Below are positions 1 to 55,348 of a stretch of DNA of 55,348 nucleotides, one piece after another. A model generated the notes under the pieces. That model was given only the letters and a program-made list of their open reading frames with translations, made no database searches and was not told the origin of the DNA. The DNA is from Methanobacteriota archaeon (GTDB lineage Archaea; Thermoplasmatota; Poseidoniia; Poseidoniales; Poseidoniaceae), in the NCBI GenBank assembly GCA_002719815.1, contig PBET01000031.1:1-55348 (forward strand), given 5' to 3'. The position numbers were made by a program, and so were the translations under genes. Numbering within the stretch: position 1 is the stretch's first letter; the number at the start of each line of letters is the position of its first letter.

Positions 1-550
1 CTTCTGAATAATCGAGTTGAAGGGTAATATTTCCAACATGTGCCATCGTCCCATTTTGTAATTCACTGATTTCAAAAACGATGTATTGATACTCACTGGT
101 CGCCGACGTTGAACATCCATTCGATTGATAGAGTCCTTGATGGATAGGTACAGAAGAGGTACTGGTCGCAACGTTAGGCGCTGGCAGTCCATTCATTTCT
201 TGCACTGAAGCCGTGATAAGAGCAGAACTGTTGGTAAATTTACCAACACGTTCGAGAGATGTCAGCGTGATATTAACATCGAGTTGTGAAGATGGGCCGA
301 TATAGACCGCGTCTCCTTGAACACCAAATTCCGAATTTCCAGAGGAGAAGGAAATCTTTTCCTCATACGATGTAGGATTACTGACTTCGCAGACGACAAC
401 AATGGATTCGTTGGTGAGGGAATCAGTGAACTCTCTTATGTTTTGTTGGCAATTTATTGAGACCGATGCGGTTGGGGTTTGGGCAGTGGTGAGGGGAACT
501 GAAACAAGCATTAGGGTTAGACATGTAAGTGCACAAAAAACTCTGTTCAT
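1..550 (-). CDS. Secreted surface protein, 3'-truncated at window edge
   Basis: Reverse-strand ATG at 548-550 reads MNRVFCALTCLTLMLVSVPLTTAQTPTASVSINCQQNIREFTDSL..., a signal peptide followed by an ectodomain; the frame appears open to base 1. Not in the ORF track because it runs off the edge. Confidence 0.7.
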   Translation of the reverse strand, partial: MNRVFCALTCLTLMLVSVPLTTAQTPTASVSINCQQNIREFTDSLTNESIVVVCEVSNPTSYEEKISFSSGNSEFGVQGDAVYIGPSSQLDVNITLTSLERVGKFTNSSALITASVQEMNGLPAPNVATSTSSVPIHQGLYQSNGCSTSATSEYQYIVFEISELQNGTMAHVGNITLQLDYSE

Positions 551-658
551 GGATACTCCATCTACTATGTGGGTATAATTATTCGCCCATTTGAGAACTC
601 CCACTTCAGACCACATGGGTTTACAGTGGGCCATATTGGACCGTACCCTTGTATTCGC

Positions 659-1072
659 TCAAAGCGATCCAAGAGATGGATTTGCTGAAAGAATTGTTTG
701 GGCTTGTCGGTAATCGTCTGGTGAGAAGTATCCTTCGAATGCACCTGAGTCGTCAACTGCGACAACAGCTTGTGGCATCCTCTCGTTAACGGATTTGATG
801 ACGTCGGCAATCGAATCCGAAAGCGCTACCTTGAGAACGTCCATTTCCATGACTTCCTTGCATGTTGTTGTATTCACATCAACACCGTTTCCAATCGCTT
901 TGAGCATCTGTCGTTGACCAATGACCCCTTTGACTTGCTCCTCATCATCAAGAACGACCAGGATTCCTGAAGGAATGCTTACCAGGCGCTTGCATCCTTC
1001 AACGAGTGTATCGTCCAATCCAATCGTTACGTGTTCATCATCAAGTTCCAAATCAGCAACTGTCTCGCTCAT
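659..1072 (-). CDS. CBS-domain pair protein
   Basis: 137 aa; VEGCKRLVSIPSGILVVLDDEEQVKGVIGQRQMLKAI and MPQAVVAVDDSGAFEGYFSPDDYRQA resemble tandem CBS motifs. Confidence 0.75.
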   Translation of the reverse strand: MSETVADLELDDEHVTIGLDDTLVEGCKRLVSIPSGILVVLDDEEQVKGVIGQRQMLKAIGNGVDVNTTTCKEVMEMDVLKVALSDSIADVIKSVNERMPQAVVAVDDSGAFEGYFSPDDYRQAQTILSANPSLGSL

Positions 1073-1111
1073 ACATGGTGCTAGGCGTGCCCGTTCATGA
1101 GGGTTTTGACA

Positions 1112-3157
1112 CTATGAGACGATCTTGATGATCCTGTCACAACCCGAACATTGTATTCGAATTGGTCGTAAGTCAGAGGTGACTGGATTCGATGTTTGGC
1201 ATTGTGGACAAGCGATCGTAGGGAAGTTTGTTAGCAAAACCTGGGGCGAGGATTGCGGCTTTTTTGCATCCCCAGTTCGAGGTGAAATCATTGCCGTTGC
1301 CCACCAGATGAACACAATCGTTCCACTTGAGGTGAGGACATAGAGGGGTTCAAGTGCAAAGAAATGCAACGCGAAGACGACTGGTACCAGAACCATCTCA
1401 ATCATCAATGGGTATTTCGCACGATTCCTCACCATTCTGAATGAGAGCCACAAGCCTCCAGCGAGGATGAGCGTCATCATCATGGTCAGCCCAATCGGAG
1501 CGTGAAGAATCAACGTAGTTGGTCTTGAGTCGATGGTGAATTTATCCGATTGCGTCATACCCGTTGCTTGAATCGTTGCAGATTCGCCCCAAGGGAAGCG
1601 AAGGTGATTGATATCAACATCATCTGTTTCCTTCAAATCAATGGTTGAAAACGACGTCATTGCACTCGTTTCGATGGTCAGGAACACATCATAAACGGAC
1701 CATAATGGAGAAGGTTGTGGGCTCATAAATGCGCTACTAAGAATTCGATAGTCCGCACCTGAAGTGATGGGTGTGAGAGAATCGATCCGTAATTTAAGCG
1801 GCGCATTGCGAACACGGTCTTCGCCCATCAGATCGAGCGTAATTGCAAACGATTGTGCATCAGAAAGATCTCCAATCAAATCCTCGGATTCCAAACCGAG
1901 ACCAAGTCGGAAGAACGTAATGTAATAGGAATCCATGTAATTTTCAAATTGACTGAGTTCAGCATTTTCAATCACTCGACTTCCACGCTGTTCATCATTG
2001 ATGTTGCCTCCATCAAAATTCTTCAACACCGGTGAGAGTGGAATCGTTTCATCTCCAAGATGATCCAATCCCCATCGAATCCAAAACGCCATTTCGCCAT
2101 CGATGGCGAGAATTGTCGTTTGGGCGAGGCGAAGCCCCCCCTCCTCTGAATCAAGTTCCATCGAAATCGACACATCAAGTGGCGAGCCCTTTCCGTTCGT
2201 TCGAAGAGGTTCATTCAAAGGATAAAAGCCACCTCCTTCACCTGTACCATCAAAGGTTTCGATATCGAAATCGGTAGTACCTGTGAGAATAAGCCCCTCC
2301 TGCAGTTCGTAAGTAACGGACACATTCACCGATTCTTCTCCACCAGTTGCACCATCCCATTCCCATATGACGAGAATGGAATCACCTTCGAGAACCTCGG
2401 TTGGATCGACTGTTTGCGCCACGCCGTTGATGCTTAATTCAATCGATTTGGAAAAGACGAGGGCCTCCATACCGAACGGTGAGTCGATTCGAACCGTGAA
2501 ATACACCATATCGCCTTCGACAATGGGCTCGTCAAACGTCAAGTCAATAATGGGCAATTCTGCAGTAAGTACGGAGGGATGTTCCTCACTACCCCAAAAG
2601 AACTCTACCTTCGCTCCACCAGAAGGCACGCTGAATACAACGGTTCGAGCATTGATTAAGAGCGATATCTCTGAACCAGGATTGACTTCAACCTCTTCAA
2701 CTGGTATGTCGATTGATACCTTTCCCGAACCTTGCGCAACGAAGGATTGGTCAACACCCAAGAAACCAGTAAATGAGGATCCACCAACAACGAGTGTGGC
2801 TGAGAGATTGAGGTTTGCCCCACCTGCATCCGTCACGGTGTAATCCATCTCAACCGTCCAAGTCGATTCAGGTACAAGACCCGGCCATGCGGATTCGAGT
2901 ATCCATTTACCAACAGGTTCTGAGGAGGTGACCGCAGTTTCAAAGGATGCTGAGGAGGAAGAATCTGAGAACAAATCAGTAAAGGGCGAGAGTTGTAAAT
3001 CCGAATCTCCAATGAGATACAAGTCCGTTTCGATGGCGTCACAACAGACTTTGACATCCTCTGCTTGGGCAGTAGCGAGCAATGGTGAGTAAGGTGCAAG
3101 GAGTGAGAGCATCATGCAACTCACAAGAAAGAACACGCGCCCTACCATTCGCTGCAC
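1112..3157 (-). CDS. Membrane-anchored surface protein with C-terminal cytosolic zinc ribbon
   Basis: 681 aa; N-terminal signal peptide, Ser/Thr/Gly-rich ectodomain, two hydrophobic segments near the C-terminus, then CPQCQ...CSGC zinc ribbon. Confidence 0.75.
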   Translation of the reverse strand: MQRMVGRVFFLVSCMMLSLLAPYSPLLATAQAEDVKVCCDAIETDLYLIGDSDLQLSPFTDLFSDSSSSASFETAVTSSEPVGKWILESAWPGLVPESTWTVEMDYTVTDAGGANLNLSATLVVGGSSFTGFLGVDQSFVAQGSGKVSIDIPVEEVEVNPGSEISLLINARTVVFSVPSGGAKVEFFWGSEEHPSVLTAELPIIDLTFDEPIVEGDMVYFTVRIDSPFGMEALVFSKSIELSINGVAQTVDPTEVLEGDSILVIWEWDGATGGEESVNVSVTYELQEGLILTGTTDFDIETFDGTGEGGGFYPLNEPLRTNGKGSPLDVSISMELDSEEGGLRLAQTTILAIDGEMAFWIRWGLDHLGDETIPLSPVLKNFDGGNINDEQRGSRVIENAELSQFENYMDSYYITFFRLGLGLESEDLIGDLSDAQSFAITLDLMGEDRVRNAPLKLRIDSLTPITSGADYRILSSAFMSPQPSPLWSVYDVFLTIETSAMTSFSTIDLKETDDVDINHLRFPWGESATIQATGMTQSDKFTIDSRPTTLILHAPIGLTMMMTLILAGGLWLSFRMVRNRAKYPLMIEMVLVPVVFALHFFALEPLYVLTSSGTIVFIWWATAMISPRTGDAKKPQSSPQVLLTNFPTIACPQCQTSNPVTSDLRPIRIQCSGCDRIIKIVS

Positions 3158-3225
3158 AATAACCGCTCATGTAGGGGGCGTATAACTCCAACGCTGAATT
3201 GTCTTGGCCAAAACGCATTTTGAGT

Positions 3226-3576
3226 TCAAAGGGCCTTATCCAACAGGGTACCCAATTCTTTCTCAAAAAGACCGATGAGGGCTTCTCCGACTTCACCTTG
3301 AAGTTCATCAGGTAGAAGTCGTAATCCGAGGCGGGTTGCTGCTCGAGTCGCCTTTAATTCAGCGTAAACCGAACGTGCTTTTTGATGGAAGTAATAAGCG
3401 ACTGCTTCTTTGATTTCTGCATGCAAATCAGGATCTTCCTCAATTTTATTGCGGATATGTGCCTTGAGTTCATCTTTGACGATGTCCTTGAAGGACTCGA
3501 TGATTAAATCCTCCGTTGACATAAGGTCTTGCACACGCTCACGGATGCTTCCGGTTAACAATCGTTCAATCGCCAT
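3226..3576 (-). CDS. Conserved-looking helical protein of unknown function (start probably MAIERLLTG)
   Basis: ORF 3226..3678; internal ATG at 3574-3576 avoids overlap with the upstream gene; charged helical sequence. Confidence 0.6.
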   Translation of the reverse strand: MAIERLLTGSIRERVQDLMSTEDLIIESFKDIVKDELKAHIRNKIEEDPDLHAEIKEAVAYYFHQKARSVYAELKATRAATRLGLRLLPDELQGEVGEALIGLFEKELGTLLDKAL

Positions 3577-3601
3577 AGTAAATCCAACACCTCTTGATGT
3601 T

Positions 3602-4501
3602 TCAAACCGTCGATGGAGGTAATCGTCCTGATTTGAGGAATTCATCCAGCACCTTACCTGCATGAAGAACTGCGTCATTTACTTCAGAAGGCCAATTGTT
3701 GGCATGTTGATGGAGTGTGGATGCAAGGTCTGTTGATTCGTTTGGTATTCGCATACGCTTCCAAATCAATTCCTCAAGACGGGCTGTGGAGATTCCTTCG
3801 CTCGATAGCAACGGCAAAGCGTACTCTGAGAGAGCCTGCGATCGTGATGGTGCATCCAAATCAGCCCAAATCTTTTGCAAACGCTTGAGTCGACGAGGTG
3901 ATGCCAGGGGTATCATCTCAACAGTGGGAGTGCCAACTTCGGGAAGCGGTACAACCTGGATACTACCTTCATCGCGAAGAAAGTCTCGAATCATTGTATG
4001 GATTGGATCCATCGTGGTATCGAGGCTTTCCATCATCCACTGTCCACATCCTGAGTATGGACGACAGCGTTGTGTTCGAGCGCCATTTGGTGCAACCATC
4101 GAGGCAATGGCAGAAGCTTGCAAGACAACATCAATACGGCCTCGGCGTTTTGTTGTTGACGCATGGAATTCAACTTCAACGGGTTGTGAAGCAAGAATCA
4201 ACACGTTTTCGCTTGAAGATTCAAAACGATTCCAAGCATCGATGAACAGGATGTTTTTGGCGTCTTGATGGGCAATGAAATCCTGTTCATCTGGAGGAAT
4301 ATGGGAATTCGGTGGCATAATCCTACGTGAATAGGAAATTCCACGGTCAAGTAGGGCTGACTCCAAAAATCCCAATGCGAGGATTGAGTGTAAATCAGCG
4401 GTTGTGATCAACATGAGCGATTCATTTTTCAAAAATGCTGCAGCCTCATCGATAACATCGTTTAACGACGCAAAAAATGGAGCAGAACGTAAATCATTCA
4501 T
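3602..4501 (-). CDS. RecJ/Cdc45-like (DHH superfamily-like) protein, probably degenerate motif I
   Basis: 299 aa; LMLITTADLHSILALGFLESALLDRGISYSRRIMPP...KNILFIDAW resembles the N-terminal DHH fold with DADG replaced; directly downstream of rpS15, where archaeal recJ-like genes often lie. Confidence 0.5.
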   Translation of the reverse strand: MNDLRSAPFFASLNDVIDEAAAFLKNESLMLITTADLHSILALGFLESALLDRGISYSRRIMPPNSHIPPDEQDFIAHQDAKNILFIDAWNRFESSSENVLILASQPVEVEFHASTTKRRGRIDVVLQASAIASMVAPNGARTQRCRPYSGCGQWMMESLDTTMDPIHTMIRDFLRDEGSIQVVPLPEVGTPTVEMIPLASPRRLKRLQKIWADLDAPSRSQALSEYALPLLSSEGISTARLEELIWKRMRIPNESTDLASTLHQHANNWPSEVNDAVLHAGKVLDEFLKSGRLPPSTV

Positions 4502-4548
4502 GGCCGGCCCAACAAGGCCTTAACTCCGAGACAAATGAATGCTCCCAA

Positions 4549-5004
4549 TCACTCGACGATGAGGCGGAGTTGGTCTCGCTTGTACTTCCAGTCTGCTGCA
4601 AGGCGACCTTCAGCCTTGTAATAGTTGCCGAGTCGACGAATCTTTGCTTCGGTAAGCTCAAGCGAACGCTTGTTGTGAATATCACGGTGGTTGGTGGTAA
4701 GGTGGTCGATGATTGCGACTGCTTGTCGCATGAGGTTCATCAAATCCTCTGGATATGAGCCACCAAGATCGTTCTCAGCCAGAACTGCACCGATTCGCTT
4801 GCCGAGCACCAAGCGGACGTTTGGAACTGCATGCTTGTCTCGCAAGACAATACCGATTTGCGAAGTGCTCATTCCTTCTTTGGCATACTTAACGACAAGG
4901 GATTCAATCTCCTTTGCATCAGTGTTAGACCATGCGGAAGGCTCAGTCATGAACGGCCTTGATGAACCGCTTTTTCCTTTTCGAGATGAATACATTCGTG
5001 CCAT
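4549..5004 (-). CDS. rps15: 30S ribosomal protein S15 (archaeal/eukaryotic S13 type)
   Basis: MARMYSSRKGKSGSSRP...SAWSNTDAKEIESLVVKYAKEGMSTSQIGIVLRDKHAVPNVRLVLGKRI...HRDIHNKRSLELTEAKIRRLGNYYKAEGRLAADWKY; canonical archaeal S15. ORF track extends to 5022. Confidence 0.97.
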   Translation of the reverse strand: MARMYSSRKGKSGSSRPFMTEPSAWSNTDAKEIESLVVKYAKEGMSTSQIGIVLRDKHAVPNVRLVLGKRIGAVLAENDLGGSYPEDLMNLMRQAVAIIDHLTTNHRDIHNKRSLELTEAKIRRLGNYYKAEGRLAADWKYKRDQLRLIVE

Positions 5005-5066
5005 ATGGACCACTCGGAGCATTCCTGCGACCTACTTGCCCTTCTTAACCACATCGCTTCAACAGG

Positions 5067-6836
5067 TCATCGCTTTTGATGCATTTTGGCCAAGCGACCG
5101 GGCGTCCCTGCCCATTCCCAACCAGGTGCAATACTCCTTGCCAAACCTACGGGCTGACCGTTTTGCACAACCATCACATCTTGACCTCGTCGTATCGAGT
5201 GATCGTACGATTCAATGATACCGAGGTGCAAGTCGCCTTTCCATTTAATCTCGGATTTGAGATGAACAATTGGCAAAATGTTGTTTTCGTACAACGGCAG
5301 AATAGCATCCTTGCTAAATGAGAAGCCAGCACGATCATAGAACCAAAGTGCGATCTGTTTTCCATCTTTTTCAATCTTCCATCGTGGAGGTTTTCCTCGA
5401 ATTCGACAATCCTCAAGCCAAGCATCGTTGTTGTAGAGATAGCGAGATATGCTTCGGAATCGATCCATGTTCACAACTTCGCCCTTCCTGCGCCGCAGTT
5501 CATGCGTTTGTTTTGCATGGTCGACCGCATCGGTCAATCGCTGAAGCGCACTTCGTGCGCCAGAGGATTCACCTTGACGCGTATCGATCATCTCAATTCC
5601 ATCGATGTTCAGTTCAATTCCACTGTGATTGATGACGCATCGATATTGATGCCGAGCAAGAAGTGATACAACCATCGAATGTACACGATTCAACTCATCG
5701 CGTGTCCAATCGCCCGTGACAGGAATATCGTAGAATCCTGCAGGCCATACGTCCTCAAGATCTCGGGGAACAAGTCCAAGTGGCGAGGTAACCATCACCT
5801 CATGGCAGCCATTGGTGCCAATCGCATCAATGAATTTGCGATGCGACTTTGACAGTCGGTATGGCTTGCGTTCGGAACAGGGGAGTAAAACGAGCGTGTT
5901 GTCAAGCGATTCTGGAGCGATATAGCGATTCTGAATGAAGTCCGCCCAAGCATCAACTTCTGCATCGAGATGGCTCTCTTGCGCCATAAACTCGATGGCC
6001 TCCAGCCCACATGGATGAGCACGAAGTACACCCTCTGTGGCTGCAGTCAAGGCATCAAAATGACGCATGTGTTCGACGAGCCTTGGACTGTTCAGACTCT
6101 GCTGTTGAGCGAGACGTCGTAACGTCCCGTGTTCAATTGCAGATTGAACTGAGCGAATCGCTTGCTGATAGTGGTGAATGGCTACATCCATGTTACATGT
6201 TTCCCCAGACAGTGGCAATCGTGGCCCATAGGAGGTCAAGAGATGGTTGGAACTGAGGGCAAATCTCGTTCGTGAAGTATCGAAGAGATCGACACCAAAC
6301 CAAGCTAGTACTGCAACATTATCCGGACCACCAAGACCTGGAGTCCAGAGTAAAGCTCCCGGGAATCGGTGCTTGAGGGTTTGAATCGCCTTGACAAGTT
6401 TTCCAGATTGTGCTGCGAGTTGCACCGCATCAACAAGTACGACAATGCTTGGGTTGAGGTCGCTCTCAAGAAGCGATGGATCATGGTGCAATCGTTGCCA
6501 CGAAACTGGTAGAAGAACACCCGAATCAGCCGATTCACCAGCGTTTGCCTCATCCAAGGAGGGTGGTAAAACGTGGCCGATTGAAGCCTCCATCGTTGGC
6601 CCTTGACGCTCAAATGTTGGAGGAATGAGACGATGATGCGTCGAGATGGTAATTCGGGCAGGAATGGTACGAGTCTGCTGGCAATGAAATGCAGATAACT
6701 GACGGAAGTCATCACCATCATCCTCTGTCGAGATGAAGGCTGGCGTACGGATTGCAGGAGAGGACCGATCCCCGAGACCCCAGATTCGCGCATAGCGATG
6801 ACGATGAAGAACTGTACGACCAAGTCCTTCTGCCAT
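5067..6836 (-). CDS. arcS: Archaeosine synthase-type protein (ArcS/TgtA2) with C-terminal PUA domain
   Basis: 589 aa; diagnostic LLPCSERKPYRLSKSHRKFIDAIG motif; C-terminal PUA-like DAILPLYENNILPIVHLKSEIKWKGDLHLGIIESYDHSIRRGQDVMVVQNGQPVGLARS. Confidence 0.87.
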   Translation of the reverse strand: MAEGLGRTVLHRHRYARIWGLGDRSSPAIRTPAFISTEDDGDDFRQLSAFHCQQTRTIPARITISTHHRLIPPTFERQGPTMEASIGHVLPPSLDEANAGESADSGVLLPVSWQRLHHDPSLLESDLNPSIVVLVDAVQLAAQSGKLVKAIQTLKHRFPGALLWTPGLGGPDNVAVLAWFGVDLFDTSRTRFALSSNHLLTSYGPRLPLSGETCNMDVAIHHYQQAIRSVQSAIEHGTLRRLAQQQSLNSPRLVEHMRHFDALTAATEGVLRAHPCGLEAIEFMAQESHLDAEVDAWADFIQNRYIAPESLDNTLVLLPCSERKPYRLSKSHRKFIDAIGTNGCHEVMVTSPLGLVPRDLEDVWPAGFYDIPVTGDWTRDELNRVHSMVVSLLARHQYRCVINHSGIELNIDGIEMIDTRQGESSGARSALQRLTDAVDHAKQTHELRRRKGEVVNMDRFRSISRYLYNNDAWLEDCRIRGKPPRWKIEKDGKQIALWFYDRAGFSFSKDAILPLYENNILPIVHLKSEIKWKGDLHLGIIESYDHSIRRGQDVMVVQNGQPVGLARSIAPGWEWAGTPGRLAKMHQKR

Positions 6837-6920
6837 GGCTACCGCTAAGGCAGTCTGTTTTTCAAAGATGCCACGAATCGTAAAGAAAGTGTTGAAAGAC
6901 TTGGCCTTCGACCATAAGGC

Positions 6921-9137
6921 ATGGAGGGTAGGTCATCTTGGTCAAGACGGATGGTTGCAATCATCCTGATCATCTTCCTTCTTGCGAATGCACCAACCAT
7001 TCATGCAGAAAATTCCTCCGATGAATTCCCCGTCGATGGACGAGTGCAAATGATCACATTGTCCGCTGGAGAGGCCTATCAGCAAACGCTTCAGGTTGAA
7101 CAAGGAATGGTCGTATCCGTCAACGTAGGGTGCAGTTTCTGTGAGGTTGAACTCGATACGGGTGACTCGATTCTCACATCGTCATCATCTGCTACATACC
7201 GTGTCACAGAATCTGGTAGCGTGGACATTACCATTGAATCAACAATGGATGAGACAGTTTCAACCTCGTTCCTTGTTGTTGATGATGATTCATATCCTAA
7301 CCAACGCCCAAGTCCTCAAAGTGAATTCCCATTGTCGGATTCAAAACGATGTGCATTACCACACGCTTGTCTCGATATGCACCGTGGCAATCTCAAGTCG
7401 ATCACAACAGGTGATTATTCATCACTCGGTTTTGATTCAGGTGGTGTTGAAATCAATTCCGAAGAGTACTACGCATTCGAAGTCAAGGCCAATGAAACCA
7501 TCGAGTTGACACTGCTTCATGCTTCAGATTCTATTCGATTCGATTTTTACCACCAAACGGACACAAGTGAAGTACTCCTTGATGATACCATTGAATCGAT
7601 TCTTGCTACGAATCCTGATTCTATTGAAGAAACGCTGTACCTTGCTATCGAAGAAGATGGTCGAATCGTTGTGAAAGTATCAACTTCTGCCGCCTACGCC
7701 GCATATGCGCTCCAGCGAACAGTTCATGATGCTCAATTGACGATGACAGTTGAAGATTCAACATCTCAATTTGAGCAAATTGGACATGGAACATCGAGGA
7801 GCATGTTCACACTTGGACCAACTGGTATCGTGAAGATTGCACCTGTCATTGAGGACATCACCGCTCAGTTGGCAGTACGAATAGGTAGTGAATGGATTGT
7901 AATGCCTGAAATTGAGGTTCAACAAAACACCGTTGACCGGATTTATGCCTATCCAAACACGACTCTTGCAATGTTAACCATTGAAAGTACAGTACATTGG
8001 GTTGACATTACGCTCGAATCCTTTGCTGATGGAAATACTTCAATCGACGCACCTGCTTATCATCCGACCAGCCTTGAAGCATCCGATTGGCCAATCTTGT
8101 ATGCTGAGAATACTGAATCATATCGTGGAGAACTTACTTTACCAACAATGGACGTTGTGGATGTTTACGTGATCTCAGTTGATGGTTGGGTTGATTCTGA
8201 ACATCGTTTGCATATCTATGTTGATGGAATGAATGAACATCTAAGGGCGACGGTGCAGAAACTTGACCAAGAATCCATGGAGGTCTTGCAGGCGTTGCCA
8301 TTGAGCCCGGACATGAACAATGAGATGGACATCTACATCACGGTCGGACCGGGTATGCACATTCTTGAGTTCTATCATGCAGAGGAAGGCGTTCTCGAAA
8401 ACCAATCTTGGAGTAATGATCTCACCACCCTCGACTATGAGATTACAATAACGAAAGTGACGACTGAAATTGGTGAAGAACCGTGGTTTGCACCATCTGA
8501 AGAAGCAAAATTTTGGGGTTCAGCAGTACGATGGATGTTGGGAATTGGCATGATTATCCCTGCCCTCTTCCTTGTCTATACTATGCGAAAAACAAAGCGG
8601 GAGGGTAAGCGACTTGGTGCGATAAAGGAGCGGTTACGTATCTTGACCAGCCTCCTCGATGAAGGAAAAGAATCGCCTGAAAAGACGAGAAAATCACTCG
8701 TCCGATCGCTCCAAGCTGTCGCCACATTACCTTGGCAATCAGCGATTGCATCGTGGGGCGAACCAGAGCATGCATACACGACCGAAGGGACTTCACTTGC
8801 GGTGTGGAATCTCGATCCACGTCTTGCGAAAACCCAAGGTCATTGGCCAATCTTGGTTGGATTAAACACCGAACAAGACACATGGGAAGTTGCTGCATTC
8901 CGATTTGATGCGCCATATGGACAGGCATTGACGGTGGGCTCGGTTGAACCACGCTTGTTGCACCAGGGTGAGGAAGTCTTTATCGATACGATTGCAAAGA
9001 ACTCGACCGTATTTCTGACCATCGATTTGGTTGGCGATGCAACGCAGGTGGATGTGGAACTCAATGGTCAAGTTGAAGCTGTTCCACGAGCGATGCGAAT
9101 TCCATCCACACTCAATCGATTAAGCGAAGAGGAGTGA
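6921..9137 (+). CDS. Single-pass surface protein with large cytosolic C-terminal domain
   Basis: 738 aa; signal peptide (MVAIILIIFLLANAPTIHAEN), long beta-rich ectodomain, TM (MLGIGMIIPALFLVYTM), then ~185-aa soluble region. Confidence 0.75.
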   Translation: MEGRSSWSRRMVAIILIIFLLANAPTIHAENSSDEFPVDGRVQMITLSAGEAYQQTLQVEQGMVVSVNVGCSFCEVELDTGDSILTSSSSATYRVTESGSVDITIESTMDETVSTSFLVVDDDSYPNQRPSPQSEFPLSDSKRCALPHACLDMHRGNLKSITTGDYSSLGFDSGGVEINSEEYYAFEVKANETIELTLLHASDSIRFDFYHQTDTSEVLLDDTIESILATNPDSIEETLYLAIEEDGRIVVKVSTSAAYAAYALQRTVHDAQLTMTVEDSTSQFEQIGHGTSRSMFTLGPTGIVKIAPVIEDITAQLAVRIGSEWIVMPEIEVQQNTVDRIYAYPNTTLAMLTIESTVHWVDITLESFADGNTSIDAPAYHPTSLEASDWPILYAENTESYRGELTLPTMDVVDVYVISVDGWVDSEHRLHIYVDGMNEHLRATVQKLDQESMEVLQALPLSPDMNNEMDIYITVGPGMHILEFYHAEEGVLENQSWSNDLTTLDYEITITKVTTEIGEEPWFAPSEEAKFWGSAVRWMLGIGMIIPALFLVYTMRKTKREGKRLGAIKERLRILTSLLDEGKESPEKTRKSLVRSLQAVATLPWQSAIASWGEPEHAYTTEGTSLAVWNLDPRLAKTQGHWPILVGLNTEQDTWEVAAFRFDAPYGQALTVGSVEPRLLHQGEEVFIDTIAKNSTVFLTIDLVGDATQVDVELNGQVEAVPRAMRIPSTLNRLSEEE

Positions 9138-10301
9138 TTATTCATTCGCTCTTCGTTCCGCTGCATCATCGAGAATTCGTTGTTCTTGATCCGCAGGATT
9201 AAGTGTTGATTTCATAGATTCGAGTTGCTTTTTGTCAGCTTTTGAAATCTTATCTGGTACGTGGAGTTTGAGCAAAACGACCACATCTCCGCGACCACTA
9301 CGACGCATGTGTGGTAAACCACGTTTCCTGATTTCAAGCGTGTGACCCGCTGAAGAGCGGGCAGGAACGACGATGTCCAACGGCTTCCCATCGATGTGGT
9401 CGATGGTTACTTTTGTACCCAAGACCAAATCAGGGTATCCAAGCGGAAGTGACATGATCAAATCAGAGCCATTGCGCTCGAACCATGGGTGTGTAAGTAC
9501 TTCGATCTCAACGAGAAGATCACCAGCGGAGCCTTGACCACGTTCAGCAGGTTCTCCTTGACCACGGAGCCTCAACCGAGTCCCATGCTCAGCACCAGGA
9601 GGGACATTGAAACGAATTGTCTTGGTTTCAACACGATGGCCACGACCATGGCAATCATCACATGGAGATTCAATGGTTAGGCCAGTTCCTCCACAGTCTC
9701 GACAATCCTGGACCACTTCATTGACAAAAGGCCCAATTTGTTGGCGAACGCGTACTCGACCTTGTCCTTGACAAGTCACACACTTCGTGGTTTTGCCATC
9801 TTTCGCACCGGTTCCACCACAGGTGCTGCATTCAACAGGAAGGTCAAGTTCGATGGACTCCTCACTCCCTGTAATGACGGTTGCCATGTCGATACTGTGA
9901 CGAACGAGAATATCGGATCCTCGACGTTCGCGTGAACGTCCACGTCCTCCACCAAAAAATCCAGAGAAGAAATCGCCACCGAGGAGGTCCTCAAGATTGA
10001 TGTTAAAACCACCCCCAGAGAATCCACCAAACGGATTTCCAGCAGGACCGTTATGACCGAAACGATCGTATTGTGCACGCTTATCTGCATCCGAAAGGAC
10101 CGCGTAAGCTTCCTGAATTTCTTTGAATTTCTCTTCAGCATCTGGCTCATCACTACGATCTGGATGATATTTTCTTGCAAGACGCCTAAATGCATTCTTC
10201 AGGTCTTTTTCAGTTGCAGAACGGTCAACATCGAGAACTTCGTAATAGTCTCGTTTGTCCGTCAAACTTCCACACCTACTCCACGCCAACAGGCGCTCCA
10301 C
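9138..10301 (-). CDS. dnaJ: Chaperone protein DnaJ (type I); true start may be the TTG of [11 protein letters not shown]
   Basis: J domain with HPD ([28 protein letters not shown]), G/F region, four CxxCxGxG-like zinc repeats, C-terminal substrate-binding domain. Confidence 0.98.
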
Positions 10302-10319
10302 TAAAACCTCACGTTGATT

Positions 10320-11231
10320 TCAAACGGGTAGAGTTGAACCACATGACTGGCAATAACGTTCACCAGGTGGGTTTCTTGCACCACAAGAGGGGCAACTGCT
10401 TCCCATTCCAACTGGTTGGCTTGTTGGGACACTAGGTCCGCTTAACATCGCCAAATCTTCAATCGATTCCCTTCGTTGAACAGGTGCAGGGGGTTGTTCT
10501 TGGACGGTCGATGAAAGAATACCACCATCATCGCTCATGGAGGTCATGGTCAATGTGTCTGTGGAAGATGTCTCTTGCGAAATGGTCTCTTTTATCGGCG
10601 CTACTGGCCTCTGAGCAATAACGGGAGTCTGTTCAGCATTCGCACGGAGTCGACGCAATCGTAGTCCTTCACGTTCCGCTTCTTTATCCTTGCCAAACAA
10701 ATTGAAGATTCCATCAATGATTCCATCCATCCAACTTTTCTTTCGAACTGAACCAACGGTTGAGTCGATTGAATCCTCAACATCTGGACCATCACCACTC
10801 ATTCGACGCGTCGCCTTTTGAACGAATCCTTGTTCTGTGAGCATCTGAACATCGGACGTAACATCCCGATCAAGTTCCAACTCTGGGGCTTCTCTACCAA
10901 ACGATCCAACGGTTGTGTTCAGATGTTCTTTGCTTAGATTGGTATCGCCTTGGATTTGTGTGTCCTTTTCCCAGACACCTTTCGCTTCGGCATCATAGAC
11001 ATGTTTCATTTTCTTCATAATTTCAGAACGTCGAAACTCGTGATCTTTTGTTCTTCGAGTTCGTTTCAGCAGCAAGTAGCCGGATAAAACAGCCAGCCCA
11101 TACCAAACCGCAACATAGATCCATGAGATGCTGAGTAAATCTTCGAGGGGTGTCACAACAATGTGCAAACAGCCCATGATGAGCAAAGGCATGACAAAGA
11201 GTCCTATTGATGAGGACTGACGTGTTGCCAT
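10320..11231 (-). CDS. Membrane protein with disordered linker and C-terminal zinc ribbon
   Basis: 303 aa; two N-terminal TM segments and C-terminal CPSCGARNPPGERYCQSCGSTLPV. Confidence 0.75.
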   Translation of the reverse strand: MATRQSSSIGLFVMPLLIMGCLHIVVTPLEDLLSISWIYVAVWYGLAVLSGYLLLKRTRRTKDHEFRRSEIMKKMKHVYDAEAKGVWEKDTQIQGDTNLSKEHLNTTVGSFGREAPELELDRDVTSDVQMLTEQGFVQKATRRMSGDGPDVEDSIDSTVGSVRKKSWMDGIIDGIFNLFGKDKEAEREGLRLRRLRANAEQTPVIAQRPVAPIKETISQETSSTDTLTMTSMSDDGGILSSTVQEQPPAPVQRRESIEDLAMLSGPSVPTSQPVGMGSSCPSCGARNPPGERYCQSCGSTLPV

Positions 11232-11280
11232 ACCATCCTCTCAATGATTTGCTTCTTATGCATTCGCCCTTGTTGTTTCA

Positions 11281-12345
11281 TCACCGGTCACGAGAAGCAC
11301 CGCCTTTACGGAGCAATCCATCAACCAATCCAAGCGAAAAACCAACATGAAGGAGGACAAGCGCGAAAGGTACTCCAATCAGGTGAGTAATTCCTCTCTT
11401 GACATTTAATACACCCGAGATGGCGAGAACTGTTGCATACAACGCTATTGGAAATACGGCATATGTTGGTTCTACGAGAAGGAGGGCGATTGTACCGAGT
11501 AATCCAAACAGTGGGAGAAATTCACGCAGAACAACACGTCTTGGATGTTTCAACAGGACTTTTGTTCGCCAGAATCCATAGCGATGACTCATCAAGAACC
11601 ATGACTTGAATGATGTTCTTCGACGCATTTTCACCACGACGTCAGGTGTGCGGAACAATGTGAAGCCTTGTTTGATTAAACGCATGCTCAAATCGCTGTC
11701 CTGACTTGTAATGAAAGCCTCATCCCAACCTCCAACCGTTTCCAAAGCAGAGCGGCGGTGAAGCGTGAATGCGGGTACATTGGTTTGCCCTTCACAATCA
11801 AAGACTGCAAATTGACCAGAACTACCTCCTAGTGGATTTTTCAAGGTTGCATCGAGAATAGATTCAACAACACTGTCATCGGACTCGTAACCAACAACCC
11901 GACAGCCCAATCCAGCGATTGTTGGATGATCGGTTTCAAGACGATTCCAAGTGGTTTTCAATTTGAGAAGATGATCAACATCTGCCTCGATGTGCCCATT
12001 GAATTCCAGAACATGGGTAATGCTCTCTGGAAGATGTTGCATTGCAAGATTTCTTGCATGTGGCACGAAGCGACCAGGATTCTCATGGTAGACGAGCGTT
12101 GGGTGTTTATCTCCGTCCAAGTTGCTCATCATCGATTGAATGATTTCCCTGGTTGCATCGGTTGAGCCCCCATCCATAACGAGAATCATGTGCTCATCTG
12201 CAGGCAATGATTGGTGTAGAAGTGAATTCAGACACGCCTCAATGTGGTTCTCCTCGTTCAAGACAGGAAGAACCGTTGCCAACCAAGGTTTGGACGAGCC
12301 CATGGTGATGCTCTGTGGAAACCTGTTTTGATACTTCACATTCAT
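11281..12345 (-). CDS. Glycosyltransferase family 2
   Basis: LATVLPVLNEENHIEACLNSLLHQSLPADEHMILVMDGGSTDATREII; TM segments at the C-terminus. Confidence 0.92.
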   Translation of the reverse strand: MNVKYQNRFPQSITMGSSKPWLATVLPVLNEENHIEACLNSLLHQSLPADEHMILVMDGGSTDATREIIQSMMSNLDGDKHPTLVYHENPGRFVPHARNLAMQHLPESITHVLEFNGHIEADVDHLLKLKTTWNRLETDHPTIAGLGCRVVGYESDDSVVESILDATLKNPLGGSSGQFAVFDCEGQTNVPAFTLHRRSALETVGGWDEAFITSQDSDLSMRLIKQGFTLFRTPDVVVKMRRRTSFKSWFLMSHRYGFWRTKVLLKHPRRVVLREFLPLFGLLGTIALLLVEPTYAVFPIALYATVLAISGVLNVKRGITHLIGVPFALVLLHVGFSLGLVDGLLRKGGASRDR

Positions 12346-12381
12346 ACGTAGGTTGAAAAGCGGTTTCTGCTTCCTTTTGCC

Positions 12382-12894
12382 ATGGACCTGAAGCCATTGT
12401 CCTACACTGGGCGAGATGAGGGCATTGAGGTTTCACTGAGGACCGTCATTCGTCCTGGCGATGATGCATCCAATGTTTCCGTGGCGATACATTCCCTCTT
12501 CCCAGATGCAATGATCGAAGAACTTCCAAACCAATCTTTTCCAAATCAAGCATATCACGAAATCGAATGCAATCATTTGTCATTTGAGACCTTTCTTGAA
12601 CTACTTCGAAAGCAAGCCATCCTCGATACTGCGATGGATGCGATGGGGATTCATCTAGAAGGAAATCAAACAACATTCAACATTTCACGTTTAGCAGCCT
12701 ATGCAGGAAAAATTGCATTCACATATGAAGAAGAACCACTTGGTGGAACGTTTGAAATTCACCTTGAGGGCGTGGGTTTATCCGATTGGATTGAAGCATG
12801 CACATGGCACAAAGGACGGCAAAATGTTCCAAGGCAACTCCACGACGACTCAGCAATGGATTCGACTGGAGAAGCATCCACATGGCATCAATGA
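12382..12894 (+). CDS. UPF0201-like RNA-binding domain protein
   Basis: 170 aa; FLELLRKQAILDTAMDAMGIHLEGNQTTFNISRLAAYAGKIAFTYEEEPLGGTFEIHLE matches the remembered family pattern. Confidence 0.7.
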   Translation: MDLKPLSYTGRDEGIEVSLRTVIRPGDDASNVSVAIHSLFPDAMIEELPNQSFPNQAYHEIECNHLSFETFLELLRKQAILDTAMDAMGIHLEGNQTTFNISRLAAYAGKIAFTYEEEPLGGTFEIHLEGVGLSDWIEACTWHKGRQNVPRQLHDDSAMDSTGEASTWHQ

Positions 12895-13871
12895 ATGGTT
12901 TTGAGGAGATCGTTGACGAGAGGAATGTCCGCCTCAAGCCAATCCAGTGTCAAATCTTCGACAGATGATATCCATTTCATTTCACTATGCACCTGAAGTT
13001 GAAGTGCATCCATGCTTAAGGATTCAACAATGTATGCATGAATTTCTACATGGATAAATGGGTAAGTATGATGCCAAACGCCTGCTTTCTTGACAATGTT
13101 CGCTTCAATACCCAATTCCTCATCAAGTTCTCGAACAACTGCTTGTTCGGGCGTTTCATCTGCTTCGATCGTACCACCAGGAAATTCCCATTTCCCCGGT
13201 TTCGGCTCGTCATCACCACGTCGCATCGCAAGGAAGCCTTTCTCAGAAGTGAAAATACCTGCTGCAACTTTTATTGATGGTTTGTACAACATATGAGCGA
13301 GAATTTTGCGAATGAGATTGGTTGCGTTTTGATTTGAAAAATGCTCTGTGCTTGGTAGGTGTAGAAAGAGACATGGAATCGCAAATTTGTGATTCTCGAG
13401 CGCTTCCAGCGTACGGAAGTAGGTCTCATTGCAAATGAAGCGTCCTGCATCCTTTGACAATTCAACTTCAATCGACCATTCATCAATTCCCCATTTTTTT
13501 ATTGGAAGTGGCGATGCTTGATCTCCATTACCACTGAGTACAACATCCGTCACGCATCGCCCTGAATTGTCTGGTATTCGCATATCCAGCTTGTCCTCAG
13601 CAAGAAGTTCAAGTCGAGGGCTTGTGCACTCCCCACACAAACCAAGGTGAAGAATTGCGTCCCATTCACGTAATTCCAATTCCTTTGCAGTCCATATCGA
13701 CCCTAGTTGGTCGACAGAGAGAATTCGTTTTTCAATCGAAACTTCACTCGAACCTGGACCAAATGGATTCTTGATTGGAAGAATGGTTGGGAATGTATTG
13801 ACAATCGACTCTGTTGGATTGGTCTCATGACTTCCAAACGGGCCAAAGCCGGTGAGAAGTACCCGTGGCAT
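12888..13871 (-). CDS. Fusion of pyroglutamyl-peptidase I (peptidase C15) and NUDIX hydrolase
   Basis: N-terminal MPRVLLTGFGPFGSHETNPTES, with E (ELLAEDKLD), C (RFICNETYF) and H (FLHLPSTEH) candidate triad; C-terminal GGTIEADETPEQAVVRELDEELGI satisfies GX5EX7REUXEEXGU. ORF track extends to 13919; ATG at 13869-13871 is the likely start. Confidence 0.88.
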   Translation of the reverse strand: MPRVLLTGFGPFGSHETNPTESIVNTFPTILPIKNPFGPGSSEVSIEKRILSVDQLGSIWTAKELELREWDAILHLGLCGECTSPRLELLAEDKLDMRIPDNSGRCVTDVVLSGNGDQASPLPIKKWGIDEWSIEVELSKDAGRFICNETYFRTLEALENHKFAIPCLFLHLPSTEHFSNQNATNLIRKILAHMLYKPSIKVAAGIFTSEKGFLAMRRGDDEPKPGKWEFPGGTIEADETPEQAVVRELDEELGIEANIVKKAGVWHHTYPFIHVEIHAYIVESLSMDALQLQVHSEMKWISSVEDLTLDWLEADIPLVNDLLKTIH

Positions 13872-13923
13872 ATGGAAGCCTAATGGTGAATGTTCTTGAT
13901 TTTGCTGACAAACCGGCAACAGA

Positions 13924-14265
13924 TTGACAAACCAAAACAGAAACCATCCGATGAGGCGTATGGCAGCAACGGGTCAATCCAAACTTGGTATTTGGCGTGT
14001 CATCACCGAAATTTGGAGAGAAATCTTCCTTGGCGTCGGCATGTGGGGGGCATTTCGCCCAATCTTTGCCGCCCTGCTCGCAGCGATACCAGGGCTGTTC
14101 CTTGGACAACATTTCAACCGAAAGCATCGAAGAGCGTTCGATTGGACCTTGTTGCAAATTCCACTCGCACTCACGATTGTCCTCTATGTGCCACTTTGGC
14201 TTTGGTCGATTTACGATGCTTGGCGAGATGCGACCATCATCGTTTCGAGTGCCAAATCATCCTAA
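13924..14265 (+). CDS. Small two-TM membrane protein
   Basis: 113 aa with two hydrophobic stretches; tightly packed between neighbours. Confidence 0.6.
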   Translation: MTNQNRNHPMRRMAATGQSKLGIWRVITEIWREIFLGVGMWGAFRPIFAALLAAIPGLFLGQHFNRKHRRAFDWTLLQIPLALTIVLYVPLWLWSIYDAWRDATIIVSSAKSS

Positions 14266-15050
14266 GGACGCCATAACTGATCGGACGTAGAAAGTTCTCC
14301 GGATTTCATACCTTCCAAATCATTGAGATCATCTTGATCGAATTCAGTCGGCAAGTCCCCACTAAACCATGCATCGATTGTGAATGTCTCAATGGCCCAA
14401 TACATCACAGAATCCTCGTTATTCGAATGACCTGGATGTTGTGAATCTTCATGGTCTGCAGGCGAGGTGTAAACGAGGTTTACCAAACCGAGGAGATGAC
14501 CAAATTCGTGAACCATAACACTGTTTTCCACCTCTTCATCGGAAATTCTGAAATTGAAATTCCCATTTGCATCATCGATAGCATCGCCAAAGAGTGCAAT
14601 GGTCGAAGCATCGACTGCGACACCGAGAACACTCTCATCCGAATACTTCCCTTCTGGCATAATCACATGCCATCGAAGAACAGAAGTCTGAGGATCATCA
14701 TCCATCGTTTCGTGAGCGATCTCACGGACCTTTTCAGCCGTCCAAGTATTGGATTCAGAAAAGTCAAGTTCATTCAATTCAACACGTATTCCATCGGGTT
14801 TGTCGCACACTTGACCAAGTCGTTCTTTCAAGAGACTCACCGTTGAAGATTCAGGATTGTATCCAGGTGCATGGTCAATTTCGATAATCAACTCACGATA
14901 CGTATCATCCCTCAAACATGCTAAGGCAAGACCCCCAGGAACGCCCCATGACTCACCGAATATTTCCTGAATATCTGAAGTGCAACCAGCCATTGGAATG
15001 GAGAGCATCAAACAGGAGAGAAGGATTCCCATGCACCGTCTACTTCCCAT
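14262..15050 (-). CDS. Putative lipoprotein zinc metalloprotease (metzincin-like)
   Basis: Lipobox-like LSIPMAGC and VMVHEFGHLLGLVN (HExxHxxGxxN). ORF track extends to 15065. Confidence 0.75.
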   Translation of the reverse strand: MGSRRCMGILLSCLMLSIPMAGCTSDIQEIFGESWGVPGGLALACLRDDTYRELIIEIDHAPGYNPESSTVSLLKERLGQVCDKPDGIRVELNELDFSESNTWTAEKVREIAHETMDDDPQTSVLRWHVIMPEGKYSDESVLGVAVDASTIALFGDAIDDANGNFNFRISDEEVENSVMVHEFGHLLGLVNLVYTSPADHEDSQHPGHSNNEDSVMYWAIETFTIDAWFSGDLPTEFDQDDLNDLEGMKSGELSTSDQLWRP

Positions 15051-15089
15051 AATTACCCCACACATTTGTTCTTCAAAAATCTCACGAAC

Positions 15090-15530
15090 CTACCATTCTT
15101 CTGGAAACTCCAATGGAGAAAACAATTGGCCTGGCCCTGTTGCTTCTGCAAGTTGTTGGCGAACGAGTTGTTCCCAAGCACGCAATGCTAGAATTGCTTC
15201 AACAAGGTCCATTTCGGTCTCCACGAGCGTAACGCGAATAAGCGTTGAAAGAATATCCATCCGATCCTGATCAACAATCTTGAGGACTTTTTCCACATCA
15301 AATGTAACCAAATTCTCGCCGATTTGAGTCTGAGATTCGATTGGCCATGGCTGACGAACCCGATCACTGATGGATGCCCCGGTTTTTTGAGCATACTCGT
15401 TGAGTGAGCCGAGCAAGCCCTGAATGTGATGTTGCAAGACAAGAGCAACTTCAGAAACTGGCATCGTTAATTGACCAATCAAATTGACCATGCGCTCTTG
15501 AAGCGTAACCATCGAATCCGTTGCTGACAT
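15090..15530 (-). CDS. Cytosolic helical protein of unknown function
   Basis: 146-aa ORF, no signal/TM, co-oriented and 10 bp downstream of the 1807-aa giant. Confidence 0.55.
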   Translation of the reverse strand: MSATDSMVTLQERMVNLIGQLTMPVSEVALVLQHHIQGLLGSLNEYAQKTGASISDRVRQPWPIESQTQIGENLVTFDVEKVLKIVDQDRMDILSTLIRVTLVETEMDLVEAILALRAWEQLVRQQLAEATGPGQLFSPLEFPEEW

Positions 15531-15540
15531 TGGTCAACCC

Positions 15541-18500
15541 CTACTTTTTCGTGGAAAAACCATCGATATACTTCCAACCAAAATGATTCCATTGTTCTTG
15601 TGTCCAACCTTCTGGAAGACCCGTTGGTGGTAACGGAGCGATACCACGCGGGTCGGGTTGACCAACTGGAGCTGCAGGTTTCGGTGTAGGAGCGGCTGGA
15701 GCAGGTGCTGGTGCAGGAACAGGTGCAGGAATTGGAGCAACTGCATTCGTATTAATTTCAGGCACTGCCTTTGCGACCATCTCTTCAGCGACAACATCGG
15801 TCTGATCTGCCTCGAATTCATCTTCCTCGCCATACTTCATCTTCCGATACATGACGAGCATCCACAGGAAGGCAGAGAGCGATGCAACTGCAACAATGTA
15901 CATGAAGATAGCAAACTGACCATCTTCTGCTTGTTGAGCAAGCGCGTCACCATCACGAACCGTATCCTTCTTGACGATGAGAGGATCAACGTTGTATCGA
16001 TCCATTTCAACACCATCAACGAGCACCAACAAGCGGTAGGCCTGCGATTCACCTGGTTCAACATCGGCAACAACTGGAATCGATGTGACCACTGAAATGC
16101 CTGCAGATACTGGGAGGGATACATTGGATTCTTGATTCCAATTTCCTCCATCCACCAACCGTTGAAGCACAAATGTTGCTTCGCCTTTTCCACCCTCGTT
16201 GAATACACTTATTTCGAGTTCAGAAGCCTGATCTGGTGTAGGACTTGGATTGCTCCATGAAATATCTGTTTCAGGGTGGTCAAACGAGATACTCGGACCG
16301 AGGAGTGAGAGAGGCCAAGTAGCGAATGGTTCAGCAAGATTGTTGTTATCTGTTTCAAACGGATTGCCAGATGCGTCAGAACCTGAAACCCATATATCGA
16401 CAACGTACGATGGAAGCAAGGTTGTTGCACCCATATCTGTCAAATCGATTTCACCCGTCCAGAAGAACTGTTCTCCAAACGGAAGGGTTTCTGGCAATGC
16501 TGTAGCACCACGAGAAATCTCCGCTTCACCAGCACGAATTCTGTAGTGCAGTACTGCAGGATTGTCCAAATCAAATCCATTATCATCAACGGTTTCAAGC
16601 ATCACCGTTAATGCATTCGCATCTCCAATCGAAAGAGGAGAGCCTGCAGGGACTTCATTCAACAGCACAGTTTCAATGGTTGGGCTTGTACTGTCAACAG
16701 CAAAGCGTACGCGTGGGAGCGGATCTGATTCATCTTGAGCCAATCCGGGCAAATCATCGAGGCGCAATCGAAGGTCAAGGTGACCTGAATTAACAGAAGG
16801 TACAAGCAAGTCGAGACTGAACTCCCCATTTTCACGAGGTGATGTTTTCCAAACGTGATCGAAATCACCGAAGACGACATCGAATGCACCAGCAGGTGCA
16901 GGCGTCTCATCTTCACTAAACAGTACTCGGCCTGTGACACGGAGAGCTTGGCCACTACCAATCAGGGTTTCTTCTGCTTCGTCATTGTAATGGTTTGTAC
17001 CATCACGCAGTTCAACCGCCTTGATGTGTCCAGGTTCAGTGTAGAACCGGAAGTCATTATCTAGACTCCAGGCATTGGAACCAAGACCACTTGTTTTGGT
17101 ATAACAAGGAGTAATTTCACCTTCATTGCACGGCTTATCCGTGACCTTCAGTATCGGAATGAAGTGGTCAAGACCATCGGTATCGTAGGCTTCTGGGAAG
17201 GACCATGTCAGTTGGAATCGTGCACGGATGAGGAGTTGGTTTTCGTCATCACCAAAGGTCGACACGTCCGAATAGAGATTGGAGACGGCGATGTACTCGC
17301 CACCTGAATCGAGTTTGGCTATCGGCATACCATTTTCATCTTCTTCGAGTTGAATGAAGATCGAAGTTTCATCATCGTTCACATCCTCACCAAGTGCGAA
17401 TTGAACGAATTGAATATCATCCCAACCGTTTCGATCTGACAGGACGACTTGTGCCGTATACATGATGCCAGGATGAAGTGGTTGCTCATCCTCATGGCCA
17501 ATGATGCTTGAGTTGGTGAGGTCGACAACCGGCTCGAATTCTTGTCGAATCCTGTACGTCGAAGCATCAGCATCCCAGTTTGGCATGACTTGACCTTGGT
17601 CGGTAAAGTAGCCACAGACTTGAGTCGTCGGAGGGCATACTGGACCGCCACCCATCGCAACTTGATTTTGCTGACCATCTTTGCCGCTTACATACATGGA
17701 AACAACTTGGCCATGTTCAAGCATCGAATCGTCGATGAGTCCATTAAAGATATTCAATCCACCTGCTATCGTTTCTGGTGAAGTCAATACCTTTTCCTCA
17801 TATTCATCTTCTTGAGGGAGCCCATCGAAGTTGAAATCATGACAACCAATAGCAACGGTTGACTTGCATCCTACCCAATAATGGAGCGTAATCTGCGTTG
17901 GTGGATCAACACTGTCCTGAATGTTCACAGAAATTGCTTGACCACCTGGCGCAGGTGGCCCTACATGGCGCTCTTGACCATCAAATGGCGTGACACCAAG
18001 CACAAGCGGCGAGTTTCCGTCAAGCACGAGTCGAATGTTGTTGTAGGTTGGATTCGTGAAGGTCGAACCGTTTGGCAAATCGACAGCCTCAACATAGAAA
18101 ATCATACCACCAGGTGCTGACTCGATTGGAGAGGTAAAGGTGAGGTTGTAGGAACCAAAGTTCGGGTTGGACTCCTCGACCATGACCAAGGGTTGACCAA
18201 TCGGATCACCATCATAGGTTACATTCTGTCCAATAACTCGGAGATTGAATTCACCCGATTGTGGGGAGAGTTGGGACGATTCGAAATGGATCTTTCCGAG
18301 GAAGGAGAGGTTCTGTCCGCCACGCACCCAATCCTGAGGATAGAGTTGGCGACCTGTCTCATCAAACACTTGAAGTCCGTCGAGTTGGATATCGTTCTCA
18401 ACACGTAGATCCATGTCTTCTGTTTGCCAATTACTGACAGCAGTACCCAACGAGTCCTTCACGGTGAGGATGGCTTCAGTTGAGGCTTCATCATCCCAAC

Positions 18501-20964
18501 TCCAGTCAACTGTCACTGGAATTCGAATGGTCCGCACATCACTCGCATCGAGCGACGATGAACAGTTGGCCGTATCGAATGAAACGATTCCACTCGCATC
18601 ACTGAGTGTACTGCATGTGTCGCCTTGTTGCCATTTGAAGGTTGGATTTTCTCCTCGCGAGTTGTTCAGCGAAACCGTGACTTCAGTGACGAAGTTGACC
18701 TCATCACCATGTGCAACCTTGACGATGAGATTTCGGGCGATTCCATCAGGTGCAGCCATACCACCTTCAAAGACTGCATTGATTGCATGCGTGTTCATTT
18801 TGTAGGCGATGTCAATGTTGGATATTTTGACACGTCCAGACGTTTGTGCCTTGATCGCAAGAGGTACTTCGACAACACCATCCCCATTATCTGGAATGTA
18901 ATCGTTGAATGCATCAACAAGTGTTGGTTGGTAGTCAACCTCAACGCCAACAACAGAATCATCACTTACATCGATTGATGACTCATTCAGGAACAGAATA
19001 CTCTCCCAATCGAAGTTACCATCCGCACCCACATCGATACGTGGACGATCAGGATAGCCTTCTTCGTAGAACAATTCAAGACTATCCATAACAGGTGTCT
19101 TGTAGCGATCGGTTGACGACATAGAGACAGCATAACGGAGTACATTGCCTGCGCCTTCGGTTGAGAAACTGGTTTCGACAAGGTTGTCGGCCGATTGCCA
19201 CGTTTGTCCATCATCATTGGAAACTTGAACGATAATCGAGGTCGCTGGATCGGTCGTTGCTACCCAAACAGGACGAACCTTTCCGACTTTCGTACCTGTT
19301 GAACGAGGTGGTGAAACCCATGTTCCACTCGATTCGTACTCAGTAGAGTATTCCAAATCTACCCACCAGGATACAGCGGTTGAACCGATGAGTGTCGCCT
19401 TCCACACAAGTTCTTTTCCAGGATGTTGGAAGTGGACCGTCGTGTTTGATTCAACAGCAACCCAATGGGTTCCATTATCTGCCGATACCCAGTAATCGAC
19501 ACGATCGCCAATCGATGCAGCAGACCATAGTGTTTCAACGTTAACTGCGAGAACATCCTCAGTTGTTTCGATGACTGGACCAAGCCATGTAGTTGTACCT
19601 GGAGCAGGTGTCGTCTTGTATTGCCAACTCGTACCAAATTCATGATACGACGGTGAACTTGACCACGTTGAATAACCGGAATCTACAGTAATGAATCTGC
19701 GTCCATCGTAGAAGAGTCCATAGCCAAGTGATGAGATACTGCGAACTGTATTCTCGGGAATCAAGGCAGTTGCACTACCGGAACGTCCCCAGGATTCGAG
19801 CTGGTCTCGGTCATTGTAGTAATTACCATCTTGGCAACGCATGAAGAAATGCGTTTCATTCATCTCCAAACCTCGAGCTTGTTGATTGCTGACGCCACAC
19901 TGCCAGATGGATGATGTTGATGTTTGGAAGGTGAAGTACTCATCCCCACGTTCAAAATCACCTGTTGAACTCACCGTATAGGATTGGATTCGCCGATTCT
20001 GGCTATGCAAGATCCAAATGGCATCATCAACAGGATCGTATGTGATTCCAGTAAAATCGCCACTTCCTTGTGGTTTGAATGAATTTGTACAAACCCATTC
20101 GTGTTCGTCTGAAATATCAAATTCAAGAACGGCGTGGTATGTTGGATTTGCGTTTGAACTGTAGAAGTATTTGTACCCTGAAATGATGGCATACAAACGC
20201 TCATCATCGGTTACAACCCAATCACGGAAACCCCACTGGCCATAATATGTGGATGAATGCTTTGTTGGAAGTTGACATCCGTTTTGATCGAGGTGGATGA
20301 TGCTCTCACGCGTACCGTTGTTCGGATACAGGCGGTGGACAATGTTGTGGAAGGATGTCGAAGACCAGGTTGACAAGTATAACCAATCATGATGGCGAAG
20401 GATTGCTCCTTGACCTTGAGCGTTGAGCGAATTTGGACTCAATTTGAGTTGTTGGGAAAACAAAGCATCCGTTGAGTTGGACGTGTGTGGCTGACGTACT
20501 GCATAGGTTCCATTGTCGAGCCAAGCAGTACTGGAAGGATTGACTTCTTCATCCAGTCCGTGGGCGTTAAATTCGTTGCTTGAATTCGCCATTGCGAGTG
20601 TGAGATCTGCACTCTGATTGTCCGTATCAGAAGCCTCTCCAGCCACCCAATGATCTCTGGTTGTTGTTGGAATTGAGGACCACCCAGTTGCAGATGCACC
20701 TGAAAGCGTCATTTGGACATCGGTGACTTCTGCACCTTTTGGCAACGCAATTTTTGCACCAGTATCTGCGTTTCCACCTTGATAGAGCGCAACATATTCG
20801 GTTGTTCCATCGCTAAATTCGTAGGTATGTCGGGCAACTTCTGCAGCCTCAGCTTGTTCAACCCACAACTCGCTGAACGGGGAGAAACTCATCCCCAGAA
20901 ACAGGGCGAGAAGCACGACGGCGAGGGTACGACGAGAAACAGCGTTTGCACTCATACAGTTCAC
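15541..20964 (-). CDS. Giant surface protein, C-terminal TM, Pro/Ala linker and Trp-rich cytosolic tail
   Basis: 1807 aa; signal peptide, repeated Ig-like beta regions, TM (FAIFMYIVAVASLSAFLWMLVMY), tail PAPVPAPAPAPAAP...LPPTGLPEGWTQEQWNHFGWKYIDGFSTKK. Confidence 0.88.
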   Translation of the reverse strand: MNCMSANAVSRRTLAVVLLALFLGMSFSPFSELWVEQAEAAEVARHTYEFSDGTTEYVALYQGGNADTGAKIALPKGAEVTDVQMTLSGASATGWSSIPTTTRDHWVAGEASDTDNQSADLTLAMANSSNEFNAHGLDEEVNPSSTAWLDNGTYAVRQPHTSNSTDALFSQQLKLSPNSLNAQGQGAILRHHDWLYLSTWSSTSFHNIVHRLYPNNGTRESIIHLDQNGCQLPTKHSSTYYGQWGFRDWVVTDDERLYAIISGYKYFYSSNANPTYHAVLEFDISDEHEWVCTNSFKPQGSGDFTGITYDPVDDAIWILHSQNRRIQSYTVSSTGDFERGDEYFTFQTSTSSIWQCGVSNQQARGLEMNETHFFMRCQDGNYYNDRDQLESWGRSGSATALIPENTVRSISSLGYGLFYDGRRFITVDSGYSTWSSSPSYHEFGTSWQYKTTPAPGTTTWLGPVIETTEDVLAVNVETLWSAASIGDRVDYWVSADNGTHWVAVESNTTVHFQHPGKELVWKATLIGSTAVSWWVDLEYSTEYESSGTWVSPPRSTGTKVGKVRPVWVATTDPATSIIVQVSNDDGQTWQSADNLVETSFSTEGAGNVLRYAVSMSSTDRYKTPVMDSLELFYEEGYPDRPRIDVGADGNFDWESILFLNESSIDVSDDSVVGVEVDYQPTLVDAFNDYIPDNGDGVVEVPLAIKAQTSGRVKISNIDIAYKMNTHAINAVFEGGMAAPDGIARNLIVKVAHGDEVNFVTEVTVSLNNSRGENPTFKWQQGDTCSTLSDASGIVSFDTANCSSSLDASDVRTIRIPVTVDWSWDDEASTEAILTVKDSLGTAVSNWQTEDMDLRVENDIQLDGLQVFDETGRQLYPQDWVRGGQNLSFLGKIHFESSQLSPQSGEFNLRVIGQNVTYDGDPIGQPLVMVEESNPNFGSYNLTFTSPIESAPGGMIFYVEAVDLPNGSTFTNPTYNNIRLVLDGNSPLVLGVTPFDGQERHVGPPAPGGQAISVNIQDSVDPPTQITLHYWVGCKSTVAIGCHDFNFDGLPQEDEYEEKVLTSPETIAGGLNIFNGLIDDSMLEHGQVVSMYVSGKDGQQNQVAMGGGPVCPPTTQVCGYFTDQGQVMPNWDADASTYRIRQEFEPVVDLTNSSIIGHEDEQPLHPGIMYTAQVVLSDRNGWDDIQFVQFALGEDVNDDETSIFIQLEEDENGMPIAKLDSGGEYIAVSNLYSDVSTFGDDENQLLIRARFQLTWSFPEAYDTDGLDHFIPILKVTDKPCNEGEITPCYTKTSGLGSNAWSLDNDFRFYTEPGHIKAVELRDGTNHYNDEAEETLIGSGQALRVTGRVLFSEDETPAPAGAFDVVFGDFDHVWKTSPRENGEFSLDLLVPSVNSGHLDLRLRLDDLPGLAQDESDPLPRVRFAVDSTSPTIETVLLNEVPAGSPLSIGDANALTVMLETVDDNGFDLDNPAVLHYRIRAGEAEISRGATALPETLPFGEQFFWTGEIDLTDMGATTLLPSYVVDIWVSGSDASGNPFETDNNNLAEPFATWPLSLLGPSISFDHPETDISWSNPSPTPDQASELEISVFNEGGKGEATFVLQRLVDGGNWNQESNVSLPVSAGISVVTSIPVVADVEPGESQAYRLLVLVDGVEMDRYNVDPLIVKKDTVRDGDALAQQAEDGQFAIFMYIVAVASLSAFLWMLVMYRKMKYGEEDEFEADQTDVVAEEMVAKAVPEINTNAVAPIPAPVPAPAPAPAAPTPKPAAPVGQPDPRGIAPLPPTGLPEGWTQEQWNHFGWKYIDGFSTKK

Positions 20965-21004
20965 CCAGCACTTGAAGGATTATCAAGCGTTTGTATAGCG
21001 GTCT

Positions 21005-24000
21005 CTATGTGGTTTGACGTGAATCGTACCGGATAGGGGAAGTTTCACCCCGACTTCCGTCCTGTTCGTCGTCATTCACCTCGAACCAGTCAACCATCCA
21101 ATCGCCATCTGTATCCCAATTGGTTGGATCAGTACCTTCAGCCACGTGGTCATCGTTGTAGTCGAGAAGATACCAACCATACTCGTGTTCACCGACCGAA
21201 CGAACAGGAGCCGTATTCGGAGCGCCAGTGTAGTAAATATCCCAAGGATCGGTCAGGTTCCCGCCACACAATACTTCATGATTTGAATTGTCCTGAATGA
21301 GGAAATCAACGTCATTGTCATTAACAACGTAGGCATATCTGAAATCTGAACTTTGAGATTTATCCATCTTGAGATAATTCTTGACTCCTTCATCCCATTG
21401 CCCTAGACCAAGGAGAAGGGCTCGTAGTTGCCAGCCTTCCTGAATCACTTCGCCTTGATAGGTGAGACCAGACAAACGTACTGCGTTTGGACTGGACAAC
21501 GCCTCTGTGGTTATAGCGAAATACTCTTGGAAATTTGTGTATGGTTCATAGGCACATCCAACACCTGAACAGTCCCAATTTCCATCTTGATCTGCATCTT
21601 CATTGGCATCGATTGCATCTCTTGGATCCATTGTAAACCATGTGAACGAAAGTTCAGGTCGTCCAAGCGTTCCAGCATTCAGTGACAACGGCAAACAGGA
21701 ATTTGTTGATGTATCACATGCACCTCCAGTCGCAGGATCGATCCAGTTGACTTGGATTTTCAAGTATGACGAATAGTTGTCATTGGTTTCGTTCCACGCC
21801 TTTGCATATTCATACCAATCCGGAATCATATCGCCATCAGTATCGTTATCCATTGGGTTTGTGCCATACTTGAAGACCTCGCGACCATCGGTGAGATTGA
21901 AGTCTTGATAATGTGCTGTAACCATACCGTTTGATGTTTCTGTAATGTACGATTCTGAATCAGCATCACTATCGTTCAAGTCGGGCCGTGTATCATTGTC
22001 GTACTCCATCCAGTTGGTGAATGGTAAATCTCCAATTCCAGGTTGTATGACTTGGGTCGATGGCGTGAACGTTCTGTCGTTCCAATCACCTTGAGGAGCA
22101 GGGAGATCGAACGGTGTACGGTCATACCAGCCATCTGAATCTCCATCATAATCAACGTCCCATGGATTTAGTGGGTTTGCAGCCCAGTGATCGATTGTGG
22201 AAGGATTGTCCATACCGTACAAAGCATAGCAATATTCCCATCCATCCGGTATTCCATCGGAATCTGAATCAGGGTGTGTTGGGTCTGAAACGCCCACGAG
22301 GGTTTGATTGAAGTTGTTCTCGTTGAAGGTGTTGATGGTGTTCATGCGATTCACAGAATCTGGACCCTTGGCCATGAAATCGTCGATGAGCGCTTGGCGA
22401 GCTTGTATGAGATTCATACCCGTTTCTTCGACGTAGGCATTCATCGCATCCTCGCCAAAATCAATGATTCCCAAAGCCGCCGGAACTGAACTTCGATTCA
22501 GGTACTTGCCCCAGGTTCTTGATTCCCATTCCCGAAGATTCGAGAAACGCTCATCCAGATCGATGGTTCCATCTTGGTTGCAATCGTAACTATCTCCATC
22601 GGAATCGAGATTCACGTCCGTCTCAATCAATGGATTCAAGCCCCAACGATTTTCGTTCAAATCCCAGGAAGTGAACCAATACTCGAAACCGTCGTACATT
22701 CCATCATCATCGGTATCCGGATTGGTCGGGTCGGTCATTCCAAGAAGCAACGAGATGAACACATTTGGAGGCTCACCTGCCTGCCAAGCATTGAAATCGT
22801 CCAACAAACGCTTACCACGAGAGTCCTTTGAAATCAGGATTTGGAATACGCGCTGTGCTTTTTTGGTTGGTTGTTGAACATCACCATCCTCATGCATGAG
22901 TGGTGCATCTGCTGGTGCATCAATCCCATTTTGAGGGTTGGAGGTTGCGAGTGCAAATTCCTGCAGGTCGACCAAACCATCGTTATCGCTATCAAACGTA
23001 CCATCACCTGCAACAACAGGATTCAGCGTCCATGTCTGAGCCGAAATATTCCAAGCCGTGAAGAGCAATTCCAAGCCATCGATCATGCCGTCACCGTCGG
23101 TATCGACATTGTTTGGATCACCTGTCGGACCAGTGAGATTGTATTGATCGGAACTCATGTAGGTTCCAAAGGAGTATGTGATGGATGCAGATGGCCACTG
23201 CTGGAATGCATAGGCTGAGCCAAGCGTCGTAACAAACCATTGTGGAGATGAACGATTGGAATTGGTCTCCGATAAATCTGCAGAGATGAGGTTGTATTCT
23301 TCCCAATTCGTCATTCCATCATCATCAGCGTCGAGCCATCGGTCAATCGGCTGGAGTGGATTGAGCGTCCATTCATCACCAATCACATCCCAGCGAGCAA
23401 ACCAAATTTCCCAACCGTCCGGCATTCCATCTTCATCGGTATCTGCACTGAATGGGTCGGTTGAACCCTTTTCGATTGAGATTTGACCGGCGAGTATCGC
23501 ACCACTAGCTCGTGAGGCAAAGTCTGCTTCTGGCTGACCAAAATCAGAAATATTGTTGAAAAGATCGGTGGTAAATCCATTTGGAAGTTCTGTACCATCG
23601 GAAGAGAGATTGTTGAGGAAAAGACCAGAACGGATGTGGTATTCAAGATAGTTCACGAACATCTCATTCGGTGTGAGGACACCATCCTTGTTGACGTCGT
23701 ATCCATCGCCATCTGGATTCTCAAACATGTCCGATCCATTCAGGGGGTTCACGCCAATGCGAAGAGGCGACCAGGTGCATTGGCTATCAGCCTCCCATCC
23801 ATCAGGCAGAGTATCACCATCTGAATCGACGAGATTGGGGTCTGGGATGGACCATGATGCAACAGATTCAGGTGATTCGCCAAACTCCTCAAACAAATCA
23901 CCGTTAAGGCCAGCTTCTCGAACAAGGGACCATTGATACTCACAAAGATTCGCTAAACCATCTTGATCAGCATCCCAAGCAGCATCCTCCGCTCGTGTTG

Positions 24001-26755
24001 GGTCGAGCGACCAATTGTTCCCACCATTGAAGGAATTACCCACCCACCGACGGTGCTGAATTTCCCAACCATCCGGCATGCCATCGCCATCGGTATCGAG
24101 CACCGTTGGGTCTGTTTTTACATCGACCGAATTGAGACTCTGATAGGTTGTACGTGCTTCTTCCCCGAGTGTTTCATCGCACATGTATTCGAGTTGAGGA
24201 TCGTAATAACACGTGAAATTGGTCTCCATGAGGAAGTAACCAAAGAATTCTGCACCATCGATCAGTCCGTCCATATCGGAGTCGCTTTGATTCGGAAGGG
24301 TCGAATTGTACCCTTCAGGTGTACGAGCAACATATCGATATTCATCGAGATTTGTCCAATTCCGATCGATTTGTCCATCACCACTAAGGCGCAATCCATC
24401 GACATCACCATCGAGCAATGCATCCCATGGATCGGTTGGGTCAAGGCCATACGCAAGTTCCCAACCATCCGGCATGCCATCGCTGTCAGAGTCGTTGGCA
24501 CCTGGATCCATCAACTCGAGATTTGCAAATCGCCCTGGGGCCGATGCACCTAGAATGTAGGTTTCACCATCACGGACCATCGTAGCAATGGAGGCAATTT
24601 CACCCGGCATTTCAGAATTTGATTGGAGGCCGTACACTTCAGCATAGTTGCCAGCAAGGACCCAAAGTCCCGCAGATGAACCGATGAGAATCTCGTTCTC
24701 TCCAGGATAAATTGCATGAATGTTGTTCGATTTGGCAAGTTCATCAGCATCGTTTCCAGGATGCTCGTAGGACCCTCCGAAGAACATCGCATTGAGTTCA
24801 AGATCGAGACGGTGCAGACCGGAAGGCGTACCAATCCAAAGAACGGTTGGGCTTTGTGAACTTGGACCGTCGAGTTTCAAGGCTTGAACTTCAGCAGGAT
24901 TGCCTGAAGCACCGAGGTTGAGCGCACGAATGTCATCGATTTTATTGGCGATGTTCGATGGATTTGGATCGTAGAAGAATCGCCATGTAGGCGTCGCATC
25001 ATCTCGGCCAGTAGCCGACTCGAGTGTCATGAGACCTCGTTCAGTCCCAACATAGAGAACCAAACCTCCACCAGGCACTGTACCGTGTTCCAACTCCGTC
25101 ACCACAACTTCGTTATCGGTTAGAACGGATTTGAAGTTCGCTCCCAATTCATAGGTTTGTGTGATAAGACCACCTGAACTTACCTCAAAGACCATTCCAG
25201 CACCGCTTGCACCCAGAGCAATGAGCTGCTGAGTTGAACCCTCAATGGCGAGTTGATGGAGAGCGAATACTTCGACTGCATCGGTCGAAGACCATGACGC
25301 AAGTGGTTCGATGAAACCATCGACTTGAATCGCAGCAACATGCACACCATGCGACGTTGCTATCGCAATCGAGTGAGGTCCTGTGTCTGACTCGACAAAA
25401 ATGGCTTCATACCCGATAATCCCTTGAGGAAGCCAGAGATTTTGCGTTGTTTGCGTTGCATAATCGATGGTTGTGAGTCCATAGCGGGTGAGATAATGGG
25501 CGGTTGTACCATCGACCAAAATACTGCGAACATCATAATGCATGATGGAAAGCGAACCAGGAACTGCATTGAACGTCAATGGATATTCATGGAAGGATGA
25601 ATCATTAACACCGAGTTGTACTTCTCGAAGAGCTGCTCGAACTGTGTTGCCTTCATCGTTGTGAACGTAATACTCCTCGAGGTTTGAGAGTGCTTCTCCT
25701 AAACTCAATGCGGAGTCAGTCCGGCTGACATCGGCTGAAACCAATCCATCTCTATTCAGATCCCAGCCATCGCCATCATCGTCGAGCAATGCATTGGAAC
25801 GGTTCAATGGGTCAAGTCCAAAGTGTACTTCCCATCCGTCTGGCATTCCATCGCCAAACGATGGATACAGTGGGCGAACAGAAAATCCGTCCCAACTGTA
25901 TCGGTCGGAATCATCGAGGAGAGGATCGGTCCCCAGCCACAAATCCTCACCAACAACACCGGTTACATTCTCGGTACAAGCAGAGAGGATGTTGACAAAT
26001 GAAGCATTGACGCCATTGGAAACAAACGGCCATTGTGTCAAGGTCGAACCTTGTGGAAGTGTTGCTGAACACCACAAGCCATCCAATTCTGTGGTGAAAT
26101 TTCCTGGCATGCCGTACTGGTATTCTTCGGGGGACGTGTACATTTCAGCAACGGAAAGAAAACCGTCTCGGTCAACATCAAATCCATCTTCATCGGGATC
26201 GTCGCTTTGGTCACTTGCGTTCAATGGATCAAAATATGGGCAGATGTAGCGTTGAGAATCTTCATCGAATCCGCCCGCCCGCTCACACATCCAAGCTTCA
26301 AAGCCATCGGGCATTCCATCGCCATCTGTATCTGAGACGCGCGGATCGAGATAGATTCGTTCACCATTTTCGTCGAGGGTTCCCGTCAGACCACGGGTGA
26401 AACCAGGGTCGTTGCAATAATCAGGATACGGCCAACAATACTCTTCTGTGTTGTTGAGACCATCTCGATCTGTGTCAAAGTCAGCGTCTGGAACCGTTTT
26501 GTTCAACCCTTGCATCTGGACAAAGCGTCCGTCAACGGCTGAGAAATTGATCCAATCTTGGAAGAGAATCTCATGTACGTCAGGGATTCCATCCGTATCT
26601 TCATCCGTATTGAACGGTAGGTCGTCCGGGTCTGTATCGTCCGGATGAATGTTGGATACAGGCGAGATGACAGGAAATTGGGACATGAAGAGGAGGGCAG
26701 CAATCACAGCGAGTGTGGAGAGTATCGTGGTCTGGCTCCTACGCAATTGCATCAC
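21005..26755 (-). CDS. Giant secreted protein with many DxDxDG (TSP3/calcium-binding type) repeats and a beta-propeller-like centre
   Basis: 1916 aa; at least 12 copies of DTDGDGMPDGWE-like repeat; signal-peptide-like N-terminus; no obvious C-terminal TM. Confidence 0.88.
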   Translation of the reverse strand: MMQLRRSQTTILSTLAVIAALLFMSQFPVISPVSNIHPDDTDPDDLPFNTDEDTDGIPDVHEILFQDWINFSAVDGRFVQMQGLNKTVPDADFDTDRDGLNNTEEYCWPYPDYCNDPGFTRGLTGTLDENGERIYLDPRVSDTDGDGMPDGFEAWMCERAGGFDEDSQRYICPYFDPLNASDQSDDPDEDGFDVDRDGFLSVAEMYTSPEEYQYGMPGNFTTELDGLWCSATLPQGSTLTQWPFVSNGVNASFVNILSACTENVTGVVGEDLWLGTDPLLDDSDRYSWDGFSVRPLYPSFGDGMPDGWEVHFGLDPLNRSNALLDDDGDGWDLNRDGLVSADVSRTDSALSLGEALSNLEEYYVHNDEGNTVRAALREVQLGVNDSSFHEYPLTFNAVPGSLSIMHYDVRSILVDGTTAHYLTRYGLTTIDYATQTTQNLWLPQGIIGYEAIFVESDTGPHSIAIATSHGVHVAAIQVDGFIEPLASWSSTDAVEVFALHQLAIEGSTQQLIALGASGAGMVFEVSSGGLITQTYELGANFKSVLTDNEVVVTELEHGTVPGGGLVLYVGTERGLMTLESATGRDDATPTWRFFYDPNPSNIANKIDDIRALNLGASGNPAEVQALKLDGPSSQSPTVLWIGTPSGLHRLDLELNAMFFGGSYEHPGNDADELAKSNNIHAIYPGENEILIGSSAGLWVLAGNYAEVYGLQSNSEMPGEIASIATMVRDGETYILGASAPGRFANLELMDPGANDSDSDGMPDGWELAYGLDPTDPWDALLDGDVDGLRLSGDGQIDRNWTNLDEYRYVARTPEGYNSTLPNQSDSDMDGLIDGAEFFGYFLMETNFTCYYDPQLEYMCDETLGEEARTTYQSLNSVDVKTDPTVLDTDGDGMPDGWEIQHRRWVGNSFNGGNNWSLDPTRAEDAAWDADQDGLANLCEYQWSLVREAGLNGDLFEEFGESPESVASWSIPDPNLVDSDGDTLPDGWEADSQCTWSPLRIGVNPLNGSDMFENPDGDGYDVNKDGVLTPNEMFVNYLEYHIRSGLFLNNLSSDGTELPNGFTTDLFNNISDFGQPEADFASRASGAILAGQISIEKGSTDPFSADTDEDGMPDGWEIWFARWDVIGDEWTLNPLQPIDRWLDADDDGMTNWEEYNLISADLSETNSNRSSPQWFVTTLGSAYAFQQWPSASITYSFGTYMSSDQYNLTGPTGDPNNVDTDGDGMIDGLELLFTAWNISAQTWTLNPVVAGDGTFDSDNDGLVDLQEFALATSNPQNGIDAPADAPLMHEDGDVQQPTKKAQRVFQILISKDSRGKRLLDDFNAWQAGEPPNVFISLLLGMTDPTNPDTDDDGMYDGFEYWFTSWDLNENRWGLNPLIETDVNLDSDGDSYDCNQDGTIDLDERFSNLREWESRTWGKYLNRSSVPAALGIIDFGEDAMNAYVEETGMNLIQARQALIDDFMAKGPDSVNRMNTINTFNENNFNQTLVGVSDPTHPDSDSDGIPDGWEYCYALYGMDNPSTIDHWAANPLNPWDVDYDGDSDGWYDRTPFDLPAPQGDWNDRTFTPSTQVIQPGIGDLPFTNWMEYDNDTRPDLNDSDADSESYITETSNGMVTAHYQDFNLTDGREVFKYGTNPMDNDTDGDMIPDWYEYAKAWNETNDNYSSYLKIQVNWIDPATGGACDTSTNSCLPLSLNAGTLGRPELSFTWFTMDPRDAIDANEDADQDGNWDCSGVGCAYEPYTNFQEYFAITTEALSSPNAVRLSGLTYQGEVIQEGWQLRALLLGLGQWDEGVKNYLKMDKSQSSDFRYAYVVNDNDVDFLIQDNSNHEVLCGGNLTDPWDIYYTGAPNTAPVRSVGEHEYGWYLLDYNDDHVAEGTDPTNWDTDGDWMVDWFEVNDDEQDGSRGETSPIRYDSRQTT
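22240..26640 (-). repeat. Degenerate coding repeat encoding DxDGDGMPDGWE modules
   Basis: Recurrent DNA such as ccatccggcatgccatcgccatcggtatc near 24067, ccatccggcatgccatcgctgtcagagtc near 24466, ccgtccggcattccatcttcatcggtatc near 23418, ccatcgggcattccatcgccatctgtatc near 26305. Confidence 0.85.
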
Positions 26756-26925
26756 CTACGGCCGAACGCCCTAAGCAAACTCCTTGTCTCCACGCTTATA
26801 GCAATGATGGAGCGATGTTCATACACCGCATCCCGAAAAACACCTACAAAAACGGCTGAATTCATTTGTTTTAGGCGGTGTATTCAAAATCCGTCTGCAC
26901 TCGCCTATGGTCGATTCAGATGGGC

Positions 26926-27750
26926 ATGTCGATTACGCACCTCGGTACAGGCAGTCGTGGCAACGCCACACTGCTTAGTTCAGGTTCGTCGCACATTCTC
27001 ATCGATCAAGGATTTAGTGGCGTCCAATTGGAAAAGCGACTCAATATGCTTGATGTTTCACCAACCGACTTGGAAGGAATCGTCATCACACACCATCATG
27101 GCGATCATGGAGGTGGAGCGTTGATTGCCCAAAAGCGATGGGAAATTCCAGTGTATGCCAACCATCGAACAGCAGCAGAACTTGGCTTATTGAATCATCA
27201 TACGCATGAATTCGAAGCCCTCGATGTGTTGCAGTTTGGAAATGGAATCTCATTGCTACCAGTACCCGTTCCACACGCTGGAGCGGATAATGTCGCCTTT
27301 GTCGCCAGTCATGGTGGAGAACGTTCGGCCATCATCACGGATTTGGGCAGTTGGACGGACGAACTGGTTCACCATGTCAGGGGATGTCAACACATCGCAG
27401 TTGAAGCAAATTATGATCGAAACAGATTGATGTCAGGCCCGTATCCTGCATCGCTCAAAGACCGAATTTCAGGCCGTGGAGGCCACCTCTCCAATGCACA
27501 AACCGGGGCATTTCTCAACCAAGTTTGCACTGACGCAACTCGAAGCATTACATTGACGCATCTTTCTGAAATGAACAATGCTCCGCATCTTGCAGAGTCA
27601 ACGGTCCTGTTTGAAATCGACGAGGTGTTTGAAGGAGACATCAACATCTCGCTTCAAGATGGACCCCAATTTTCCCATTTTATTGGACGACGTGACGGAG
27701 ATGGATTCGCCACCAACGCCATTCAACGAATCCAACGAAACTTGCCATGA
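26926..27750 (+). CDS. MBL-fold metallohydrolase (YycJ/WalJ-like)
   Basis: MSITHLGTGSRGNATLLSSGSSHILIDQGFSGVQLEKRL...VITHHHGDHGGG; ORF track starts at 26878. Confidence 0.85.
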   Translation: MSITHLGTGSRGNATLLSSGSSHILIDQGFSGVQLEKRLNMLDVSPTDLEGIVITHHHGDHGGGALIAQKRWEIPVYANHRTAAELGLLNHHTHEFEALDVLQFGNGISLLPVPVPHAGADNVAFVASHGGERSAIITDLGSWTDELVHHVRGCQHIAVEANYDRNRLMSGPYPASLKDRISGRGGHLSNAQTGAFLNQVCTDATRSITLTHLSEMNNAPHLAESTVLFEIDEVFEGDINISLQDGPQFSHFIGRRDGDGFATNAIQRIQRNLP

Positions 27751-27777
27751 GACAGTGAGCATGAGGTCAATACCTAA

Positions 27778-28857
27778 ATGCATCCGAACAACTACGCTCA
27801 ACAAGGGGACGTCAAGATGCATCGCCAGAAGACTGACGACGACGGTGATGCCGTCAGTGAGATTCTTGGCGTCATCATGATGCTCGCCATGGTCATCACC
27901 ATTATGGGCGGGGTCTGGATATTCCTCAACCCCTACCTCGTCGCCTTCCATGACAATACCAACTGGCACAGTGCGAGCAACATCGCAGATCGCATCGAAG
28001 ACCGCATCGATGTTGTGGGCGACTCTCCGGACGGAACAGGGACACAGCAAGCATTGTCGATTAAATCCTCGACCATTAATCCAGCAAATCTCGTTGAAGA
28101 ATGGATTATCGCTTCGGACTTAACACCCAACGAAGTGGTTCAAGTCAATGAACTGAATGCAAGTTCGTTCCAATTTATGGCACTCAATGAAAGCGTGACA
28201 TCCATCTCTGTTCAAAATCCAACCAATGTCTCAACCTTTGATGTGAGTTCTGGATTCGATTGGACAACCATTGACCATAATCTTGTAAGTGAAACATATC
28301 TCATCATCGACTTCTACAATGCAGGCGATGTACATGTCCATCGATGGTCACGTTTCGTACTCTCAGGACTCAGCATTAGTACGCTTATCGATGGTGGATT
28401 AAATCAAATTGCATTGGTCAACGATGCGAGAATTTCCAAGGACCCATCAACATCTTGGTCCATCGAGGAAGCGCCCCGTCTGCGACTTGATACGCTCGTG
28501 GATGGTTCAACGCGACTTTCGCTCGTTCTCACCGATGTCCAATTGAACAGTGCAATCGAAAGCGGAGGGAATGTGGGATTCAAAGTTGAATCTCTTGGTC
28601 CGATTCAATTGTTTACGGGTGAATCATACAACCTCCAGATGAAAGTAAAGAACACACTTCACTCCGTTATCGACCCGCAATACCATGAAATTTGGCTCAC
28701 CGATTACACAATTAGTCGAGCTTCTGGAACGCTGGATGAATTTGTTGGTATTACGCCATATCAGCGTGCGAGTGGAATCGATGGATTGACCGTGCAAACA
28801 CAGGGTCAGCCCCTTTCCCTTGAAATCGATGTTCGAAGATTGGCGGTGAACGCATGA
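27778..28857 (+). CDS. Archaeal type IV pilin-like protein 1
   Basis: Class III signal-like N-terminus: DDDGDAVSEILGVIMMLAMVITIMGGVWIF. Alternative start MHRQK at 27817. Confidence 0.78.
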   Translation: MHPNNYAQQGDVKMHRQKTDDDGDAVSEILGVIMMLAMVITIMGGVWIFLNPYLVAFHDNTNWHSASNIADRIEDRIDVVGDSPDGTGTQQALSIKSSTINPANLVEEWIIASDLTPNEVVQVNELNASSFQFMALNESVTSISVQNPTNVSTFDVSSGFDWTTIDHNLVSETYLIIDFYNAGDVHVHRWSRFVLSGLSISTLIDGGLNQIALVNDARISKDPSTSWSIEEAPRLRLDTLVDGSTRLSLVLTDVQLNSAIESGGNVGFKVESLGPIQLFTGESYNLQMKVKNTLHSVIDPQYHEIWLTDYTISRASGTLDEFVGITPYQRASGIDGLTVQTQGQPLSLEIDVRRLAVNA

Positions 28858-31043
28858 TGCAACTTCAACGTGATGAAGAAGCTGTATCAGCAGCCATCGC
28901 TACGGTACTTCTTTTCGGTGGTGTCATATCGATCATCAGTTTGATGATGGTCACGATGATTCCCGTTATCGAAGAGCTTGAAGGAAGTGTTGAGCGACAT
29001 GACATGTCTGCACAGATGATGCAGTTCAACCAACAGACGACAACACTCGCACAACAAGGCATGCCTGGTGACGTTGTTACGCAAGAATTCGTTCCAGTTG
29101 ATGGTGCATTATCATGGGACATGATGCGTAGCGGCATGTGGTACACTTCAACATGGGAAGAAGACCATTCCTTCCGAATCAGAGACGTCTTGGATTTTGA
29201 TGACATGCTCAAGATACGGCATGCTGAATCAACCACTTCAACCGCATGTTTTTCCGATTTACGACTTGGTCCAGATCGTCCATACCACTACACTGCTCCA
29301 GCATGGTCGGATAATGTCATCGTGACGACCAAACCAGGTCTAAGTTTCCCACTTGGCCCAATTCAGGTCGATGTTTTACGTAACGCAGAACTTGACCATA
29401 CTGCGGAATTGTTCGTCGACGACGTTCTTGAGTGGACATTGGATGACGCAGATTGGTCGATTCAATCTTCACAAGAACTGGTCGTTTATTGGATGCGTGG
29501 AGGACAAGGAACGACCGAAGCGCGACCATCCGATGCGAATGCAAATGGATTAGGCCGTTCCTGGGCCTTACCACTTCCAGCAGGTAATGTTCATCTCAAC
29601 GCTGTCTCGGAAGACCTGATGATGGTCACAGGTAGTGGCCAATTTGGAGACTTTACAGAGGTCGCCTTGCAGTCTGACCTCTTGAATGTTGGAACAAATT
29701 GGAACAAAACCCTCGTCCTTGATGTTGCACAGGTCGTGCACATCACAACAACCAGTGATGCACAGTTGATGCTGTCGATTGGAGGTACGGATGGTGCAAC
29801 CGCATGGAAAAGTAGGACTGGTTCAATGCATGGCACTTCGTTCATACCTCCTGCTCAATCAGGCCATTTGCTCCTCTCCAATCCAAATATCGATGTTGCT
29901 ACAGTGACATGGAGAGGCGCTGGAATAAGCATTGATCCGATGAATAGTTATTCTGTTTCATGGCCACCGGTTGGTCTCGATGGTGCGAGCTATCTGAAGA
30001 GTGACATCCCAGTTTCGGTCACATGGACGAGTTCAGTCGCTCCAATCGGTGCGTACGAATTGGGAGCGATCGATACAGGTATGGAATCTGGGATCCAAAT
30101 GCATGCGAACAATTCAAACACGTTCAATCTTGAACTTCGTAGCAATGGTGAACAATCGATCTTGAATATTTCAACGAGTGATGATAATGCAACCGTTCTT
30201 GATTCGTCAGAAACACTCACAGTTCCTGTGAATGGAGAAGCCATTTATGTCAACACTACCAAAGGACACGGCGTCTTTGCCATGGCTGAACATGGTTCAG
30301 TTGGTCTTCATGATGCACATCATGATGGGGCGAGGCGTTGTGTTTCAATCGGTGTAACAGCATCAGGATGGGTTGATCTTACCATGCCATGGGCAAGCAT
30401 GGGTGGCCGAAGTATTGTCGATGTACAAGCCGCATGGACTTCCGGTGCGTTCCCATCCAGTTTGCACATCGAACTGTATGGATTAATTGTTGAGGAACCA
30501 TACACGCCGATTGGAAGCGCTTGGGTCATGCAAATCTCTCGATTCGTCTATGAATTCGAATCATCGGTTACGGGAATGGAGGTTGCCATGAGCGGTGGTG
30601 CTGTCTTGACAAATCACCCAGAATTCAATCCAACTGTCATCGTCCCACCATCGGACAGAGGCGGCCCTGGCCCACGATTTGCAGCAACAATTCCCGCGCT
30701 CCATCCAACCAGCGATTCTTCCTCAGGCGGTGGAATCCTTTCGATGGAAGTCACACTGACAAAACGCATGTCCCTTGCAAGCGATATTGCTTACGAAGTA
30801 CGTCGAGGATGGGCTGAACCCTATGGTGATGCAATCGCTCAATCGTCAACCGATGGATTGGAAGCAAGTGAGGATTGGACAATTTATCCAGGACGATTGG
30901 ATTTGCTAAGCGACTACGTTGGTTGGGTTCCAGATCCAGGTTTCGGAACAGTAGAATCCGTTTGGCATACTGCTGGAGAGCCGATTCAATTTTCATTGCA
31001 GATCTCGTCCCTTGACGCCCATGTTTCAGAGGTGATCGCTTGA
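28854..31043 (+). CDS. Archaeal pilin-like protein 2 with large ectodomain
   Basis: 729 aa; N-terminal RDEEAVSAAIATVLLFGGVISIISLMMV; 4-bp overlap with the preceding ORF. Confidence 0.72.
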   Translation: MMQLQRDEEAVSAAIATVLLFGGVISIISLMMVTMIPVIEELEGSVERHDMSAQMMQFNQQTTTLAQQGMPGDVVTQEFVPVDGALSWDMMRSGMWYTSTWEEDHSFRIRDVLDFDDMLKIRHAESTTSTACFSDLRLGPDRPYHYTAPAWSDNVIVTTKPGLSFPLGPIQVDVLRNAELDHTAELFVDDVLEWTLDDADWSIQSSQELVVYWMRGGQGTTEARPSDANANGLGRSWALPLPAGNVHLNAVSEDLMMVTGSGQFGDFTEVALQSDLLNVGTNWNKTLVLDVAQVVHITTTSDAQLMLSIGGTDGATAWKSRTGSMHGTSFIPPAQSGHLLLSNPNIDVATVTWRGAGISIDPMNSYSVSWPPVGLDGASYLKSDIPVSVTWTSSVAPIGAYELGAIDTGMESGIQMHANNSNTFNLELRSNGEQSILNISTSDDNATVLDSSETLTVPVNGEAIYVNTTKGHGVFAMAEHGSVGLHDAHHDGARRCVSIGVTASGWVDLTMPWASMGGRSIVDVQAAWTSGAFPSSLHIELYGLIVEEPYTPIGSAWVMQISRFVYEFESSVTGMEVAMSGGAVLTNHPEFNPTVIVPPSDRGGPGPRFAATIPALHPTSDSSSGGGILSMEVTLTKRMSLASDIAYEVRRGWAEPYGDAIAQSSTDGLEASEDWTIYPGRLDLLSDYVGWVPDPGFGTVESVWHTAGEPIQFSLQISSLDAHVSEVIA

Positions 31044-31510
31044 ACATCACTTCACTCCAACGAAATCGGGAAGGTGCAGCGACTGAATTAGGCTACGTTT
31101 TCACCTTCCTTCTCGGTGTACTTCTCTTGACCATGTTCAGTTTGTGGATTTATGACATCGAATCAGCGACTCGAGAGCGATGGAATGAAGAGGCGATTGA
31201 CGCAAATATGAACGATTTGTCGGCAGCAATTGAACGAACGGACGTTGCAAGTCGTATCGACAATTCCTCGTATGCAGAACGTGTGTATTGGAGGACGACA
31301 GAAGCCGATGAATCTCAATTTACGCTCGAATTAACCGATACAACACTGATTTTGTACGATGCAGAGGGTGAATTGGATACGGAACGTTCCCTTTCTGGAA
31401 CTTCTTCAGTACCACATTCAGGAACGATTGAACTCGCAGGTGTCCAATCCATTTGGGTCGTTTACCACGATGGATTCATCACGCTCGAACTGGACAGACC
31501 GATGTTCTAA
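31040..31510 (+). CDS. Archaeal pilin-like protein 3
   Basis: 156 aa; N-terminal NREGAATELGYVFTFLLGVLLLTMFSLWIY; 4-bp overlap with the preceding ORF. Confidence 0.7.
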   Translation: MNITSLQRNREGAATELGYVFTFLLGVLLLTMFSLWIYDIESATRERWNEEAIDANMNDLSAAIERTDVASRIDNSSYAERVYWRTTEADESQFTLELTDTTLILYDAEGELDTERSLSGTSSVPHSGTIELAGVQSIWVVYHDGFITLELDRPMF

Positions 31511-34020
31511 CGACCCATAATGGCCGAATGTACTTGCGATTGAACTTCTCGCATTCGAGTGCGAGCGCCTAATTCTCTAAAGACTGCAAGTGCTCGTTGG
31601 AGATATTCCATTCGACGTTGTCGATCGGGTGCTACACCACCAAGTTTCGAGAGCAATTCGCCGATTTGCATTCGTAAATCGTTCGCTTCTGCAATAATCA
31701 ATGCTTCTCGATATCGCTCAAGTGCTTCCTCGCTTCGTCCACTATCTTCGAGTACTTCGCCCAAGAGGATCATCAACTCGACCATCGAGACTGGATCACC
31801 CACATCGGACATGATGTTCAACGATTCAGTATAATGGTGCATGGATGTTTCAGCATCGTTCATTTTTGCATGATAACGACCAAGCAATGCTTGTGCACGA
31901 GCATGGGCAAGTAAGTCATCGGCCCGGTCTGTTCGTTCAAATGCCTCGAATGCATGCTTACGAGCACGTTCAACCTCACCTAAATCAAGGAGGGCTCGAC
32001 CAAGAATAATTTGGGCACTGAGCAATGTTTCATCACTGTTGATGATCGCTTCAACTTCTGAATATGCTTCAAGTGCCTTTCCACGGTCATTCTTTCGACG
32101 ATACAAATAGCCCATGTTGTTGTAGGTTCTCGCAGCACCTTTCGCATCACCAAGTTCAACTTGAACTTCAAGGGCTTCTTTGTGCGCAGCAAGTGCGTTA
32201 TCGGTTTGCCCTTGTTTCATTGCGATATCTGCTTGTGAACCAAGAATTTCAGCATAAACCACTGGAAGATTCGCATCTTTTGCTGCACTACTCGCCGTTT
32301 CAAAGATTGAAGAGGCTTGTTCAAATCGGCCGAGCATCAGCAGGATATCACCTTGCAATTGCATCATTGGAGCCATGAGGGAAGAATCCAAACGATCGAC
32401 ATTGACACTTTCGATCAGGCTCAACAATTCGAGATGGCCTTGTGAAACCAATTGACGACCGAATTCTACAATCTTCTCAATGGCCTCTTGTTGATGTTCC
32501 GAGGCAAGTTCATGGTAAATTTGCTCAAGTGTTGTTTCGGATGATTTACTCAACTTACTGTAATATTGGGCGCAAGCATTGTGGACGATTTGTTTGGTTT
32601 GGTCATCGATGCTACGGACCAAGAATTCACGTATCAAATCGTGAACATCGTAGACATCCGTATCAACTTGACGAGCAAGTCCTTGTTCAACCAAACTATC
32701 GAGAACATCAATGTCAAGTTCATGAGAGAGGAGAGCATCGAGAGGGACTGATTCCCTGAAAATTGAAAGAACGGTGAGGACTCGTTTTTGTTCAGCCGAT
32801 AGCTTGGAAAAGATTTCTTTCGTAACATAGTGTTCAAGCGTATCGTGGAAAGCTCCCGCAGATGCTCCGCGATTGATCAATTCCAAAACAAGAGGATGCC
32901 CTCTGGATAATCCATGGATGTGGAGCCATTGTTCTGTGGAGAGGTCTTCAAATCCAGTGAGAATGTTCCGTGCTGCATCAGAATCAAGTCCATCGAGTGG
33001 GAGAACAAGGCTGGTAATACGACCTTCAGCGTCTTTTGTTGGTACAACGGGTTTGAATGAACGAGAGAAGATAACCAAACCTATCGATTCTTCACTACCG
33101 AGCAATCCAATTGTCATCGACTGAATTGTTTGGAAGAGAATTGCATCTGAAACCTTGTGGAAGTCATCGATGACAATTAATGTCGGTGTATTTTCCAAGG
33201 AGTCGATGAGGATTCTGGCAGCATCATCAGGCTTGGGAACGGGTGTAGCAGCAAGATAGTCTGCAAAAGAGGAATCACCAATGTTGAGCAACCATTCTGC
33301 AAGCGATTCAAACAATGCTCGTGAGCCTTCCCAATCTTGACAACGGTGATAGAGAAGATTCCTTCGGTGCATGAATCGTTCGATCAGTTTTGCTGCAATT
33401 GTCGTTTTACCAATTCCTGCAATACCAGGAATCATCAGCGTCGTTGCACGAGCGTCGAGAAGATTAACCATGTTGTCAAGTTCTTTTTCTCGTCCGAAGA
33501 AATGACGTAATCGTGGAAGATCACCAAGTGAGGTAACGAGTTGTTTCTCAACTTGTTTTGACAAATCTCGTTCGATGAGATCCTCTGACAATGATCGTGC
33601 ATCCAGAATCAAATTATCATCCAAGTAGCGAATGATATCGACAGGACGCATTGCGAATGGCAAAACTTCGTGGGCTGCACCGAGTGTTGTCGATACGGTT
33701 TCACCATCGACATTGATGCAACGAAATTGAAACGCTCGAAGACGACCCCATGTTTCTTCAGCGGCTAAAATTCCCGCATCGGTTAGAAAGTAGGCCTTCC
33801 GTTTTCTGCTAACACCTTGGACGTGAGCTTGCCGTTCAACGAGGAGGCCTTGGTCTCTCAAACCAGAGATCGCTCGTGGAACGTTTGAACGTGCAATGGC
33901 GACAGCGTTTGCAATTCCCATCTGTGATAAGGCAAAAGGGACTTCGACTTTCTCTTTGAAATCAGCATAGTCTAGAAGATGCAGAAGCACCTTCTCCTGA
34001 ACGCCAGGTTTGGCAATCAT
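31507..34020 (-). CDS. Winged-helix / STAND-type NTPase / TPR protein
   Basis: 837 aa; N-terminal HTH, Walker A GIAGIGKTT (about 33402-33428), Walker B LIVIDD, multiple C-terminal TPR-like repeats (e.g. AKGAARTYNNMGYLYRRKNDRGKALEAYSEVE). Confidence 0.85.
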   Translation of the reverse strand: MIAKPGVQEKVLLHLLDYADFKEKVEVPFALSQMGIANAVAIARSNVPRAISGLRDQGLLVERQAHVQGVSRKRKAYFLTDAGILAAEETWGRLRAFQFRCINVDGETVSTTLGAAHEVLPFAMRPVDIIRYLDDNLILDARSLSEDLIERDLSKQVEKQLVTSLGDLPRLRHFFGREKELDNMVNLLDARATTLMIPGIAGIGKTTIAAKLIERFMHRRNLLYHRCQDWEGSRALFESLAEWLLNIGDSSFADYLAATPVPKPDDAARILIDSLENTPTLIVIDDFHKVSDAILFQTIQSMTIGLLGSEESIGLVIFSRSFKPVVPTKDAEGRITSLVLPLDGLDSDAARNILTGFEDLSTEQWLHIHGLSRGHPLVLELINRGASAGAFHDTLEHYVTKEIFSKLSAEQKRVLTVLSIFRESVPLDALLSHELDIDVLDSLVEQGLARQVDTDVYDVHDLIREFLVRSIDDQTKQIVHNACAQYYSKLSKSSETTLEQIYHELASEHQQEAIEKIVEFGRQLVSQGHLELLSLIESVNVDRLDSSLMAPMMQLQGDILLMLGRFEQASSIFETASSAAKDANLPVVYAEILGSQADIAMKQGQTDNALAAHKEALEVQVELGDAKGAARTYNNMGYLYRRKNDRGKALEAYSEVEAIINSDETLLSAQIILGRALLDLGEVERARKHAFEAFERTDRADDLLAHARAQALLGRYHAKMNDAETSMHHYTESLNIMSDVGDPVSMVELMILLGEVLEDSGRSEEALERYREALIIAEANDLRMQIGELLSKLGGVAPDRQRRMEYLQRALAVFRELGARTRMREVQSQVHSAIMGR

Positions 34021-34033
34021 TCAATCACACCAA

Positions 34034-37000
34034 TTACTGACCAGGTGGTTGATAGTTTGGATCAGGAACCCATTGATTGCTCTCTTGATCCCACATCCAA
34101 CCAGGGTGCTGAGCGGATTGTTCCGGCACCGCTGGCTGTTGAACAGCAGCCGGGGCAGCAGGTTGTTGCGGCGTTCCGACAACGTCCTTCTTACCCCAAG
34201 CGTATGGGTCAACTTCTTGCTCAACTTCCTGAGTTCCATCGAACTCATCATCGTCTAGTTCTTCAAATTCGATGAAGAAGTAGCCGACTCCACCCAGCAG
34301 AATCAGTGCACCGATGACAATTGCAACGATGAGAAGAACATTCAGGCCCTCATCCTCTTCGCCAACTGCGACTTCAAAGGCTGTTGCATCAGAACTACCT
34401 CCGAACGTTTGACCATTCATCTCAAATTTGATTTCTCGAGAAACGTCATCCAAGTCTTGCAGGCTGATATTCATCGTCCATGTTCCGTCATCACCAACAA
34501 TGACTGATTTGATTGGGAAATCCGATGATACAGTCTTTGCCTCGACCTTGGCACCTGGAAGACCAGTCCCATTGAATACAGCCACAGACTTTGCGGAAAC
34601 TGAATCACCTGGGTTGGTGTAGTCGACATCAAACTTAATCGCTTGAACAAAGAACGTTACGTCCCGAGAGACGGCGAATTCATCAAATCCATCACGAACA
34701 ATGAAACGAACATTCTCGACAGTCCAACTGCTGATATCCTCATTGCTTTGTTTGATGGCAGGATCGTATGTTGCGATTCCCTGACTATCAATATCGATGA
34801 GGTATGGATGATCATCGTCCGTTGAAACGGTTAGATCATCAGCGAAGTCATAAATGAGCACATTGGAATCTGGGTCATTGAAGTATTGCTTCAAATCGAT
34901 AACGCCACCGCCACCACATTGATTCTCTGAACTCGAATCAATAACACAGAAGATTGTAATCTGTGTTTGCCAATTGGTTGCGTTAAACTGTGGAGGGATG
35001 TTGTTCTCATCTGCTGGTTTGGAAATGGTAATTCGCTTGACGAACTCTTCGGAGTAATCCTCACCATCGTAGGCTCTGACTCGGATTTCATATTGACTTT
35101 CATGATCGAGTCGGCTTGTGTCCCAAACTGCGGACCAAGAATAACCAACTGTACTCGCCTGTGTGAAGGTCGTTACAGGACCAGGGCCATCGTTCAGCAG
35201 GAGACCACTCGCCAGATCGAGAATGTCAATTTCGACACGCGTAATCGTACCATCGGAACCATCCGTCGCGAAGCCTTTCAGAATCGTCTCGGTTTCAGCA
35301 CGTACTGGAAGTAAACCAGTCGGTTCGAGTAGTTGGACCATTGGAGGCGTGTTATCGTTCAGAACAGTAACCGTCCTTGTGGAAACCACGCAGATTCCTT
35401 GCTCATCATCACAGAAATCGCTATCACTTGCCCACACTTCAAAGGTGTATTCACCTGTTTCAAGTTCCTCAAAGTTCCATTGATACGCCCAAGCAACAGC
35501 TCCATCAATCGCAAAGTGCGACGAGTATCCATTCGGCCCGGTGACATCGAACCAGATGTTCTCGATATCCGACCCCAATACGCCGTTGTATGGATCCGAG
35601 GCGGTTCCTGTAAAGAGAATCTTGCCGTTGGAGTGGGTTGAGCCATCGAGAGGTTCATCCAGATAAAGCGTTGGTGGAACCAGATTCAACTTGAAATTAC
35701 GAGTGGTAATTGGGGAATAATCCAAGCCATCGTAGGAACGAATTCTGAAGGTAACATCGCTCTCACCATCTGGGTGGGCAGAGAGATCCCAATCAAACGA
35801 CCATGTCTTGAATGGATGGTTCTCTTTTGTCAATTCACCATTTGCACCAGACGTATCGACGGCATAGTACCAATCAGAACTACCAGGTGGTTGAATTTCA
35901 ACGCGCTCAATCAGACCAAATTGACGATCATACGCAATAACATCAAGTGGGTATGGGCCTGATTGACCATCCCAGGCAGTACCTGTAATGACTGCGTTAA
36001 TTGCGAATGAATCTCCATCGTATTGTTCAACTGTAACACTTGGTCGTTGATTATCGAGACTGATGATATCATCGATTGACCCGCTGAGGACAAAGTCGAA
36101 CTCTTTCTTACCCTTGCCGAATTTGTAGGCCTCAACAATGTAGAACGGGAGTTCTCTGCCGTTTACGCAATCTGGATCATCATCATCAACGAATGTATCG
36201 CCGTCATTGTCGTATCCATCCGAGCATGTATCCTCATCGAGGATGGTTGGGTTCGAAGGATCAGATCCCGGAACGGTTACGCCAGTTTCTCCTACGAGGT
36301 GATTCCAGTTACGATCGAGGAGGAAATTGGATGGAAGTGAGACTTGCTGTGTGAAACCAAAACTGTCTGTGGTCAATTCATACAACGGCAATCCAGTTGC
36401 GTCCTTAATGATGACAGTAGCACCAGCAACATTGCTGTTCTTTGCCTTCACTTGATAGCGAACCAATTCACCTTCACGGACTTGTGAACCCCAAGCAGAG
36501 TTTTGGTTTTGCACGTGAATCTTCGTTTCATCGAAATTCTGCAAACTCGCGAACGAGAAAACGGTTGAGTTGTTGACAAGTTCAATTGCGAGTGGCATGT
36601 CTCGAGGTGGAACTGCTGCAGTATCTGGGAGCAACAAACATTCGGATTGGACATAAGGACACTCTGCACCAAGCCATTGAAGCATGACTGGATAGGTGTA
36701 GTCGCCACCCGCATCAGGGATGTATTCAGACTGAACCGTTACCCGCGATTCTGAGATGTTGTACACTTGAGTGGCATTGGTCCATGTATTGCCTGAGAAG
36801 TAACCGATTGAACCATATTTCTGACCATATTTGTTGTCAAAGTGCGAGATGTTAGCTGCAAATTGTCCTGCCTCGATTGAGTTTCGTTGTACATTGACAA
36901 TAGAACCTTTGATTCGCAGACCATCACCTGCATTGTTGGTTACTGTGTTGTCGACGATTGTCGCAGAGGATGTGAAGACGTGAATAGCAGGACACTGGAA

Positions 37001-38365
37001 GTCACCATCATACATCCACAGAGAGTTGCAGGTACCAGTATTGTTTGAAATGACGTTATCAGCAATGTACGCTCTGTTTGGTGAAGGGCCTGGGTAATTG
37101 CTACCCTGATCACGATAGTGATACTCACCAATTTGGATGGCTTCCTTTTCCGTGTTTTGAATGGTGTTGTTTTGGATTTCGACTTCAGATTGGCCATAGA
37201 CCCAGAAACCGTTGTAGCCTCCAATAGGGCCAATTGTGTTTCGATGAGCGGATACCGTCGAATCACGGATACCGAATCCAGAACCTGCTGAAGCACCAGA
37301 AATGGTGTTTGAGGTCGCTACAACAATCGCACCATCGTATGCGGTAATTCCAGCGCCTTCTCCTGTCGTGATGACGTTATTGTCGAGGTAAAGTGTGTGT
37401 GCGAAGTTACCCGTGGATTTGTATGAGTTCGTGTCAATAGCGTTGCACAGAACATTGATTGTACTGTTTCCAAAGGATCCAGATGAACCCTTGAAAAACG
37501 CACCATAGGCATTGTCCTTGACGTCGAGATTGTCCATCGAGACATAGGAATTTTCGGCATAAATCAATACACGACCTCCACCCTGATTGCCACATTGTGC
37601 TTGTGTGTTACCAGTAAATGTTGAACCTGTGATGGTGAGTGATGAAAGAATACCTGCTCCAGCATCGTAAGCACGAACTGCTGCCGCATCGTAGCCACGC
37701 CCATCATCACCAAGTGTGAATGTTGAATCACGAATTGTTGGAGCTGCGAAATCCAATGCAATGATATTGGAAGTGTTGATGTTGGAGAAGGCAAGGTTAT
37801 CGAGCATTGCGGAAGATCCGTCAAAGACAAGCGTACCATACTGAACTGCTTGCAGTGTCTGGACATAGATTGGATGTCCGTATGCATTGTTGAATGAGAC
37901 GTGGGACATTCCCGTCGAAGCTTGGTTAATGGTGTTTCGAATGATGACACCAGAACCACATGCTGCATCCGTGTTGGTTAACAACTGGTTGCCCTGTTGG
38001 TAACAGCGACCAGTAACGGTGGTGTCCGCAGGAAGAGCCCATTCAAAACGAATGGTTGATGATGAACTTCCTTGGGTTGCCCCACAAGAGGCTGAACCTG
38101 CACAGATCGCACCTTCGACATCAATGTAGACACCTGCAGGAATATTGATTGTCGTTCCTGCTTGAATGATGAGTTTTGCACCTTCAGCAACGGTTACATC
38201 ACCGGTCAATGTGTGTGTTCCACTCCAAGTCTCTGTTGTGAGAATCTCACCATTTGATGTTTCGTTGACAGCACTTGCAGTCGGCACGGTCACCAATCCG
38301 ATCATCAGGGATGTAAGTAAGAGCCCTACAAGACCTACACTTTTTCCAATATTTGCAATTCGCAT
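34034..38365 (-). CDS. Giant parallel-beta-helix/Ig-like surface protein with C-terminal TM and Trp-rich tail
   Basis: Start likely MRIANIGKSVGLVGLLLTSLMIG (38363-38365); repeated N-x-I-x-N helix-type motifs (NNTIQNTEKEAIQIG, DNVISNNTG, DNTVTNNAGDGLRIKG); TM VLLIVAIVIGALILLGGVGYFFI; tail HPGWMWDQESNQWVPDPNYQPPGQ. Confidence 0.88.
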   Translation of the reverse strand: MRIANIGKSVGLVGLLLTSLMIGLVTVPTASAVNETSNGEILTTETWSGTHTLTGDVTVAEGAKLIIQAGTTINIPAGVYIDVEGAICAGSASCGATQGSSSSTIRFEWALPADTTVTGRCYQQGNQLLTNTDAACGSGVIIRNTINQASTGMSHVSFNNAYGHPIYVQTLQAVQYGTLVFDGSSAMLDNLAFSNINTSNIIALDFAAPTIRDSTFTLGDDGRGYDAAAVRAYDAGAGILSSLTITGSTFTGNTQAQCGNQGGGRVLIYAENSYVSMDNLDVKDNAYGAFFKGSSGSFGNSTINVLCNAIDTNSYKSTGNFAHTLYLDNNVITTGEGAGITAYDGAIVVATSNTISGASAGSGFGIRDSTVSAHRNTIGPIGGYNGFWVYGQSEVEIQNNTIQNTEKEAIQIGEYHYRDQGSNYPGPSPNRAYIADNVISNNTGTCNSLWMYDGDFQCPAIHVFTSSATIVDNTVTNNAGDGLRIKGSIVNVQRNSIEAGQFAANISHFDNKYGQKYGSIGYFSGNTWTNATQVYNISESRVTVQSEYIPDAGGDYTYPVMLQWLGAECPYVQSECLLLPDTAAVPPRDMPLAIELVNNSTVFSFASLQNFDETKIHVQNQNSAWGSQVREGELVRYQVKAKNSNVAGATVIIKDATGLPLYELTTDSFGFTQQVSLPSNFLLDRNWNHLVGETGVTVPGSDPSNPTILDEDTCSDGYDNDGDTFVDDDDPDCVNGRELPFYIVEAYKFGKGKKEFDFVLSGSIDDIISLDNQRPSVTVEQYDGDSFAINAVITGTAWDGQSGPYPLDVIAYDRQFGLIERVEIQPPGSSDWYYAVDTSGANGELTKENHPFKTWSFDWDLSAHPDGESDVTFRIRSYDGLDYSPITTRNFKLNLVPPTLYLDEPLDGSTHSNGKILFTGTASDPYNGVLGSDIENIWFDVTGPNGYSSHFAIDGAVAWAYQWNFEELETGEYTFEVWASDSDFCDDEQGICVVSTRTVTVLNDNTPPMVQLLEPTGLLPVRAETETILKGFATDGSDGTITRVEIDILDLASGLLLNDGPGPVTTFTQASTVGYSWSAVWDTSRLDHESQYEIRVRAYDGEDYSEEFVKRITISKPADENNIPPQFNATNWQTQITIFCVIDSSSENQCGGGGVIDLKQYFNDPDSNVLIYDFADDLTVSTDDDHPYLIDIDSQGIATYDPAIKQSNEDISSWTVENVRFIVRDGFDEFAVSRDVTFFVQAIKFDVDYTNPGDSVSAKSVAVFNGTGLPGAKVEAKTVSSDFPIKSVIVGDDGTWTMNISLQDLDDVSREIKFEMNGQTFGGSSDATAFEVAVGEEDEGLNVLLIVAIVIGALILLGGVGYFFIEFEELDDDEFDGTQEVEQEVDPYAWGKKDVVGTPQQPAAPAAVQQPAVPEQSAQHPGWMWDQESNQWVPDPNYQPPGQ

Positions 38366-38397
38366 ATTTATTCCTCTATGTCTTTGCAGAAACCGGA

Positions 38398-38410
38398 CAA
38401 ATATAATACT
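38398..38410 (-). promoter_or_regulatory. Candidate TATA box upstream of the beta-helix surface protein
   Basis: Reverse strand reads AGTATTATATTTG about 35-45 nt upstream of the ATG at 38365, in an AT-rich noncoding region. Confidence 0.5.
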
Positions 38411-38520
38411 GCGCCCCAGATGACACACGTAAATGTATCATTTTAAGATGATAATATCATTATTTAGGCATTAAGAATATCAATATTCCTCAAAGATATC
38501 AAGTTTCTAAGCATGAAAAA

Positions 38521-39726
38521 TTAGCAATTCGGACTTTCGGAGACCCGATTAAGCCATAATTCTGCATTGAGTTCACCATAGCCGTTTCGAGAATCATGTG
38601 AGAAATCTGAACTCAATGATTCTGCCAGAGCTCGTTTGACGAGTTCAATACAAGCAGTCGTTGATGTCGCGTTTGGCTTTAATTCTGGGTGTGCTTCAAG
38701 AATCAATGCCAATGCACCCGCAACAAATACCGTAGCATCCGATGTGCCACTGGATGAATACCATTGGTCGTTCTTTCCTGTCGATACAATTCCAACCCCA
38801 GGAGCGGTCAATTCTGGTTTTTGATGTGGAAAGATACGTGGATCACCAGCACTATCAACCGATTCACCCATGGACGATTGACTCCAAACTGAACCATCCC
38901 TGTTCGATGCACCAACGGTGATGGCAAGATTGACGTTACCGGGTGCGCTGACAAAACCATCATCTGCAGAACCACCATCGTTACCGGCAGCAGCAACGAC
39001 AAAAATTCCTTCATCAATTGCTTGCCGAGTTGCAGAAACAGCAGGACCTTCTCTTGAGGCTGATTGATCTTGCTCACCACCCAATGAGAGTGAGATGATG
39101 TCGGCTTCAAAATCGAAGACGCACCATCGGATTGCATCACCAACCCTCGTCTCAGAACCAGTGTTGTTGTCACCATCAGCACTCAAGGCAGCCGCCATTC
39201 CTAATGTCACATTGGGGGCAATGCCAATTTGGAGATCGTTTGAAATCAACAAGCCTGCCATCAATGTACCATGAGAAATTGAACCATAATCCACAGGATC
39301 TGTTGATGAGCCTACAAAATCCTTGAACACAACATCTGCATCTTCAAGCGATGTATGCGTGAGAGAGAGTCCTGTATCGACCATACAAACACGTACACCT
39401 TCTCCTGAGAGTCCATCATCTTGCAATGAACGAACCTCTGATTGTTCAAACGCCCATTCCGAAGTTGAAGGTGGTAATTCCAACAACAAGAGATTTGATT
39501 GCCAAAGCACGACAATGATGCCCAAAAAGAGCGCCATCATCACACCAGAAGTGATTGAGAACAAACGCCTTGGCCGATAAGGAAGCGTATCTGGAAGGGT
39601 TGGAGCCCACCCAGTTACCTCCGCCCTCCATTGATCTTGATGATCATTGGTTGATGGGTCAACTGCTGAGAGAATCTTGGGCTCCCCTGGTTCAGGAAGC
39701 AATTCAACTCCACGCAATTCTTCCAT
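38521..39726 (-). CDS. Membrane-anchored subtilisin-like serine protease (S8)
   Basis: Asp (VRVCMVDTGLSLTH), His (SISHGTLMAGLL), Ser (SSSGTSDATVFVAGAL) motifs; single N-terminal TM (ITSGVMMALFLGIIVVLW). ORF track starts at 39741. Confidence 0.92.
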   Translation of the reverse strand: MEELRGVELLPEPGEPKILSAVDPSTNDHQDQWRAEVTGWAPTLPDTLPYRPRRLFSITSGVMMALFLGIIVVLWQSNLLLLELPPSTSEWAFEQSEVRSLQDDGLSGEGVRVCMVDTGLSLTHTSLEDADVVFKDFVGSSTDPVDYGSISHGTLMAGLLISNDLQIGIAPNVTLGMAAALSADGDNNTGSETRVGDAIRWCVFDFEADIISLSLGGEQDQSASREGPAVSATRQAIDEGIFVVAAAGNDGGSADDGFVSAPGNVNLAITVGASNRDGSVWSQSSMGESVDSAGDPRIFPHQKPELTAPGVGIVSTGKNDQWYSSSGTSDATVFVAGALALILEAHPELKPNATSTTACIELVKRALAESLSSDFSHDSRNGYGELNAELWLNRVSESPNC

Positions 39727-39781
39727 GCTTCTCCCACCCAAATCGGTGGTTCTCTCGTATCAAACCTTGTCTCAAGACAAA

Positions 39782-42700
39782 TCAGAAACGGCCACCAGAG
39801 CGACGGGCTCGTTCAGAGGCCTTGAATCCGAAGTAAAGGATGATGAAGATCAAACCAATGATTGCAATTGTAACAATTGGGTTGGATGTTTCTTCAGATC
39901 CTTGTACAAGATATTCAATTCCGAAGTCTTCAGCATTGTCGGCATCGTTGTTCGAGAAGTTGAAATCATCTCCAAGAACTTCCCATCGAACGTCGTATCG
40001 AGTAATTCCTTGACTTGCTGCAGGTAGAATAAATTCGAATTCTGTTGTGGTTGATGCAGGCATTGTAAGGGTCACATTCATCTCTGAAATTGAATCACTG
40101 TCGAGATAGACCGTCACCAACTGAGCTGAACGCAATCCTGTATTTTCCATCACGATGATGACTGTGTTCGGATCAACATCAGCGAAGTTGTTGCTTCGAG
40201 ACTTGGTCAAATCTTCATCGAAACTCAATGCGATTCGAGCTGCTTCGACTTCGATATCATATTCCTCTGTTGTCGTTCCGTCTTCACTCGTAATTCGAAC
40301 AGTGATGGTGATTGGTCCTTCCTCAAAGTCTGGTGCAGAGGTGACGCTAAAGGCAAGATCTCGCATGTTCTCCTTTGCAATGGTTGTTACACCGTTCATT
40401 GGTGTAACAGTCCAACCTTCTGGTAGATTGTCCAATACTTCGTAGGTAAAGGAGTCATCACCGTTACCATTGTTGTTGATGGTCATGGTTGCGGTTGTTG
40501 TACCGCCAGGACCAACACCGATGGTTGATGAGAGGTCCGTTACATTGAATCCATAGTACTGAGGAATCTCAACGTTCAACGAAACTTCACTCATGTCACC
40601 ACTGTCTGCTGAGAATCGGATGTTCACATCGTGACCATTTTCAAGCCACCATGCCGCTTCAACAGATGGTAGGACGATTCGTGCACGAACGGTCTCTTCG
40701 AGCGTTGCATTTCCAGCAACATCACCAATGCCGAGTTGGACAATGGTCGAATCGATCCAATCGGTTCCGTTGTAGAATTCAACCGACCAATCATCTTGAT
40801 CTGGTGAGACGGTAACTGAACCAGTAACACCGAATGGGTCTGAAATTTCCGTTCCTTCATAGACAGCAACAACATCAAACTCAATCGATGTGTAATTGGC
40901 GTCATCCGATGTGTTGACGGTTGCAAGCAAGTCACGGTTTTCATCACCAAGAACGGTTGCACCCTCAACGTTGATGATTGAAAGCACGAGATCGCTGTTG
41001 GTCTTTCTGTTGTAGGAAAGCATGACAGCAGTTCGACCTTCATCACCATTATCGATGGAGATTCCAGCGGTATAATTCATCGTAAGATCTCGTTGAACTG
41101 TGGTAAATTCTGAGTTGAAGGTTACCGAATCAGCAGGAAGGAGTACTTCCATTGTTCCATCCGTTTCGAGAGGAATCATCCAAGCCTTTCCATCACCGAG
41201 GTCGACTTCAACTTCAACAACATCTGTGACAGGCGATTCGGAATTCTCCGTTCCTGCGTTGAATGTTTGGAGGTTGAACGAAGTGAATTCGGTCGAGAGA
41301 TCAACCCATCCACCCTTGCTCATCACGAGTTCGATGGTTCCACCGTTTTGTACTTCAGCGTCCAGCAATCCAACTGTAACACCACCACCGTTGAATGGAG
41401 CATCGTCCTCATAGACGACAACAACCCATTGCCCAGGTTCGACCACAGCTGTGAAAGACAGTGTCTCATCAGCGAATGTACCGATGACGTCAACCGAATC
41501 CTGTTGGTTCTCAGACGTACCATACAGGGTAATCGAGGCATCCTCGAGTCGAGTCGCATCGAGTACATCCGTAATTGAACCTGTGACCGTTACTTCGGCG
41601 GCAGACATCTCAATGTCTTGCGAAACAGGTTCATTGTCGACGACATACGTACCAGTGTTGTTGTCATCGTATGAAACGACACCAAATCCTTCCTTTTCGA
41701 TCGTAATGGCGTAGTTCTCCAAAATTGGTACATACAATCGCCAGACACCAGTCGAATCGGTTTCAACAACCGTATCGATGCTTCCACCCTGAATTGTAAC
41801 AGTTGCGCCTTCAACACCCTCGTTTGCATCTGCAATGTCGTCCTCGTCAGTGTCCCAGTAGGCCTTACCTCCGATCTCAACTTCCAATGCAGCATACACA
41901 ACATCGAGTGATGTGTTTTCGTTCATGATTACAGGAGCATCGGATGTATCCAATGTCCAGTAGCGTTGTGCTGCAGATTCATTCATGAAGAGACTCCACG
42001 TTCCTGGCATCAACAATTGCGTTGCATTACCATCAGCATCGGTTGGATTCATGGTAATGTTTCCAAAGCCATCATGGCTGACAAGAACGACGTTCTTTCC
42101 AACAAGTTCTGAATCAGTACCGAGTTCCTTCAATGTCAATGAAACCTCAACCGCCTCAACGAGGGCAAGTGAGAGTTCAGTCCGTGCACTCGAGTCTGCA
42201 TCGATTGTGATTGGCATACGGAGTGATTCTGTGATTGCATCACCGTTGAGCATTGGTGCAACAACAACAATGTAATCACCACTTTCGACGTAGGTTGCAA
42301 ACGTACCATTCTCATCAACGCTAATCGGCACGTAATCGGAGCCATCGGGCGTCGAGAGCAAGAAGTTCTCAACCATTGCTGAACCATTGGCCCATGTGAT
42401 GGTACCATTCATTCGCCATGCGTCGACGATTGGAACAATAATTGCCTCTTCTGGGCCAGTCAATCCGACTGGGATGACATCCAAGACGCCATTGATCTCA
42501 AGACTCGCATCGGTTGCATTTTCGTCAGATGCATCCAAGTTGTTGGTTGTAATTGCATAGATACCAGGACTCAAGACGACATCGACAATTCCATCTTCGG
42601 TATAATCATCGGACGTGATGTTCACTTGTTGTCCGACTTCAGAGACCGGAATGAGTTGGATATCTGGTCGAATCGCAGTTCCATTTTCAAAGACCCCGTC

Positions 42701-45700
42701 GCCCAAGTCGGTAAAGACATTGAGCGTCACAGTGCTGTTGCTTGGATTGGTAATCAAGTCAACAGGCTCTGGGTTCGAGCCATCTTCAACGAGAACTTGG
42801 TAATCTGAAACCGTATCTGCGTTGTACGCCGCATCTGGGATTGTGAACGACCATGTGCCGTTCAAGAGAGGCATATTGAACAATCCAGCAGTGTCTGTTG
42901 TGACTGTCCATACAACACCATCTTCTCCAGTCGCGTGGATTTCAACCGGCTCAAAGTTTGGAATGTCTTGGTTCCAGTTCGTCTCGTTATCGAAGAGATA
43001 GACAGCTCCAATAACATCAACAGTTGGAGCGAGGATCAACACATCAAGTTCATCCATTCCTTCCGTTACAGTAACAGAAGCACCAACAGCGAAACTCGAT
43101 ACCGAACTTTGCGCATTGAGGTTGAAGGTCATTCCAGCAGGGAGGCGTTGACTGAATTCACCAAATTGATCGGTGACAGCCGTGAATTCCAATCCATTAC
43201 CATGGAATCGAACTGGTACAGCACTTGCGTTATCGTACGACTTCTCTTCCTCAGGGAACTCAAGCCATTGTTCATAGGTGAATCCAACAATGTTTGGAGC
43301 ATCGATTGAACCATTCACCCAAACCGAAGTTGCGTAGGTGAAGTCCAACGTCATATCCGAATCTTCAACCTTGATTTCTTCAATAAGGATGTAGTCTTCG
43401 TCATTGTTATCACTAATGGACCATTCTCCAATCGGAAGTTCAACAAACACAACGCCATTTTCATCCGATACAACATCAATTGGCATCAAGCCAAGTGGAT
43501 CGGTAAAGTTGACTTCACGGCCTGCAACATCAAAGCCTTCAGGGCCGTTGAGCGTAATGGTCAAATCGAACATTTCAGGAACGCCCATGTCGAAGGTGAA
43601 GTTCATCGGCTCGTCAAAGACCTGCATGGTTTGGTTGAGTTCGTAGAATCCATCTTCGTCCAAATCCACACGGAGGTAATAATTACCCGCAGTGATCGGT
43701 CCATACGAGACATTTCCTTCTTCGTCGGAGATGAGTGTAATCATCTCATCTTCACCAAGTTCAATATCGATGAGTTGAATTTCTTGGTTTGGAATCAAAT
43801 CTCCTGTCATACTCTCGAGTGTATCTTCGAACAATGAGGCAGGGACGGTCATGGACAAGTCATAACTCGCCTCAATGCCTACTTCAACAGGATCTGGTAG
43901 CAAAATCTCTCGTCCATTTGGCATAAGTGCAATCATGTTGTAGACACCTGGTACAAGTCCAGTTCGATAGAATGAACCAGGATCGACAATGTCGCCACTA
44001 AACGAACCCGGGCCAATAAATTGTCCAGTACCATTGAGTGTACCAACACCCTCGAAGATACCAGTTCCTTCGAAGGTTTCACCATCAAGCTCCTTGGTCA
44101 AGGTGCTCACGCCATCAGAGGTCAAACGACCATTGGCCTTTGCTAAACCATCCAAGAGATAGGTCGAGAAGTCTGTGCTGACACTGACTAAACAAAGTGT
44201 CGCATTCTCAGGCATTGTGTTGTTTTCACCACACTCGAGTGATGCATTATCGTGTTCAATCCACGTCGCTTCAATCGTACCCTTTCCGACCCATGTACCG
44301 TTTCCAGAGTATACACGAGCATCATTGATTTCTCGAGTAAAGTTACCCGTGAAGTCGTAAGCGAGTGCAACACCTTCGCTCGTGAAAGTACCAACGTCAG
44401 AGAATGTTACTTCACCTGTACCTTGGAGAACGCGTGTTTCATCGGTATCAAAGGAACCGTTTGTTGTCGTGAGTGTGTAGTTCTCGGTCATTGCCCAAAT
44501 GTTTCGGAGAATGAAGTCCGTCTCTACGAGTGGTTCACCATCGAAATCACCGTAACCCGACCAAGTGACTGTACCTGAGACACCCGAACTTTCAACTTCG
44601 ATGTCCATTGCAGTTGTCACATCTTCATGACGATCGGCTTGTGCGCCCGTGATGTTGAGCATGGTTTCACCGAGCCATGTCATGTTCGCAACTTCACCGA
44701 GAATTGCAGTGATAGCGTAGACTTCACGGTCGTCGTTGACCTCGGTCAAGACATCGCCAAATCCGTTCGCAAATTCACCACTTTGGATGTCTTGAATTGC
44801 AAACGTATCATCATAGATGCCAGCGAACGCAGAAACTCGGATTTTACCAGCAGGCGCTAAGAAACTCCAATCACCGTTCTCATCAGCATCGGTCATGCCG
44901 ATTGGAATCCAGTAGGTGTCTTCGTCAAGGTCTTCTGAGCCTTCGCCTGAAAACGCATCACGTTCGATGAGAATTCGAGCATTTGGCAGACCCATACCAT
45001 CGTCTGCAGTCTTGACAGTACCGGAAATCTCAGCACCAGAGTAGTACTTCATGATCTTGACATTGTCGTTTGCAAAGATTGCAGGCACCTCAGGATCGTA
45101 CCAGTTAGCGATAACAAAGTGATTCATCATTGCACCAGGCATTGGATATGCTTGTTGCAAGAAGGATGTTCCACGATCGTTTTCACCCAATTGTTGACGT
45201 GGTTGAGGGTTGGTCGAACCAGCATCTGCACCAAGTGTTGAAGCACCATAGCCGACATAAGATCGCGCCAGCATGGTATCGAAGAACTCAGGCAGATGAT
45301 CAATTCGGATGTCCTGTACAGTGAGTGGCTCGATATCAGCACCGGATTGTTGGTCCAGTACATCCTTCAGCATGGCCTCATCCACAGCCTCTCTGTCCAT
45401 TTCGAGAACAGGTTGGTCACCACGCTTTGTTTCATACACTTCGTTTGTGAAGGTGTTGAAATCTTGACCAGAGAGAATGGTTGGTGCACCGAAGATACCC
45501 AATGGCCGTCCTCCGTTGTAGCCTGCTTCTGAGTTGTAACGACCAGCACGAGGGTAGAGTTTGTCGTCGATTGCGAAGTATCGAATTTCGTGATCTCGCT
45601 TGAATGTTTCACCAGGAGCTCCATTGTAATCTTGAACTTCGTAATTGTCTTCAAGTTCAATGATTGCATGATAGAGATCGACAACTTCGTCATCAGTCAA

Positions 45701-48700
45701 ACTGTTTATCAAGAATTGGACAACGAGTGCGATATGAGCGTTCGAACGGTGGATATCGGTTGAGACCGAACCATATTCTTCGACCAAATCAGCCGTGTAC
45801 CAATACTCACCGAATGTGTAATGCGTTACATCAGACACTTCCTCTGCACTAACATCAGCATTGTTACGGAAGGTGCTGTTTGCAGATTCTTCAGTCACAT
45901 AATCGCCGTTGCGACAGAATTCTTCGCTTGGGTTGTCACAAGGAATGATCTCTCCATCAGCCCAAACACGGTAGTGGATTCCAAGAGATTCATCAGGGAT
46001 TCCATTTGCGTCAAGTGGATAGCCACTGGTCATGTACGCATCGCCTTTGCTCTTGAATACCTTGAATGAATGATCGACAACGACATCAGCCATATCATCG
46101 AAATCCATCCCTTCTCGAAGCATGAGCAAATCAAGTTCAGCACGTTGTTCGGCGTTGTTCAATCCATTGTCAAGAACAGCGTCAAAGCCAGGCGTAAAGC
46201 CACGATCACCAGTCTTGACGATGTTGTAGGCAATGTCACCTACTGCAAGATGTTGAATGAACATTGCAACGAGATCGGTTTGACTGCGCGCCAACAGCAT
46301 GTTACCTGATGCAGGGATACCACTCTGGAAGTTGTCGGAAACGGAAGGATGCTCACCAGTGTTGAGTGCTTGGAAACCGTAGTCCCACCATGAGACGAAC
46401 GCAGGTTTGTCACCAAATCGCATTTCACAGAGACCTGATGTTTCATTCGTTTGTTCCCAAATACCGTTTTCAGCATTGCATGCGGTCTCGGTTGTGGCAT
46501 CAACGTGGTATTTGTCTTGTTGCGCCAGCCATTCGTGTGCAGCATTCCAGGATTGTCCATTGAAACCGCTTCCGAATGAGCCCATGTAAGCACGGCCACC
46601 AAACGCTTCGTATTCCCTGCTATCCAGAACAGATACGCCAAGTCCATCCCAGCGCATGATATCAGGCACACTGTAGTAGAACGATTCGTCCATGTCACCT
46701 TCTGCAGGAGAGTTACTTGGAATAGCAGAGTCAAGACCGTAGGTCAGTTGCTGGCCTGAGAGCATGATAAGGACAAGAACGACGGCGGAGAAGGATGGTG
46801 TGCGCCAAACAGCACGACGTGCTCCCGCGATTCGTTCCGAGGGTGTTCGAATACCTGCACGGCGCCAGTTACGGACAAGTCCGTCCCAATTCGCCCACTT
46901 CCAGAAGCCTACAATACCTGCAGCACCCATCACAGCAACAACAGGTGTTGCGTTGAAGAGGAAACGGGCAGCAGTCCACGACATGTAGGATGCTGCGAAA
47001 ATCCATACGGCGAATACCAAAGCGATTTGGCTACGTTGGCTGAAGGTTCTCCACAAGGATGTCAGTCCTACAACAAGCGCAAAGACGAAGACAATCGGTC
47101 CGAAACTTGCAAACATGTAACCACGATCTGGTGCGTTTGCTTCAGCAACTGTTCCGAAAATCTTGGTCTTGGTGAAGTAGCCACTACCAGTAAACAAGAC
47201 GTCCCATGCGTTGCTGAGATTGGTGACCTTCAACACGTACAGCGCGCTCAGGAAGACAGTTGCTCCCACAGCGAGTGTGCCGAGAACAAGCAACCAAGGC
47301 TTGTCTCGGAAACCGGTTGTGATGTACATGATGACCACAGTGAACAGCAAGATGAAGAGGAACGGTTGTAGACCGGTACCATCCAACATGAGGTTCATTT
47401 GTGGATGTGCATAGAACGGAAGCGCAATCAACAGATTTGTCAAAAGCATGGTCAAGAAGAGCGTGCTGAGAATTGTTGAGTCACGACGTCGGAACATGTT
47501 GAGTGCAACTTGTGCGGCGTAAGCGAGGAACAGAATTGCTGGTCCAGCAACGAAACCTTTCCAACCGAGACTCGCAGCACCGAAAGCAACACCAGCGAGC
47601 ACTGCGTTCGACATTGCATACTTGCGCTCTTGAGCAACTGCGCCCATCGCCCGCATCATATCGATTGGACGGATGGATGTTGTCCGAACAAGTCGTTCTG
47701 AACCGGCATACTTGACAGCACGCAGATAGAACATGAATCCAAGCGCAATGAATAGCATGACGAAGGAATCGTGATCAGCGAGTCCCCATGTTGAGTGTGT
47801 GACGTGTGCTGGCATGAAGGCAATCAACCATGCGGCGATAACACCCGCCGCCTTGCCAAAGTGGTCACGTGCAATCGTAGCAACTGGGAAAATTGTGAGC
47901 GCTCCGTAGATTGCAGGGAGAGCAAGCATGCTCCACCAAACTGCATCTTCACCGAGGAACGGCTGGAGGATCATAGCGCCAATGGCCAAACTCCACGAAA
48001 ACAACGGTGGACGTGGGTTGATTCCACCGATTGGGTAGAATCGATCAGCATCGACAACAAGGTGAGCATTCTGCGCAAGGATGTAATCAACAACCCGCTT
48101 CATGTACCAAGGGTCAGAACCTCCAGTCATGTCGAAACCTTCTGTTCCCATTGCGTGCATGGAAGGAACAGCGTACCACTGGATACGGATAACAAGTCCA
48201 ACCAAGAAAGCAACAGCCGTCAAGAGACTTGCCCAGTGTGCATTCCAGAACTGACGTGCACCACTTGGGCGGTGTTCTTCACGATTGGACCAACCACCGT
48301 ACTTCTCGTGGTTACCGATCATTGTGATCGCAACACCAACGAAGAACGTGATGGCCAACCAGATGAGTGGCGCCCACGATTCAGAGAACGTTTCGTTGGT
48401 CCAGAAGCCGGCTTCGTACCATGCTCCAAGGAGGTAGAGCACCCAGAGTGACGAGATTGTCATTGCACGGGTAAACCAGCGCTCTGCAACCATTCCAGAG
48501 ACGATGATGGCGATGATACCGGTGAGAAGAGCCGTGTAATAGCCAACGAAGCCACTGGCTTCGACACCACCGAGTCCACCGAGACGAAGACGATCGGCAA
48601 TTGAGCCCTGATCGAAATGCCAGATGGTTGCAAGGTGTGCACCTGCCCAAATGAACAAAGCAATTTGCAATGGGAGCGCTTCTCGATTCCAAACGCCTTC

Positions 48701-49342
48701 GACATTGTTGTAAGCGAACCAACCCTTGCCTCCAGCAGGACTGAGGAAACCTCGTCCAGCAACACCGACGAGAAGACCAAGAATCGGGAACACCGTGAAC
48801 CACGTAAAGAAGACAAAACCGATGGCTGTTTCTTGGAATGTGGATACATCGATGGGTTGGCCTTCGGAAAATTCGTACTTGCTCGGGATGTATGTATCGA
48901 CCGCTGCAGCTGCCGTGATATCGAAAGCTGAATGCACACCAACACCTGCGAAGATGAGCATTGTCATCCATTCGTAGCGTTCATTCGTATCGAGCAAATA
49001 CCCACCAAATAGAACGACGAAGAATGTGAATCCGACAAAACCATCGGTTTGTGTTTCGGCAACACCTGAACCGACGAGAGCGAGGACAAACATAGCGAGG
49101 GAGATTTGTGTCTGAGAGATCGACTCTGGGAGGGTTCCTAGTTCACGGAGGATGCGAGGTGTGACAGCCAAGAATCCGGCTACACCTGTCACGATGAATG
49201 GCGTCATCGCATCGCTGTTCAATTCGACATCAATCGACATGAGTCCATCGACGTAGTTTGCTAGTATTGCAATAAGCACCGCAAGTGGGGCAATAAGCCA
49301 ACCAAAAACGGGTCGTTGCGAGGTCTTTGCTACCTTTTCCAT
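39782..49342 (-). CDS. aglB: Giant oligosaccharyltransferase (STT3/AglB family) with N-terminal polytopic and C-terminal ectodomain extensions
   Basis: 3186 aa; acceptor-loop GGSDPWYMKR (D at about 48113-48115), GLADHDSF (DHD 47768-47776), TVAE (47141-47152), WWDYG (46376-46390); long Ig/carboxypeptidase-regulatory-like repeats; terminal TM IVTIAIIGLIFIILYFGF. Confidence 0.9.
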   Translation of the reverse strand: MEKVAKTSQRPVFGWLIAPLAVLIAILANYVDGLMSIDVELNSDAMTPFIVTGVAGFLAVTPRILRELGTLPESISQTQISLAMFVLALVGSGVAETQTDGFVGFTFFVVLFGGYLLDTNERYEWMTMLIFAGVGVHSAFDITAAAAVDTYIPSKYEFSEGQPIDVSTFQETAIGFVFFTWFTVFPILGLLVGVAGRGFLSPAGGKGWFAYNNVEGVWNREALPLQIALFIWAGAHLATIWHFDQGSIADRLRLGGLGGVEASGFVGYYTALLTGIIAIIVSGMVAERWFTRAMTISSLWVLYLLGAWYEAGFWTNETFSESWAPLIWLAITFFVGVAITMIGNHEKYGGWSNREEHRPSGARQFWNAHWASLLTAVAFLVGLVIRIQWYAVPSMHAMGTEGFDMTGGSDPWYMKRVVDYILAQNAHLVVDADRFYPIGGINPRPPLFSWSLAIGAMILQPFLGEDAVWWSMLALPAIYGALTIFPVATIARDHFGKAAGVIAAWLIAFMPAHVTHSTWGLADHDSFVMLFIALGFMFYLRAVKYAGSERLVRTTSIRPIDMMRAMGAVAQERKYAMSNAVLAGVAFGAASLGWKGFVAGPAILFLAYAAQVALNMFRRRDSTILSTLFLTMLLTNLLIALPFYAHPQMNLMLDGTGLQPFLFILLFTVVIMYITTGFRDKPWLLVLGTLAVGATVFLSALYVLKVTNLSNAWDVLFTGSGYFTKTKIFGTVAEANAPDRGYMFASFGPIVFVFALVVGLTSLWRTFSQRSQIALVFAVWIFAASYMSWTAARFLFNATPVVAVMGAAGIVGFWKWANWDGLVRNWRRAGIRTPSERIAGARRAVWRTPSFSAVVLVLIMLSGQQLTYGLDSAIPSNSPAEGDMDESFYYSVPDIMRWDGLGVSVLDSREYEAFGGRAYMGSFGSGFNGQSWNAAHEWLAQQDKYHVDATTETACNAENGIWEQTNETSGLCEMRFGDKPAFVSWWDYGFQALNTGEHPSVSDNFQSGIPASGNMLLARSQTDLVAMFIQHLAVGDIAYNIVKTGDRGFTPGFDAVLDNGLNNAEQRAELDLLMLREGMDFDDMADVVVDHSFKVFKSKGDAYMTSGYPLDANGIPDESLGIHYRVWADGEIIPCDNPSEEFCRNGDYVTEESANSTFRNNADVSAEEVSDVTHYTFGEYWYTADLVEEYGSVSTDIHRSNAHIALVVQFLINSLTDDEVVDLYHAIIELEDNYEVQDYNGAPGETFKRDHEIRYFAIDDKLYPRAGRYNSEAGYNGGRPLGIFGAPTILSGQDFNTFTNEVYETKRGDQPVLEMDREAVDEAMLKDVLDQQSGADIEPLTVQDIRIDHLPEFFDTMLARSYVGYGASTLGADAGSTNPQPRQQLGENDRGTSFLQQAYPMPGAMMNHFVIANWYDPEVPAIFANDNVKIMKYYSGAEISGTVKTADDGMGLPNARILIERDAFSGEGSEDLDEDTYWIPIGMTDADENGDWSFLAPAGKIRVSAFAGIYDDTFAIQDIQSGEFANGFGDVLTEVNDDREVYAITAILGEVANMTWLGETMLNITGAQADRHEDVTTAMDIEVESSGVSGTVTWSGYGDFDGEPLVETDFILRNIWAMTENYTLTTTNGSFDTDETRVLQGTGEVTFSDVGTFTSEGVALAYDFTGNFTREINDARVYSGNGTWVGKGTIEATWIEHDNASLECGENNTMPENATLCLVSVSTDFSTYLLDGLAKANGRLTSDGVSTLTKELDGETFEGTGIFEGVGTLNGTGQFIGPGSFSGDIVDPGSFYRTGLVPGVYNMIALMPNGREILLPDPVEVGIEASYDLSMTVPASLFEDTLESMTGDLIPNQEIQLIDIELGEDEMITLISDEEGNVSYGPITAGNYYLRVDLDEDGFYELNQTMQVFDEPMNFTFDMGVPEMFDLTITLNGPEGFDVAGREVNFTDPLGLMPIDVVSDENGVVFVELPIGEWSISDNNDEDYILIEEIKVEDSDMTLDFTYATSVWVNGSIDAPNIVGFTYEQWLEFPEEEKSYDNASAVPVRFHGNGLEFTAVTDQFGEFSQRLPAGMTFNLNAQSSVSSFAVGASVTVTEGMDELDVLILAPTVDVIGAVYLFDNETNWNQDIPNFEPVEIHATGEDGVVWTVTTDTAGLFNMPLLNGTWSFTIPDAAYNADTVSDYQVLVEDGSNPEPVDLITNPSNSTVTLNVFTDLGDGVFENGTAIRPDIQLIPVSEVGQQVNITSDDYTEDGIVDVVLSPGIYAITTNNLDASDENATDASLEINGVLDVIPVGLTGPEEAIIVPIVDAWRMNGTITWANGSAMVENFLLSTPDGSDYVPISVDENGTFATYVESGDYIVVVAPMLNGDAITESLRMPITIDADSSARTELSLALVEAVEVSLTLKELGTDSELVGKNVVLVSHDGFGNITMNPTDADGNATQLLMPGTWSLFMNESAAQRYWTLDTSDAPVIMNENTSLDVVYAALEVEIGGKAYWDTDEDDIADANEGVEGATVTIQGGSIDTVVETDSTGVWRLYVPILENYAITIEKEGFGVVSYDDNNTGTYVVDNEPVSQDIEMSAAEVTVTGSITDVLDATRLEDASITLYGTSENQQDSVDVIGTFADETLSFTAVVEPGQWVVVVYEDDAPFNGGGVTVGLLDAEVQNGGTIELVMSKGGWVDLSTEFTSFNLQTFNAGTENSESPVTDVVEVEVDLGDGKAWMIPLETDGTMEVLLPADSVTFNSEFTTVQRDLTMNYTAGISIDNGDEGRTAVMLSYNRKTNSDLVLSIINVEGATVLGDENRDLLATVNTSDDANYTSIEFDVVAVYEGTEISDPFGVTGSVTVSPDQDDWSVEFYNGTDWIDSTIVQLGIGDVAGNATLEETVRARIVLPSVEAAWWLENGHDVNIRFSADSGDMSEVSLNVEIPQYYGFNVTDLSSTIGVGPGGTTTATMTINNNGNGDDSFTYEVLDNLPEGWTVTPMNGVTTIAKENMRDLAFSVTSAPDFEEGPITITVRITSEDGTTTEEYDIEVEAARIALSFDEDLTKSRSNNFADVDPNTVIIVMENTGLRSAQLVTVYLDSDSISEMNVTLTMPASTTTEFEFILPAASQGITRYDVRWEVLGDDFNFSNNDADNAEDFGIEYLVQGSEETSNPIVTIAIIGLIFIILYFGFKASERARRSGGRF

Positions 49343-49459
49343 TTTTTTCCCTCAGAGGATTGCTCGACAGCAGCAAGGCTGGAGCGTTTTGCCCACTTTC
49401 GACCCTCTTTTAACAATGACGATGAGGAGGTAGGAAAAATCGATTGACGTCATCGAAAT

Positions 49460-50728
49460 TTAGGAATCTAAAGCACGATGGCCGATGTCCTTTCGATGAT
49501 GCGATCCTTGAAGTTGAATTTGAGATAGACGTTGATAGGACAATGCTTGCGCTTCATGCAACGATGTTGCCACCGATGTAACGGAAAGAACGCGACCACC
49601 CGATGAAATCAATCGACCATCGTCATCGAGCGCCGTTCCAGCATGACTTACCCATGTGGCGTTCGAATCAAGCGATGCATCAGCACCGAGTATTGTTCGA
49701 CCCTTAACCGCTGACTTTGGATAACCTTCCGAAGCAAGCACGACCGTCAAGGCGTGTGCGTCCTTAAACTCGACATTCAATTGCTTTAGTTCGTCATTCG
49801 CAGCTTTGAACAACAGTTCACCCACATCACCGGCGATGAGTGGCAACGTCACTTGACATTCTGGATCTCCAAAGCGAACATTAAATTCAACGACGTATGG
49901 GTCACCATGTTCATCGATCATGAGGCCGACATACAATACGCCACGATACGGTATGCTTTGCGATGAAAGATAAGAAAACATTGGTTGAACGATTCGATCA
50001 AGGACCTTCTCATGTATTTTGTCCGTTACAACAGGAGCTGGGCAGTAGGCACCCATGCCGCCCGTATTGGGCCCTCGGTCACCATCATAGGCGCGTTTGT
50101 GATCTTGGCTTGCTGGTAAGCAAACAAAGCCAGAGCGATCCATGACGACCAACATACTCGCTTCCTCGCCAGGTAGGAACCGTTCGAGTAAGATATGCCC
50201 GTCGGACTGAATCGATTCCTCGATAAACGCACGTGCTTCTTCACGATTAGTTGTGACAACAACGCCTTTCCCACCAGCGAGGACATCTCGTTTGATTACC
50301 CAAGGCTCATTTGCACGAGCATCCAATCCTGCTTCGATGTCTGAAGATGCGTCAAGGATGTCGTAGTCAGCAGTAGGAACACGTGCAGCGTCCATCGCTC
50401 GTTTCGCAAACAACTTCGATCCTTCAAGTTCAGCATGGACTTGTTGCGGTCCAAAACACGGAATACCGTGTCCGATGAGTCTGTCAGCAAGTCCATCGCA
50501 CAAGGGTGCTTCAGGGCCTACAACAACAAAATCAACTTCTAATTGGACGGACAGTTCAACAAGACCGTCAATGTCTGAGGCAGCCACACCGTGATTTGTC
50601 CCAAAATGCTGCGTTCCTGCGTTGCCTGGACTTGTATGAATCGCTTGGATGGAATCGGATTCGGACAGAGCGAGACACAATGCATGTTCACGTCCACCAC
50701 CGCCGATGACAAGGACAGTTCGACCCAT
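49460..50728 (-). CDS. purD: Phosphoribosylamine-glycine ligase
   Basis: MGRTVLVIGGGGREHALCLALSES...SPGNAGT...GPEAPLCDGLAD...RGPNTGGMGAYCPAP...VEFNVRFGDPECQ. ORF track extends to 50761. Confidence 0.97.
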   Translation of the reverse strand: MGRTVLVIGGGGREHALCLALSESDSIQAIHTSPGNAGTQHFGTNHGVAASDIDGLVELSVQLEVDFVVVGPEAPLCDGLADRLIGHGIPCFGPQQVHAELEGSKLFAKRAMDAARVPTADYDILDASSDIEAGLDARANEPWVIKRDVLAGGKGVVVTTNREEARAFIEESIQSDGHILLERFLPGEEASMLVVMDRSGFVCLPASQDHKRAYDGDRGPNTGGMGAYCPAPVVTDKIHEKVLDRIVQPMFSYLSSQSIPYRGVLYVGLMIDEHGDPYVVEFNVRFGDPECQVTLPLIAGDVGELLFKAANDELKQLNVEFKDAHALTVVLASEGYPKSAVKGRTILGADASLDSNATWVSHAGTALDDDGRLISSGGRVLSVTSVATSLHEAQALSYQRLSQIQLQGSHHRKDIGHRALDS

Positions 50729-50819
50729 ACTTTGGCCTGTTGTATTGGGCTGATAATTCAACCGCTTTGGCTTTCAGAATACAAGAGCCTTCAAAGGCCG
50801 AGTGCTATGATACATCCGC

Positions 50820-51482
50820 ATGGGCGATGTTGCTGACGCTACAGATATGGGAATTCTACTCCTCGCACTCATGACACTCTGGCTCTATTTACCTGGTTTT
50901 ATTGCAAACACATTCGCCATGATGTGGGGCAAGTGGTTACCAAAGACAGGATACGGCCCTTGGCCCATCGATGGAGGACGAGTGATGAAGGACGGTAATC
51001 GTATGCTCGGCGATGGGAAAACATGGAATGGATTGATCGGAGGCTCCTTAACAGCAGGATTGTTATGCATGCTACAAGTTGCGATTGTGGGCACAACGTT
51101 CGATGAAGCATCCGTTTTTGTATCACCACTCACAGGTTCCGAAGATGCTTGGTTTGCAATTGGCGGACCGTACCTTACAGCCTACATCATGGGTTCATTT
51201 CTTGGATTTGCATGTCTCCTGGGCGACATGACAGGTTCATTTTTCAAGCGACGGCGAGGATTAAAGCGAGAAGGCGATGTTTCTTCCAAAGCCCCCCTCT
51301 TGGATACATTACCGTTTGCAATCATGGTGTTCTTGTGGGGGCAGTTGTTCCTTGGACCATCGCTCCTTGCATCGTCAGAACTCCTCCTACCAATGGCGAT
51401 TATCATCGTAATTACACCTATTTTGCACCGGTCGTTTAACCTCATTGGTTATGCGATTGGATGGAAAGACGTTCCGTACTAA
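50820..51482 (+). CDS. carS: CDP-archaeol synthase
   Basis: YLPGFIANTFAMMWGKW...PIDGGRVMKDGNRMLGDGKTWNGLIGG...LLGDMTGSFFKRRRGLKREGDVSSKAPLLDTLPF; multipass membrane protein. Confidence 0.9.
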   Translation: MGDVADATDMGILLLALMTLWLYLPGFIANTFAMMWGKWLPKTGYGPWPIDGGRVMKDGNRMLGDGKTWNGLIGGSLTAGLLCMLQVAIVGTTFDEASVFVSPLTGSEDAWFAIGGPYLTAYIMGSFLGFACLLGDMTGSFFKRRRGLKREGDVSSKAPLLDTLPFAIMVFLWGQLFLGPSLLASSELLLPMAIIIVITPILHRSFNLIGYAIGWKDVPY

Positions 51483-51522
51483 AGAGAGAAGGATTCATGA
51501 TTAGCCGCTTGCTGGGAGTGTC

Positions 51523-53274
51523 ATGCGCACTGCGACGTTTCTAGCCTTACTCATGCTGACATCCTTAACGCTCTGTGGACCGGTTCTTGCTGCACCACCG
51601 ACACAAGGAGACACCGTTACGATTAGCACATCAGAATCATGGACTGATGGAACGTTCGATGGAGAGATTGTCATCAAAGATGGAGGGTCGTTGCATTGGA
51701 GCGGCGACATCATGATCGAACAAGATGCAAAAATCACTGTTGAAAAAGGAGGTAATCTTCATCTTGATGCGGCCAACATTGTCACAGAAAATGCTGCATC
51801 GACACTCATCCTCTATGATGGAACGGCCATTGCAATCGATGAAGACATCGCAGACGCAACAGCAACAATGACCATCTTCTTCAACATCGATGTACCTGAA
51901 AATGCTTACCTTAATCTTACGATCGACGAAGTAACAACTTACGAGATTACAGGAGAAAGCGCAACGTTCGATGTTGACTTAACACAAGCAGTCAACATTA
52001 CCGTCGACCACCATTATCCCTTCCCATTAGGAATTACACACATCGAATTGTTCCATTCAAACGCCGAGTTAATGATGATGAACGCAGCTGATCTTTCTCA
52101 AACGGGTGGATTCGTCTATTGGAACCAGGCAACGTTCAGCATTGAAAATCATGGAACGTTTATCATGGACCAATCAACCATTATGGGTGCAAACATTACA
52201 TGCGATGGGCCTTGTTCCATTGAGAATTCAGACTTATACGGAAGCGGACCGATCCATGTTGCAAATGATTCGAGTCTCGATTTCATTGCTTCAACGATGT
52301 TCGGGTCACGAACCGATGAAGACATCATCCTCCATGATCAAGCCAGCATCGAGTATACCGACTCAAGTGGCACTGGAGGATATACAGACGCCTGGGTTCG
52401 TTTGCTTTCGAAGCGAGAATTGATTGTCAATGCACCTGTTGCAACGGTTCTGGGTACTGGGATTGGCTATGGTGGAGATACAATCAACACCGTCATCTAC
52501 GGAGAACTTGATGATTCGAGTACATGGACTGTCAACATTGGAACCAATGAACACAAGCGTATTGTTGAATGGCTCGATGGAGATGGTGTGTATGGACAAG
52601 AATCCGCATCCATCAAGGTCACTGTTGAAACAAACTGGGGTAATTTCGTTGTGGACGAAGTTGCTCCTCGAATTTCGAGTGCGAACATCGATGTTGTCTA
52701 TCCGCAACTCAACATCGACAAGGTTGAACCAGAAGCAGTGACTGCAGACACAGGTCGCTCACACGGTGTGATGGTGACCATCTCCAATACAGGCACTGTT
52801 GCTGCCGATCCAAACGTACGTTGCTATGTTGATGATGTTGAAGCACAAACAACGGTTACCACAGCCAATTGGGCTGTTGAACCTGGAGAAACAAAGGATG
52901 TTCCAATTACGTGGTATCATAACTCTGATGGAGCAGCACAGTTGACGTGCAAATTCCTCTATCCAGATATCCTCGAGCCAATCAGTGATTTGATTGCAAG
53001 TGAAACAGGCACAACATCAGGAGAAGTTTCCTTCACAACGGCTGAAGAAGTGGACGAATTACCAATCGTACTGTATGGAGCCATCGTCCTATTCGTGGTC
53101 ATCTTTGCAGCGATCATTGCAGTACGTGCAAGACAAGAAATAAGCAAGCAATACATCGCTGAAGAGACGTATGTTGACCTTGAAGACGCACCTCAAGAGG
53201 AAGCATCGAACGAATCAGAAGATCAAGAAGAATGGCTTGATGCGGATGGTAATCCGATTATTGGTACTGAGTGA
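51523..53274 (+). CDS. Single-pass surface protein with acidic cytosolic tail
   Basis: 583 aa; signal peptide MRTATFLALLMLTSLTLCGPVLAAP, beta-rich repeats, CARDB-like segment, TM LPIVLYGAIVLFVVIFAAIIAV, acidic tail. Confidence 0.82.
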   Translation: MRTATFLALLMLTSLTLCGPVLAAPPTQGDTVTISTSESWTDGTFDGEIVIKDGGSLHWSGDIMIEQDAKITVEKGGNLHLDAANIVTENAASTLILYDGTAIAIDEDIADATATMTIFFNIDVPENAYLNLTIDEVTTYEITGESATFDVDLTQAVNITVDHHYPFPLGITHIELFHSNAELMMMNAADLSQTGGFVYWNQATFSIENHGTFIMDQSTIMGANITCDGPCSIENSDLYGSGPIHVANDSSLDFIASTMFGSRTDEDIILHDQASIEYTDSSGTGGYTDAWVRLLSKRELIVNAPVATVLGTGIGYGGDTINTVIYGELDDSSTWTVNIGTNEHKRIVEWLDGDGVYGQESASIKVTVETNWGNFVVDEVAPRISSANIDVVYPQLNIDKVEPEAVTADTGRSHGVMVTISNTGTVAADPNVRCYVDDVEAQTTVTTANWAVEPGETKDVPITWYHNSDGAAQLTCKFLYPDILEPISDLIASETGTTSGEVSFTTAEEVDELPIVLYGAIVLFVVIFAAIIAVRARQEISKQYIAEETYVDLEDAPQEEASNESEDQEEWLDADGNPIIGTE

Positions 53275-53366
53275 TTTCGAGGATTCTTGGAATCCATTTG
53301 ATTTGATACTCGAGTAAAAACCCGATGATCATTACAGTTCGGTATCAAGCAATGACCTGGTTGTGA

Positions 53367-54638
53367 TTAACAGGTCAAGTAGGTGCGTGAGTCTTGCTTT
53401 TCTTGGTTCGAATCAGCATTGTTGTAGCGATCGAATTGCAATTCCCATTTCATACTCGACTCAGTTACCACTGGTTCAGAAGTAGAGTATTGATTTGTGA
53501 CCTTGATTTCAAAGGTGTAACAGCCATCTCCCGCGTAAAAATCATCCTCATGCAAGAAAAGAATTCCATTGACATCTGTAGAAGTGCCGCCCATCCTGAG
53601 CCATGTCGTCATCTCTCCATTTTTGAATTCTCCACCCGAGTTATAGGAGGCAGCATATCCATCAACAGTTACGGTTGGATGCGTCCATTTTTTCGCACCA
53701 GCTTTCCAAACGGAGAGTTCAATGGTATAATCGCCTTGAACGATTCCAAGCGTACCAGCATCCTCTTCTCCTGTGGACATACTGTGTGTGCCACCATCCA
53801 AAGGCTCGTGGTCATCTGGCATGACACCAGCCAGAACGTCGATAATCAGACCATCAACAACCGTCGTTGTAGAGCCTGTGCTTCCAGTACCTGAATTCTC
53901 GGTCGTCAAATGATCCTGAATTTGGACGGCCGCATGGTATACTTCACGAGTTGTGAATCCAGTGTTCAAATCAAGAACTGATGAAGTTCCTTCCCCATCA
54001 TCGACAACCAGTTGGTAAGTCACGAGAGAATTATCTGTGCAGTAGATGCACGTCTCACTGTTTCCAGTGAAGAAGTCCGAAATTGGAATTTTGAACCTTG
54101 CCCCGTTATCGCCTAGCGATTTCGTATCGGTCCAAACCTCTGTAACAACACCGGTCGACGAGATGTTATTGATGGTGGCTGTAGCCTCATTGATTCCACC
54201 TCGCACCATGAATGTAATTTGATCATTCTGCTCATCATACTCAAGTTCAGTTACGGCAAAAGTATCAGGTGCGCCGATGAAAAGACCAATGCCGTAGGGG
54301 CCGACTGTCAACAGAATGGCGAGACCTGCCGCAATACCCATCTTTGTGGGGTTGACACCGTCTTCGGAGAGGAATTGGCCACCATACAATGCACCTATTC
54401 CAACAATGAGCACGCTCACAACAACAACGAGCCCCCATGATCCACCTTGAAGGGAAAGAAGCCCGCCAACAACGATGACAGCCCATCCAACCGATGTCAG
54501 AATGGTTGAGAGATCTGGCCCATCGCTTTGCTGAATGCTGGCATCAAGGAGGCCAGCATCGGATTTTGCTTCTTCTTCAACAGGTTCGGATTTGGTTGCA
54601 TCTTCTGCTGCACTAGCTTTACTCAAGAGTCCACTCAT
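53367..54638 (-). CDS. Membrane protein with C-terminal beta-rich domains
   Basis: 423 aa; N-terminal acidic soluble part, several TM segments (about aa 50-130), Thr/Gly-rich C-terminal region. Confidence 0.75.
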   Translation of the reverse strand: MSGLLSKASAAEDATKSEPVEEEAKSDAGLLDASIQQSDGPDLSTILTSVGWAVIVVGGLLSLQGGSWGLVVVVSVLIVGIGALYGGQFLSEDGVNPTKMGIAAGLAILLTVGPYGIGLFIGAPDTFAVTELEYDEQNDQITFMVRGGINEATATINNISSTGVVTEVWTDTKSLGDNGARFKIPISDFFTGNSETCIYCTDNSLVTYQLVVDDGEGTSSVLDLNTGFTTREVYHAAVQIQDHLTTENSGTGSTGSTTTVVDGLIIDVLAGVMPDDHEPLDGGTHSMSTGEEDAGTLGIVQGDYTIELSVWKAGAKKWTHPTVTVDGYAASYNSGGEFKNGEMTTWLRMGGTSTDVNGILFLHEDDFYAGDGCYTFEIKVTNQYSTSEPVVTESSMKWELQFDRYNNADSNQEKQDSRTYLTC

Positions 54639-54718
54639 CTTCTCAACTCATAGAACCCTCGCATGGATAGGTTATGAACCCAACCCAAACAGGGATGGTT
54701 TTTCCTTTAATTTGCAGG

Positions 54719-55348
54719 TTACAGACCAGGAGCGGATTCGCGCCACTCTTCCTCTTCATCTTCTGCATTGATGAAGCGTCGTCCGGCGACTGCAGCGGCC
54801 AGAGCAACCATCGAAAGTGCAGGGATGATTTCGAAACCTGGGAGATAGATACCACGAACGTAGATGGTGATCATTTGGGACTCTCGGTCGCAACCACCGT
54901 TCTTGCACGAGAAGTCCGATTCAGCATAGAAATCAAGCGTGTGGTATGCATCGGTCCATCCTTGCGTCTTTGGTGTACGAACTTGGATTCGGACCTTGGC
55001 AGGAGCGACCATTGGCTCTACGTTGACCTTGCTGATTGGAATGTTGATGTTGAAGCCCGCATCCTCAAGAGATTCACGGGAACTCTCAGAGACACCGACA
55101 TTCATGAAATCGTATTGGTTACCAAGATTGTAGACCTTGAATTCAAAGTCCTTGTCTGTCTTCGGCATCAACTGAACGAATGGCTCAACGGCTTCGACTT
55201 GAAGAAGGGCGAATTGCGTGATCGAAACGATCATCGAAGCACCGGAAGTAGCAACGTTTGCAGGTGGCACGCCACTGATTTCTTGAACCGTACCAGTGAC
55301 CTCAAGTTGTCGTGCTTGCATCGTCATGAACGGTTGAGCACGTACAAC
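54719..55348 (-). CDS. Surface protein with C-terminal TM, 5'-truncated at window edge
   Basis: The frame remains open upstream of the listed ATG to the window end (VVRAQPFMTMQARQLEV...), so the listed start is probably internal; TM YLPGFEIIPALSMVALAAAVAG near the C-terminus. Confidence 0.75.
   Translation of the reverse strand, partial: VVRAQPFMTMQARQLEVTGTVQEISGVPPANVATSGASMIVSITQFALLQVEAVEPFVQLMPKTDKDFEFKVYNLGNQYDFMNVGVSESSRESLEDAGFNINIPISKVNVEPMVAPAKVRIQVRTPKTQGWTDAYHTLDFYAESDFSCKNGGCDRESQMITIYVRGIYLPGFEIIPALSMVALAAAVAGRRFINAEDEEEEWRESAPGL

Follow-up and report, generated by a model that had tools for sequence, protein, structure and literature searches.

The oligosaccharyltransferase (OST) AglB of archaea is usually seen as compact, with a single subunit of approximately 900–1000 residues. 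The window analysed here, a stretch of 55,348 nucleotides from a genome of the Poseidoniales, which are one of the most abundant marine archaeal groups, contains a frame for a putative AglB of 3186 residues. The frame is located on the minus strand (39782..49342), begins with an ATG at position 49342, terminates with a stop codon at 39782–39784 and has no internal stops. All features given below with coordinates are located on this strand. The locus raises the question of whether such a frame codes for one protein and, if so, what an OST of this size might do with its additional residues. The initial annotation had proposed a single giant AglB that is extended by several extracellular domains and anchored in the membrane a second time.

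According to its sequence, the protein is an STT3/AglB OST. The STT3 transmembrane region (residues 366–870; 46733..48247) contains the first DXD motif (GSD, with D410 in the segment GSDPWYM), the second DXD motif (DHD, residues 523–525) and the TIXE motif (TVAE, residues 731–734). The catalytic motif WWDYG (residues 985–989; 46376..46390) is part of the C-terminal catalytic globular part (residues 871–1436; 45035..46732), in which residues ~1090–1205 constitute a Poseidoniales-specific insertion. The full set of STT3 motifs that had been claimed was thus located. In a comparison of 54 STT3 cores from the phylum, 53 retain D410, and both E734 and WWDYG are invariant. The counterparts of the motifs in AfAglB are the metal ligands and the TIXE and WWDYG motifs described for that enzyme (PMC8342417). 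The Pfam family STT3 (PF02516) matched residues 407–803 with 45.7 bits (cut-off 24.5). TIGR04154 (E 2e-46) scored under its own cut-off, as did AglB_core (PF22627; residues 931–1021), which reached 20.1 bits with a cut-off of 27. The closest relatives in the PDB are AfAglB and yeast STT3. AfAglB-L of Archaeoglobus fulgidus (PDB 3waj, 5gmy, 7e9s) has the STT3 membrane domain, the catalytic globular domain and the motifs GxD, DxH/D, TI/VxE and WWDYG in common with the Poseidoniales protein. Compared to this enzyme, which consists of 868 residues (499 in the membrane part and 369 in the globular part; PMC3703281), the Poseidoniales protein possesses in addition a membrane block of 362 residues at the N-terminus, approximately 1750 residues of modules and a second anchor. 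Wherever an STT3 match was found in a Poseidoniales genome, it was the only one; the giant AglB is the only detected OST of the cell.

The 3186-residue AglB is a real, single protein, and neither a chimera nor a frameshift product. A single uninterrupted frame of 3124–3335 residues was found in 84 other genomes, as counted in the table of the 144 genomes of the class that were searched. Both Poseidoniales families are represented among them. With the first 1446 residues as a query, 58 of 59 relatives and 142 of the 144 genomes of the class were positive; the shorter AglB frames in this table are mostly located at contig ends. Furthermore, the giant AglB was found in 52 named MAG loci from many studies, many of which are cut by contig ends. 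Two separate ORFs in homologues would have pointed to a fusion artefact. The sole break in a near-complete genome was observed in the single-contig relative G033, where two abutting frames (L125) join at residue ~1567. Both halves are otherwise full length, and the joint lies inside a module and does not mark a gene boundary; the most economical explanation is a sequencing frameshift, and the break is probably an error of this kind rather than a real mutation. It is thus extremely improbable that an assembly chimera, a frameshift fusion or a mis-annotation joins two genes, since the intact frames in the 84 genomes and the MAG loci of many studies outweigh both the break in G033, which is not shared, and the internal stops seen in a few fragmentary MAGs.

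For approximately 1700–1750 residues after the catalytic half, the chain is extracellular, and a membrane helix follows at the C-terminus. The first prealbumin-like module (residues 1437–1510; 44813..45034) also occurs in short AglBs of the phylum. Few parts of the protein are as well conserved as residues 1451–1500 of this module, which is consistent with a packing of the module on the catalytic domain. Next come a glycine-rich (GxGT) stretch (residues 1540–1800; 43943..44725), which is largely a Poseidoniales-specific insertion, and roughly nine more prealbumin/carboxypeptidase-regulatory-like modules (residues ~1801–2640; 41423..43942), whose signatures repeat every 86–99 residues from residue ~1786 on. 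An Ig-like region (residues ~2690–3140; 39923..41275), which contains a choice-of-anchor T match below the cut-off (residues 2914–3028), precedes the C-terminal transmembrane helix (residues 3155–3173; 39824..39880) and a basic cytoplasmic tail with the sequence KASERARRSGGRF. The predicted double anchoring of the protein rests on hydropathy and charge. With the motifs, the modules and the C-terminal helix in place, the overall architecture proposed in the initial annotation was confirmed.

Beyond residue ~1440, the protein matched CarboxypepD_reg (E 5.8e-12) and, weakly, a SpaA-like family. The modules of all 16 homologues that were scanned matched CarboxypepD_reg as well; further matches were SpaA, SdrD_B and NOMO domains. 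With respect to module types, the expected carboxypeptidase-regulatory modules were thus found in the protein itself, whereas CARDB or NEW3 modules were not and were called only near the C-terminus of homologues. A structural model of residues 880–2075 is of moderate confidence (pLDDT 60, pTM 0.40) and contains beta modules with a pLDDT of ~80 or more around residues 1437–1507 and 1768–1960. The fold matches of the modelled modules were Cna-B-type pilins and adhesins. The modules of the extension are prealbumin-like domains, which is the fold of eukaryotic NOMO and of bacterial pilins. Sortase-type pilins and the adhesins SdrD and UafA, which contain Cna-B-like modules, are likewise built of beta-sandwich modules whose fold is broadly the same. 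In contrast to the sortase-type pilins, however, no sortase-pilin family was matched, and the modules belong here to a membrane enzyme.

The genes purD and that of CDP-archaeol synthase are located upstream of the giant AglB. Downstream are the genes of an S8 subtilase of 406 residues (38521..39741) and of a secreted beta-helix/Ig-like protein of 1464 residues (34034..38428). This downstream order, with both genes on the strand of AglB, is kept in both families, with a gap of 18–59 nt between AglB and subtilase, and suggests co-transcription. It also fits a scenario in which post-translational cleavage of the precursor yields an AglB of normal size and a separate, anchored surface glycoprotein, with the adjacent subtilase as a conceivable protease. 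However, the subtilase as called has no obvious signal peptide, and no subtilase/beta-helix pair was seen next to the giant AglBs of other families; the pair is for these reasons left out of the mechanism proposed below. Moreover, the catalytic part runs on without a break into the first module, which is strongly conserved. Such a cleavage is therefore considered very unlikely. Next to the beta-helix gene, the window codes for a protein of 837 residues (31507..34020) with a winged helix, an AAA/STAND-type NTPase and TPR repeats. No match to it was found beside AglB in the Poseidoniales relatives examined, and a conserved placement was not seen.

The distribution of the architecture was determined by a search with PF02516 within the phylum Thermoplasmatota. 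Two kinds of STT3 proteins exist, which comprise ~900–1430 residues and ~1.9–2.75 thousand residues, respectively; the latter occur in many families. Forms shorter than 1430 residues have no membrane helix after WWDYG. The complete giants of more than 2 thousand residues that were extracted with WWDYG have a membrane helix at the C-terminus, with one exception of 3321 residues (L073); in one further protein (L107), the C-terminus is cut by a contig end. The AglBs of the Poseidoniales (families f1 and f2) are the longest in the phylum sample. Those of f3, a sister family in the class that is probably Marine Group III, have 2317–2359 residues. In a tree of the cores, the Poseidoniales proteins group with those of f3 and f12, both of which are giant; the deeper grouping is moderately supported (92/96). 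The short forms of the families f5, f16, f29 and f34 constitute one long-branched clade. Profile-profile alignments of all residues after WWDYG extended over the full length, with E-values of 3e-65 for Poseidoniales versus f3, and of 5e-89 and 3e-128 for Poseidoniales versus two groups of other families. These comparisons gave many shifted (off-diagonal) secondary alignments; the extension therefore contains tandem modules.

Since giant AglBs of 2.0–2.7 thousand residues occur across the Thermoplasmatota and their extensions can be aligned from end to end, the extension is, as judged from these homologies, old and not peculiar to Poseidoniales. The profile alignments and the tree rule out an order-specific extension, and the rarity implied by the initial annotation does not hold. 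The C-terminal membrane helix is likewise common to the Poseidoniales proteins and the other giants. The latter, however, are 400–1100 residues shorter and have neither the N-terminal block of the Poseidoniales nor most of the insertion at residues 1540–1800; the extra residues of the Poseidoniales proteins are mainly insertions at ~1090–1205 and 1540–1800. A MAG labelled "uncultured Rhodobiaceae bacterium" also contains Poseidoniales AglBs (CALDQY010000265.1 and CALDQY010000105.1, L066 and L099), which are 87–96% identical. This MAG is a mixed or mislabelled bin.

The N-terminal block (residues 1–362; 48257..49342) comprises nine transmembrane helices, occurs only in Poseidoniales and is always fused to STT3. 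A profile search detected it in 48 Poseidoniales genomes; it is absent from the genomes resembling Marine Group III and from the rest of the phylum sample, except for one marginal match of 33 residues (E 0.007). In the structural model, the block forms a separate membrane domain of nine helices (pLDDT 78, pTM 0.78). A search for PDB or viral folds gave no matches, and Pfam yielded no reliable family. It was considered that the block is the fused form of a gene that stands alone elsewhere, but none of 197 genomes of the phylum contained a standalone copy. An origin by duplication from the STT3 membrane region was rejected, as no match was found. The same applies to a relationship with the N-terminal additions of L107 and L108. 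These two giant AglBs of the families f20 and f13 contain a different membrane addition of ~230 residues at their N-terminus, which is unrelated to the Poseidoniales block. Because the block is fused to the sole detected OST in every Poseidoniales lineage examined, it is plausible to assume that it acts in cis as an OST subunit.

The extension of the 3186-residue protein contains 38 sequons, compared to 17.3 expected from shuffling (z 5.7). No enrichment was observed in the N-terminal block, the membrane part or the catalytic globular part. In the same protein, the reversed motif, too, somewhat exceeds the number expected from shuffling (24 versus 17.3). Pooled over 23 Poseidoniales homologues, which are not independent, the extension has 2.26 times the expected number of sequons and a forward/reverse ratio of 2.21, whereas sequons are depleted in the catalytic part (0.73 times). 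For the control group of 118 other N-terminally anchored or secreted ORFs of the same loci, which are related to one another, both values were 0.99; these controls are proteins encoded near the AglB gene and in the 55-kb window. The flat values of these neighbouring controls argue against an enrichment that is a general trait of secreted proteins. Among 119 long ORFs in 17 loci, giant AglBs make up 17 of the 19 with the highest sequon enrichment. Most giant AglBs of other families display the same enrichment and a few do not. An alignment of 16 homologues contained 576 sequons in 148 columns, most of which are common to few sequences; at the level of sequence, the density is kept while the positions turn over. 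Part of the enrichment could result from N-G-T turns of the beta modules. Elsewhere in the window, a secreted protein of 1916 residues (21005..26755) is sequon-enriched (z 3.6); its neighbours of 1807 and 1464 residues are not.

Because sequons are enriched in the extension and, on the whole, not in the other secreted proteins of the same loci, the extension itself is probably glycosylated, that is, made an N-glycoprotein by its own enzyme. The idea that the protein is its own glycosylation substrate, which had been raised at the outset, is thereby backed indirectly. PF00953, the family of the initiating sugar-phosphate transferases of the Alg7/AglH/WecA type, was not detected in any of 29 Poseidoniales genomes; Haloferax volcanii, which served as one of the controls, was also negative. 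It may therefore be a GT2 enzyme acting on dolichol monophosphate that initiates the lipid-linked glycan. In a metatranscriptome of Poseidoniales, transcripts of an oligosaccharyltransferase gene were raised in samples in which the genus O1 was active (PMC9723583); an OST gene of Poseidoniales is therefore expressed.

The function of the extension can be interpreted in several ways. Its length, the beta modules of the pilin kind, the heavy sequon load and the C-terminal region resembling choice-of-anchor T would suit a structural surface protein of an S-layer or glycocalyx, of which the catalytic half is the membrane base, so that the enzyme is embedded in the coat. The S-layer-like stalk suggested in the initial annotation is a version of this interpretation. 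However, the modules have no S-layer-specific feature, and no S-layer family was matched in the Pfam and NCBIfam scans of the protein and its homologues. A doubly membrane-anchored catalytic protein would furthermore be unusual as a lattice subunit. The idea is weakened further because the same architecture is common to many families of a phylum that includes cultured, AglB-encoding members without an S-layer (PMC5155288). A predominantly structural role is thus rather unlikely.

Alternatively, the extension might be a platform at the translocon that recruits substrates or assists their folding in the manner of NOMO, and its own glycans would then be incidental. Eukaryotic NOMO belongs to a translocon complex (PMC11186639); it is a component of the BOS complex in the multipass translocon (PDB 9c7v). 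Module type and layout are the same, namely an array of prealbumin-like domains that is followed by a membrane anchor. When profiles of the extension were compared to PDB sequences, NOMO2 was the best match (E 7.6e-30, 1.5e-26 and 0.0013), in the first two cases far ahead of other chains. The match is not collinear, however. The same query modules match several NOMO domains, and the similarity therefore reflects a shared domain type; orthology is ruled out, as there is no collinear one-to-one match of domains. Moreover, NOMO is a separate, non-catalytic protein, whereas the array of the giant AglB is part of the enzyme, and the conservation of the sequon density speaks for glycans that matter. 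Taken by itself, the platform interpretation is doubtful.

We favour, with a probability of roughly 0.55, a giant AglB in which the only detected OST carries a self-glycosylated arch with an anchor at both ends, and in which this arch serves as a scaffold or spacer. In one polypeptide, the nine-helix block would be followed by the STT3 membrane domain, the catalytic globular domain, about ten prealbumin-like modules, the Ig-like modules and the second anchor. Because both ends of the protein are predicted to sit in the membrane, the extension would arch, or form a folded stalk, above the catalytic site outside the cell. The enzyme would glycosylate the extension of its own chain in cis or, in an oligomer, that of another subunit in trans, which would create a dense sugar coat. 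The arch would then most likely be a glycosylated scaffold and spacer at the site where new surface proteins exit the translocon. It may keep room for emerging substrates and hold them beside the active site, and would thus do in cis the job of separate lumenal subunits of the eukaryotic enzyme. We infer this topology, the self-glycosylation and the scaffold or spacer function; the arch shape and a packing on the catalytic domain are proposals, as the model of residues 880–2075 is of moderate confidence. More tentatively, the OST might be the principal N-glycoprotein of the cell: the OST of Thermoplasmatota would carry and sugar its own doubly anchored coat or spacer, to which the Poseidoniales would have added an N-terminal membrane subunit.

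The enzyme class and the fold of the modules are already known. No description of a giant AglB in Thermoplasmata or Poseidoniales was found in the open-access literature, which this search covered. What appears to be undescribed is the combination, together with its spread through the phylum, the sequon load specific to the extension and the N-terminal block.

Much of one phylum uses AglB forms that are two to three times the usual size and possess a conserved, sequon-loaded and re-anchored extension. As an OST that consists of a single polypeptide, the giant AglB makes it testable how substrates and coat are handled, and whether arrays of prealbumin-like domains close to the translocon have a similar purpose in archaea and eukaryotes. 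It further provides a nine-helix membrane domain that has no structural match, and it is an obvious target with which the glycoproteomics of uncultured archaea could begin.
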